Positions 1-40,968 of a DNA stretch of 40,968 bases are shown here, one piece after another. The first letter of the stretch is position 1, and the number at the start of each line of letters is the position of its first letter. Made by a program: the position numbers and the translations under genes. A model generated the notes under the pieces. The model made no database searches, was not told the origin of the DNA, and worked only from the letters and a program-made list of their open reading frames with translations. The stretch lies in IMG/VR virus record IMGVR_UViG_3300049482_000096, positions 1-40,968 of that record. The stretch is one strand, 5' to 3'. The stretch is from a virus.

Positions 1-29
1 GGAGAGGGAGGGGGGGGGGTCCCGGATCG

Positions 30-44
30 ATATTGTGTATACGT
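30..44 (+). repeat. Left copy of 15-bp terminal inverted motif
   Basis: The sequence atattgtgtatacgt is found here and, as an exact reverse complement, at 40916-40930. Both copies point inward and each lies next to a long G-run (10-19 on the left, 40935-40943 on the right). A 15-base inverted match within about 60 bases of both ends is not expected by chance. It could be a short terminal inverted repeat or a shared upstream element of the two divergent operons if the ends are joined. Confidence 0.6.
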
Positions 45-138
45 CGACTCTGCTTGGTCTAGTTTGTCTAGCCCGTCGATGCGCGTAACTCACAATAAGC
101 TAACAATATAGTCCTTGCATCGGTCCCGATAGTGTGCG

Positions 139-286
139 TGTCGGTACATTGCGTTAGGTCTTAAGTCCAGTTAGTACCGGTGTCGGTACGCCGCGAACCT
201 GTATCGGTCCCATTGTCAAGTGATGCGCGCTGCATTAGTGCGGGTATCGGTACGCGTCATCGGGGAGTTAGTACCTGAGGCGGTAC
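139..286. repeat. Cluster of ggtac-type repeats with internal dyads
   Basis: The best pair is 169-189 and 266-286: both begin agttagtacc and end cggtac, differing at 3 of 21 positions. Within each, gtacc and ggtac form an inverted repeat with a 6-base centre, so each unit could be a protein-binding dyad or small hairpin. Further cggtac copies lie at 141-147, 247-253 and within the pair itself. Clustered repeats near a genome end fit a packaging, replication or repressor site; which one is unknown. Confidence 0.5.
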
Positions 287-451
287 ACTATTGATGACCC
301 CCCTTGCAAGAAAGGGACCAACGAACAATCACCAACAACATCAGCACGTTAAACCCCCTCCCTACCCCTGCCATGGGTGATCGTAGAGAATGTGTTTAGG
401 CTAATGAGTGTTACCGGAATATGTGCGGATTTAGAGTTAACGCAGCGAGTC

Positions 452-482
452 GTGACACTTTTCCGCCCGCCGTTAATATAAT
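452..482 (+). promoter_or_regulatory. Candidate sigma70-type promoter for the structural block
   Basis: GTGACA at 452-457 and a perfect TATAAT at 477-482 are separated by 19 bases, slightly long for sigma70. Transcription would start near 489, about 30 bases before the first structural gene at 519, leaving room for its ribosome site (GAAAGGTG). The -35 match is imperfect. Confidence 0.4.
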
Positions 483-518
483 TAATTGTCTCCCCGTGTG
501 AGTGACGAAAGGTGTTGA

Positions 519-749
519 ATGAAAATTCGTGCTCGTGATTTTACGAATGAATTTGCGACGAAGTTGGATGAGAGTCCGGCGGGGACGACGTATGTAGGGA
601 AGACTCCCGTAGGGTCGGCAACTTCTACGCCCAGTTGGCAGATTATGAAAATGGTTGAAACTTCGACTACGCTGACGATAACATGGGCAGATGGCGATTC
701 TGCGTTCGATAATATTTGGGATGACAGGGCAAGTTTAACTTACAGCTAA
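519..749 (+). CDS. Small virion/tail-appendage protein, putative
   Basis: This 76-residue protein starts at ATG after a GAAAGGTG ribosome site. Its C-terminal half has the pattern TITWADGDSAFDNIWDDRAS, which I recognise as a recurrent motif in small proteins of phage structural operons. There is no signal peptide or membrane segment. It opens the rightward late block and is followed 12 bases later by another appendage-like protein. The exact role is unknown; a minor tail or fibre-associated protein is the best guess. Confidence 0.65.
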   Translation: MKIRARDFTNEFATKLDESPAGTTYVGKTPVGSATSTPSWQIMKMVETSTTLTITWADGDSAFDNIWDDRASLTYS

Positions 750-761
750 GGGGAAATAGAA

Positions 762-1175
762 ATGTCGGCTAAGGGAAATACGTTTGAAAATGATGTAGTG
801 AAATTAACTTTCAACGGGACGGCTTATTCGTGGAATGCGAATACAGATTTGTATGTTGCACTTCATACGGCTGACCCAGGAGAGGCCGGATCACAAACAA
901 CCTCTGAATGTGCATTTGGCGCATACGCTCGTGTGACGGTAGCTCGAACAGCAGGTGGCTTTACCGTAGCGGCTGACACGGCTTCAAACACAGCGGTCAT
1001 TGCATTCCCCGAATGCACATCTGGATCTGAAACAGTGACACACGTGTCGATTGGAACAGCAGCATCAGGTGCTGGGCAGATTATTTATAAAGGCGCTTTA
1101 ACCGCGTCTCGATCAGTATCGAGCGGGATTACATTGCAGTTTGCAATTGCGGCGCTTTCGGTAACTGAGGCATAA
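762..1175 (+). CDS. Tail fibre-like small structural protein
   Basis: This 137-residue, beta-rich, Thr/Ala/Ser-rich protein follows a strong AAGGGGAA site. The segment LYVALHTADPGEAGSQTTSE followed by YARVTV is characteristic of a family of small phage tail-fibre-associated proteins found next to virion genes in many tailed phages. It sits in an operon with the neighbouring appendage genes (12-base and 3-base gaps). The family assignment rests on recognised motif wording only; no partner can be named. Confidence 0.65.
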   Translation: MSAKGNTFENDVVKLTFNGTAYSWNANTDLYVALHTADPGEAGSQTTSECAFGAYARVTVARTAGGFTVAADTASNTAVIAFPECTSGSETVTHVSIGTAASGAGQIIYKGALTASRSVSSGITLQFAIAALSVTEA

Positions 1176-1178
1176 TCG

Positions 1179-1397
1179 ATGACGAATAAGGAAATGATCG
1201 CTATTTTGTCTGGCGGCATAAGTGGTAAAATTGCATTATTTAATGCAATGACTGAGCGCTTGGTCAACGGTGATTCATTAGCTGATAATGAAGTTTCAAT
1301 ATTTGAAACTCTCAAGAGAGATTTAATAATACCGGAGCCGACAATAGTACAGATGGAAGCTAACTTAACTGGGAATTCTAGCCAAAGGATTGAATGA
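1179..1397 (+). CDS. Hypothetical protein
   Basis: This 72-residue, mostly helical protein has no recognised domain. The start is 3 bases after the preceding stop, with TGAGG upstream. Its stop overlaps the next ATG (ATGA), which suggests translational coupling to the 289-residue appendage protein. It could be a chaperone or assembly factor for its neighbours, but that is only inference from position. Confidence 0.55.
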   Translation: MTNKEMIAILSGGISGKIALFNAMTERLVNGDSLADNEVSIFETLKRDLIIPEPTIVQMEANLTGNSSQRIE

Positions 1398-2263
1398 TGC
1401 CAGGCTTTAGAGGGTTATGGGAAATTAACGAAAGTTACGGCTTAGGTAAATCCTATTATTCTTTTTGGCGTAAAACTCCATCACAGACTACCGTTGCGGG
1501 GCAGTGGTTTGATACGAGTATGAGCCCTGGAAATCCAGCACCACAGTATTACGCAGCATCACCATTGGTCGCTCAGCAGATGAAGCGGTCTACTGATGGA
1601 GGCATACCTCATGGGACTAATGTTAGTTCTGCGTCTAAGTATTTAAGTCGATTTCTTATCATGAGCGCATCAGCCACGGGGCTTCCGATGCCTTATATTT
1701 TGTGTGATTATTTATTATATTATCCATTCGTCGATACGGGCTCGAATGACGAACAGCTTATGACGAACATACAGACGCTTCCTCGGTTTACTGACGGCGT
1801 TGGTGTGCAAATTATGGCTGTATCAGTCGCAGCGAGCGGAGGGCTTCAGCCGACATTCACAGTTAATTATACGAACTCTGCTGGTGTAGCTGGCCGAACA
1901 AGTCAACTTCATACTCTCAGCACAAACACATTTAATGGTGCAATCATGTCGAACAATCAACTAACTACTGTTTCGACAATGCCATTCATTGGTCTTCAGT
2001 CTGGCGACAGTGGAGTTCGATCAATTGAGTCAGTGACTTTTATCACCGGAACAGATGTTGGATTATTATCCTTCGTATTAGTGAAGCCACTAATGACAGG
2101 TGTAATACTCGAACAAACTGCGCCTAGTGAAAAGGTGTGTCAGCCAAATGATGGCGTGATGCCGCAAATTTACGATGATGCATTTTTAGGATTATTAACA
2201 CTACCAAACGGATCACTTTCCGGTGTAGCTTTTCATGGTGAAATAGAAACGATTTGGAATTAA
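1394..2263 (+). CDS. Structural appendage protein, paralogue 1
   Basis: This 289-residue protein has no signal peptide. It is clearly related to the next gene: both share, in order, W...TTxxVAG(Q/E)W near residues 26-38, a GNP motif, IPHG, an LPR/YPR-T-x-G-x-GVQ segment, an LQSxDxG segment, a KPLMT/KPLIT segment, GxMPQIYD/GGMPRIYD and a final FHG/YHG motif. It starts at the first of two ATGs, overlapping the upstream stop. The beta-rich composition and position in the late block suggest a virion surface or tail component. Function is not established. Confidence 0.7.
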   Translation: MMPGFRGLWEINESYGLGKSYYSFWRKTPSQTTVAGQWFDTSMSPGNPAPQYYAASPLVAQQMKRSTDGGIPHGTNVSSASKYLSRFLIMSASATGLPMPYILCDYLLYYPFVDTGSNDEQLMTNIQTLPRFTDGVGVQIMAVSVAASGGLQPTFTVNYTNSAGVAGRTSQLHTLSTNTFNGAIMSNNQLTTVSTMPFIGLQSGDSGVRSIESVTFITGTDVGLLSFVLVKPLMTGVILEQTAPSEKVCQPNDGVMPQIYDDAFLGLLTLPNGSLSGVAFHGEIETIWN

Positions 2264-2275
2264 AAGGGGATTAAA

Positions 2276-3436
2276 ATGGCAGGCTTTTCGAGTTACGACG
2301 ATTTCATCAACGAGGCAACGACTAACGGTAAAAAGTTTCGTCAAGACTGGAACAAAAACATGCTTCCGACTACTGCGGCAGTCGCAGGGGAATGGTCCTT
2401 CCTTGCTCGTGGCGCAGGAAATCCAGGCGCTGATGCTGTTTTTAACACTGGCACTAACTTAACATTTAACCCAGTAACAGATGCGACAACTTCAGGGGCA
2501 TCGATTCCACATGGTGGAGCGATAAGCCCTGATTATAAATTTTTAACGAATGCTTCTGCGTATTCAGCAGCAGCGACAACAATGCCAGCTGTTTTAATGC
2601 TCGTAGATTTAGTCGGATATTACAGAGTGACTTCAACTACAACTATCACGTCGCAAGCAATGACAAATACATTAGCTGCTTTTTCGACCTTCACGGCTGA
2701 TGCTCCGACAGATATTTGCACTCATACGAATATAAATTTATTTCCTTATACGCGCGTTCGTCTAACGACAACGACAACTCTTCCGGCGGGATTGGCTCTT
2801 GCTACTGATTATTACGTTATTAAAGTAACGGATTTAACTTGTAAGCTTGCGACGAGTTACGCGAACGCTGTCGCTGGAACTGCGATCAATATCACTGACG
2901 CTGGAACTGGAACTCATACAATTAACACTTTGTATCCGCGTTATACATCTGGCGCAGGAGTTCAAGCATTTATGTGGGCGAACAATGCGACCCCACTTGG
3001 AGCCGCTACTCCGAACTTAAGTTTTCCATCATACACAAATGCTGCTCAAACAACAGCGCGTGCGACTCCGACAACTTTACCGATTGGTAAAACCGCCGCA
3101 GCTAACGGTCTTGTTTTGTACTCAGGAACTGGGTCAGGAAAATACGGACCATTTATGCCGCTTCAATCTACTGACACTGGTATCGCACAAGTAGATAACA
3201 CGCAGATTTCTGTGTCGTATGTGTCGGGTGAATTCTCAATCGGAATGTGTAAGCCTCTGATCACTATGCCAATGACAACAATTGGTGTGGCGAGTGAAAG
3301 AGAATTTATGACTCAGGTCGCAGGCGGCATGCCAAGAATTTACGACGGCGCTGCGCTTTATTGGATGATCTATCATGGGGCAGCAACTCCGGTGAATAGT
3401 GCTTTCTATGGGCATTGCGACTTCGTATACGGGTGA
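2276..3436 (+). CDS. Structural appendage protein, paralogue 2 with inserted domain
   Basis: This 386-residue paralogue of the preceding protein follows an AAGGGGAT ribosome site. It is about 100 residues longer because of an insertion at roughly residues 122-222. The insertion contains the pattern RVRLTTTTTLPAGLALATDY, YVIKV and GTGTHTI, a beta module I recognise from many phage virion proteins. The remainder aligns motif by motif with paralogue 1. Duplication followed by module insertion is inferred. It is probably a tail or capsid surface component. Confidence 0.7.
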   Translation: MAGFSSYDDFINEATTNGKKFRQDWNKNMLPTTAAVAGEWSFLARGAGNPGADAVFNTGTNLTFNPVTDATTSGASIPHGGAISPDYKFLTNASAYSAAATTMPAVLMLVDLVGYYRVTSTTTITSQAMTNTLAAFSTFTADAPTDICTHTNINLFPYTRVRLTTTTTLPAGLALATDYYVIKVTDLTCKLATSYANAVAGTAINITDAGTGTHTINTLYPRYTSGAGVQAFMWANNATPLGAATPNLSFPSYTNAAQTTARATPTTLPIGKTAAANGLVLYSGTGSGKYGPFMPLQSTDTGIAQVDNTQISVSYVSGEFSIGMCKPLITMPMTTIGVASEREFMTQVAGGMPRIYDGAALYWMIYHGAATPVNSAFYGHCDFVYG

Positions 3437-3441
3437 TTTAA

Positions 3442-4125
3442 TTGGCATTAATAGGGAATCATTCAGTATTAAATAAATCTCATGCATTCTTTACGAATGG
3501 TACTTCGACGGCGGGCGCTTATGCTGCGAATACAAAATCAAATTGGACAGGTCCAAGTGTTTTGTCAGCGCGAAGAATTAACATGGCTGCGCGTTCGTCA
3601 ATTCCTGGTGGTTATAATTTAGGTGAAGCATATCTTGGTCCGATTAAATCCGGTGGCTTGTCAGGTAGAAATGTAATACTAGGTGAAGCGACATTAACGG
3701 CGACTGCAATTGCCGCGAAACTATCTAGCGCCTCATTAGCTGGCGCAGGCTCCGTGGTCAGTAATCTTTCGGTCATTGTTCAGGGGTCCGCGACATTAAC
3801 TGGTGCCGCGACAATGAGTGCATCCGCTGCTGCTGTAGCAAGCCTAGCTTCTTCTCTGTCAGGCGTAGCGACAATGAGTGCAGGGCTATCCTCTTTTGTT
3901 CCTATGGCTTCCTCTCTAACTGGCGCTGCTACGCTTTCCTCAGACGCAAAAGGTGTCGGAAATTTGGCCGCTGTTATTGATATCGGTGCGGGCACAGTCT
4001 TAAGTCCGGAGAGTTTAGCTACGGCGGTCTGGTCTGCGAATACAGTGACTAATAAAGAGACAGGGACATTCGGTGCGTTTGTGCAAAAGCTTTTAACCGT
4101 TGCTAAGTTTTTAGGCCTCAAATAG
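3442..4125 (+). CDS. Ala/Ser-rich repetitive tail-appendage protein
   Basis: The protein has 227 residues from a TTG start 5 bases after the upstream stop, with GGGTGAT nearby; no better ATG exists before the conserved N-terminus. Residues 75-190 are low complexity, with imperfect repeats of the type LTGAATMSASA / LSGVATMSAG / LTGAATLSSDA. The C-terminus (SLATAVWSAN ... GTFGAFVQKLL) matches a short motif often found at the end of repetitive phage tail proteins. It is likely a minor tail or fibre protein. The repeats may vary in number between relatives. Confidence 0.65.
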   Translation: MALIGNHSVLNKSHAFFTNGTSTAGAYAANTKSNWTGPSVLSARRINMAARSSIPGGYNLGEAYLGPIKSGGLSGRNVILGEATLTATAIAAKLSSASLAGAGSVVSNLSVIVQGSATLTGAATMSASAAAVASLASSLSGVATMSAGLSSFVPMASSLTGAATLSSDAKGVGNLAAVIDIGAGTVLSPESLATAVWSANTVTNKETGTFGAFVQKLLTVAKFLGLK

Positions 4126-4128
4126 TAA

Positions 4129-4157
4129 TTGCCAGTCCTTTCGTCTTAACTTAGTGT
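4129..4157 (+). promoter_or_regulatory. Candidate promoter directly before TerS
   Basis: TTGCCA (4129-4134) and TAGTGT (4152-4157) are separated by exactly 17 bases. The predicted start of transcription falls at about 4163-4165, on the terminase ATG itself, and no Shine-Dalgarno sequence lies before that ATG. The -10 overlaps the recurrent AGTGTAAC motif (4153-4160). The boxes are only partial matches to consensus. Confidence 0.3.
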
Positions 4158-4163
4158 AACTTT

Positions 4164-4766
4164 ATGATTGAAGACAATAGCACAGTAGAAGAGAATGAAG
4201 AGGGAACTCCCTCGGACGATGAAGAGGTAGTAATTCCTCACGGAGATATGCCGCTCAGTCCTCGTCACAGGAGGCTCGCTGAGCTCATTGCGACAGGCTG
4301 GCCCAACTCTAAGATAAAAACCGAACTGAAGTACTCGGATTCGCGTCTGTCGATCTTGCGCGGTAATGCGCTCATTCGTGAGGCTGTCCGTCGTATTCAA
4401 GATCGTATATATGAAGATACGATTGCTTCTCGGATGAAGAAAATGACCGATCCCGCCCTCAGTGAAATCGAAAAATGTCTCATGGACAAGACGAATCGCT
4501 ATAAAGAGCAGCTTAAGGTTGATACGGCGAAATGGATTATCGAGAAAATCGACGGTAAAGCTATCCAGAAGCATGATGTCTCCGGTGGAATCCTCGTCGG
4601 ACTCCTCGATCGACTCGATACGCTTAAGTCTACGGGTCAAAATGTTGACTCTCTGCCCGAAATGATCGACGTAACTCCCCTTCTTGGTGAGCCACCCCTC
4701 GACGCACCTGCCCAAGAGGACTCCGAAGAGGAGAAAATGCTGCGACAATGGGCCAATGAGTTTTAA
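4164..4766 (+). CDS. terS: Terminase small subunit
   Basis: This 200-residue protein should recognise the packaging site and load the large subunit on phage DNA. Its N-terminal 25 residues are very acidic. Residues 32-75 (SPRHRRLAELIATGWPNSKI and following) form a helix-turn-helix of the small-terminase type. A long helical stretch to about residue 130 suits oligomerisation, and the acidic tail would contact TerL. It lies 107 bases before terL. There is no ribosome site before the ATG, so leaderless translation or coupling must be considered. Confidence 0.8.
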   Translation: MIEDNSTVEENEEGTPSDDEEVVIPHGDMPLSPRHRRLAELIATGWPNSKIKTELKYSDSRLSILRGNALIREAVRRIQDRIYEDTIASRMKKMTDPALSEIEKCLMDKTNRYKEQLKVDTAKWIIEKIDGKAIQKHDVSGGILVGLLDRLDTLKSTGQNVDSLPEMIDVTPLLGEPPLDAPAQEDSEEEKMLRQWANEF

Positions 4767-4873
4767 TTTGTGACATAACGCTCCGCGTATAGTGAATTTT
4801 CTACACACCCCCAGTTTCCTCAGTTAACCTGACCCCGTATTCAGCTCAGAAGTGTAACACAATAAGGTCAAGG

Positions 4874-6481
4874 ATGACTTTGGAACTTTCGCCCGACCCT
4901 CTCAAGAGGTATATTCAATTTCGCGATGATCCGTGGTTGTATTTGAAGCACTGCGTGTGGACTCGTGATCAAGTTGACTCAGTTAATCCGATTAAAAAGT
5001 ATCCTGCACATTGGCCCTATCTTCGTTTCATTGTTTACATGTGGACGAAGCACAAGAAGCTCGCCCTGCCGAAGTCGAGACGAATGACGGTCTCTTGGAC
5101 AATTCTCGGACTCATCAGTCATGATATTTTGTTTCATAAGGGCCGAGACTGGGCCGTAGTTTCGAAAAAAGAAGAAGATTCCCGCGAATTGGTCGAACGG
5201 ATCGAATTTATCATTAATCACATCCCGCCCGATATGATTTCGCCTGATCTCCTTCCTAAAATGAAGCGTGGAGAGATGCAATCTTCTCCTCCTGCGATAG
5301 AGTTCGAGGAAATTTATTCGAAAGTTCAGGGGTTTCCTCAAGGGGGAAATCAGCTCCGGCAGCGTGGTTTCTCGGGTATTTTCGAGGACGAATGCTCCTT
5401 CTGGGAAGAGGCGCAGCAGGCTTATGCTTCAGCGAAGCCGACAATTGATGGAGGAGGTCGCATGATTATGGTTTCCTCCCGCGCAGTCGAGGATAAAGGT
5501 TTCTTTAAGAAAATTGTTTTTGATCAACTTGATGCACCTGATACGCACTTTCCTGAAATTGCACCTGCCCCAGTGAAGTCACCCATGGATGGAGTTGATG
5601 TATGGGAAAATCCGCGCAATGGATTTACTGTAATTGAGCTTCATTACAAGGCGCACCCCGAGCGGAAGTCCGAAGAGTATCGACAGATGCTTAAAGATAC
5701 GCTGCCGAGGAAAGAATACATGATGGAATATGAGAAGAGTTGGGAGGCCTACTCGGGTCGCCCTGTCTTTGAGGATTTCAATGAAGCTCTTCATGTGACG
5801 AAGATTCCACCGAAAGTTCACCCGAATCTTCCCCTCCTCGTCGGATGGGATTCATCCGGACTCACTCCTGCTGCAATTATTTGTCAAATGCAGGATGATC
5901 GACTCATCGTGATTCGTGAAATTCTCGGTACTGAGCTTGGTGTATCCGTCGGAGCTCGTCGTTTCGTGCCCCACGTTGCCGCTCAGATCAGGCTCCATTA
6001 TCCGCAATGCGGAGACATCGAAAAGCAGACTATTAGTTTCTTTGATCCCGCTGGATTTAAGAAAAACGAGATCACTGAGGAGACTTATCTTGCGGAATTG
6101 ATGCGCGGCGGATTCAAGCAGATACGTCCAGGCGCAATGACGATTAAGAAAAGAGTCGATGGCGTTACGCAATGGCTCCTCGGTACGTCGAAGGGCGGCG
6201 GACGTCTTCAGATTTACGATAGAGACTGCCCGACATTCATCGCGGGTATGCGCGGGGGTTATCGTTACTCCGATAGCTCTTATCAGATCGAGCCTGACAA
6301 GGCACAACCTCTGAAGGACTCACACTCGCACGTTCATGATGCATTTCAATATTTGACAACGGGTCTCGCGGGACATCTTCGTGAGAATTATAACATTACA
6401 ATACCAACACCGAGTTATTCGTTTCAGAAGGAACAAGCTCGCACAACAGTAAGGAAAAATTATGGCAGGGATGTCAGATAA
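4874..6481 (+). CDS. terL: Terminase large subunit (packaging ATPase/nuclease)
   Basis: This 535-residue protein powers DNA packaging and cuts concatemers. The Walker A-like motif is LPKSRRMTVS (residues 65-74), a variant without the usual GKT, as in several phage terminases. Walker B is GIFEDE (168-173). The RNase H-like nuclease acids are visible as D326 (VGWDSSG), D391 (SFFDPAG) and D489 (HVHDAFQYL). The start follows AAGGTCAAGG. The end overlaps the portal gene by 20 bases. The length fits the family. Confidence 0.93.
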   Translation: MTLELSPDPLKRYIQFRDDPWLYLKHCVWTRDQVDSVNPIKKYPAHWPYLRFIVYMWTKHKKLALPKSRRMTVSWTILGLISHDILFHKGRDWAVVSKKEEDSRELVERIEFIINHIPPDMISPDLLPKMKRGEMQSSPPAIEFEEIYSKVQGFPQGGNQLRQRGFSGIFEDECSFWEEAQQAYASAKPTIDGGGRMIMVSSRAVEDKGFFKKIVFDQLDAPDTHFPEIAPAPVKSPMDGVDVWENPRNGFTVIELHYKAHPERKSEEYRQMLKDTLPRKEYMMEYEKSWEAYSGRPVFEDFNEALHVTKIPPKVHPNLPLLVGWDSSGLTPAAIICQMQDDRLIVIREILGTELGVSVGARRFVPHVAAQIRLHYPQCGDIEKQTISFFDPAGFKKNEITEETYLAELMRGGFKQIRPGAMTIKKRVDGVTQWLLGTSKGGGRLQIYDRDCPTFIAGMRGGYRYSDSSYQIEPDKAQPLKDSHSHVHDAFQYLTTGLAGHLRENYNITIPTPSYSFQKEQARTTVRKNYGRDVR

Positions 6482-8339
6482 AAAAGTAATCGATTGGATT
6501 TTGAGTTGCCGTGAGGAAGCGGATGAGGCTAAGACAGACCGAATGAGTCGAAATAAAGACAATTTCGATATGTTTCACCTGAAGCATGATTTCAGTCACA
6601 AGGAGCAGGGGCAATCGACTGAGATTCTCTCAAAGCAGAGTATGGCCGTTGAGACTATTAAGAGTTTCTTCCAGCAGGCTCTCGCTGATATTGGTGATTG
6701 GTGGAAGGCGGAATGTCGTTACGCCGTCGATGAACGTAGTCTTCCCGTACGTGCGGAAGAGATTACGAAACTGACGAATTATCTCCTCGAGAAGGCGCAG
6801 TATTTCAGTCACGTCGGAAATTCCATTCAATCCGCCCTCCTTGGCAGTCTCGCCATTACGAAAGTATATGGATGCGCTAAAGCTAAGCCTAAGTATGTGT
6901 CGAAGAAGAAGGGTCGCGGTAAATCCATGAAACGATGGGTTGATATGATTGAGGATAAGACTTGGGAACTTAAATTCGAGATCGTTCGAGCGGAAAATTA
7001 CTTTCCCGATCCCTCCGGTCGCGGGCTCTACGAGATCGAAGAAATGTTCCCTGATTATATTGACGTTCTTCGCATGTCCGAAGGTGATGAAGCAATTTAC
7101 GATCGTGCCGCAGTTCTGGCCCTCTCTAAGGGTACTTCAGACTCAGAGGATGATTTCGATAAGTCGCGTGAGACTGGACAGAATACTTCCACCTCCGGTC
7201 ATAGACCGAAAGTTAAGCTAACTGAATTCTGGGGAGATATTCTTAATCCGGATACGGGCGAAATGGAGTATGAGAACTGCGTTTGTACTATTGCGAACGA
7301 TACAGTGATGATCCGGAAGCCGACACCGAATCCTCTTTGGCATCAGAGACGTCCTTATGTGGCCTCTCCCTTGTATGAGGTTCCAAATTCAGTATGGCAT
7401 CGAGCTCCAATGGATGCACCGACACAGCATAATCGCGCCCTAATTGAATTGTATAATTTAATGGTCGATGCAGCGATGAAACAGGTTCACGCGGTGAGTC
7501 AACTTCGTAAGGACGCTCTTGATAACTCAGCACAGGTGAGTGAAGGGATTAAACCCGGGATGACTCTCATGGTGAACTCTATGCTTCCCGTCGGAGGTAA
7601 GGTGATGGAGCCCTTGACTGCCGTAACTGTCCCGACTGAAGCCTTTAATATACTTAATTTGATGAATCAGGAATTTAATGCTTCAGCTCTGACGAATGAT
7701 CTCAGACAGGGTGTTATGCCCTTCCGCGCAGTGAAGGCGACCGAAGTCGTCGAAGCAAGTCAAACGATTACGTCGGTCTTCCAGGGTCTCGCGAAGAATT
7801 ACGAAGCGAAACAGTCCATGCGCGAGCTTGAACTCGCTTGGATGACCGTCGCACAGAACTGGGATAAGATTTCGAAAGAGGAGTTTGTCGCATTGTTCGG
7901 CGGAGAGCGTGGCGAGGAGCTTCATCAGATGAGTCCTCAGGATATATTCGTCAATACAGTTAATGGAGTTAAGTTTCGTGTCTTCGGCGTCAGTCTCACT
8001 CTCAGTAAGGCACAAGATTTCCGCAAGCTCACGACTCTTCTTCAGACAGTGAGTTCCTCTCCGATGCTGATGGAGAAATATCTCGAGAAGTACGATCTAG
8101 CGAAGACTCTCGGTGAGATTATGACTGCACTTAATATAGATAAGTCGAAACTTGAGATTCCTGTCGCTATGCAGCAGACTATGCAAGAGCCGCAAGAGGG
8201 TGCCCCTGAGCAAGGACCTGACATGATGAGTCAGACTCCTCAAGCTGGAGCCGGCTCAATGGCGGACCTTTTTGGCGGAGCCGAAATGCCTCAAAGTGAA
8301 TTTCCTGGCTCTCCCGCTACGGCTGGAGGTGTAGCGTGA
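6462..8339 (+). CDS. Portal protein
   Basis: This 625-residue protein should form the dodecameric ring at the capsid vertex through which DNA enters and leaves. The assignment comes from size, position directly after terL, and composition: N-terminal helices, a central region with repeated tyrosine/tryptophan-rich beta segments and a long C-terminal helical part (about 390-530). The tail is rich in Gln, Met and Pro, as often seen in podovirus portals. The ATG follows AAGGAAAAAT. The GTGA at its end couples it to the next gene. Confidence 0.87.
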   Translation: MAGMSDKKVIDWILSCREEADEAKTDRMSRNKDNFDMFHLKHDFSHKEQGQSTEILSKQSMAVETIKSFFQQALADIGDWWKAECRYAVDERSLPVRAEEITKLTNYLLEKAQYFSHVGNSIQSALLGSLAITKVYGCAKAKPKYVSKKKGRGKSMKRWVDMIEDKTWELKFEIVRAENYFPDPSGRGLYEIEEMFPDYIDVLRMSEGDEAIYDRAAVLALSKGTSDSEDDFDKSRETGQNTSTSGHRPKVKLTEFWGDILNPDTGEMEYENCVCTIANDTVMIRKPTPNPLWHQRRPYVASPLYEVPNSVWHRAPMDAPTQHNRALIELYNLMVDAAMKQVHAVSQLRKDALDNSAQVSEGIKPGMTLMVNSMLPVGGKVMEPLTAVTVPTEAFNILNLMNQEFNASALTNDLRQGVMPFRAVKATEVVEASQTITSVFQGLAKNYEAKQSMRELELAWMTVAQNWDKISKEEFVALFGGERGEELHQMSPQDIFVNTVNGVKFRVFGVSLTLSKAQDFRKLTTLLQTVSSSPMLMEKYLEKYDLAKTLGEIMTALNIDKSKLEIPVAMQQTMQEPQEGAPEQGPDMMSQTPQAGAGSMADLFGGAEMPQSEFPGSPATAGGVA

Positions 8340-8596
8340 GTCTCCGCGTAGCTCCTGAGTCTGAGCTTCAGCATGCTCTTCTCGTCGAAGCCCGTCAAAT
8401 CAGTGTCGCCCTCCCCGCGCTAGATCCCATGCTCTCCCGCAGGAAAGAAGCTGCTTTTAAGAGGCTCATGGGGAATTACAGGGACGGAAAACACAACGAT
8501 CAGCAGGCAATTATTGCAGAATTATTCGTCATCGAGACGATTGTTAATGAATTAAACTCGAAACTTCAGAATTTGAAGTTCGAAAAGAAGGGATAA
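8336..8596 (+). CDS. Hypothetical protein between portal and scaffold
   Basis: This 86-residue, almost wholly helical protein starts at GTG, overlapping the portal stop (GTGA), with a strong GGAGGTG upstream. It contains LDPMLSRRKEAAFKRLMGNY and ends in a lysine-rich tail. Small helical proteins in this position are common in podoviruses with this gene order, and may act in head assembly, but no function is established. Confidence 0.65.
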   Translation: MSLRVAPESELQHALLVEARQISVALPALDPMLSRRKEAAFKRLMGNYRDGKHNDQQAIIAELFVIETIVNELNSKLQNLKFEKKG

Positions 8597-8599
8597 ATC

Positions 8600-9382
8600 A
8601 TGAGCGAACAACAAGAGAAAAAACGTGGAATGTTAGAGGATCTAGCGCAAGCGCGAGCGGAAATTCATGGAGCAGTGGTCTCCGAGGAAGCTCTTCCAGC
8701 GGGATCAGCTCCCCTCGAGGAGCTCGCAGTCGAGGCAGCTCCTGCCGTGGTCACCGAAGAAATTGTGGCGGAAAAAGTGGCGGAAAAGAAAAAGATTAAG
8801 ATCGCCGGACGAGAGTTCGACTCTCAAGATGAAGCTTATCAATATGCAGAGGAGCTTGATCGCGAGCGCATGATCGCTGAAGCGCGTAATGAAGGTCTCC
8901 GCGAAGCTATCCATGCTGTCGGGAAGAAGGATGAGCCCGTCGTCGAAGAGAATAATGAATTTGATGAGTTTTACACTAATCCTCAAGGTTATATGGCCAA
9001 AGTTAAGGAGCAAGCGAAGTCTGAGATACGTCAGGAACTTGACGCTCATTCAGCGGAGGAAGCAGCGTGGCGTGAATTCTGTGACATCAATCCGGACCTG
9101 GCCGACTCGCGACCTGAGGTTATTCGGATAATGAAAGAAAACTGGGACGTCCTAGGGAAGATGCGTGACCGAGAAAAGGCTATTAAGTATCTCGCGGCGA
9201 AAACCCGTAATTATTTCGATAAGATAGTTGAAATGAGGATGCCGCGGAAAGAGCTTCCGAATTCCGGCGGACAAGTCGTTAGTCCAAGTGGTTCTCTCAC
9301 TAGAAGTGTAACACAACAGAAAAAACCTGACGCACCATTGACATTAGCACAGCAAATGAAGAGTCTGAGGAAAGGCATGTAA
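8600..9382 (+). CDS. Scaffolding protein
   Basis: This 260-residue, strongly acidic, Ala/Glu/Lys-rich helical protein is predicted to be coiled-coil over much of its length and ends in a basic, proline-containing C-terminus (residues 220-260). It lies between portal and major capsid genes, the classical place for a scaffold. Its role would be to direct procapsid assembly through the basic C-terminus and then leave. Assignment is by composition and order, not by a conserved motif. Confidence 0.8.
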   Translation: MSEQQEKKRGMLEDLAQARAEIHGAVVSEEALPAGSAPLEELAVEAAPAVVTEEIVAEKVAEKKKIKIAGREFDSQDEAYQYAEELDRERMIAEARNEGLREAIHAVGKKDEPVVEENNEFDEFYTNPQGYMAKVKEQAKSEIRQELDAHSAEEAAWREFCDINPDLADSRPEVIRIMKENWDVLGKMRDREKAIKYLAAKTRNYFDKIVEMRMPRKELPNSGGQVVSPSGSLTRSVTQQKKPDAPLTLAQQMKSLRKGM

Positions 9383-9386
9383 AAAT

Positions 9387-9424
9387 TACCTTCAAGAATG
9401 AGGGTATCACAACCAAGGAAGGTA
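9387..9424 (+). promoter_or_regulatory. Possible hairpin sequestering the capsid ribosome site
   Basis: TACCTTC (9387-9393) is the exact reverse complement of GAAGGTA (9418-9424), and the latter is part of the AAGGAAGG ribosome site of the major capsid gene. A competing shorter pairing uses TACC and GGTA at 9412-9415. The arrangement could tune capsid translation relative to scaffold; the stem is short, so this is tentative. Confidence 0.3.
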
Positions 9425-9428
9425 TTTA

Positions 9429-10382
9429 ATGGCAACTCACAGTTGGGTAAATGACGGAGCATCGGGAGTATATAAAAATCACGATCTAAGTTCTAAAATC
9501 AGAATGGCCTCAATAAAAGAAGCTAAATTTATGCAGTTCACGAAGCCAGAAGAAGGTTATGGTAAGAAGAAGGGTGAATCAGTAACGATCACTCGTGTTT
9601 CTAACGTAACTGTACCAACAAGCGACGTATTGAACGAATTAAGCTCAATCCCAGAAGATACGTTAAGCTTAAGCACTCAAGCCATCACAGTTTCAGAACG
9701 TGGTCGCTCGATTCCTTACAGCTCATTGTCTCTTGACCTAACTCACTTCGACCTTGAAAATGCGATTCAAAAGAAATTGAAAGATCAATTGAAGTTGAAT
9801 ATGGACATCGCCGCTGCTGCTGCCTTTAAAGATGGTCAAATCTTGGCCATCCCAACAGGCATCAGTGCAACTACTTTCGAAACAGATGGAGCCGCTTCAA
9901 ACACAGCAGCTTCGAATTTAAATATGTATCACGTTGAATCAATCCGCGACTATATGTTCGCAGACTTGAACATCGCTCCTTATATGGGCGACGATTACGT
10001 GTGTATCTTGAGTACACAAGCTAAACGTGGCCTTGTCCGCGATCCAGACTGGGTTGACTGGAAGAAATACACTGATCCTTCTGCTAAATTTAACGGCGAA
10101 ATCGGTCGTATTGAAAACATTCGTTTCGTTGAGACGAATCACTCTTCTGCATTAGCTGAAGACTTAGGTACTGGCGACGTAATGGGTGAGGCAGTATTTT
10201 TCGGTGAAGATCCAGTAGTAATGGCAGTAGTTCAAGATCCTGAGCTTCGCGCGAAGGAATCTGAAGATTACGGTCGTTCTAAGGGTGTTGCTTGGTACGG
10301 TATTTACAGCTTTGGTCAAATATGGACTGACTCTGCAAACGCCGGCGAAGCTCGCGTTGTATACATGACAAGTCAAACATAA
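9429..10382 (+). CDS. Major capsid protein, N4-gp56 family-like
   Basis: This 317-residue protein forms the capsid shell. The segment around residues 215-238, GEIGRIENIRFVETNHSSA, is the hallmark I recognise in N4-gp56-type HK97-fold capsid proteins. Other fitting features are the N-terminal QFTKPEEGYGKKKGESVTIT region and a terminal tyrosine-rich strand. The gene is preceded by AAGGAAGG and by a possible hairpin. Its codon choice (more AAC, CGT, GGT, GTA) differs from its neighbours and suits very high expression. Confidence 0.88.
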   Translation: MATHSWVNDGASGVYKNHDLSSKIRMASIKEAKFMQFTKPEEGYGKKKGESVTITRVSNVTVPTSDVLNELSSIPEDTLSLSTQAITVSERGRSIPYSSLSLDLTHFDLENAIQKKLKDQLKLNMDIAAAAAFKDGQILAIPTGISATTFETDGAASNTAASNLNMYHVESIRDYMFADLNIAPYMGDDYVCILSTQAKRGLVRDPDWVDWKKYTDPSAKFNGEIGRIENIRFVETNHSSALAEDLGTGDVMGEAVFFGEDPVVMAVVQDPELRAKESEDYGRSKGVAWYGIYSFGQIWTDSANAGEARVVYMTSQT

Positions 10383-10407
10383 TTTAACTTAATAAGGGGA
10401 TTTCAAA

Positions 10408-10857
10408 ATGTCTTACACTAAAAAAACAGGTTTGGGCTACTTAGTAAGAGCCTCAAACGCTTTTGATACAGCAGAAGTTTTATCCGCAGCGGCAGCAGTA
10501 TATGGTGAATACTATGTAACTAAGCCCTGCTCAATTGGCTCTCTTCGATTCATCGTTACTACGACTGTTGTTGGAACTACAACAGCTCCAGTGATTGAAG
10601 TGAATCGTAGACCAACTCCAGGCTCCGCTTCCGGCGAAGTTCTGATCAGTCAATTTACTATTCCAACAAGTACAGCGGCAGGAACTGTTTGCGTAGAGAG
10701 ATTCGCTCCCGTTCAATTGAACGTCGGTGATTCTCTTGCATTTGAACACGTAACTCAAGCTGTTGGTTCCGCGGCAGGCGCAGGTTTCTTTGACGTAGAA
10801 TTAGAAATCGACGAAGAAGCTGATGGAAACCAATCTGATCTATTAATCTGTTCTTAA
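10408..10857 (+). CDS. Putative head decoration/accessory protein
   Basis: This 149-residue, beta-rich protein follows a strong AAGGGGAT site directly after the capsid gene. Strand-forming stretches such as SIGSLRFIVTTTVVGTTTAP suggest a jelly-roll-like or similar fold, and the C-terminus is acidic. Position suggests a capsid decoration or head-stabilising protein made in large amount; no family motif is recognised. Confidence 0.65.
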   Translation: MSYTKKTGLGYLVRASNAFDTAEVLSAAAAVYGEYYVTKPCSIGSLRFIVTTTVVGTTTAPVIEVNRRPTPGSASGEVLISQFTIPTSTAAGTVCVERFAPVQLNVGDSLAFEHVTQAVGSAAGAGFFDVELEIDEEADGNQSDLLICS

Positions 10858-10871
10858 TCCAGGAGGATTAA

Positions 10872-11222
10872 ATGGCTGATTTAGCATCGGGTGATGTAAC
10901 ATACACCCTTTTAAATAGAAGAAACATGGGTAGCTCGAAGAAAACAAATCGAGTTCGTCTCGCTTTCGGTGACGGCGCTCTAACTGTTCCTGCGAATGGT
11001 ATTCCCATCTCAAAGGGAAAATTAGGCTGCCCCACTAACATCGAATCCATGTGGGTCGTTGACCAGGGCGTTTCCGGTTATGTGTTCCAGTATGATCAAT
11101 CCGCTGAGAAGTTGGTTGTCATGATGGGCGATAACAATAACGCATCTGATGGGCCTCTCGTTGAGGCCAGTACTGTTGCCATTGCGGCACAGACATTAGA
11201 AGTTGAAGTAATAGGTTATTAG
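10872..11222 (+). CDS. Small structural protein
   Basis: This 116-residue protein follows a near-perfect AGGAGG site. It is predicted to be mostly beta strands and has no signal peptide. It belongs to the group of small genes between capsid and connector proteins; head decoration or head completion are possible roles. The stop codon forms the first bases of a 7-bp hairpin (11220-11237). Confidence 0.6.
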   Translation: MADLASGDVTYTLLNRRNMGSSKKTNRVRLAFGDGALTVPANGIPISKGKLGCPTNIESMWVVDQGVSGYVFQYDQSAEKLVVMMGDNNNASDGPLVEASTVAIAAQTLEVEVIGY

Positions 11223-11237
11223 TCTCGTAAGGGACTA
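11220..11237 (+). other. Hairpin with GTAA tetraloop at a stop codon
   Basis: TAGTCTC and GGGACTA pair over 7 bp (one T-G wobble) around a GTAA loop, a GNRA-type tetraloop in RNA. The stop codon TAG of the upstream gene is the first three bases of the stem. No T-run follows, so it is not an ordinary intrinsic terminator; RNA processing or stabilisation is possible. Confidence 0.4.
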
Positions 11238-11255
11238 GTGCGAAAGGAAAAACCA

Positions 11256-11663
11256 ATGAAAAAACGAGAAGAAGAAGACGCAAAGATTAGACGAAGAGGG
11301 TTCGATTTAACGGTAACGCATCGAGACCCTTATACAGGTGTTATTACACACACAGATCCTTACATTATGAGATCTCTCAAGGCAGAGGGCGGCAGTGGTC
11401 GTACTCGAGTCTGGGAGCGTCCTGCGGGATCGGGAAATCTCTTTGACCGTGACAATGAGCCAGTTGGCCGTTGGGTTAAAGATGGGGAAAACCCTAATGG
11501 AGTCTTTAAACGCGGTGCGCCACATGTAGCTTATGAAGCTCCATTGACGAATGACCAAAAAGTTGCTCGTGAGAATATGGCACTTAAGGCCGAACTTGCC
11601 GCTATGAAAGCAGAGCAGGAAAAAAAGGCCGAACCAGTAAAGAATAAAGCGAAGGAGAGCTAG
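11256..11663 (+). CDS. Hypothetical head protein with C-terminal coiled coil
   Basis: This protein has 135 residues from the ATG at 11256, chosen because GAAAGGAAAAACC lies just before it; an upstream in-frame GTG at 11238 has no such site. The N-terminus is very basic (KKREEEDAKIRRRGF). The last 40 residues are Ala/Lys/Glu-rich and helical. It may contact DNA or other head proteins. Function unknown. Confidence 0.6.
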   Translation: MKKREEEDAKIRRRGFDLTVTHRDPYTGVITHTDPYIMRSLKAEGGSGRTRVWERPAGSGNLFDRDNEPVGRWVKDGENPNGVFKRGAPHVAYEAPLTNDQKVARENMALKAELAAMKAEQEKKAEPVKNKAKES

Positions 11664-11672
11664 ATCTCTCCT
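11653..11672 (+). other. Hairpin at a stop codon
   Basis: AGGAGAG and CTCTCCT pair perfectly over 7 bp around a 6-base loop that contains the stop codon TAG of the upstream gene (11661-11663 region). No T-run follows. It resembles the hairpin at 11220-11237 in placing structure exactly on a stop codon, just before the next ribosome site AGGGGG. Confidence 0.4.
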
Positions 11673-11685
11673 CTTAGGGGGAAAC

Positions 11686-13005
11686 TTGGCTCAATTTCGA
11701 ACGACATCCGACATAGTTGACACAGTTTTAACTAATGGGGGAGAAGTTACTAATGGTAATTCCCCTTACGAAGCTCAAGTTCTTTCTTGGCTTAATCGCG
11801 TTCATTATACTCTTATTTCCGGCGGCACCATTGCACTCGGAAAGGATACCACGGTTGAGATTGATGAAGTCTGGCCATGGGCTCGTTCCGCGCGTCCACT
11901 CATCCTCGAACTCCAGCCAAAGATCGACGAAGGATCAGTTACGCTTACTCTCGGAAGTGAGGCGGGTGTATTTTCTTCCGCGCCATCAGTCTCCGTCGCA
12001 GGATGGTATCTCCAGGTAATTGGACGTGATGAAATTCTTCGTATTGCCTCACATACTGCGGCCTCAGTGAATTTTGAACTCGACGGCGCCTATCCCGATC
12101 CTTCCGGCTCCGGACTGAATTATAAAGTTTTTAAATTGGACTATGAGCTACTGCCCGACATGATCGTGATTGATTCATTCAGTAATAAGATTGACTTTAA
12201 GAAGACCGCAGGAGGCTCTCTGCTGACTGCGACACTGACGGCAGGAACTTATACCCCTTCAGCGCTTGCGACTCATGTAGCCTCTGTTATGACGGCTGCT
12301 GCCTCAGGGCCGACGATCACAGGGTCTTATTCCGCGACATCACGTAAATTTACTTTCGTCTCTGATGGAGCCGCCGCAACGGTCCTTCAGCTCGTCTTCG
12401 CGACAGGAACAAATCAACTCATCTCCGCACATAAAGTTCTCGGATATGATGATGAAGATCTCACTGGAGCTCTGACCTATACTAGTACTTATTCTCTCGG
12501 CAATCTGAGCCGCATAATTGAGCCCTTCAAGATGCATAAGGGCGCATCTCTCGATGGTAGTATTTATGGTATTGATTCGGAGTCCTTCCAGCGTGATTAT
12601 CCTTTCTCACGTACCATGGAAGGATTTCCGGATCGCTTTAGCGTCATTCGTGAAGTCGATGGTGTTTTCACTGTCCGCTTTAATAGATTCCCGAAAGAGA
12701 AGACTCGTGTCGAGGTGGAGAATACTCCGATTCCGCGCGACCTGAAGGATTCAGCCGGATCGATTCCACTCGTTCCGCGAAAGCACATGGATGTGCTAGA
12801 AGATGCAGCGACGTTTTATCTTATGCTCGTGAAATCGGACGATCGTATGTCTGTTTATATGCAGCTCACTCAGGGGAAACTTAAAGCGATGATCGCTCAG
12901 CATAGAGGGTCGCAAGTTCGCTCAGGTAAACTTTTTGGTCAAATCGTTTCGAGACCGGAAATGCAAGCGAAGGGACGTAGAAAATTAATCTACGGGTACG
13001 AGTGA
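11686..13005 (+). CDS. Head-tail adaptor/tail tubular-like protein
   Basis: This 439-residue protein starts at TTG with AGGGGGAAAC upstream. Position between head and nozzle genes and the N-terminus (helical start TTSDIVDTVLTNGG, then a beta-rich core) suit a podovirus adaptor or tail tube protein. Residues about 165-275 form a likely inserted beta module (NKIDFKKTAGGSLLTATLTA, GTYTPSALATHV, LGYDDEDLTGA), a pattern seen in several phage tail proteins. The C-terminal region (HMDVLEDAATFYLML) is helical. Confidence 0.7.
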   Translation: MAQFRTTSDIVDTVLTNGGEVTNGNSPYEAQVLSWLNRVHYTLISGGTIALGKDTTVEIDEVWPWARSARPLILELQPKIDEGSVTLTLGSEAGVFSSAPSVSVAGWYLQVIGRDEILRIASHTAASVNFELDGAYPDPSGSGLNYKVFKLDYELLPDMIVIDSFSNKIDFKKTAGGSLLTATLTAGTYTPSALATHVASVMTAAASGPTITGSYSATSRKFTFVSDGAAATVLQLVFATGTNQLISAHKVLGYDDEDLTGALTYTSTYSLGNLSRIIEPFKMHKGASLDGSIYGIDSESFQRDYPFSRTMEGFPDRFSVIREVDGVFTVRFNRFPKEKTRVEVENTPIPRDLKDSAGSIPLVPRKHMDVLEDAATFYLMLVKSDDRMSVYMQLTQGKLKAMIAQHRGSQVRSGKLFGQIVSRPEMQAKGRRKLIYGYE

Positions 13006-13006
13006 T

Positions 13007-14617
13007 ATGGCATTCACGGGGCAACAGGCACACATTCCTCTCGCTGATTTAGGTCTCCTGACGGATATGGCTCCAGGGCAGATCCCTCGTGGCGCTCTCA
13101 TCCGTGCGAATAATATTTCGTACGAGACAGGGTTGATTACGAAATGTACCGGCTCTAGGAAGTATAATTCGACAACTTTCGGCTCCACTGTCGTGGCGCT
13201 TCATGATTGGTGGCCTGATACGGTGACTCAACGATTTATCGTAGCTTGCGCCAATGGGAATCTTTATCGTGACATAGGGGACGGTAATTTCGGTCCTGAT
13301 GCTGGCTCAACTAATGAGCCCATGACCTCGACAGCTCTTATGTCCCTTGATCCTCGCGCTATGTTCATTGACGGCGGGCAGGAGACTTCAGGGAGAACGA
13401 AGAAACTTTTTTTATTCTCGGGGACTAATCAGGTTAAGGTTCTTGACGCAGATGGACTTACTTTCGCTACAATTCGAGATCCCGCCGCAGACTGGGTTAC
13501 TCCGAATTACCCTTCGATTGGATTGATTCACCGAAACCGACTATGGGCCTTTATGAATCAGCGAGCTTATGCTTCTGACTCAGGGGATCATGAAGATTTT
13601 AATACGAACTTCCTCACTCAGGCTGTTTTTCCTGGTGAGGGAGGCAACATTAGCGGTGCTTTCGTCTTTAAGGGACGTCTTTTCGCCTTCAAAGAGGGCG
13701 GATTCGTATATTATCTTGATGATGCAGATACGGACTCAGATAACTGGGTGTGGCGTAAGTTAGCCTCTAATTTCGGCTTAAGCTCGCCACACGGCATTAT
13801 TGAAGTCATGAATGACATGATTGCGGTGAATGATTCGGGATCTCCGACTAGTTATTCTGCGGTGCAGTCTTTTGGTGACATAGAGTCAGCCGATCTCCTT
13901 CGGTCGCTTCGAATTGAAGATTATTTCCGTGGTATTACGGGATTTTCCGGTCTCGACGTCCTCCATGCTTGTTATTATGAAGCCAAGAAAATGGCCTTTT
14001 TTACTTATAGGACGGGCGCTCGCTCGACGAATGACACCCTCCTGATGATTGATTTTAACTCGCAGAATCCTCGTTCTGCCTTCTGGCCCTCTCATGCGGC
14101 TCAGTGCCTCACTCTTCGTCGTGATCGTTATAAGATTAAAAGACCCGTTTACGGGGGATCCGATGGATTTGTCTATTTGGCCGACCAGGAAGATCGCCTC
14201 ATTGGGTTTACGGGAGCAGGCGGAGGCTCTGCCATCTCTGCTGAATTCATGATCGCACATACAGATATGCGCTTTCTGGATGAGCGTTTGGCGCAGAAGA
14301 ATAAACTTTTCGACTTCTTGGATGTGGAATTTAAGCCGCAAGGCTCGTGGAATTTAGAAGTGGACGTCTATATTGACGGCCAATTTAGTGAGACGATTAA
14401 TTTTTTAATGGACGTCAGGGATGACGGTCTTGACTCATTTACCCTCGGTGGCGACACTTTGGGGAGGGATGAGTCACAGACAATCCGTAAGCCGCTCCAT
14501 GGATCGGGGCGGCGACTTTCTTTCCTGTGTCGAAACACGGGATCGAATCAGAATTTCGCAATTGCAGGTTTTACAGTAGGTTTTCGCGTCAGTGCGGAAC
14601 AAGCAACAAGGATTTAA
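13007..14617 (+). CDS. Tail nozzle/stabilisation-like protein
   Basis: This 536-residue protein has repeated beta-blade-like units (FIVACANGNLYRDI, LFLFSGTNQVKVLD, LWAFMNQRAYASD, GRLFAFKEGGFVYYL), consistent with a propeller core as found in podovirus nozzle proteins. It follows the adaptor gene by one base and precedes the fibre. It is expected to close the short tail channel. Identification rests on fold-like repeats and gene order. Confidence 0.7.
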   Translation: MAFTGQQAHIPLADLGLLTDMAPGQIPRGALIRANNISYETGLITKCTGSRKYNSTTFGSTVVALHDWWPDTVTQRFIVACANGNLYRDIGDGNFGPDAGSTNEPMTSTALMSLDPRAMFIDGGQETSGRTKKLFLFSGTNQVKVLDADGLTFATIRDPAADWVTPNYPSIGLIHRNRLWAFMNQRAYASDSGDHEDFNTNFLTQAVFPGEGGNISGAFVFKGRLFAFKEGGFVYYLDDADTDSDNWVWRKLASNFGLSSPHGIIEVMNDMIAVNDSGSPTSYSAVQSFGDIESADLLRSLRIEDYFRGITGFSGLDVLHACYYEAKKMAFFTYRTGARSTNDTLLMIDFNSQNPRSAFWPSHAAQCLTLRRDRYKIKRPVYGGSDGFVYLADQEDRLIGFTGAGGGSAISAEFMIAHTDMRFLDERLAQKNKLFDFLDVEFKPQGSWNLEVDVYIDGQFSETINFLMDVRDDGLDSFTLGGDTLGRDESQTIRKPLHGSGRRLSFLCRNTGSNQNFAIAGFTVGFRVSAEQATRI

Positions 14618-14626
14618 GGGGAACTT

Positions 14627-16732
14627 ATGGCTATATCTAGGATTAAAGTTTGGTCGAGTACGGAAGATGTTACAGCGTCGGATCTAAATGAGGAATTCGA
14701 TAATATAATTGATGGTCTGACGATGGCTAATGTTGATGATTATTCGTCCTCCGTTCCCCAGTTTCAGATTACAGAAGATCCAGGAGAAGTCGGAACTGAA
14801 TCTCGTCCAACGTCTCTTCAGGGTGAGGTTACTCGTCTTCGTAAGATGATTGCGGAGATTACGGGTGAGGATGAATGGTATGAAAGTCCAGTGAGTTCTA
14901 TTCTTGGCCTTAGTAATGCTCTTGGAACGGGATTGACGGATAATCGTCTCGTTTCCGGTAAAGTGAGAACAACTTCGGATCAACCTGTTTTTCTTGATCC
15001 CGATGGAGCTGCTCGGACAGTTTATGTTCGTGGTGCGACGACGAACTTTATTTATTATGTTAATGGTACTGAATATACGATAGCGAGTGATGTGAGTTTA
15101 ACGGGGCTCACTGCGGCTCCCGCAGCGAATAATACCTGTTTGATTAATGACGCTGTTGCAGCAGATCAGTATTGGACGAAGTATTTCGGTGAAGATAATA
15201 GTGAGATTACAGTTGATACGATGGGGACGGAGATTACGGCCCTCGTTGGTAAGTTCGCCGCCTTCAAACTCGACAATGGATCGACGACGGAATATTTTAC
15301 CGCCCATGTAACCTCAGCGACATCACTTACGAAAGCGAAGCGGGGATATTTCTTCGACTCAAGTGATGCTCCGATTCCTCGAATATTTTACTCCAATAAT
15401 GACACTATTACCCTCATGAAGATGACTTGGATTTTCGCCAAGACTGACGGTACTTTGACTGCGACATATAATAATCCAGTATGGCAAGATGATGAGCCAA
15501 GTTCTCCCGCACTGGGCGATTACTGGTTCGATTACTCTGCCAATAAATGGAAAGTCTATGGTGTTGGAAGTTATTCCGATGCGAATGCCGTTTTGATTGG
15601 AATGTGCTTGCAGGATACAACTAATACAGTTGCGGCAAGATCATTTAATTTCTTTAAGGCCTATTCAGCAGATAATACAGTTGAACTTATTGCGGAGTCG
15701 AACTCTCAGGTTAAATCACGAGATCAAGGCTCCCTAATTAACGTATGGGGCGCGACAATTAAAAACGATCACGGCCTTCATACTTGGGACATGACGACGG
15801 ACCTTGAGTCTGGAGTCACTGAAGCCGCATCAACTTATTATTATTTCTATGTGACCGAAGATGGGGATAAATTGATCTCAGATAAGAAGCCTCATGATCG
15901 ACGAGAAGACCTTCTCGGTTATTATCATCCGAGTCAGTCTTGGCGCTGCGTCGGCTCAGCGTTTAACAATGCTTCGTCGAATCTTGAGCAAATTGATTCT
16001 TACTTTACGGGTTATCCGAAACAGACTATTCGACTTGGTATTGCAGCAGATGTAAATCGAAGCTTAGACGCTATCGTAAGTTTGAGTGGAGCCTCTCATA
16101 CGAGATACCTTCCCCCTGCCGCACTTATGCGGGGACAGGAATTAACGTTTTCGCACGAGGGTACGTCACTCACTCAGCTTTATACTCTTGACGGTTTCGG
16201 TTCTGAGACAATTGGAGGAAGTACTACTTATGTTCTCTATACTAACGGAGAAACGCTTAAAATAATATCTAACGGATCAAATTGGATTATATTGAGTCAT
16301 CGTACAGAAACTTTACTGGAAACATGGACTACGACCTTTTCCGCCGGATGGGGAGTTGTAGCGAGTCAAACTTTTCGTTGGCGAAGATCGGGAAAGTTTT
16401 TACGCGGATGGGGAACCTTTGTTCATACTTCCGGTTTGGCCGCTTCAATAGCCTCAATATCCTTGCCAGGATCATTAACAATAGACGCAACCGAGTGGAC
16501 AAAAGCAAATACAACTTCGAATCCGGGGCATAGAGCTGGAGTATGGAATTTTGGAGGAACAAGTAACGTCGGCTATTTATGTACCGCTACCGGAACTAGC
16601 GCAGCCGTTCTTTATTTTGGAGCATTCTTTACGGGAACTGCTGTGGTTACTCCTCAAAACGGCAATGCATACGCCAACGGAAATACATGGCATTTAGATT
16701 TTGAAATACCGATTACAGAATGGAAAGTATAA
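14627..16732 (+). CDS. Tail fibre/tail spike-type protein
   Basis: This 701-residue protein follows AAGGGGAACTT. The N-terminal 100 residues contain a helical stretch (TSLQGEVTRLRKMIAEITGE) typical of trimeric fibre attachment regions, then long Thr/Ser/Asn/Gly-rich beta segments and a Trp/Gly-rich C-terminal domain (from about residue 555) that may bind the receptor. No enzyme motif is evident, so a fibre is favoured over an enzymatic spike. Its stop overlaps the next ATG (TAATG). Confidence 0.75.
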   Translation: MAISRIKVWSSTEDVTASDLNEEFDNIIDGLTMANVDDYSSSVPQFQITEDPGEVGTESRPTSLQGEVTRLRKMIAEITGEDEWYESPVSSILGLSNALGTGLTDNRLVSGKVRTTSDQPVFLDPDGAARTVYVRGATTNFIYYVNGTEYTIASDVSLTGLTAAPAANNTCLINDAVAADQYWTKYFGEDNSEITVDTMGTEITALVGKFAAFKLDNGSTTEYFTAHVTSATSLTKAKRGYFFDSSDAPIPRIFYSNNDTITLMKMTWIFAKTDGTLTATYNNPVWQDDEPSSPALGDYWFDYSANKWKVYGVGSYSDANAVLIGMCLQDTTNTVAARSFNFFKAYSADNTVELIAESNSQVKSRDQGSLINVWGATIKNDHGLHTWDMTTDLESGVTEAASTYYYFYVTEDGDKLISDKKPHDRREDLLGYYHPSQSWRCVGSAFNNASSNLEQIDSYFTGYPKQTIRLGIAADVNRSLDAIVSLSGASHTRYLPPAALMRGQELTFSHEGTSLTQLYTLDGFGSETIGGSTTYVLYTNGETLKIISNGSNWIILSHRTETLLETWTTTFSAGWGVVASQTFRWRRSGKFLRGWGTFVHTSGLAASIASISLPGSLTIDATEWTKANTTSNPGHRAGVWNFGGTSNVGYLCTATGTSAAVLYFGAFFTGTAVVTPQNGNAYANGNTWHLDFEIPITEWKV

Positions 16733-17058
16733 TGAGTCTCTACGCCGACTACGTAAAAGAACGCTTCGGATGGCACACCCTGGAGGTTGAGTCTGGTTTC
16801 ATTACCTATGACATCAAACCTCCGGAAGCCTCAATCGAGGAGTTTTACGTCGCACCGGAAATGAGAGGAACTTCTCTCGCCAAACGTCTAGCGGATCAAG
16901 CCATAAAGCAGGCTAAAGAAGCAGGATGTAATAGAATATGGGCTAAGGTCACTCCAGGAGTGAATGGGGCGGAACACGCAATGAGAACTAACCTGCACTA
17001 TGGTTTTAAATTGATGGGAAATCGTGGCAATGATACTTTAATGGTATTGGATATTTAA
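16732..17058 (+). CDS. GNAT-family N-acetyltransferase
   Basis: This small 108-residue acetyltransferase starts at ATG 16732, which shares one base with the fibre stop; an upstream ATG at 16720 lies inside the fibre gene. The acetyl-CoA site is recognisable in EEFYVAPEMRGTSLAKRLAD, matching the GNAT motif A pattern (R-x-x-S/G-x-A then helix), followed by a strand and the YGFKLMG motif. The substrate is unknown. Its place between fibre and ejection genes suggests it acts on a virion protein or on a host target. Confidence 0.75.
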   Translation: MSLYADYVKERFGWHTLEVESGFITYDIKPPEASIEEFYVAPEMRGTSLAKRLADQAIKQAKEAGCNRIWAKVTPGVNGAEHAMRTNLHYGFKLMGNRGNDTLMVLDI

Positions 17059-17068
17059 GGAGATAATT

Positions 17069-17908
17069 ATGGGTAAAAGTGGCGGGTTACTAGGTGGCGT
17101 CGGAGAGCTTATCTCAGGGGATGGCGGAGCTAAAGCAGCCGGTCGAGCTGCAATGGCACAGCAGCGGGAAGCGAAACGCGGATACAATCAGTATGCGTCA
17201 AGCATTAATCCCGCTACAGTGGCGGGTTTAGCCTCCTTAGATAGAGACATACAAAATCAAGAAAAGAACCTGTCTCGACAAGAGCAGTTGATTTCACAGA
17301 TTGATCCGACCGTCATTGAGGCCAGTCAGCAGGCCCTTAAGCTCCTCAGAGGCGAACAAGCAAGCTCACTGGGCCCAATGAAGGCTCAGCGTGAGCAGCA
17401 GCGGCAGAAGCTTCAGAACTCCCTCAGAGAGCAGCTCGGCGCAGGAGCTGAAACCTCTACGGCAGGCATTCAAGCACTCACTAGATTCGATTCCGAAACT
17501 AATCAACTATATGCAGGGGCGCAGCAGCAGGCACTCTCTAATCTCGGCGGAGTTGCCGGACAATTTAATGCTATTCGTCCCGACATGCTCAGGGAGCTTT
17601 CCGGTCTTTCCGGCTTTGGTCAGGCGAAGACAGGTCTTGAGTTTCAGCGAGCACAGGGTCTTTTAGGGGCCAGTCAAGGGCTTCAACAGACTGCGGGAGC
17701 GAAGTATGCCGCTGACGTTGCTCGTGGGCAGCAGGCTTCCGCCTTTGGTGGCCAGTTAATGTCACTCGGCGGAATGGCTTTAGGTGGCGCTCTTGGCGGT
17801 GCCGGAGCCGCAGGTGCAGCAGGAGGAGCTGCCGCAGGTGCCGGTGCTTCATTAGGTGGAATGGGCGGATATACTAGCGGGATGTTCGGCTCAATAGGCG
17901 GACCGTAA
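17069..17908 (+). CDS. Internal virion/ejection-type protein with Gly/Ala-rich end
   Basis: This 279-residue protein follows AAGGAGATAATT. The middle is Gln/Ala/Leu-rich and helical (residues 30-215), and the C-terminus is a Gly/Ala-rich, membrane-compatible segment (from about 228). Its start also has a GKSGGLLGGVGELISGDGG segment. This pattern, helical core with glycine-rich hydrophobic ends, is common in podovirus internal proteins that enter the host envelope during DNA ejection. The TAATG overlap couples it to the next gene. Confidence 0.65.
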   Translation: MGKSGGLLGGVGELISGDGGAKAAGRAAMAQQREAKRGYNQYASSINPATVAGLASLDRDIQNQEKNLSRQEQLISQIDPTVIEASQQALKLLRGEQASSLGPMKAQREQQRQKLQNSLREQLGAGAETSTAGIQALTRFDSETNQLYAGAQQQALSNLGGVAGQFNAIRPDMLRELSGLSGFGQAKTGLEFQRAQGLLGASQGLQQTAGAKYAADVARGQQASAFGGQLMSLGGMALGGALGGAGAAGAAGGAAAGAGASLGGMGGYTSGMFGSIGGP

Positions 17909-18186
17909 TGAAAAAAGTATCACTCAATGAATTGATGGGAAAAAAGGGCGGGAAGAAAAACTTATCCGTAAGTGATCTCCCCGATCTCCTCGGCGAACGT
18001 ATGCCGAAGATTGATTATACTCCCGTAGGAAAGTTTCGTCTCGTGACTGCGCTTCGTAATCGCTTCGGCGAGAATTACAGACAGCTTGAGGGAATTGAGT
18101 CCCTGTTAGCGGATTTCGATCGCGAATCTTCCTTCAATGTGACTAAGCAGGAAATGAAAATGATTAAACCGCGAAAGAAGGGTTAA
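17908..18186 (+). CDS. Hypothetical protein in ejection block
   Basis: This 92-residue basic protein (many Lys/Arg) starts with the TAATG overlap. It contains LMGKKGGKKNLSVSDLPDLL and a segment of charged helices; it ends IKPRKKG. No domain is recognised. Tight linkage to neighbouring internal-virion-like genes suggests a minor virion or assembly function. Confidence 0.6.
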   Translation: MKKVSLNELMGKKGGKKNLSVSDLPDLLGERMPKIDYTPVGKFRLVTALRNRFGENYRQLEGIESLLADFDRESSFNVTKQEMKMIKPRKKG

Positions 18187-18190
18187 TTTT

Positions 18191-19339
18191 ATGCCTACTT
18201 TAAGTGAAATGTTAGTCGGCTCAGTTCTCGAGTCCTCCCAGAAAGCTCCGGATCTTGTCGGTGCTGTGAGTAAAGGTGCGGAACTCGGACTTCATGTTCA
18301 GCAGGTTCAAATGCAGAGGCAGCAGCTTGAGGCGGCGAAGCAGCAAGCGGAGCAGCAGAAATTTGAGAAGATCGGCTCATGGTATGAGACTGCGGCGAAA
18401 ATGCCCGAAGGTTCCGTTCGAAAAGCATTCATTAGTAATTATATTCCGAATGGAATAAAAGCACTCGGAGTTGAAGACAGATTCGACCCCACAGCAATAC
18501 AGATGCTAAATTCCGATCCGAACTTTGCGAGTTTCATTACGAATGAGATTCGTAATGGTCGGACGGATATGAGTATTTTAACTAGACCGGACAGTATGGC
18601 CGAGCTTGCAGCATCACCGGAATATAAGCAGTTCGGTGGACTTGAGGCACTTAAAGGTGCAGTTGAGGAATATCGTCCGAAGATCGAAGCCGCACAAGCG
18701 GAGCGTATTGCCGCAGTTGAAGCACAACAACGTGCAGAAGCGACGGCGACTGCGTCACTCAATAAGCAGATCCAAGGGCAACAAGCTGCGGGTGAAGTTG
18801 AAGCACGTAAGGATATTGGTAAGTTATGGTCTGCATATAAAGCATCAGGCGGAGAAGCAGGAACACGTAAACGTGTTGAAGCCCTTCGTGGTGCAATAAG
18901 TAAACTACAGAATAATGAAATTAAATTCGGAACAATCGAGAAGAAGGTTCCTTATGGATCGACACTTGATGTCTTAGCACGAACAGATGAAAAAGCTAAG
19001 GCACTCGTTGATCAAGTTCATTCTAGTATTGATATTAAGCAAAGAACAGGTGATCCGAATCCGACACAAGCGCAGATTGATGCGATAAGATCTCAGGCAA
19101 TTGATCCTAGACTAAGTAACTCTGAGAATATTAAAAAACTTCAAGCGGAAATTGATAAAGAGCTGCTTACGGATAAAAATGCAAGATCTGAATTTATTGC
19201 AGGAGGATTCTTAAAACAACCTGCGACGAAAAAGTTTTCCGCCCTCTCCTCCTCAGACCAGGCGGCAATCATTAATGCACTAATGACGAAGAACGGAAAA
19301 AATGAAGCTGAAGTAAGAAAAGAACTCGAAGGGAAGTAA
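18191..19339 (+). CDS. Helical internal virion protein, putative
   Basis: This 382-residue, Gln/Ala/Glu/Lys-rich protein is almost entirely helical. Residues 35-70 and 165-205 have coiled-coil character (QVQMQRQQLEAAKQQAEQQK). There are no cysteines or signal peptide. Located between two other ejection-type genes, it is best explained as an internal head protein released with the DNA. No catalytic motif is visible. Confidence 0.65.
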   Translation: MPTLSEMLVGSVLESSQKAPDLVGAVSKGAELGLHVQQVQMQRQQLEAAKQQAEQQKFEKIGSWYETAAKMPEGSVRKAFISNYIPNGIKALGVEDRFDPTAIQMLNSDPNFASFITNEIRNGRTDMSILTRPDSMAELAASPEYKQFGGLEALKGAVEEYRPKIEAAQAERIAAVEAQQRAEATATASLNKQIQGQQAAGEVEARKDIGKLWSAYKASGGEAGTRKRVEALRGAISKLQNNEIKFGTIEKKVPYGSTLDVLARTDEKAKALVDQVHSSIDIKQRTGDPNPTQAQIDAIRSQAIDPRLSNSENIKKLQAEIDKELLTDKNARSEFIAGGFLKQPATKKFSALSSSDQAAIINALMTKNGKNEAEVRKELEGK

Positions 19340-19341
19340 TT

Positions 19342-21609
19342 ATGGCCGGAATTCAAAACGCACCTGCACCTAAACCTGGATCACTTAAAGGTCCCGTTGC
19401 GAATGAAAACTTGAGTGATGACGCTCAAGCGTTTCTCTCTGCTTACGAGGCACCTTCAGCTCCTCCGGCAGGCACTCAGGAGATGAGTCCAGACGCTCAA
19501 GCATTCGCGCAGGAACAGGGATTGACCCCTGATCAGGCTCCCGCGCAGGGGGATTTCCCCATCCAGGAGCCCTCTTCTTTTATGGGGATCAATACGGACA
19601 TCGCGCAGCAGCTCAAAGATGTTCCTCTTCGTGTTCAAGCGAATCTTGCGAAAGATCCCGCGTCCGTGAAACTGACTCTCGAGAAGAGACTCGGAACGGG
19701 TAACGTTAAACAAAAAGACGGAAAGTTTTTTATTAAACAACCAGGGGATAAAGCGTTTCGTGAGCTTGATCCTTCAACTTTCGAAGTAGTAAATGATCTC
19801 TATTCTGATTTTTATCGCGAGTATATACAGACGATGGGCGGAGTCGCTGGAGGAGTAGCAGGTGCCCCTCTTGGTCCTATGGGAATAGTCGCAGGCGCAG
19901 GTCTCGGTGCCGCTGCCGCAACCGCTGCCGTAGATGGAGCTGCTGAATCTTTCGGTGGAGTCGTTCCTGCGGAGCAGAAGGGTGTCGTACAAAAGACCGG
20001 AGAAGCTCTCATGGAAGGAGCAGCTTACACAGCAGGCGAAGGTGCCGGTAATTTTTTTGCCGCGAAATTCGCTGCACGTCGTTTGCGTCTCGATAAGATT
20101 AGAAAACTTGAGGAAGTCGCTCCTGTCGATAAACTCACTGAAGGAGTTAAGTCGAATCTAGAGACTCTTGCCGATTTACGGAATATGGGACTCAATAATA
20201 CGACTATTCCTGCGAATCAAATTATTCCTGGAATGCCAGAAGCGGAACTCGCAGCGCTCTCCGTGGCGAAAGAACCTGCATTTATACAGGCGCAGAAAGA
20301 AGCTACGGAAAGTATCGGACAAACTGTTCTCGATCTCACTGAGACAGCAGCGGGACTTACAAAGAAGGGTCGACTCAATCAGGTTATCCGTGAGGGCGTT
20401 CCCCTTGAAAATGCAGTTAATGCTTCGGAAATTAATGGACTATTTAATTCGGTCCGTAAAGCAGAAGGAGCCGTCCTCGGTGATTTCCGTAAGATGGCTA
20501 AAGATACGGCTAAGAAAACTCCCTTGCCTTCTCCGCAGACCTCTCAAGCGGTTAAGGACATATTCGAATCCGTCGGAGTTAAAATGAAGGAAGGAAAATT
20601 AGTTTTTCCGAAAGAGGATGATTTAATTCAAATCGTCGGAAGTAAAGATCTCGTCGCAGGATTTAAGGGTGATCTCATCCGCCTCAATAATAAACTCATG
20701 AAGGGCGGTCTTACGATTGATGACATGCTTAATGAGTCGCAATTTATGGGAGCGAAAAATGAAACTGCTCGTCGAATCGGCGGTGTTTATAAGAATGCAA
20801 TCGGTAAAGTTTCTTCGGCTCTCCGTACAGACTCCCGCGAAGCTATGCCAATGGTACTTAAACCAGATGATGCCCTCTTGTACGCAGAGAAGATGAAGCG
20901 TTTCGGCTCAATCTCTAAGTCAATGGATCAGCTCGAAGGTTATCTTCGTGACGACATCGGGATGAATACTTTCGCCAAGGGTCTCGTGAATAAAGGTAAA
21001 GAGGGCTTAGCGAATCTACGCTCTGCGAAAGAGTTTCTACTCCAGGAAAAACCTGATCTCTATGAAAATCTAATCGGACAATATATGGAAGAGCTCGCAC
21101 TGAAACATCGTAATCCAGGGAAAGTTTCTGGATTTAATGCTGAGGGAATGAGGAAAGAACTTGCAGGTCTCGGCTCTGAGTATCTTGATGAGTTATTTCC
21201 CGCTCGTGGGGGCGTTAACAAGAATCTCGTCCTGCGTTCTTTCGACCTTGCGGAGCAAGTGGAGAATGCAGCAATTAAGGGATCGGATAAACAACTCGAG
21301 GAGAAATTGAAACAGCATTTCGGGGGCTTAAGTTACTGGACTAGAGGACTAAGTGCCGTACAAGCTCTGACTAAATTTACTGCAAAGAACGATAGAATAC
21401 TTAAAGTTATCTCTCGCGAAGGTGTTGAGTCCTTCCTGACGCAAGTACCGAAGAAAAATAAAACTGCAATGAGAAATATACTCAATGAAGTTCTAACGCA
21501 GGCACGACGTGCGGGAACACTCGCCGCAGTTGGACCGGAGACTTTCGGCCTCGATGAGTTTCTCGGACAGCAAAATCCGCAGAACTCCGTCCAAAAGGGC
21601 CGACAATGA
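19342..21609 (+). CDS. Large internal virion/DNA-ejection protein, putative
   Basis: This 755-residue protein starts 2 bases after the upstream stop. The first 75 residues are Pro/Ala/Gln-rich and disordered. Residues about 165-205 form a glycine-zipper hydrophobic stretch (GGVAGGVAGAPLGPMGIVAG and following) able to enter membranes. The rest is helical. Size, order and the membrane-active segment suit a podovirus ejection protein; no peptidoglycan-hydrolase motif is seen. Confidence 0.7.
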   Translation: MAGIQNAPAPKPGSLKGPVANENLSDDAQAFLSAYEAPSAPPAGTQEMSPDAQAFAQEQGLTPDQAPAQGDFPIQEPSSFMGINTDIAQQLKDVPLRVQANLAKDPASVKLTLEKRLGTGNVKQKDGKFFIKQPGDKAFRELDPSTFEVVNDLYSDFYREYIQTMGGVAGGVAGAPLGPMGIVAGAGLGAAAATAAVDGAAESFGGVVPAEQKGVVQKTGEALMEGAAYTAGEGAGNFFAAKFAARRLRLDKIRKLEEVAPVDKLTEGVKSNLETLADLRNMGLNNTTIPANQIIPGMPEAELAALSVAKEPAFIQAQKEATESIGQTVLDLTETAAGLTKKGRLNQVIREGVPLENAVNASEINGLFNSVRKAEGAVLGDFRKMAKDTAKKTPLPSPQTSQAVKDIFESVGVKMKEGKLVFPKEDDLIQIVGSKDLVAGFKGDLIRLNNKLMKGGLTIDDMLNESQFMGAKNETARRIGGVYKNAIGKVSSALRTDSREAMPMVLKPDDALLYAEKMKRFGSISKSMDQLEGYLRDDIGMNTFAKGLVNKGKEGLANLRSAKEFLLQEKPDLYENLIGQYMEELALKHRNPGKVSGFNAEGMRKELAGLGSEYLDELFPARGGVNKNLVLRSFDLAEQVENAAIKGSDKQLEEKLKQHFGGLSYWTRGLSAVQALTKFTAKNDRILKVISREGVESFLTQVPKKNKTAMRNILNEVLTQARRAGTLAAVGPETFGLDEFLGQQNPQNSVQKGRQ

Positions 21610-21803
21610 TTTATTTCATCAATGAGAAACTTCGTGAGGAATTTCACTCCCTCCCCGTCGGATCACAGATCATCCTTCAGGATATGGCAGAGAAGTTTGA
21701 ACAGAAAAAACTCGCCATTCATTTGATCGGTCTCGAGAAGTGGGGCAATAAGGATGATGACTTAGAGGTAAATATCCGGATCAATAAGGAGTTTGTAAGT
21801 TGA
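21606..21803 (+). CDS. Last gene of the rightward structural block, hypothetical
   Basis: This 65-residue protein starts by ATGA overlap with the ejection gene, with AAGGGCC upstream. It has a compact mixed alpha/beta sequence (MIYFINEKLREEFHSLP, then LAIHLIGLEKWGN). Its final 42 bases overlap the 3' end of the leftward ATPase gene, an unusual convergent arrangement. The family is not recognised. Confidence 0.6.
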   Translation: MIYFINEKLREEFHSLPVGSQIILQDMAEKFEQKKLAIHLIGLEKWGNKDDDLEVNIRINKEFVS

Positions 21804-22982
21804 TTTGTCCATGTCGTACTGAAGAACTTTCGATTCCACCATATACTCTAAAGTATTATTAATTCGACTCGTTTCGTTTCCACTTAACAGGGCAGCTTGA
21901 CGAAGGGATTGTTTACTTATCGTCCCTCCCGCAGTTTTCGCCGCCCTTATGATGTAGAGATTAAGTCCCGACTGTGAGTCTGCTGAATTAGCAATCATAG
22001 ATTGTGCCAATACGTAAGCATTATCCTTGACTACGGACTCCAGTAACTCGAGAGCGCGGTCAAAATGTTTCTCCGTTACGACGAGAGAATCCCCCTCGCT
22101 AATGCTCATTAAAATAGAGAGTTTAATTAAGTAAGTTCCACGACGAGAGGACATCGCTTCGAGACGCTCTGATTTCATTGCGATTAATTCGCGATCAAAG
22201 TTAGGTTGCCACTTTTCTATTCGATCAATGAATCCCGCTGTCGGCTTCATTGGTCCCGCCAGTTTATTAATCTGAAGAAGATCCTCGAGGAGTTTATCTT
22301 TCAGCTCTTTATCCTCTGTTACTTCCTCTTCCCATTTAGTTTCCCGCACTTTACGTTCTTTATTTACTACGTAAATTAAACGAGAGGCGAAGCCGCCCAG
22401 GACGGATTTCTCATTTACGAGTTCACGAAGGTAATTAAATGTTGATCCCGCGAGTAGATTCACACAAGCGTTCTCAATCTCCAGATCACCTCGGGATATT
22501 GTTGAGCTGGCGAACTTCTTCGGGCAGTCGAAAAGATCCGTCAGTGTCGCTACGAAGTTTCCGCAAGTATTTTGAAGTGCCGAAGAGGAAGCCTCACTTG
22601 CGTAGAAGAATACGGAGGAGTGCGGGATTTGGATTTTTCCCTCCGCCACAGTGAAATATTCCTTAAGAAGCATTGACTTAACCATAGCGGGTTCTGTCGA
22701 TTGATTTGAGACGAAGCGGATCGACCTGTTGTGCCTCACTCGAAGTTCCTCAAGAAGATCGACACCACGATTCATGGCAGTACTTTTCCCTACGGCAGGA
22801 TGACTGACGAGCATTACATAGAGATTAGGTATGTGGTAATTTTTCCCTTGCTTCAAGGAAACTTTACGTTCAATCGCCGACGCCATGACGGAGAGTCCGG
22901 TCCATTGATGAAACTCATCGGGACAGAAATGATCTCGAGCGTAGTTCATGTATGCCGTAATGAAATCAGGAAAGTTTCGCAT
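21762..22982 (-). CDS. P-loop ATPase, putative replicative helicase (DUF3987-like)
   Basis: The protein has 406 residues from the ATG at 22982, chosen because GCAGGAGAACG precedes it; the longer open frame upstream has a basic stretch without a ribosome site. The Walker A motif SHPAVGKST is at residues 60-68, and the region from 110 to 260 shows alternating strands and helices of a RecA/helicase core. The C-terminal 80 residues look like a winged helix. No other helicase is present in the window, so a helicase role in replication is likely but inferred. Confidence 0.65.
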   Translation of the reverse strand: MRNFPDFITAYMNYARDHFCPDEFHQWTGLSVMASAIERKVSLKQGKNYHIPNLYVMLVSHPAVGKSTAMNRGVDLLEELRVRHNRSIRFVSNQSTEPAMVKSMLLKEYFTVAEGKIQIPHSSVFFYASEASSSALQNTCGNFVATLTDLFDCPKKFASSTISRGDLEIENACVNLLAGSTFNYLRELVNEKSVLGGFASRLIYVVNKERKVRETKWEEEVTEDKELKDKLLEDLLQINKLAGPMKPTAGFIDRIEKWQPNFDRELIAMKSERLEAMSSRRGTYLIKLSILMSISEGDSLVVTEKHFDRALELLESVVKDNAYVLAQSMIANSADSQSGLNLYIIRAAKTAGGTISKQSLRQAALLSGNETSRINNTLEYMVESKVLQYDMDKSTYKLLIDPDIYL

Positions 22983-23115
22983 CGTTCTCCTGCTTGCGCA
23001 TCTGATGAACTTTCTTTTGAACGCGGTCGAGTATTTTCTGTCTCTCCTCCTCGAGGACAATTTGCATCTCATCGAGAATCATTTTATCAATTTGTTTCTG
23101 CGTGATTTTTTTCAT
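22966..23115 (-). CDS. 49-residue coiled-coil protein
   Basis: This short gene has a perfect AAGGAG site 9 bases before its ATG. The ATG overlaps the DNA polymerase stop (ATGA), and its 3' end overlaps the ATPase start by 17 bases, so it is sandwiched and probably coupled. The product is charged and helical (MILDEMQIVLEEERQKILDR). Function unknown; an accessory factor to polymerase or helicase is plausible from position only. Confidence 0.6.
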   Translation of the reverse strand: MKKITQKQIDKMILDEMQIVLEEERQKILDRVQKKVHQMRKQENDAKLS

Positions 23116-25376
23116 GGGTGAATCTCCTTTAAATCGGCCATACATTTTCCTGCCTTCGCTTCCGTCGGAATCATCATCTGACCTCCAGAAAGTGTTACCT
23201 GGGGATGCCATAATTTATAATTAAGACAGACTTGCGCAAGATCATTTAGTTCATCATCGGGAACGAGCATGATCAAGGAATCATGTACTTGTGCCACGAA
23301 GCGAAATTGACCTTTCGTTGTTTTTCGCCACTCCGCTAAATGCAGCATAAGGTGATTCGTGATCCATGGAATGGTGTGTTGCGGTCTCCAAGCGAGACCC
23401 TCTTTCAGCATATCGTCGCCAGGGCGTCCATAAAAGTATCTTTCCCATCCTGAAGGGGCTGTAAGTTTCCTCTTCGTGTAGAGTTCGTTTCGAATCCAAC
23501 TATGCCAACGAGGAATCCCAGGAAATAAATTATAATAAGCTTGCGTAATGAGTTCCGCGTCTTTAGTCGAGATTACAATATCAAGTTCATTGAAAACAGT
23601 TTCGACGAATACTTTCGGCTTCATCCCGTAGTTTAATCCGTGTCCCGCTTTCTTCCCGAGCTGACGCCATGTCGACTTGAATTCCTCCTTCGGAATCACA
23701 GAGGGGTCTCGACCCATTTGTTTGAGGATCGCATTTCCAACATGCGTGTGTACGTCTGACCCAGACTCAAGCATATCGATAAGAACACTGTCAGCAGAAT
23801 CGTAAGCAACAAAACGAGACTCAGCCTGACGAAGATCAATTTCAAGGAAGGATTGACCCGCAGGAGAAACGAACATTGATTTAATTGAGACATCTCCGCC
23901 CTCTCGTGGAATTGTTTGAATGTTGAAGCCTCTGTCCCAGGGGTCCTTTGACCCAGACCATCGGAGAGTTTCCGTTCCGGCCCCATTAAGCGAGTAACTC
24001 ACACGACCGTCATGACGGGGAGTGAAGTTAATGTAGGAGCTCAATGCCTTATCGAGACTCTTGATGTCAGCGAGAAGTCCGAGCTCTGTCAACTCCGGCC
24101 TCTTGAGGCGAATCTTCTTCAGTGACGCTGAATCGGCACTCTCCCTGTAAGTTTCAGTCTCCTTGTCATACTTCTTCGGCAGGACGATGTTTTTTTCCTT
24201 AAGATAATTTTGAACTTGTTTCGGTGATCTCGGATTTAAATCGCGTCCGACTTTTTCGTGAAACTCTTTTGTAAGCTGCGCGACTTTCTCTTCCGTTTCG
24301 TTTTTGATTTTATCTCGTACCGTAAGGTCGAGCGGCATCCCTGTCCGACACATTTCTCGAATGGGTTCGATGAGTCGGGAAAGATAGCGAAAATAAAACT
24401 CACTAAGTCCGCGAGATTCAATTTCGGCTCGCTGCGCACGACTAGACTCAAGAGTTCCTGTCGTATCTCGGCAGTTGTAAGTGTAATGTCGAGGCCAGTC
24501 GCGGACGTCGCCCCAGTTTTTCTTTTTTCCTTCTTCATCTGTTACCTTTCCGTCGTCCTTCCAGTAAGTCCGCTTCGTGAAGACACGACCGACATTACCA
24601 AGATTTGATTTAAATTCAGGATAGAGCACTTTCATTGCCCACATTGTGTCGAAGATTTCACCTTCTATTCGAATTCCATAAGCTTGAAAGTAACTAGTGT
24701 CATAGATAAAATTCTGGAAAATCTTTCGAGATCCTCCGGAGAGCACGTCATTGATTCCCTTCCATAATTCGTAGTAAGCGATATCACCACATCGGTCGGG
24801 CAGAACGTTAATTGCAATTGCATCTGATTCGCTCCACGCGAAGCCAACCGTGTTAATCTGTCCATATCCTGTTTCAACGTCGACTGCGATTTCTGGTTCA
24901 TCCTTAATGCTCCTTAGGATCTCTATTGCCTCACCGAGTGGAGGATTGAGGTGAAAGCGTTCAATCGCAGCCTGACGGGGCTTCTTCGCATACTCGTAAG
25001 CTCGATGAAAAGTTAACTCCTGAAAAAACCCGAGCTCATATTGTTTCTGTGCTCGAGTCATGTCAAAGGTCGGAAGGAAGGTTGAGCCGTTGTCGAGAGT
25101 AAAGGGACTGAGTTGCCATTTATCGATGCCGTGTTTCTCCGTTAGTCGGGTGAGAGTTTTCTCCCCGAGGCCAACAATGACGGGACTCTTCGGTATTTCA
25201 AGTAAAGTTGAAAGGAGGACGACACGAACATCGTTGAGACTGAATCCAGCGCGAAGTATTTTCGACCGCAAACTCTCCCATTGATAGACGGAAAAGATTC
25301 CGAATACTTCAGGCGAGGCCGACCGTACTTCATCAACTATGATGTACATCAGTGGGGAAGACTCAAGTTGATTCAT
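23112..25376 (-). CDS. Family A DNA polymerase with UDG-like N-terminus
   Basis: This 754-residue replicative polymerase has a complete 3'-5' exonuclease: D166/E168 (AVDVETG), N222/D226 (QNFIYD) and Y300/D304 (YNCRD). The polymerase motifs are A with D514 (EIDLRQAESR), B with K575/K576 and Y583 (GKKAGHGLNYG), and C with H698-D699-S700 (QVHDS). Residues 60-125 (PVIVGLGEKTL ... FLPTFDMTRA) resemble the second half of a family 4 uracil-DNA glycosylase. The true start could be Met10 (25349); neither start has a clear ribosome site. Confidence 0.93.
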   Translation of the reverse strand: MNQLESSPLMYIIVDEVRSASPEVFGIFSVYQWESLRSKILRAGFSLNDVRVVLLSTLLEIPKSPVIVGLGEKTLTRLTEKHGIDKWQLSPFTLDNGSTFLPTFDMTRAQKQYELGFFQELTFHRAYEYAKKPRQAAIERFHLNPPLGEAIEILRSIKDEPEIAVDVETGYGQINTVGFAWSESDAIAINVLPDRCGDIAYYELWKGINDVLSGGSRKIFQNFIYDTSYFQAYGIRIEGEIFDTMWAMKVLYPEFKSNLGNVGRVFTKRTYWKDDGKVTDEEGKKKNWGDVRDWPRHYTYNCRDTTGTLESSRAQRAEIESRGLSEFYFRYLSRLIEPIREMCRTGMPLDLTVRDKIKNETEEKVAQLTKEFHEKVGRDLNPRSPKQVQNYLKEKNIVLPKKYDKETETYRESADSASLKKIRLKRPELTELGLLADIKSLDKALSSYINFTPRHDGRVSYSLNGAGTETLRWSGSKDPWDRGFNIQTIPREGGDVSIKSMFVSPAGQSFLEIDLRQAESRFVAYDSADSVLIDMLESGSDVHTHVGNAILKQMGRDPSVIPKEEFKSTWRQLGKKAGHGLNYGMKPKVFVETVFNELDIVISTKDAELITQAYYNLFPGIPRWHSWIRNELYTKRKLTAPSGWERYFYGRPGDDMLKEGLAWRPQHTIPWITNHLMLHLAEWRKTTKGQFRFVAQVHDSLIMLVPDDELNDLAQVCLNYKLWHPQVTLSGGQMMIPTEAKAGKCMADLKEIHP

Positions 25377-25409
25377 ACTAGTCGGCTCTCTTGTTGTTAA
25401 ATGATACTT

Positions 25410-25793
25410 CTAGTTTCCTACGACGGAACGAACACTTTTTACTTCTACGTAGCCTGATGGAGAACCAGTTTGACGGTTAATTCCGTCGACTAATTCTACT
25501 TCGACTTCTTTACCTAGAAGTTGATCAGTATCGAAGTCACCTTTAAGGACTTGACCTGTCGCTGCACGGTAAAGTTTCTGAAGCTGAAATGCTCCTTTTC
25601 CTGATGTCGCAGTCTTATGAAATATGCGACGACCGTTATTTTTCGCATCGGACTCACCATAAGTCTCGATTTCCCAGTTGATGTATGGGGTTCCTGTTTG
25701 CCATTCGCCAAGTTTCGCAGCTTTAATGCGACCTTTGTAGGTGCCTGGTCCAACGTCATCTTGAATGTCGTCGAATGATGGTTTTACTAGCAT
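25410..25793 (-). CDS. DUF669-like single-stranded DNA-binding protein
   Basis: This 127-residue protein is preceded by AAGGAGAG. The pattern PYINWEIET, then NNGRRIFHKTATSGKGAFQL and FDTDQLLGKEVEVEL, is that of the DUF669 family of phage single-strand binding/OB-fold proteins that sit next to recombination ATPases. It would coat single strands during replication and recombination, between the Sak4-like ATPase and DNA polymerase genes. Confidence 0.75.
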   Translation of the reverse strand: MLVKPSFDDIQDDVGPGTYKGRIKAAKLGEWQTGTPYINWEIETYGESDAKNNGRRIFHKTATSGKGAFQLQKLYRAATGQVLKGDFDTDQLLGKEVEVELVDGINRQTGSPSGYVEVKSVRSVVGN

Positions 25794-25827
25794 AGTTCTC
25801 TCCTTGTTTAGGGCCCGAGGGCCGTTG

Positions 25828-26076
25828 TTATTTGTTTAAATTTAACATTGAAGCAGGAAAATCTTTCAGGTGCTCACGCTGATTCATCTGCCGTAGCTCA
25901 TGTAGTACTTGTGTCAGTACAACATAGAGATTGGCCGTTTCGATGAGAGATTTAATGTCCACGTGATCGTAATTGATCCCTTGTTTTGAGAGCTCCGGAG
26001 TCAGTGCATTAACGTCATTAATGATACGTTCAGCGAATTCCTTCAGGACTGGATTGACTGGATTAGTATAAAGCAT
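25828..26076 (-). CDS. Hypothetical protein in replication block
   Basis: This 82-residue helical protein starts 3 bases after the upstream gene, with GGAAG inside that gene's end. There are no cysteines or membrane segments. The middle contains the hydrophobic helix LIETANLYVVLTQVLHELRQ. Position between the ATPase and the single-strand binding protein suggests a recombination accessory role, not proven. Confidence 0.6.
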   Translation of the reverse strand: MLYTNPVNPVLKEFAERIINDVNALTPELSKQGINYDHVDIKSLIETANLYVVLTQVLHELRQMNQREHLKDFPASMLNLNK

Positions 26077-26079
26077 AAT

Positions 26080-26817
26080 TTACTTCCATTTCTTCGTTAA
26101 GTTTTGATAGCTGAGTTCGACTGGATTAGGGAGGCCTGGAATCTGACTACGACAGAAATCATAATAAGAGTCTGATTTCGTTTGCGCGTAAGGTTTACCT
26201 TCTTTATTAAAGACGCGATAAACTTCTTCAAAATATATGGGAAGTTCCTGCGAGAATGATCCGTCCATAATGGGACTGCGAATAATTTCTCCCGTAAGAT
26301 CCGACTTATCTATTTTAATATGTGCAGTCATTATGACATTCATAGGCAAGGAGAGAAGTCCTGGAATTAATCGCGCGAACTCTCTCTTGAGGATGCCGAA
26401 GTCTTGCATACAGGCTTGAACTCCTTGCGAGGAGGGGACACGTTTTATTCCTGGATTCGTCTTTACGATATGAGCCAGTACAGCGGCACTGAAAGTAGTC
26501 ATACTATCTACGACGAGAGTTTTATATTTCATCTCTCCGGACTTCTGCTGCGGAATTAATTCCTCTGCGATTATCTTATTCATTTCGACTATGGGATCCG
26601 CTCCGTCGAGCCTCTTTCCTAATTGACGTACGTCAATGTTTTCAAGTCTCGTCTTATCATCAGCGAACCAAGCTGCTGCTGAATTTATTTTATTATCGAA
26701 ATCCAGAAACAAAAGGGGATAAGGAAAAGATGCAGCGAAGCATGTCTTTCCGGAGCCAGGGGACCCGCACACGAGGACCTTGAGATTTTCTGCCGTTTTA
26801 ACTTCACTTAGTTTCAT
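26080..26817 (-). CDS. Sak4-like RecA-fold recombination ATPase
   Basis: The protein has 245 residues from the ATG at 26817, supported by AAGGAA upstream and a 14-base overlap with the nuclease gene; a longer frame to 26850 exists. The Walker A motif is GSPGSGKT (residues 18-25) and a Walker B-like strand is TLVVDSMTT. Together with the adjacent DUF669-like and Cas4-like genes this matches the phage Sak4 single-strand annealing module, which pairs homologous strands with its binding protein. Confidence 0.75.
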   Translation of the reverse strand: MKLSEVKTAENLKVLVCGSPGSGKTCFAASFPYPLLFLDFDNKINSAAAWFADDKTRLENIDVRQLGKRLDGADPIVEMNKIIAEELIPQQKSGEMKYKTLVVDSMTTFSAAVLAHIVKTNPGIKRVPSSQGVQACMQDFGILKREFARLIPGLLSLPMNVIMTAHIKIDKSDLTGEIIRSPIMDGSFSQELPIYFEEVYRVFNKEGKPYAQTKSDSYYDFCRSQIPGLPNPVELSYQNLTKKWK

Positions 26818-27856
26818 TGTTGTTTCCTTGTCGTTGATTAAATTTCGCATTTAAAACATTATGCCTGAGAGCTTTCGGAGCCGAGCAAACCTGCCGATAA
26901 TTACATGAACCGTAAGCGTTACATGAGCCGACGGGACCGAGCGGGAAATACTTTGAATCTACGGCTCTCAGGTATTCTTTAACGTAATAAATCATTGTCG
27001 CCTTAAATTCGGCGAAGTCCTCTTCCGTGCGAGTCGTAATTTGCCGAGGAAAGTTCGGCCCCTTCGCCTTCTCCGTCTTCGGTCTCGCTTTAACTTCGAC
27101 TACATTCACCATGAAGTTTCGTGAGTTAATGCTGTAGCATTCGAAGGCACCGAGAGCGTAACAGGTGTATTGATGGTTCGGCTTCTCTCTGTCGAAATAA
27201 CTTGATCCGCCCCAATTGAGCTGCGAAGTCGTTTTATGATCTCCGAGAATAATCTCACCGGAGTGAATATCACGGAAGGCGAAATCAATTGTGCCGAAGA
27301 TCTCGATCATGAGTGAGTCGTCCTGATGAATAATGAGACTGAATTTTCTCTCGAGGAAGGGACCATAAGAGTCCTCAAAGCAGACATAAGGATCGTCCTT
27401 GTAGGACTTAAAATAACACCACATAAGCCAAGCACCATTCTGGAGGGATCGTTTATCCGACTCAGGAAGTGGACTCAGTGCCTTAGCCACATTAAGAAAG
27501 GCACGAAAGGAGCGCAGACATAGATCTATCTCCTCATTTGGAATTACATTTCCATAGCTCATGAGTTCGAGTTTCTCGAGATGCGGGACGTGACGTTGCT
27601 CCGGAGTGCCAGAGTAAAATACCTCAAGACATTTATGTACGGCAGAGCCGAACAATGTCGCAGATGATTCTTCTTTTGATTGCCATCCTTCGAGGAGGGA
27701 ATACTGGGCCTTACGGAGGCAGGACTGAATAATATCCAAACTTGAGGAATTAATTCTGACCTTCGTCTGGCTCCCTACTTTAGTCACGGAAAGCATTTCT
27801 TTAGGCATGGGCAGCAGGACTATCGCAGCCTCATTAAGCTCTGTTTTAACTAGCAT
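26804..27856 (-). CDS. Cas4/RecB-like PD-(D/E)XK nuclease with Fe-S cysteines
   Basis: This 350-residue nuclease shows H74 (FGSAVHKCLE), D191 (GTIDFAF), D206 and K208 (LGDHKTTS) and the Q229-Y233 (QYTCY) motif, the full RecB-family set. C46 together with C312, C318 and C324 forms the spaced cysteine set of Cas4/AddB iron-sulphur nucleases. The start follows AGAGGGGAAATTC. It likely resects or trims DNA ends for the Sak4-like system. It is the first gene of the leftward replication operon. Confidence 0.83.
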   Translation of the reverse strand: MLVKTELNEAAIVLLPMPKEMLSVTKVGSQTKVRINSSSLDIIQSCLRKAQYSLLEGWQSKEESSATLFGSAVHKCLEVFYSGTPEQRHVPHLEKLELMSYGNVIPNEEIDLCLRSFRAFLNVAKALSPLPESDKRSLQNGAWLMWCYFKSYKDDPYVCFEDSYGPFLERKFSLIIHQDDSLMIEIFGTIDFAFRDIHSGEIILGDHKTTSQLNWGGSSYFDREKPNHQYTCYALGAFECYSINSRNFMVNVVEVKARPKTEKAKGPNFPRQITTRTEEDFAEFKATMIYYVKEYLRAVDSKYFPLGPVGSCNAYGSCNYRQVCSAPKALRHNVLNAKFNQRQGNNNETK

Positions 27857-27885
27857 TTTGAATTTCCCCTCTGAGTACGAAAATG

Positions 27886-27914
27886 ACGTTAAATAAAAGG
27901 TTACACTAATTCAA
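27886..27914 (-). promoter_or_regulatory. Candidate promoter of the replication operon
   Basis: Read leftward, TTGAAT (27914-27909) and TAACGT (27891-27886) are 17 bases apart, and transcription would start near 27879, with a 22-base leader before the nuclease ATG. The spacer holds the recurrent AGTGTAAC motif (27907-27900), so a regulator bound there could block or shape transcription. Confidence 0.4.
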
Positions 27915-27974
27915 GATAATTTTTACATGGCACACCGCCAAAAAAGTAATTAAAGTAATATGGAGGTGTAATGC

Positions 27975-28199
27975 ATGGACTTACCGCATGATTTTCCTGA
28001 GTTTATAGTATGGGGTTTTTATACATTACTTACTGGAATCATTGGATTTTCAGCCTTTACGATAAGTCAGATTGCGCGTAGCATTCACGAATTATCCTTG
28101 ACGGTTAATAGTTTAACAGAACGTCTGACTTCCTTCGAAAAAGCACTAGACCGCCTTGATGATAGACTTGAGAAATTAGAAGATACAAACAATAATTAA
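27975..28199 (+). CDS. Small membrane protein with coiled coil, holin/lysis candidate
   Basis: This 74-residue protein is preceded by GGAGGTG; the nearer ATG at 27971 is out of frame. Residues 9-31 form a single hydrophobic segment (EFIVWGFYTLLTGIIGFSAF) followed by a coiled-coil tail rich in Leu, Glu and Arg. This XhlA-like architecture and its place at the head of the lysis unit support a holin or holin-partner role. Confidence 0.65.
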   Translation: MDLPHDFPEFIVWGFYTLLTGIIGFSAFTISQIARSIHELSLTVNSLTERLTSFEKALDRLDDRLEKLEDTNNN

Positions 28200-28242
28200 A
28201 CAGCCAATGATGGCGAGTTAAATTAATAACAAGGAGAGTTTT

Positions 28243-28446
28243 ATGGCGATTGACGCAAAAAAAGTAGCGTTGAATATTGGTGAAGATGCAGCGAAATCCG
28301 TAGTGAAGGAATTAGTACTTCCCTTACTTGAGGACCTAATCCTTAAGTCTGAAAATAAATACGATGACATGCTCTTGCCTTTTAAGAAACAACTTGAGGA
28401 TTTATGTCTCAGCGCGATCGATAAAATCGACGGCGAGAAGGACTAG
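28243..28446 (+). CDS. Hypothetical protein of the lysis unit
   Basis: This 67-residue helical protein follows a strong AAGGAGAG site. It has alternating charged and leucine-rich helices (VVKELVLPLLEDLILKSEN) and no clear membrane segment. It lies 2 bases before the spanin-like gene. Unknown role; possibly a structural or regulatory partner in lysis. Confidence 0.55.
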   Translation: MAIDAKKVALNIGEDAAKSVVKELVLPLLEDLILKSENKYDDMLLPFKKQLEDLCLSAIDKIDGEKD

Positions 28447-28448
28447 TC

Positions 28449-28709
28449 ATGCCTACTTGGCTCGTTACTGCCGCACTGAATTGGCTCTATGGTAAAGCCG
28501 CTGAATGGGGAGGTCTCCTCATATCTTGGTTTCGCGAGAAAGGCAAACAGGACGAACTCACGGAAGAACGTGAGAAACGAGCCCAGACTTTAGAGGAAAT
28601 ATCAGCAGAAATTAAGGCGCTCGTCTTAAAGGGCGAGCCCGTTCCCGAGGAATTAAAAATGAGGTTCCGAAATGCTAAAAGTAAGCTTGTTAATTATTCT
28701 CTCGATTAA
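28449..28709 (+). CDS. Inner-membrane spanin-like protein
   Basis: This 86-residue protein has a hydrophobic N-terminus (residues 4-27, with three Trp) and a charged helical region (residues 30-62, QDELTEEREKRAQTLEEISA). Its 3' end overlaps the following lipoprotein gene by 38 bases, the hallmark of Rz/Rz1-type spanin pairs. It would tether the inner membrane to the outer membrane lipoprotein. Assigned by architecture and overlap, not by sequence similarity. Confidence 0.55.
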   Translation: MPTWLVTAALNWLYGKAAEWGGLLISWFREKGKQDELTEEREKRAQTLEEISAEIKALVLKGEPVPEELKMRFRNAKSKLVNYSLD

Positions 28710-28938
28710 TCTTGGCGGTTGTATATCCAAGGGACTTAAAGAGCCGGTCGTTGAATTCTGCACCATCGTAGATGGACAGATCGCTTACTGTGAAACTCCA
28801 TTCGGACAGAATCCTCCTCGAGATATTACGACTGTCGACATGATCGGATACACTTGTGTGTCACCGAAAGATTTCGCCGCAGCCGAATCACATCACGACA
28901 TCTTGCATAGAGAGTTAAACAAGAAGAGCAGCAAATGA
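28672..28938 (+). CDS. Outer-membrane spanin-like lipoprotein
   Basis: This 88-residue protein has a signal peptide ending in the lipobox LGGC (Cys17). It starts inside the previous gene in another frame with GAGG upstream. The mature part is short, with three further cysteines. Overlap with the membrane/coiled-coil gene and position before the endolysin suggest the outer-membrane half of a spanin complex that fuses the envelope membranes at lysis. Confidence 0.6.
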   Translation: MLKVSLLIILSINLGGCISKGLKEPVVEFCTIVDGQIAYCETPFGQNPPRDITTVDMIGYTCVSPKDFAAAESHHDILHRELNKKSSK

Positions 28939-29366
28939 TCTTCTCGACGGAACTATTTAAACTCTACGCACTTCAGTTCGTCGGAATTAATTATCTATGG
29001 GGAGGAGACGATCCTCTTCGCGGATACGACTGTTCCGGCTTCGCACAGGAACTTCTTCGTGCTTTCGGTGGACATCCGAAGAGTGAGTCCGACCTGACAG
29101 CACAAGGACTCTATGACATCCTGCTAACTAAAGAGGGTCAGTATAATAACTCCGCAGTTGGCGCTCTTGCTTTTTATGGCAAGGACTTTCGACGCATCAT
29201 CCATGTCGCCGCCGTAATCGGGAATAATCTCGTCATCGAAGCGGGAGGTGGCGGATCTGCGACAACTTCCCTCGATGCAGCGATAAGTCAAAATGCCTTC
29301 GTTCGAATTCGACCTATGAAATATCGCGCAGATTTTATCACGACGGTACTGCCAAAATACATCTAA
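28935..29366 (+). CDS. NlpC/P60-family endolysin
   Basis: This 143-residue peptidoglycan hydrolase has the catalytic cysteine C33 in the YDCSGF motif, the histidine H90 in IIHVAAVIG and a probable third residue E102 (VIEAGG). The family cleaves peptide stems of murein. There is no signal peptide, so export would need the holin. It starts by ATGA overlap with the lipoprotein gene. The length is that of a single catalytic domain. Confidence 0.85.
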   Translation: MIFSTELFKLYALQFVGINYLWGGDDPLRGYDCSGFAQELLRAFGGHPKSESDLTAQGLYDILLTKEGQYNNSAVGALAFYGKDFRRIIHVAAVIGNNLVIEAGGGGSATTSLDAAISQNAFVRIRPMKYRADFITTVLPKYI

Positions 29367-29376
29367 GGGGGAGCAC

Positions 29377-29595
29377 ATGAGTAACTTCGAAGATGATACG
29401 GAATTTGAATATGAAGAGGATGGGACGGAATTTGAATTCGAGCTTTTGAATTCAGAGGACGGAAAGACTGTCACTCTCGTATGTCACTCCGATAAAGCTC
29501 TCGCACCGGATGAATTCGCACAGGCTCTTCGATCTTTCGCCGATCGAATTGACTCAATCATTACGATGGCGGAAGTTTCAAGCTCGCTTCAGTAA
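29377..29595 (+). CDS. Small acidic protein
   Basis: This 72-residue protein follows AAGGGGGAGCAC. The first 30 residues are extremely acidic (repeated EFE/EFEYEED units), which may mimic DNA or bind a basic partner. The C-terminal half is a short helical region. Function unknown; DNA-mimic proteins of phages are often of this kind, but there is no direct evidence. Confidence 0.55.
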   Translation: MSNFEDDTEFEYEEDGTEFEFELLNSEDGKTVTLVCHSDKALAPDEFAQALRSFADRIDSIITMAEVSSSLQ

Positions 29596-29613
29596 TTTAA
29601 TTTAGACCTTCGG

Positions 29614-29631
29614 TCAGGTGACTCGACCTGA
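29614..29631 (+). other. Small hairpin before the phosphoesterase gene
   Basis: TCAGGT (29614-29619) and ACCTGA (29626-29631) pair perfectly over 6 bp around a 6-base loop in the gap before 29653. No T-run follows, so termination is doubtful. It may shape expression of the next gene, which has a GTG start and no clear ribosome site. Confidence 0.3.
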
Positions 29632-29652
29632 AAGCCTTGCCAGACTTCAGTT

Positions 29653-30315
29653 GTGAAGAAACATCGAGTTCTCGTCATAGGAGATACGCACTTTCCCTTC
29701 CATAGCAAATCTGCTTACTCTAATCTCATCTCATTCGCGAAAAAAATAAAGCCCACACATATAGTCCAAATAGGCGATCTCCTTGATCAGTATGTATTCA
29801 GTTCCTTCTCTCGAAGTCTGGACGTTTCGCCGAAAGAGGAAATCGATTATGGATTAAATCTTGCCGCAGATATGTGGACTGAGTTGCAGAAAATTGCACC
29901 GAGAGCTAAATGTTATCAAATAATTGGCAATCATGATGTCCGCCTATCGAAGAGAATTTCGGAACGTCTGCCCGAACTTAGCTCCTTCTTTTCCTTCCGC
30001 AATCTTTATAAGTTTGACGGAGTGAAAGTGATGGACTCTGACCGAGATTATCTGAAAATAGGCGGAATTATTTACACTCACGGATGGCTCTCGAAAAGCC
30101 TCGATCATGCGAAGTTTTTCGGCTCACCTGTAGTTCACGGACACAGGCACAGACCATGTATTGAGTATGAAAATAAAAATCTTTGGTCAATGGATGTTGG
30201 TTATATGGCAGATGAGAAATCTCTGCCTCTTCAGTATACGTCGAGTAAGTGGACTAAATGGACCTCTTCCTGCGGTGTTGTCGAGAATGGCGTTCCTAGG
30301 ATTATTCCCTTATAA
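29653..30315 (+). CDS. Calcineurin-like metallophosphoesterase
   Basis: The protein has 220 residues from a GTG start. All metal-binding motifs are visible: GDTH (D11, H13), GD (D42), GNHD (N93, H94), TH (H143) and HGHRH (H162, H164). The family hydrolyses phosphate esters, including nucleic acid ends and nucleotides. Phage members have unclear roles; DNA end processing or nucleotide metabolism are options. It is the last gene of the lysis unit, possibly in a separate expression unit because of the weak start context. Confidence 0.8.
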   Translation: MKKHRVLVIGDTHFPFHSKSAYSNLISFAKKIKPTHIVQIGDLLDQYVFSSFSRSLDVSPKEEIDYGLNLAADMWTELQKIAPRAKCYQIIGNHDVRLSKRISERLPELSSFFSFRNLYKFDGVKVMDSDRDYLKIGGIIYTHGWLSKSLDHAKFFGSPVVHGHRHRPCIEYENKNLWSMDVGYMADEKSLPLQYTSSKWTKWTSSCGVVENGVPRIIPL

Positions 30316-30322
30316 AGAGTGA

Positions 30323-30499
30323 TTAAACTCTAGGTATCACGCCAAGAAGTAATGCTTGAGCAATTGCCTCATTAACCCGAGCGAGCTCAGCGTCTAGCAT
30401 TTCTTTTCTTTTCTTGAGCATATCGATATTAAGCACTTCTTCTTTTTGGGAAGTTTTCTTTATCGTACTATTGTCTATTTTTATATAACTATCAGCCAT
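30323..30499 (-). CDS. 58-residue coiled-coil protein
   Basis: This short gene has AAGGAG before its ATG at 30499, one base past the stop of the PP-loop gene. The protein begins MADSYIKIDNSTIKKTSQ, then a charged helical segment (EEVLNIDMLKKRKEMLDAEL) and ends in a hydrophobic VIPRV tail. No family is recognised. Its strong site and tight spacing argue for a real gene. Confidence 0.6.
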   Translation of the reverse strand: MADSYIKIDNSTIKKTSQKEEVLNIDMLKKRKEMLDAELARVNEAIAQALLLGVIPRV

Positions 30500-30500
30500 T

Positions 30501-31106
30501 TTAATTCTCCTTAACTTCGTAACAAGTCTTACACTTGCCGCATGTTTTATATGTTTTTAATTCAACATCAGGAATTGGAGTTCGGCAATACCAACATTCA
30601 TCCAGTAAGCCTAACTCTTTTAAGTATCTCATTTCTTCTTTTTTATTCACCATCTCAGGTAGCTCAAATTCAATCCACTCAGTTCGGCCTTTAGTCCACT
30701 CAGCAGCTCGTGTTGCTGGACCTATAAATTCCCAACGCTCCCAATTATGTCCCTCTGCCTCATGTGTCCCTATCGTCCACCTATCAAGTTTGACTTGTTT
30801 TGGATAATGATAAAACGCTTTTGATACTGCACCCGCCTCGAAACAAACTCTAGCCATATCATAAACCATGGTCGGCATACGTGAATCGTCAATTAAATTT
30901 TCTGTGTACATAAAAGGTCGTATAGCCTGAAGTTTTGGCATTAACTTCTTTAGTGCTTGAACTTCAGCATCCCCTCTGCGCTCAAAGTTATGTAAGCAAA
31001 TATGATGCGTAAAAATATTGTTATCTGTTTCTTTCAACATCTTGGCTAAAACGTAAGTGGAATCAATTCCGCCAGACCACATTATTAAATAATTAATAGG
31101 TTGCAA
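30501..31106 (-). CDS. QueC-like PP-loop ATPase
   Basis: This 201-residue protein starts at TTG with GGGGTGAT upstream; the internal ATG (Met9) would cut into the first strand of the fold. The PP-loop SGGIDST is at residues 11-17. C171, C174, C189, C192 and C195 (CWYC ... CGKCKTC) match the zinc site of QueC, which makes the 7-deazaguanine precursor preQ0. No other queuosine or archaeosine gene is recognised in the window, so substrate and role are uncertain; DNA base modification or a related adenylation are options. Confidence 0.7.
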   Translation of the reverse strand: MQPINYLIMWSGGIDSTYVLAKMLKETDNNIFTHHICLHNFERRGDAEVQALKKLMPKLQAIRPFMYTENLIDDSRMPTMVYDMARVCFEAGAVSKAFYHYPKQVKLDRWTIGTHEAEGHNWERWEFIGPATRAAEWTKGRTEWIEFELPEMVNKKEEMRYLKELGLLDECWYCRTPIPDVELKTYKTCGKCKTCYEVKEN

Positions 31107-32169
31107 TGTCTATCACCCCATTAGTTCCGCTAACTCCGCTACCACCGTCTAATCCATCTCGTGTATAAAAACTGCCTGAAGCTATTCCACCTGTGCCGCC
31201 GATACCACCATTGCCACCAACTACAAAAACATTCCCCGCAGCGAAAGCTCCAGATTTATATCGGACGGTAATGCATCCGCCATTTCCACCCGCACCGCCT
31301 CCACCACCACCGCCGCCATAAGAGTCATCGTCACCGGAGTCACTTATTCCGCCATTGCCGCCGTTACCGCCAGTTCCACCCTGAGCATAAATAACAGTCC
31401 CTGAAACAGTAAGAGTGCCTGCGACCTGTAAGTAAAGCATACCTCCAGAAATAGCGCGGACTCCTCCGCCGCCGCCACCACCATCCGATACTCCAGTTGG
31501 TCCTTCGCCACCAATTCCATTAGTGCCATTAGCGGAAAAGCCATCGGCAGGGCTAAAACCAACGCCGCCAACTCCTGCATAAGATCCATCACTGCCACTT
31601 CCTGCATAACCCCAAAAACTGGTGTAGCTATTGCCTCCCTCACTAGAAGAGCCGCCACCTCCGCCACCACCCGTAGGAACATAATCGTTCCCCCCAAAAA
31701 GATGACCTTCACCGCCGCCGCCGCCATACATATATTCAGCATAATATTCAATTGGGTTTACAACAGAATCAAAAGGGACTACTGGAGCCGAAAAGGTAAC
31801 TCCGCCGGCAGCTCCATTCTCTGTGCTTGCAGCATTCTCGACAATCTCTATTGCGCCGCCCGTATTAATAGTGCAGTTCCCAGAACAGCCGATAATTGTT
31901 GGAGTCGTTCCGTTATTTACACCTAAGCCTAAAGTCTGCGCACCTAGAATTTGAAGAACACCATTATTGATAATTGATATAGATGAATACCTTTTAATAT
32001 CCCCTGCATTAATGGAAGAGAATACTCCGTTAACGACTAATGCGCCGTCGGCACCCGACATTAAGTCTGGGCCAGATCCGAATCCAGGAGAAGACAGAAA
32101 GCGACGCATCCATCCTTCTTGTAGGATTTTCGGTCCTTTTTTCCTTTTGTAATTCCTACGGTGAGACAT
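31093..32169 (-). CDS. Glycine-rich adhesin-like protein
   Basis: This 358-residue protein follows GGAGATACC. The N-terminal 35 residues are basic. The rest is built of glycine runs (up to ten Gly in a row) alternating with variable segments, a layout known from phage fibre-tip adhesins such as the gp38 type, where glycine-rich motifs form a polyproline-II core and loops bind the receptor. The product may be a receptor-binding protein. Its end overlaps the QueC-like gene by 14 bases. Confidence 0.6.
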   Translation of the reverse strand: MSHRRNYKRKKGPKILQEGWMRRFLSSPGFGSGPDLMSGADGALVVNGVFSSINAGDIKRYSSISIINNGVLQILGAQTLGLGVNNGTTPTIIGCSGNCTINTGGAIEIVENAASTENGAAGGVTFSAPVVPFDSVVNPIEYYAEYMYGGGGGEGHLFGGNDYVPTGGGGGGGSSSEGGNSYTSFWGYAGSGSDGSYAGVGGVGFSPADGFSANGTNGIGGEGPTGVSDGGGGGGGVRAISGGMLYLQVAGTLTVSGTVIYAQGGTGGNGGNGGISDSGDDDSYGGGGGGGGAGGNGGCITVRYKSGAFAAGNVFVVGGNGGIGGTGGIASGSFYTRDGLDGGSGVSGTNGVIDIATY

Positions 32170-32181
32170 GGTATCTCCGTC

Positions 32182-32487
32182 TTAGCTGAATTCGCCTATC
32201 GCGATACAGTGAACAGCAGCACCCGTCGTAATCTTCCATCCGCCCGCATTCGTTGAACGCGCACCAATTGGGATTATAATAGGATTAAGACCGGTAAGCG
32301 TTCCTGCTATGAATATATTTCGTGAAACTGCTCCGTCCAGTAGTGCCACAGTACCCGCAGATGTAGTCTCTGGAATTATTATTATTAAATCAAGTCTATC
32401 TCCGATTGATCCCGTTGCGCCCAGCACCTGTGCCGTTTGGCTCGCTGCAATATCTTCATATTTTATCGTTAAATCTGTACGTCCCAT
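32182..32487 (-). CDS. Small beta-rich structural-type protein
   Basis: This 101-residue protein is preceded by GGAGG. It is rich in Ile, Thr and Gly, predicted as beta strands (LDLIIIIPETTSAGTVALLD), and has no signal peptide. The gene precedes the glycine-rich adhesin-like gene by 12 bases, so it may anchor or cap that protein. No family recognised with certainty. Confidence 0.6.
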   Translation of the reverse strand: MGRTDLTIKYEDIAASQTAQVLGATGSIGDRLDLIIIIPETTSAGTVALLDGAVSRNIFIAGTLTGLNPIIIPIGARSTNAGGWKITTGAAVHCIAIGEFS

Positions 32488-32554
32488 AAAACCTCCAAAG
32501 TTTTATCGTCTCTTTATTTAAATCAAAAAGCAATCTCAGTGAGTGAACAGGATA

Positions 32555-32896
32555 TCATGACATTTGTCGCAACTCTTCGACAGTCAGGAAACCAATTCCA
32601 GTCTTCGACCAGAAGAGTGCGTGACCGCATTCAGGGCAAAAATCTAATTTCTGGTCTTTAGTCCGAAAGGAACAATCTTCCTTCTTACGGAGCCATCCCC
32701 CGTAACGCGACTTAGAGGAAACTCTCAAGAACTTTTCCCCTGTACATATTCCGATTAAACTCTGAGCACCCAATATAGACCCCTCTGTCGGTAGACTAAA
32801 GACTAGAGCCTCAGGACTTAAAGGGTCAAATGGATTTTTATTCGCTAATGAAGTGGAATATCTCGCTCCATAACTCATTGCGTCCGAAGACATCAT
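32555..32896 (-). CDS. Zinc-ribbon-like protein
   Basis: The protein has 113 residues from the ATG at 32896 (GCAGGACATA upstream); the open frame extends to 32965 without a ribosome site. A CPECGH segment near residue 90 and an upstream cysteine (EDCSF) suggest a small zinc site. The gene begins inside the 3' end of the hydrolase gene by 59 bases. Function unknown. Confidence 0.5.
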   Translation of the reverse strand: MMSSDAMSYGARYSTSLANKNPFDPLSPEALVFSLPTEGSILGAQSLIGICTGEKFLRVSSKSRYGGWLRKKEDCSFRTKDQKLDFCPECGHALFWSKTGIGFLTVEELRQMS

Positions 32897-33629
32897 TATG
32901 TCCTGCCCCTTCGAGACGAAGGAAATGAACTTCAGCGTCAGTCGCGAGACTGAGTGCGACACCATGAGAGAAGGGAATTACTTCGTCCTTCGATCCGTGA
33001 ATGATTAGCGTCGGTGAGGTAACTTTTTTCATCTTAGCGAGAGAGTCATATCTGTTATTATCGAGAAACTTTTTCGGAATTAATCGACCAAGGGGACTTA
33101 TGTTCTTCGCCGCTTCCTCGAAAGTGGTCCAGCCTGAGAGTAGAATCAGCTTATCTACTTGAATGTCGTAACCTTGAAGGGCTACTGCTGCACCGAGAGA
33201 TCTGCCCCACAGAACTACTTTCTGTCCTGGGAAATTATCCTTCGCAAATTGAATCGCTGCAATGGCAGCGTTACGCAGGGTCTCCTCACTTGGGGTTCCC
33301 ATTGAGTGTCCGTATCCTGGATAATCAATGGCGACGAAACTGTAACGCAGCTTAAAAAATAAATCGAAGAGAGGAATATCGGAGACGAGACTTTCCGCAT
33401 TGCCGTGAAGGTAGACTATTACAACGGGAGAGAAGGGCTCCCGACTAGTGTAACCATGAATAGGACCCAGTTGAATCTCTTCATAAGGAGCTGAACCTTT
33501 AGCGAGGGGCGGATAGTCTTTATTAACCATCTCCGTAGGATACAGTGAGTTTTGTGCTAGGTTACTTAGACTTCCACATCCAGGAATCACCATCGATACG
33601 AATAAGATTACTAAGAAATTCTTTATCAC
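32838..33629 (-). CDS. Alpha/beta-hydrolase lipoprotein
   Basis: The protein has 263 residues from a GTG start with AAGGAG upstream. Residues 1-18 are a lipoprotein signal with Cys18 (VIPGC). The fold is clear: HGNAES oxyanion loop (75-80), nucleophile S144 in GRSLG, D215 in HGSKDEV and H244 in GAGHND. It should be an esterase or peptidase-like enzyme on the outer or periplasmic membrane face. It may alter the host surface or block other phages; a captured host gene is likely. Confidence 0.8.
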   Translation of the reverse strand: MIKNFLVILFVSMVIPGCGSLSNLAQNSLYPTEMVNKDYPPLAKGSAPYEEIQLGPIHGYTSREPFSPVVIVYLHGNAESLVSDIPLFDLFFKLRYSFVAIDYPGYGHSMGTPSEETLRNAAIAAIQFAKDNFPGQKVVLWGRSLGAAVALQGYDIQVDKLILLSGWTTFEEAAKNISPLGRLIPKKFLDNNRYDSLAKMKKVTSPTLIIHGSKDEVIPFSHGVALSLATDAEVHFLRLEGAGHNDVFGRNELWSEIFHFISE

Positions 33630-33780
33630 TGACCCACTCCTTCAGGGGCGTTCGCCTCCTGTGTGTTTGTAGCTGATAAAATCTTAGTCGACAGATGAGG
33701 CATCCGTCTAGTCTAGTACCGGACTTCCGGATGCGTTTAAGTTTCGCTTTTGTTTGGCATATACTACAATTAGATTCCAT
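33562..33780 (-). CDS. Small zinc-finger-like protein
   Basis: The protein has 72 residues from the ATG at 33780. Two CxxC pairs (CSIC near residue 5, CLIC near residue 27) with basic residues between them suggest a zinc finger. The 3' end overlaps the hydrolase start by 68 bases and contains its ribosome site. There is no clear ribosome site of its own, and the ATG overlaps the promoter of the collagen-like gene, so the call is tentative. Confidence 0.4.
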   Translation of the reverse strand: MESNCSICQTKAKLKRIRKSGTRLDGCLICRLRFYQLQTHRRRTPLKEWVSDKEFLSNLIRIDGDSWMWKSK

Positions 33781-33783
33781 AAT
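33754..33783 (+). promoter_or_regulatory. Promoter of the collagen-like gene
   Basis: TTGGCA (33754-33759) and CATAAT (33778-33783) are separated by 18 bases, a good sigma70 pair. Transcription would begin near 33790, about 40 bases before the ATG at 33830 with its AAGGGGAG site. It makes the collagen-like gene an independent unit. Confidence 0.5.
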
Positions 33784-33829
33784 AGATTTGCTTATATTTA
33801 AGACCGTTAACTTTAACAAGGGGAGATTT

Positions 33830-34969
33830 ATGTTCGATAGAAAAAAAGTAATCGTGTTTGATGACCGCGATAAGGTCGATCAAAAAGGGGCGCACATTGT
33901 GAATGTTCATGGAGTTAAGGGAGACCAAGGTCCTGTCGGTCCTCAAGGCGCTCAGGGCGTTCAAGGTCCTAAGGGCATGGACGGCTCTGCTGTCGGAGAA
34001 AAAGGCGACAAGGGAGATCGCGGTGACGTAGGTCCCGCTGGAAATGATGGCGCTAAGGGCGATAAAGGTGATGCCGGTGAGACTGGTTCCATGGGGCCAC
34101 AGGGCGCCCAAGGTATTCAAGGCGCAGCCGGAGAAAAAGGCGAGCGTGGTGATAAGGGCGATACTGGGGAAATGGGATTGACCGGTGAGCGCGGTGAAAA
34201 AGGCGAACAGGGCGAAGCGGGTCCCACTGGTGCTGAAGGACTTCGGGGCTCTCAGGGAATCCAGGGAGATCAAGGTCCTCAGGGTCTTCAGGGAATTCAA
34301 GGTGACGTCGGCCCTAAGGGCGACCAAGGTGTTGAAGGTATTCAAGGCCTACAGGGAGAACAAGGACTTCAAGGCATTCAAGGAGACCAAGGCATACAAG
34401 GACTACAGGGTGTTGAAGGCTTACAGGGATTACAGGGCGTCGAAGGAATTCAGGGCGAAAAGGGAGACCAAGGTGAAGTTGGACCACAGGGAGAACAGGG
34501 CATTCAGGGTGAGCGCGGCGAACGTGGCGAAAAAGGCGACATGGGGCTTAATGGTCTTGATGGTGCTACTGGCTTGCAAGGTATCCAGGGCGAACTCGGT
34601 CCACAAGGTGCTCAGGGCGAAACAGGTCTGCGCGGTGAGGCTGGCTTAACTGGTGACACTGGTCCTCAAGGCGTAAAAGGCGACAAGGGAGACAAAGGCG
34701 ACACCGGTGAAGTTGGTTTGACAGGTCCTCAAGGCGAAGTCGGCGCCCAGGGCGAAGTTGGGCCTAAGGGCGAACAAGGAATTCAAGGCGATAAGGGAGA
34801 CACTGGTCTCCAAGGCGTTGAGGGATTTGATGTTCTATCCGCTGATCCTGAGAATGCTATTTTCGGCGAGAAATGGATTCTTTATACTGCTGCGACTGAG
34901 ACTGAAGCTGAAAAGTTTGAGTTATCGGTTAAAGGCACAGTTAAAGTGTACCGAATTGCATTAATTTAA
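33830..34969 (+). CDS. Collagen-like repeat protein, fibre type
   Basis: The protein has 379 residues from the ATG at 33830, which follows AAGGGGAG; the open frame upstream lacks a ribosome site. Residues 28-331 are about 100 Gly-X-Y triplets with one interruption near GMDGSAVGEKG, forming a charged collagen-like triple helix stabilised by Lys/Glu/Asp pairs rather than proline hydroxylation. The last 48 residues are a non-collagen cap, probably for trimer assembly. Collagen-like phage proteins are often fibre components. It stands alone among leftward genes. Confidence 0.85.
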   Translation: MFDRKKVIVFDDRDKVDQKGAHIVNVHGVKGDQGPVGPQGAQGVQGPKGMDGSAVGEKGDKGDRGDVGPAGNDGAKGDKGDAGETGSMGPQGAQGIQGAAGEKGERGDKGDTGEMGLTGERGEKGEQGEAGPTGAEGLRGSQGIQGDQGPQGLQGIQGDVGPKGDQGVEGIQGLQGEQGLQGIQGDQGIQGLQGVEGLQGLQGVEGIQGEKGDQGEVGPQGEQGIQGERGERGEKGDMGLNGLDGATGLQGIQGELGPQGAQGETGLRGEAGLTGDTGPQGVKGDKGDKGDTGEVGLTGPQGEVGAQGEVGPKGEQGIQGDKGDTGLQGVEGFDVLSADPENAIFGEKWILYTAATETEAEKFELSVKGTVKVYRIALI

Positions 34970-34978
34970 TCTTCAAGC

Positions 34979-35008
34979 TGGGCCTTTGCATTCTGTGGGG
35001 GCCTTTTT
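34979..35008 (+). terminator. Candidate terminator after the collagen-like gene
   Basis: Two GGCC blocks (34981-34984 and 35000-35003), extended by T-G wobbles, can form a stem followed directly by TTTTT at 35004-35008. It begins about 10 bases after the collagen-like stop. The leftward 57-residue gene ends within the T-run. Confidence 0.5.
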
Positions 35009-35180
35009 ATTCGTCACTCTTTGTTATCAAGTCACCCATTAAGGAAAAGCCACAAGCCCTTAAGAAGTCTTCATAGAGTTCAAGGGCCTCATCTAATGTA
35101 TTTATTTCCCCAGTAATGATAACTTTCGAATTATCAAATTCACTAGATTCATCTGGCAGTTTTACTAATTTAATTTTCAT
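35007..35180 (-). CDS. 57-residue hypothetical protein
   Basis: This short gene starts one base after the stop of the 87-residue gene, with AGGATGG upstream. The protein is mixed alpha/beta (MKIKLVKLPDESSEFDNS, then VIITGEINTLDEALELYEDF), with no cysteine cluster. It is the last gene of a leftward chain and ends in the terminator of the opposing collagen-like gene. Function unknown. Confidence 0.6.
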   Translation of the reverse strand: MKIKLVKLPDESSEFDNSKVIITGEINTLDEALELYEDFLRACGFSLMGDLITKSDE

Positions 35181-35444
35181 TTAGATGCCATCCTGCCTTT
35201 GCTCCTCGTCCGAATATAACTTAATCTGCGCACATAACTTTTGAATACTTGAGCTTGCATCATTTGAATGCCTATCCACAATCTCATTAATCCTAACGAG
35301 TGCTATCGACATCTGTCGGTTTTCTTCTTCAGCATATTCAACGTCTTTTTGAAGCTCATCGATTTCCTCACAAGCTGTGAAATTAACGTACTCGTCTTTG
35401 CAATTAGGACACTTAAAACATTTTGATTCGTTTGTTGATTTCAT
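35181..35444 (-). CDS. Cys-containing coiled-coil protein
   Basis: This 87-residue protein starts with an ATGA overlap on the previous gene, with GGGAGA upstream. The N-terminus has a CFKCPNC cluster (zinc site likely) and the remainder is an acidic coiled-coil helix. Such zinc-hook-like small proteins can dimerise. No family recognised. Confidence 0.6.
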   Translation of the reverse strand: MKSTNESKCFKCPNCKDEYVNFTACEEIDELQKDVEYAEEENRQMSIALVRINEIVDRHSNDASSSIQKLCAQIKLYSDEEQRQDGI

Positions 35445-35686
35445 AATTCTCCCATGTAATATATAACTTCATAAAATATTTTATCCGGTCCACATGTCCC
35501 TGATTTTCCATCGGGAGAAATGTCAGTCCGAAAAGTACTTCTATCCATGTCTAAAATATACGAAGGACAATTCTTCCATGTGCATTTTTTAGTATGTCTG
35601 CATTGTGTAAGTTCATTCACGAAAAGTTGATCGTGATATGGGGAGTACCAGACGAACTCACTCACAGCACTAGGTTTTGTTATCAT
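35441..35686 (-). CDS. Cys-rich hypothetical protein
   Basis: This 81-residue protein is preceded by TTGGAGTCT and starts within the stop of the 51-residue gene (ATGA). It has five cysteines (CRHTKKCTWKNC and others), suggesting metal binding or a compact fold. Function unknown. It belongs to the coupled chain of small genes. Confidence 0.6.
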   Translation of the reverse strand: MITKPSAVSEFVWYSPYHDQLFVNELTQCRHTKKCTWKNCPSYILDMDRSTFRTDISPDGKSGTCGPDKIFYEVIYYMGEL

Positions 35687-35838
35687 TTAGACTCCAATTT
35701 ATTATTTGGTCTATCAATAGAAATAAAGATGCCAGCAATATTTATTACACAAACAGTGTGGTATTTATTAAATGAAAACCAACAAAAACTCTGACTTTTA
35801 CCAATCCAAAACAATCTATTCATAATTTTAAAACTCAT
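35683..35838 (-). CDS. 51-residue protein in coupled small-gene chain
   Basis: This short gene starts at ATG 35838 and ends with TGA overlapping the next ATG. Upstream CAGGAG lies about 11 bases away, inside a 10-codon frame that itself links to the previous gene. The product is aromatic and hydrophobic in the middle (FWIGKSQSFCWFSFNKY), maybe membrane-associated. Real expression is inferred only from the start/stop overlaps. Confidence 0.45.
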   Translation of the reverse strand: MSFKIMNRLFWIGKSQSFCWFSFNKYHTVCVINIAGIFISIDRPNNKLESK

Positions 35839-35863
35839 AACTCAATCAACTCCTGTTTCGTGA

Positions 35864-35998
35864 TCATGGCTTGTCCTTTATGATTTTCTCACATTCGATT
35901 CTCATCTCAGATTTTTTAATGTCGCTGTGGCATTGCATAAGACCACCTGTGCAAATTGTTACAACAATCACTAGTATAAGAATTGGGAATATATTCAT
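35864..35998 (-). CDS. 44-residue small membrane protein
   Basis: This short gene has a strong AAGGAGAAGT before its ATG. Residues 3-17 are hydrophobic (IFPILILVIVVTICTG), followed by a charged tail with three cysteines. It may be an inner-membrane protein. Its TGA overlaps the next ATG. Confidence 0.5.
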   Translation of the reverse strand: MNIFPILILVIVVTICTGGLMQCHSDIKKSEMRIECEKIIKDKP

Positions 35999-36029
35999 AC
36001 TTCTCCTTTTAAGTTTTAGTTCATAAAGT

Positions 36030-36103
36030 TGAGGCGCACTTCGTGTCAGTGAAGTGATCTATTTAATAGACGCCCACGGTTTATCCGCATACTAACCGCC
36101 TCA
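36030..36103 (-). ncRNA. Possible structured RNA, cloverleaf-like fold
   Basis: Seven bases at 36030-36036 (TGAGGCG) pair with 36097-36103 (CGCCTCA). Inside, CACTTC (36037-36042) pairs with GAAGTG (36051-36056), TCTA and TAGA form a short stem near 36059-36071, and GGTT/AACC (36078-36097) a third. That is three arms closed by a 7-bp stem in 74 bases. It is not a canonical tRNA (no T-loop, no anticodon stem). Watson-Crick pairing does not decide the strand; leftward is assumed from flanking genes. Confidence 0.35.
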
Positions 36104-36178
36104 GTGATTCCTATATGGCTCACAGTACTGCTCTAGACTTAGCCCATCCAGGTTAATGGGTACCATATAGAAATCACT
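36103..36178 (-). repeat. 16-bp inverted repeat with embedded promoter
   Basis: Arms 36103-36118 and 36163-36178 pair over 16 bp; the single mismatch seen rightward becomes a G-U pair in leftward RNA. The 44-base centre holds CCCAT/ATGGG (36143-36160) and the palindrome CAGTACTG (36123-36130). The right arm contains the -10 of a leftward promoter. It may be a DNA cruciform, operator or RNA hairpin. Confidence 0.5.
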
Positions 36179-36192
36179 CAAACGTCAGTCAA
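36164..36192 (-). promoter_or_regulatory. Sigma70-type promoter in the inverted repeat
   Basis: Read leftward, TTGACT (36192-36187) and TATATG (36169-36164) are separated by 17 bases. Transcription would start near 36157 and run toward the small-gene chain at 35998. The -10 overlaps the right arm of the 16-bp inverted repeat, so a structure or protein there could control it. Confidence 0.45.
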
Positions 36193-36219
36193 TTTCCACA
36201 ATGCGGACTTTAATGTCAT
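36178..36219 (-). CDS. 13-residue leader-type microORF
   Basis: MTLKSALWKLTDV follows AAGGAAAAC, a fair ribosome site. Its TGA lies exactly at the base of the 16-bp inverted repeat (36163-36178). A short leader peptide just before alternative hairpins resembles attenuator or ribosome-stalling arrangements. No U-run follows the hairpin, so classical attenuation is not shown. Could be chance. Confidence 0.3.
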   Translation of the reverse strand: MTLKSALWKLTDV

Positions 36220-36271
36220 GTTTTCCTTAATAAAAACTGTAACTCATTCTAGACAATTACATGAATTTTTA

Positions 36272-36373
36272 CTAAAATCCAATCGGGGTATCTTTTAAAA
36301 GCCAAGACCCCAATGCAATTACAATTAAGAATAAAATAAACATAAGAAAACCAATCAGCATATCCTTAATCAT
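36272..36373 (-). CDS. 33-residue single-pass membrane peptide
   Basis: This tiny gene starts by ATGA overlap on the upstream 56-residue gene. Residues 5-24 are hydrophobic (MLIGFLMFILFLIVIALGSW), followed by KDTPIGF. It looks like a small inner-membrane protein. The ribosome site is weak, so translation would depend on coupling. Confidence 0.45.
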   Translation of the reverse strand: MIKDMLIGFLMFILFLIVIALGSWLLKDTPIGF

Positions 36374-36540
36374 AATTTCGCAATCCTTCTCAGTGGTCTT
36401 GTCGCATCAACCTTCGCAAGCTGACACTGATAAACTACCGTAGGTTTTGGCGTCACTATTCTTATCGACTCAGTGGAAATTATTTTCGGATGTGCTGACG
36501 TCGAGGCGACAAGAATGCAATTAATTAATAGCGTTGTCAT
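36370..36540 (-). CDS. Small secreted/periplasmic protein
   Basis: The protein has 56 residues from the ATG at 36540, in ATGA overlap with the upstream gene and with GGGGATTAC before it; a longer frame to 36573 has no such support. The N-terminus (MTTLLINCILVASTSA) looks like a signal peptide with weak basic region. The mature part is basic and proline-containing. Overlap with a membrane/coiled-coil gene resembles spanin arrangements, but no lipobox is clear. Confidence 0.45.
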   Translation of the reverse strand: MTTLLINCILVASTSAHPKIISTESIRIVTPKPTVVYQCQLAKVDATRPLRRIAKL

Positions 36541-36713
36541 TTTGTAATCCCCAATTCTTTTTCTAAAGCGCAATCAAGGTTTTTAAGTTTAATAATTTCT
36601 TTGGCAGCTTCGATTTTGGTGTAATCTAAAGACCAATCTCGAATGATCGAAATAGCCAACAAGACAGTCAGGCAGACAATGGTCGTGGCTATAGTGTCCC
36701 ATCCATCTTTCAT
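36537..36713 (-). CDS. Small inner-membrane protein with helical tail
   Basis: This 58-residue protein starts by ATGA overlap on the preceding gene; the GAAGGAAGAAG region lies upstream. Residues 7-24 (TIATTIVCLTVLLAISII) form a membrane segment followed by a charged helix (YTKIEAAKEIIKLKNLD). It could be an inner-membrane partner of the following exported protein. Confidence 0.5.
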   Translation of the reverse strand: MKDGWDTIATTIVCLTVLLAISIIRDWSLDYTKIEAAKEIIKLKNLDCALEKELGITK

Positions 36714-36901
36714 TTCTTCTTCCTTTTCGCACGTTTCTCGCCATTCAGGTAGAACATGGGGGGAAGGAAAACAGACGCCTCATGCTCGGAGTAAAACATG
36801 TCACTCATTATGGACAAAATCTCACGAATGTCTCCAATGTGAGCTTGTGATTTCTTTCCCTCACGCAAGGCAATTTCTTTGGCTAGATCTTGTATTTTCA
36901 T
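36710..36901 (-). CDS. Small helical protein
   Basis: This 63-residue protein is preceded by GAGGAGAGAAG, a strong site. The N-terminal half is a helical bundle-like sequence (IQDLAKEIALREGKKSQAHI), and the C-terminus ends in a run of Lys/Arg (KRAKRKKK). DNA or membrane contact is possible. It starts a chain of ATGA-coupled genes and lies after an AGTGTTAC motif. Confidence 0.6.
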   Translation of the reverse strand: MKIQDLAKEIALREGKKSQAHIGDIREILSIMSDMFYSEHEASVFLPPMFYLNGEKRAKRKKK

Positions 36902-36928
36902 CTTCTCTCCTCGTGTTAAGGAAAAGGT

Positions 36929-36944
36929 GTAACACTAAACTCAA
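36929..36944 (-). promoter_or_regulatory. AGTGTTAC motif with TTGAGT, possible operator/promoter
   Basis: Read leftward, TTGAGT (36944-36939) is followed by TTAGTGTTACACCTTTT and then TTAAC. This resembles the segment before the replication operon (TTGAAT, TTAGTGTAAC, CTTTT, TTAAC). The similarity across two distant operons suggests a common regulatory site; the -10 match is poor. Confidence 0.35.
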
Positions 36945-37219
36945 CCTTGAAGCAAGATTTTCTTCTTTTTCAGGTACATAAATAATTCATTAAGTGGAGT
37001 AAGGGACTCAGTTGCAATAAGAGTGAATTCCGCTTGCGTTATCGACTTAGGCTTTCGCTTAATCCTTAAGGTCAAACTATTCTTTTTCGTTCGACCCCAA
37101 GAGACTTCCGGAAGAACTTTCTTCGCTGATTTCTTCGGCAGCTTCTTAAAGTAAAGTCCTCTGACGTACTCTCGATACTCGGATGGAGTGAATTCACTGA
37201 AAGGTTTCGGCGCAATCAC
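36941..37219 (-). CDS. Basic hypothetical protein
   Basis: This 92-residue protein with strong positive charge starts at GTG in a GTGA overlap with the upstream gene; the ribosome site is weak. It contains EYREYVRGLYFKKLPKKSA and RIKRKPKSITQAEFTLIA. Many Lys residues suggest nucleic acid contact. No family recognised. Confidence 0.55.
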   Translation of the reverse strand: MIAPKPFSEFTPSEYREYVRGLYFKKLPKKSAKKVLPEVSWGRTKKNSLTLRIKRKPKSITQAEFTLIATESLTPLNELFMYLKKKKILLQG

Positions 37220-37500
37220 GACACATCTACGACGAGGATTGGCTCCTCAATCTGTTTAGTCTTCTTCTTAACGGCGCGAAGGACCGCTTGACCGCGAGCT
37301 TCTTCGACTGACCCGTGAATATCAGAGGGGAGGACGTAAATTTCACGAACGGAATTGCCCTTGCCCTTCGGCGGGAGACCGAGACGCCGCCTCAAACAGG
37401 CCGCAACGGTCTCCTTCATCTTACGCTTACGACTTAAGAGTTTCCATGACGCTTCATCAGCGCGGAGAACCTTCCCTGGCTTCTTAATTTGTTCCTTCAT
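37216..37500 (-). CDS. Basic hypothetical protein
   Basis: This 94-residue protein starts one base inside the stop of the previous gene (TAATG). It is rich in Lys and Arg (SRKRKMKETVAACLRRRLGL) and ends in hydrophobic LVVDVS. Possibly DNA-binding; function unknown. It is coupled to neighbours on both sides. Confidence 0.55.
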   Translation of the reverse strand: MKEQIKKPGKVLRADEASWKLLSRKRKMKETVAACLRRRLGLPPKGKGNSVREIYVLPSDIHGSVEEARGQAVLRAVKKKTKQIEEPILVVDVS

Positions 37501-37886
37501 TAGAACCCCGACTTCTTTTTCTGTCTGCCGTGACCGTAATACTCAATAGCGGATCCACGGAGGTCCGTCATTGCGGGACCTGCGAGAGCTTCAGGACAAC
37601 TCGAAAGGGCGAGCTGATTGACGTAAGCTACTTGGCCCAGGACGGGAGACTTAAATATATGCACCGCAGCGGAACCGACATATTCCATTCCCCTTGGGAC
37701 GGCTCCGACTTCAGTCATATTCTTCCCGATGTCCTGGAGGACCTCACGAAGCTGATCCAGCCCTTCATTTTCGATCTTCTCACGGGAAACTACGGCCTTA
37801 GAGCCAACGTCCTTCACGTAACGATCCCGCATGAGTTCATTTTCGGTCTTCTTAATTATATTTTCGCGCTTGGTTTTATCTGACAT
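37500..37886 (-). CDS. Hypothetical protein, early-type
   Basis: The protein has 128 residues from the ATG at 37886 (GAGG upstream). A longer frame to 37925 would need a TTG. The N-terminus is helical and charged (KTKRENIIKKTENELMRD); the C-terminal part contains MEYVGSAAVHIFKSPVLGQV and ends GRQKKKSGF. No family recognised. AGTGTAAC lies upstream (37902-37909). Confidence 0.6.
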   Translation of the reverse strand: MSDKTKRENIIKKTENELMRDRYVKDVGSKAVVSREKIENEGLDQLREVLQDIGKNMTEVGAVPRGMEYVGSAAVHIFKSPVLGQVAYVNQLALSSCPEALAGPAMTDLRGSAIEYYGHGRQKKKSGF

Positions 37887-37921
37887 AATGGCCTCGAGAT
37901 TAGTGTAACTTTTCTGGGAGG

Positions 37922-38131
37922 TCAATCGGCTAAGCGGATGATGCGGCGCAATTCCTTACGTATCTCCTCAAGGTGCTCAACGGTCACTGGCTCGCCGTAA
38001 TACTTCTTCCTGTCCAAGATATAATTAACCATACCGATCTCCTTCGAGAGGCTCATAAGGATGTCGTCGAATTTCTGTTTGAGCTCCTTAACTTCGTCCG
38101 GCATGTCCTCAAACATTTCTTTATATCCCAT
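37922..38131 (-). CDS. Helical hypothetical protein
   Basis: The protein has 69 residues from the second of two ATGs (38131), spaced 6 bases from GGAGGAG; the open frame extends to 38200 without a site. It is an acidic helical protein (MFEDMPDEVKELKQKFDDIL) ending in basic residues. No family recognised. An AGTGTTAC motif lies 23 bases upstream. Confidence 0.55.
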   Translation of the reverse strand: MGYKEMFEDMPDEVKELKQKFDDILMSLSKEIGMVNYILDRKKYYGEPVTVEHLEEIRKELRRIIRLAD

Positions 38132-38231
38132 CATTCGCTCCTCCGCTTCAGTCAGTGTTACACGCTGGAATGTTCTTCCACACATGAGGGGGAAGGTCAA
38201 GACAGGTTAGATCATGGCCTTCAATTTTCGC

Positions 38232-38257
38232 TTGAACGTACAATGAAATTGGTTCAA
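38232..38257 (+). promoter_or_regulatory. Inverted repeat in divergent gap
   Basis: TTGAAC (38232-38237) and GTTCAA (38252-38257) form a 6-bp inverted repeat with a 14-base centre, between the leftward gene at 38131 and the rightward one at 38302. TTGAAC is also a fair -35 for rightward reading, but the facing -10 (CAAAAT) is weak. Could be an operator. Confidence 0.3.
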
Positions 38258-38301
38258 AATCATAGTTTGACCCATAAAGGAAACCGACGAGGAGTGCTAC
38301 G

Positions 38302-38523
38302 ATGGAAGACGACATTAAGAAGAAAATAAAACACGGTGAGCACTTGACTTTCACTGACATGCTTGTTGGCGGCTTTAAGGCTAACGCGGCTAAGGATGAA
38401 GTCACCGGTCGTGATGTATACCCTCGTGAAGCGTACTTGACCCAGAAAGCCAAAGAACGCAAGGATGAGGCTGATGCTGCGGCGAGAGAAGCTGCCCGTA
38501 AACGCAAACAGAGCGGAAGCTGA
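38302..38523 (+). CDS. Isolated rightward small protein
   Basis: This 73-residue protein is preceded by GAGGAG. It is charged with a helical Ala/Arg/Lys-rich C-terminus (DAAAREAARKRKQSGS) that may bind nucleic acid. It is the only rightward gene among leftward ones here, with its own upstream gap and a downstream terminator, so it seems separately expressed. Function unknown. Confidence 0.55.
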   Translation: MEDDIKKKIKHGEHLTFTDMLVGGFKANAAKDEVTGRDVYPREAYLTQKAKERKDEADAAAREAARKRKQSGS

Positions 38524-38551
38524 AGCTTCGCCCGATCAACTTCATTCGGCC

Positions 38552-38764
38552 TCATAAAAGCTCCTGAGTTATCCCATTAAGGGCCAGGAGTTCATGATTC
38601 AATTTATCCTTCATATCCATTGCGTCTGCGATTCTCTTAAGTTTAAGAGTTAATGCAGTCACTCGCTCGGACTCGAGAATCAGGAGACCAACTTCATTAG
38701 TTGAGTCGTCAAGCTCCGCCGCAATTCTTCTAAGTAGATCCCCGTACGATTTATCTTCTTTCAT
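38552..38764 (-). CDS. Helical hypothetical protein
   Basis: This 70-residue protein has AAAGGC before the ATG. It is almost all helix with regular leucines (LLRRIAAELDDSTNEVGLLI), coiled-coil-like. No family recognised. It faces the rightward 73-residue gene tail to tail, 28 bases apart. Confidence 0.55.
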   Translation of the reverse strand: MKEDKSYGDLLRRIAAELDDSTNEVGLLILESERVTALTLKLKRIADAMDMKDKLNHELLALNGITQELL

Positions 38765-38801
38765 AAAATGCCTTTCGTTTTGAATTTAGTTTTTCCGTTA
38801 A

Positions 38802-38821
38802 GCCCCTAAGGGGGCCTTTTT
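38802..38821 (+). terminator. Intrinsic terminator, rightward
   Basis: GCCCC (38802-38806) pairs with GGGGC (38811-38815) around TAAG and is followed by TTTTT (38817-38821). It would end transcripts from 38302 after they run antisense across 38552-38764. The reverse strand has no T-run after the stem. Confidence 0.6.
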
Positions 38822-38831
38822 CTGCGTCGAC

Positions 38832-39470
38832 TCACTGGAGGACAAGGACGAATGACTCACACGTCAGGACTGAATCGAGAATCGTGCAAGACTCTTCGGT
38901 CTCACTCACTGAGCCAACACCGTCGGTCATGAAAGTCGAATTGAGTAGATCAGTCATAGTGATGTCACCGCCCATAAAGGGCTCAACCTCATACTCAAGA
39001 TCATTGGCGCCATTAGCGTCGGTCACATAATTAGGGCCCGAATAGACTATCGGATAGGCAGCATAACTTCCCGCCAATGTCGCTTCACCGATACAATATG
39101 TACCTACACCGGCACTACGGGAGTGAGGTCGCTCCGCGACGCCGACTGTCCAACAAAGCGTGTCGTCCCATGTTTCGAAGTCAAGAATATTTGAGTCTGA
39201 ATCGGCGACCATGAGACTGAATCCGATCGAATTAATTGAGAGATTAACGCTTGAGGCGGAGCCGGAACAATAAATTCGGTTTCTAATCACGAAGCACTCG
39301 AACCCATTTCCCGACTTAAGTGTCACACTCACTGATTCGGGAAGTACGATCGGAGAATCACCGCCACCCTGATCGGAGGACCCCGAAGACTCGCCACCCA
39401 CGCAGCCTGAAATCAAACTACTCGCGACGATTAAGAACATAAGGCACGATTTTAAATAACTCTTTCTCAC
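38832..39470 (-). CDS. Predicted surface lipoprotein
   Basis: The protein has about 212 residues from a GTG at 39470 that has AAAGGA upstream; an ATG five codons earlier (39485) lacks a site. It has a lipobox LISGC with a Gly/Ser-rich linker (GGESSGSSDQGGGDS) and a beta-rich domain containing several cysteines. Likely exported to the outer membrane or periplasm. Phage lipoproteins of this sort may block superinfection; evidence is by class only. Confidence 0.65.
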   Translation of the reverse strand: MRKSYLKSCLMFLIVASSLISGCVGGESSGSSDQGGGDSPIVLPESVSVTLKSGNGFECFVIRNRIYCSGSASSVNLSINSIGFSLMVADSDSNILDFETWDDTLCWTVGVAERPHSRSAGVGTYCIGEATLAGSYAAYPIVYSGPNYVTDANGANDLEYEVEPFMGGDITMTDLLNSTFMTDGVGSVSETEESCTILDSVLTCESFVLVLQ

Positions 39471-39537
39471 AACAAATCCTTTCATTCAGATTTAATTTCT
39501 GAAATTATTTTTTCGTTTTTTCGGCTAAAAAATTAAC

Positions 39538-39717
39538 CTAAATACTTTTACTTGGTGTCCTGAAACTAAAACCCATTTTTTTGATGGTGTCTATGTTGCG
39601 GCGTGTTAAGTGTTTCTGCCCTAAGAGTTCTGCGAAGTGCTTTGAGGTCTCACATTCCGGTCGGTATTCTTCGCGACCATACTGCTGGACCGTCGACACT
39701 ATTAATTCAGTCTTCAT
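39538..39717 (-). CDS. Small protein, possible HTH
   Basis: The protein has 59 residues from the ATG at 39717 (GAGAGGAC upstream), overlapping the upstream gene by 11 bases; a longer frame begins at 39735. The segment HFAELLGQKHLTRRNIDTIK could be a helix-turn-helix. No family recognised. Confidence 0.5.
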   Translation of the reverse strand: MKTELIVSTVQQYGREEYRPECETSKHFAELLGQKHLTRRNIDTIKKMGFSFRTPSKSI

Positions 39718-40000
39718 TTGGATAGTCCTCTCCATAATTTAATTCCGCGTCACGCTTAAGATCGATATACTCATCACTTGAGTCTGCGACCCACCGTTTG
39801 AATGCCTTAATGAAGTCCACTTCGTCGAGCGTCTCGGAGTCATTAACCCAATACCATCCGGAGTGAACTTCGCCGCAACATAACTTCGTCGGCTCTATTT
39901 CCGAGTCGTCACCGCAATATGGGCACACAACTTTGTGCTCGAAGCCCGAGAATTCTAAAAATAATTCGAGTAGTTGATCTCGGTCGTAATCTTGACTCAT
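39707..40000 (-). CDS. Acidic zinc-binding-type protein
   Basis: This 97-residue acidic protein has CPYC (near residue 26) and a later CC pair (residues 41-42) that could bind zinc. It starts 1 base after the upstream stop with AAGGCGG. No family recognised. Early position near the right end suggests a host-takeover or regulatory role, inferred only. Confidence 0.55.
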   Translation of the reverse strand: MSQDYDRDQLLELFLEFSGFEHKVVCPYCGDDSEIEPTKLCCGEVHSGWYWVNDSETLDEVDFIKAFKRWVADSSDEYIDLKRDAELNYGEDYPNED

Positions 40001-40001
40001 A

Positions 40002-40325
40002 TTATACCGCCTTAAGATTTTGTTTTAATGCTGTAGCATAAGCCTGTTGGTTAATTTTATATTCAGTTTTCGCATATCGCTTGTTACGACGTTGCATTTT
40101 ACGAATCCACTTCGCGCCGTATCGATCACTCATGATTGAGAAGCCGAGTGTTACTTGCACAAGATCACCACAAGCAACAGTCTTGTGATATATAAAACCT
40201 AACTCATTAATAAGATGACCGGACTCAAGCATGATTTGAATATTTAAGGAATCATCACATCTAGATCTAGTAACTGTTATTACACGTCCATAGTGTGTAC
40301 TCGTTGCGTTTGGGTTAATCATCAC
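40002..40325 (-). CDS. Basic beta-rich hypothetical protein
   Basis: This 107-residue protein is preceded by GAGGTG; the first or second ATG may be used. It has an N-terminal beta-rich region and a basic C-terminal helix (RKMQRRNKRYAKTEYKINQQ) likely to bind nucleic acid. An AGTGTTAT motif lies just upstream (40343-40350). Unknown function. Confidence 0.55.
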   Translation of the reverse strand: MMINPNATSTHYGRVITVTRSRCDDSLNIQIMLESGHLINELGFIYHKTVACGDLVQVTLGFSIMSDRYGAKWIRKMQRRNKRYAKTEYKINQQAYATALKQNLKAV

Positions 40326-40408
40326 ATCACCTCACATCGTTAAGTGTTATACAGTATGAGTAATGCATGTGACGGGCCAACTATCGACCCTAATAAAATC
40401 AACCACTT

Positions 40409-40422
40409 AGACGGGTTCGTCT
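40409..40422. other. Small hairpin in the 40326-40564 gap
   Basis: AGACG and CGTCT pair over 5 bp around GGTT. The 239-base gap between leftward genes otherwise shows no gene; a T-run does not follow the stem on either strand. Possibly a weak transcript element between 40565 and 40325. Confidence 0.25.
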
Positions 40423-40564
40423 CAAAATAATATGAATATTTTATAGTCATCGAAGTGAATCAGGAGGAGAAAACGACCAAAACCCCAGCAGAATCACACA
40501 CTCACAGAGGTGACGAACTATTAGACAGGCAACAGAGATTTAGACACAAGCACGGCGGACACCA

Positions 40565-40837
40565 TCAATCCCCATTTATTCGACGTGCCCGTTCTTGGGC
40601 CTCAACGCGAGATACGGCGGGACTGGAGGCAAAAACCGAAACAGACCCGTTCTCATTAAGTCTAGTGATAAACCACTCATCACCCGCCAAAAACTGTTTC
40701 ACGCTCTTCTTACAATACAACTTCGTCTGTTTATTAAAACGTCTATTTAATATACCAAGGGCGACGCCCTTACTGAATGTCATATTATACTCATGCACAT
40801 AATCATAAATTTCCTTATGCAACTCTTCGTGTGTCAT
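40565..40837 (-). CDS. First leftward gene at the right end, hypothetical
   Basis: This 90-residue protein has GAGG before its ATG. The middle contains VALGILNRRFNKQTKLYCKK, and the N-terminus is acidic and helical (MTHEELHKEIYDYVHEYN). It is the first gene after the strong right-end promoter and so likely made at once after infection. No family recognised. Confidence 0.6.
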   Translation of the reverse strand: MTHEELHKEIYDYVHEYNMTFSKGVALGILNRRFNKQTKLYCKKSVKQFLAGDEWFITRLNENGSVSVFASSPAVSRVEAQERARRINGD

Positions 40838-40862
40838 ACGAGTACCTCACTTCCTCACTAAA

Positions 40863-40891
40863 TATATATAATAGGGTGGATAACGAGTCAA
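40863..40891 (-). promoter_or_regulatory. Strong leftward early promoter
   Basis: Read leftward, TTGACT (40891-40886) and TATATA (40868-40863) are separated by exactly 17 bases. The start of transcription would be near 40856 with a short leader and GAGG before the ATG at 40837. It is the best sigma70 match in the window and should drive early leftward transcription with host polymerase. Confidence 0.65.
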
Positions 40892-40915
40892 CGAGAATGC
40901 GACCAATCCAAATAC

Positions 40916-40930
40916 ACGTATACACAATAT
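40916..40930 (-). repeat. Right copy of 15-bp terminal inverted motif
   Basis: Exact reverse complement of 30-44, followed rightward by gtcat and a run of nine G. Both ends thus carry the motif in inward orientation. See the left copy for interpretation. Confidence 0.6.
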
Positions 40931-40968
40931 GTCATGGGGGGGGGTGGCCCCATATCCCTGTATTATAA

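Follow-up and report, generated by a model that had tools for sequence, protein, structure and literature searches.

The window, meaning the whole stretch of 40,968 bases that was analysed, is an IMG/VR virus record classed as linear, and it encodes a tailed phage. The large terminase and the head-tail and head proteins are read rightward, and a family A polymerase, a primase-like protein, a Sak4-like protein and an exonuclease are read leftward. Positions 1-518 form a non-coding leader (Table 1), in which we counted 12 pairs of repeated 8-mers against a mean of 2.0 in shuffled sequence (0 of 500 shuffles). In the relative G031, repeated TTGGCGTTTG words occupy the same place in the leader as the degenerate repeats of the window. 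Named phages gave no DNA match and only distant protein matches, positions 1-20000 were without similarity to any phage record, and the early gene at 37500-37925, used as a query, returned no relatives. The leftward genes also include a QueC/PP-loop family member, which may belong to a pathway for modifying DNA or RNA bases, and an alpha/beta hydrolase gene adjoined by a rightward gene for a long protein (Table 1).

Each end of the window carries one copy of ATATTGTGTATACGT, and the two copies are exact reverse complements. The sequence-only reading of this DNA had pointed out the pair, and the match proved to be far beyond chance. The longest inverted word common to both 130-bp ends was 15 bases, against a maximum of 13 in 5,000 dinucleotide shuffles, and only three exact inverted 15-mers were present in the 41-kb window, the end pair included, one of the three being a self-palindrome. 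No third copy was found elsewhere in the window with up to two mismatches allowed. TTGGTC extends both arms in register at the same 9-nt spacing (ATATTGTGTATACGT-N9-TTGGTC), and each arm measures about 30 nt with TTGGTC included. The dyad in the window is non-random. The ends also hold runs of ten and nine G, lengths that had been given correctly, and these are the only runs of seven or more G or C in the window. Both lie on the plus strand, that is, in direct orientation, and are therefore not part of the inverted repeat.

Table 1. Positions of features in the window and dimensions of the junction dyads in relatives
Genome	Feature	Position	Strand	Details
Window	Right-hand core remnant, probably truncated at contig end	1-29		G10 at 10-19
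Window	Right dyad arm, ATATTGTGTATACGT read outward (rightward)	30-44	+	Exact match
Window	Right arm continuation, TTGGTC	54-59	+	9-nt spacing as in left arm
Window	Degenerate repeats of about 21 nt with TCGGTAC, four copies, in rightward leader by right arm	116-286	+	
Window	First rightward gene of structural block, 76 aa	519-749	+	Homologue in G003
Window	Small-terminase-position protein, directly upstream of large terminase	4164-4766	+	Alignment
Window	Large terminase (TerL)	4874-6481		PHROG 2
Window	QueC/PP-loop family match	30501-31106	-	Pfam, E 1.7e-7
Window	Alpha/beta hydrolase	32838-33629	-	Pfam, E 1.4e-16
Window	Long protein matching collagen-like and tail-fibre families	33695-34969	+	
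Window	First leftward gene, 90 aa, predicted winged-helix/LOTUS-like	40565-40837	-	HMM, AlphaFold, Foldseek
Window	Left arm continuation, TTGGTC	40901-40906	-	In register
Window	Left dyad arm, ATATTGTGTATACGT read outward (leftward)	40916-40930	-	Exact reverse complement
Window	Left-hand core remnant	40931-40968		G9 at 40936-40944; ends CCCTGTATTATAA
G004/G006/L028	Dyad			Arms about 43 nt, core 158-165, A10
G039/L083	Dyad			Arms 50 nt, core 155, A9 and C5
G037/L085	Dyad			Arms 40 nt, core 182, A23
G038/L090	Dyad			Arms 33 nt, core 149, T19 and C9
L102	Dyad			Arms 25 nt, core 210, G6 and A13
G031/L159	Dyad			Arms 31 nt, core 164, A9 flanked by G5 on each side
G036/L130	Dyad			Arms 103 nt, core 177, C6
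G010	Dyad			Arms 28 nt, core 173, G5, A13 and C7
G013	Dyad			Arms 43 nt, core at least 99; contig ends inside core at A18

The window ends are probably two sides of one region

Relatives were gathered with the major head protein and the terminase as queries. In four of them (G004, G006, L028 and G010), a single unbroken contig runs from homologues of the early genes at the right end of the window, through the junction, to the structural side, and in the first three it extends to the terminase. The near-full-length relatives (40.9-44.4 kb) are cut at scattered positions: once oriented, they have the terminase anywhere from 0.2 to 37.7 kb from the left end. G030 and G032 overlap directly at their ends, by 36 and 95 bp, despite their linear record class. 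Scattered cuts, read-through of the junction and direct end overlaps together indicate that the phage map is circular and that the window contig broke inside one region; the joining of the window's own ends follows from synteny with these relatives. An exact 22-mer of the left arm was absent from all viral contigs, and no contig of the same phage bridging the gap was found. Gene order and the read-through relatives place a non-coding region between the divergent early and late blocks. The proposal that the joined ends would set the motif pair symmetrically in a divergent control region was thus borne out, by the four read-through relatives and by a junction dyad in at least ten genomes.

The pair had also been suggested to be a terminal inverted repeat. 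A linear genome with protein-primed or hairpin ends would indeed show an inverted motif close to each end of its contig, but a terminal repeat requires physical ends with nothing beyond them, whereas the relatives run on through the junction, their cuts are scattered, and two of them have direct overlaps. In the window itself, a further 29 and 38 bases separate the motif copies from the contig ends, and both a family A polymerase and a terminase are encoded, in keeping with the earlier remark that protein-primed replication is improbable. We therefore rejected a true terminal inverted repeat, which has almost no probability left. The companion suggestion of a regulator dyad or a replication site was the right class of idea.

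The layout of the junction is shared by at least ten genomes

In at least ten genomes, a core with A- and/or G-runs lies between two inverted arms, each about 25-100 nt long (Table 1). Relatives lacking the motif had been named as evidence that would count against the sequence-only reading. As a sequence, ATATTGTGTATACGT is indeed missing from 25 relatives with up to two mismatches allowed; as an architecture, it is retained. The comparison thus indicates that the layout, and not the sequence, is conserved across the phage group, which is what is new here, and a layout conserved in this way is invisible to sequence search.

The junction dyads of eight relatives scored 26-60, and none of 6,954 background windows from the same genomes reached 30; the G010 pair, with a score of 26, is not significant taken alone. 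A blind scan of 20,208 windows recovered the L102 and L159 dyads independently, and the places scoring 35 or more were the dyads of Table 1, the exceptions being a repeat within coding sequence in L045 and a single place in L183. The dyad of G030 is a shorter one (core 90); the pair in G032 is weak (score 26, core 91) and adjoins a gene weakly similar to the family of the first leftward gene described below. No significant dyad was found in L068, in which 8 of 300 shuffles reached the score of the genome, and none at threshold in G003, G014, G028, G029, G034 and G035, several of whose contigs are cut or incomplete there.

In G038 and G036 the dyad lies within the leftward block and not exactly at the divergence. 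G038 has two dyads (oriented positions 4163-4377 and 8091-8297) with spacings of 149 and 150; the first is inside the leftward block and has its homopolymers reversed (T19 then C9), and the second, weaker one is at the true divergence. The reversed tracts raised the idea of an invertible segment, which was dropped, as no genome was seen in the second orientation. An unexplained inverted pair of 32 nt with a core of 147 nt lies within the polymerase gene of G027 (oriented positions 27410-27620), and its score of 44 exceeds that of most junction dyads.

The cores of the eight intact relatives measured 149-210 bases (mean 171, standard deviation 19) and usually carry an A-tract of 9-23, against 67 bases in the window if its ends are simply joined. 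The right end of the window stops at CCCTGTATTATAA, where the G004 core reads CTGTATTAAAAAAAAAA, and this resemblance suggests a contig break at the A-tract. Some 80-140 bases, an A-tract probably among them, are probably missing from the window core, and the earlier estimate of a spacing of about 67 bases is probably too short.

Another reading is a site of packaging initiation (pac or cos), to which the small terminase encoded in the rightward block would bind. In G004 and genomes like it, the dyad precedes the terminase genes by 200-500 bp, and the window and G013 contigs both end inside the core. The window dyad, however, is 4.1 kb from the terminase, and the distance varies from 0.2 to 4.1 kb among genomes. 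Contigs of at least nine relatives read through the core, which speaks against a fixed cos cut. A cos site is not supported, since it requires fixed virion ends and the near-full-length contigs, whose ends are contig ends and not mapped virion ends, stop at scattered positions. Both contigs broken in the core have long homopolymers at the break (A18 in G013, the G-runs in the window), and sequencing error rates go up at long homopolymers on every platform (PMC4053816). Contigs of this group thus appear to break at homopolymers in their own control region, and their ends should not be taken for genome termini. We regard initiation of packaging at the dyad as improbable.

The two arms of a genome change together

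Ten left arms and ten right arms were compared in all combinations. The pairs from one genome gave 26-62 (mean 38.8) and the foreign pairs at most 24 (mean 13.3); the arm limits of the relatives had been set by the match of their own pair, so that the diagonal is partly selected, whereas the window pair had been picked out in advance and the background counts do not depend on this choice. The same arms compared in direct orientation, as a control, gave 10-20. The alignments indicate that the arms evolve in concert, with symmetry kept and letters completely different between genomes, as expected if one protein must recognise both arms. Elsewhere in the genomes, arm words occur mostly at chance level, although G031, G036 and G010 have slightly more of them close to the dyad, and in most genomes the site is therefore local. 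Short tandem words are present within the arms of G004, G031, L102 and G010.

Another reading takes the arms for two copies of an RNA element of the nut or put kind, with which each divergent transcript would begin; read outward, both transcripts would carry the same sequence. Such elements need a stable, conserved arm structure, but the arms of most genomes were no more structured than shuffles (folding z about -2 to +1.6), and this very unlikely explanation was set aside.

The first leftward gene encodes a predicted winged-helix protein

In a leave-one-out HMM search of 3,758 ORFs, the 90-aa product of the first leftward gene was the top hit for the window genome (E 7e-6). Homologues at the same place are present in L068, G010 and G004, so that the family covers four genomes with the window (E 7e-6 to 9e-4). 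Homology of the adjacent gene was weak in G039 and G037 (E 0.07 and 0.17); the leave-one-out HMM recovered no homologue in G013, and no member of the family was found next to the G031, G036 and L102 dyads. Pfam and PHROGs returned nothing for the gene or its homologues, including any recognised initiator or Rep domain.

AlphaFold predicted a confident winged-helix-like fold for the 90-aa protein (pLDDT 86). For the G010 homologue the model, of moderate to lower confidence, shows two winged helices in tandem, an arrangement that plasmid initiators are known to have. The best Foldseek matches of the 90-aa model were the LOTUS (OST-HTH) domains of TDRD5, TDRD7 and Oskar, with non-significant E values of 0.07-0.2 and TM scores of about 0.4-0.5, and generic winged helices matched as well. 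LOTUS is described as a G-rich and G-quadruplex RNA-binding domain (Ding et al. 2020, as cited in PMC8191793). The 90-aa product, a predicted winged helix, is the prime candidate for the protein that binds the arms.

A putative replication origin between the early and late blocks

The reading that we favour, with a probability of roughly one half, is that the window ends are two sides of one non-coding control region between the divergent early and late blocks, that a protein binds it, and that it is most likely a replication origin, possibly combined with an early-promoter switch. Mirror-image arms, one beside each transcription unit, would flank a core of probably 150-200 bp with homopolymer tracts. 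In the inferred mechanism, a phage protein, for which the winged-helix/LOTUS-like first leftward product is the candidate, attaches to both arms, forms a bridge across the core or wraps it, and opens it; replication would begin at this place, and divergent transcription of the early and late blocks would be set in the same step. The origin part of this reading draws on the position between divergent blocks, the local arms, the core with A- and G-tracts, and the leader repeats in the window and G031. The GC skew turns at the junction, but it locally tracks the gene strand and was not accepted as independent support for an origin.

A purely transcriptional role has a lower but substantial probability. 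An early repressor or activator would then regulate itself by binding the arms as operators, and would control both the leftward early promoter and the rightward late leader; the arms would have no part in replication. In many genomes the left arm precedes the first leftward start codon by 20-80 bp, the adjacent gene is predicted to encode a winged helix, the arms are symmetric to the two divergent units, and a weak TTGACT-N17-TATATA lies between the left arm and the gene in the window (40863-40891). However, a consensus promoter scan gave only weak sites in 1-700 and none at the left arm, and the promoter and terminator scan gave nothing convincing. The rightward arm is 200-475 bp from the first rightward gene, and neither a homopolymer core nor a near-constant spacing is necessary for an operator pair. 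A divergent operator would explain the symmetry equally well, and one region may serve as both origin and operator.

For the origin reading, the closest tested precedent by layout is the origin of the lactococcal Ceduovirus (c2) phages, where the non-coding region between the divergent early and late blocks was shown to be an origin (PMC7150918). In that genus, three origin types that show no similarity to one another are found at this one intergenic position, and each supports plasmid replication (PMC7150918). Both groups thus have an intergenic position between divergent early and late blocks and a sequence that differs completely between related phages, with function kept in c2. The c2 origins, however, are described with promoters PE1 and PE2 and work without phage proteins, whereas the genomes of the window group share a wide dyad with a homopolymer core inside it; the likeness to c2 is one of layout. 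The c2 genomes are about half the size of those of the window group. Beyond the Ceduovirus paper (PMC7150918), a search of the literature on phage origins with iterons or divergent dyads found nothing.

Two other systems offer partial likenesses. Iteron origins of theta plasmids and phages, with a winged-helix Rep, likewise combine repeats beside a readily melting tract with a winged-helix gene close by, but the arms of the window group are inverted and far apart, form no direct array, and are accompanied by no detected Rep domain. In the lambda immunity region, the same sequence is inverted at two divergent units with a regulator gene at the site; here, in contrast, the regulator candidate is the first leftward gene and does not lie between the operators, and the core is non-coding with homopolymers. 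Concerted inverted arms at a near-constant distance, a homopolymer core, and recognition by a small LOTUS-like phage protein, perhaps through the G-tract as well, might together represent a type of origin or early/late switch unlike known origins, a doubtful idea that we put forward tentatively.

If the region is an origin, the dyad shows where replication begins in a widespread group of uncultivated phages with genomes of about 41-44 kb. It would also offer a natural series of co-changing protein-site pairs, each genome having its own arms and its own variant of the neighbouring gene.

Other observations on the relatives

The large terminase ORF of L037 (15-2561, plus strand; 848 aa) has an insertion of about 270 aa between two blocks that match the window terminase, and this is a candidate intein or other insertion. 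Fold-back chimeras (inverted duplicates) occur at the contig ends of L025, L032, L038 and L044, and G028 has a fold-back at 41281-41770 that includes a perfect 85-bp pair; these fold-backs at contig ends are probably artefacts of amplification or assembly. The only relative in a genome collection was L194 (PSRA01000230.1), whose head protein has 50% identity and which lies in a Bacteroidetes metagenome-assembled genome; it is possibly a binned phage contig, and gives a weak hint of a Bacteroidetes host.
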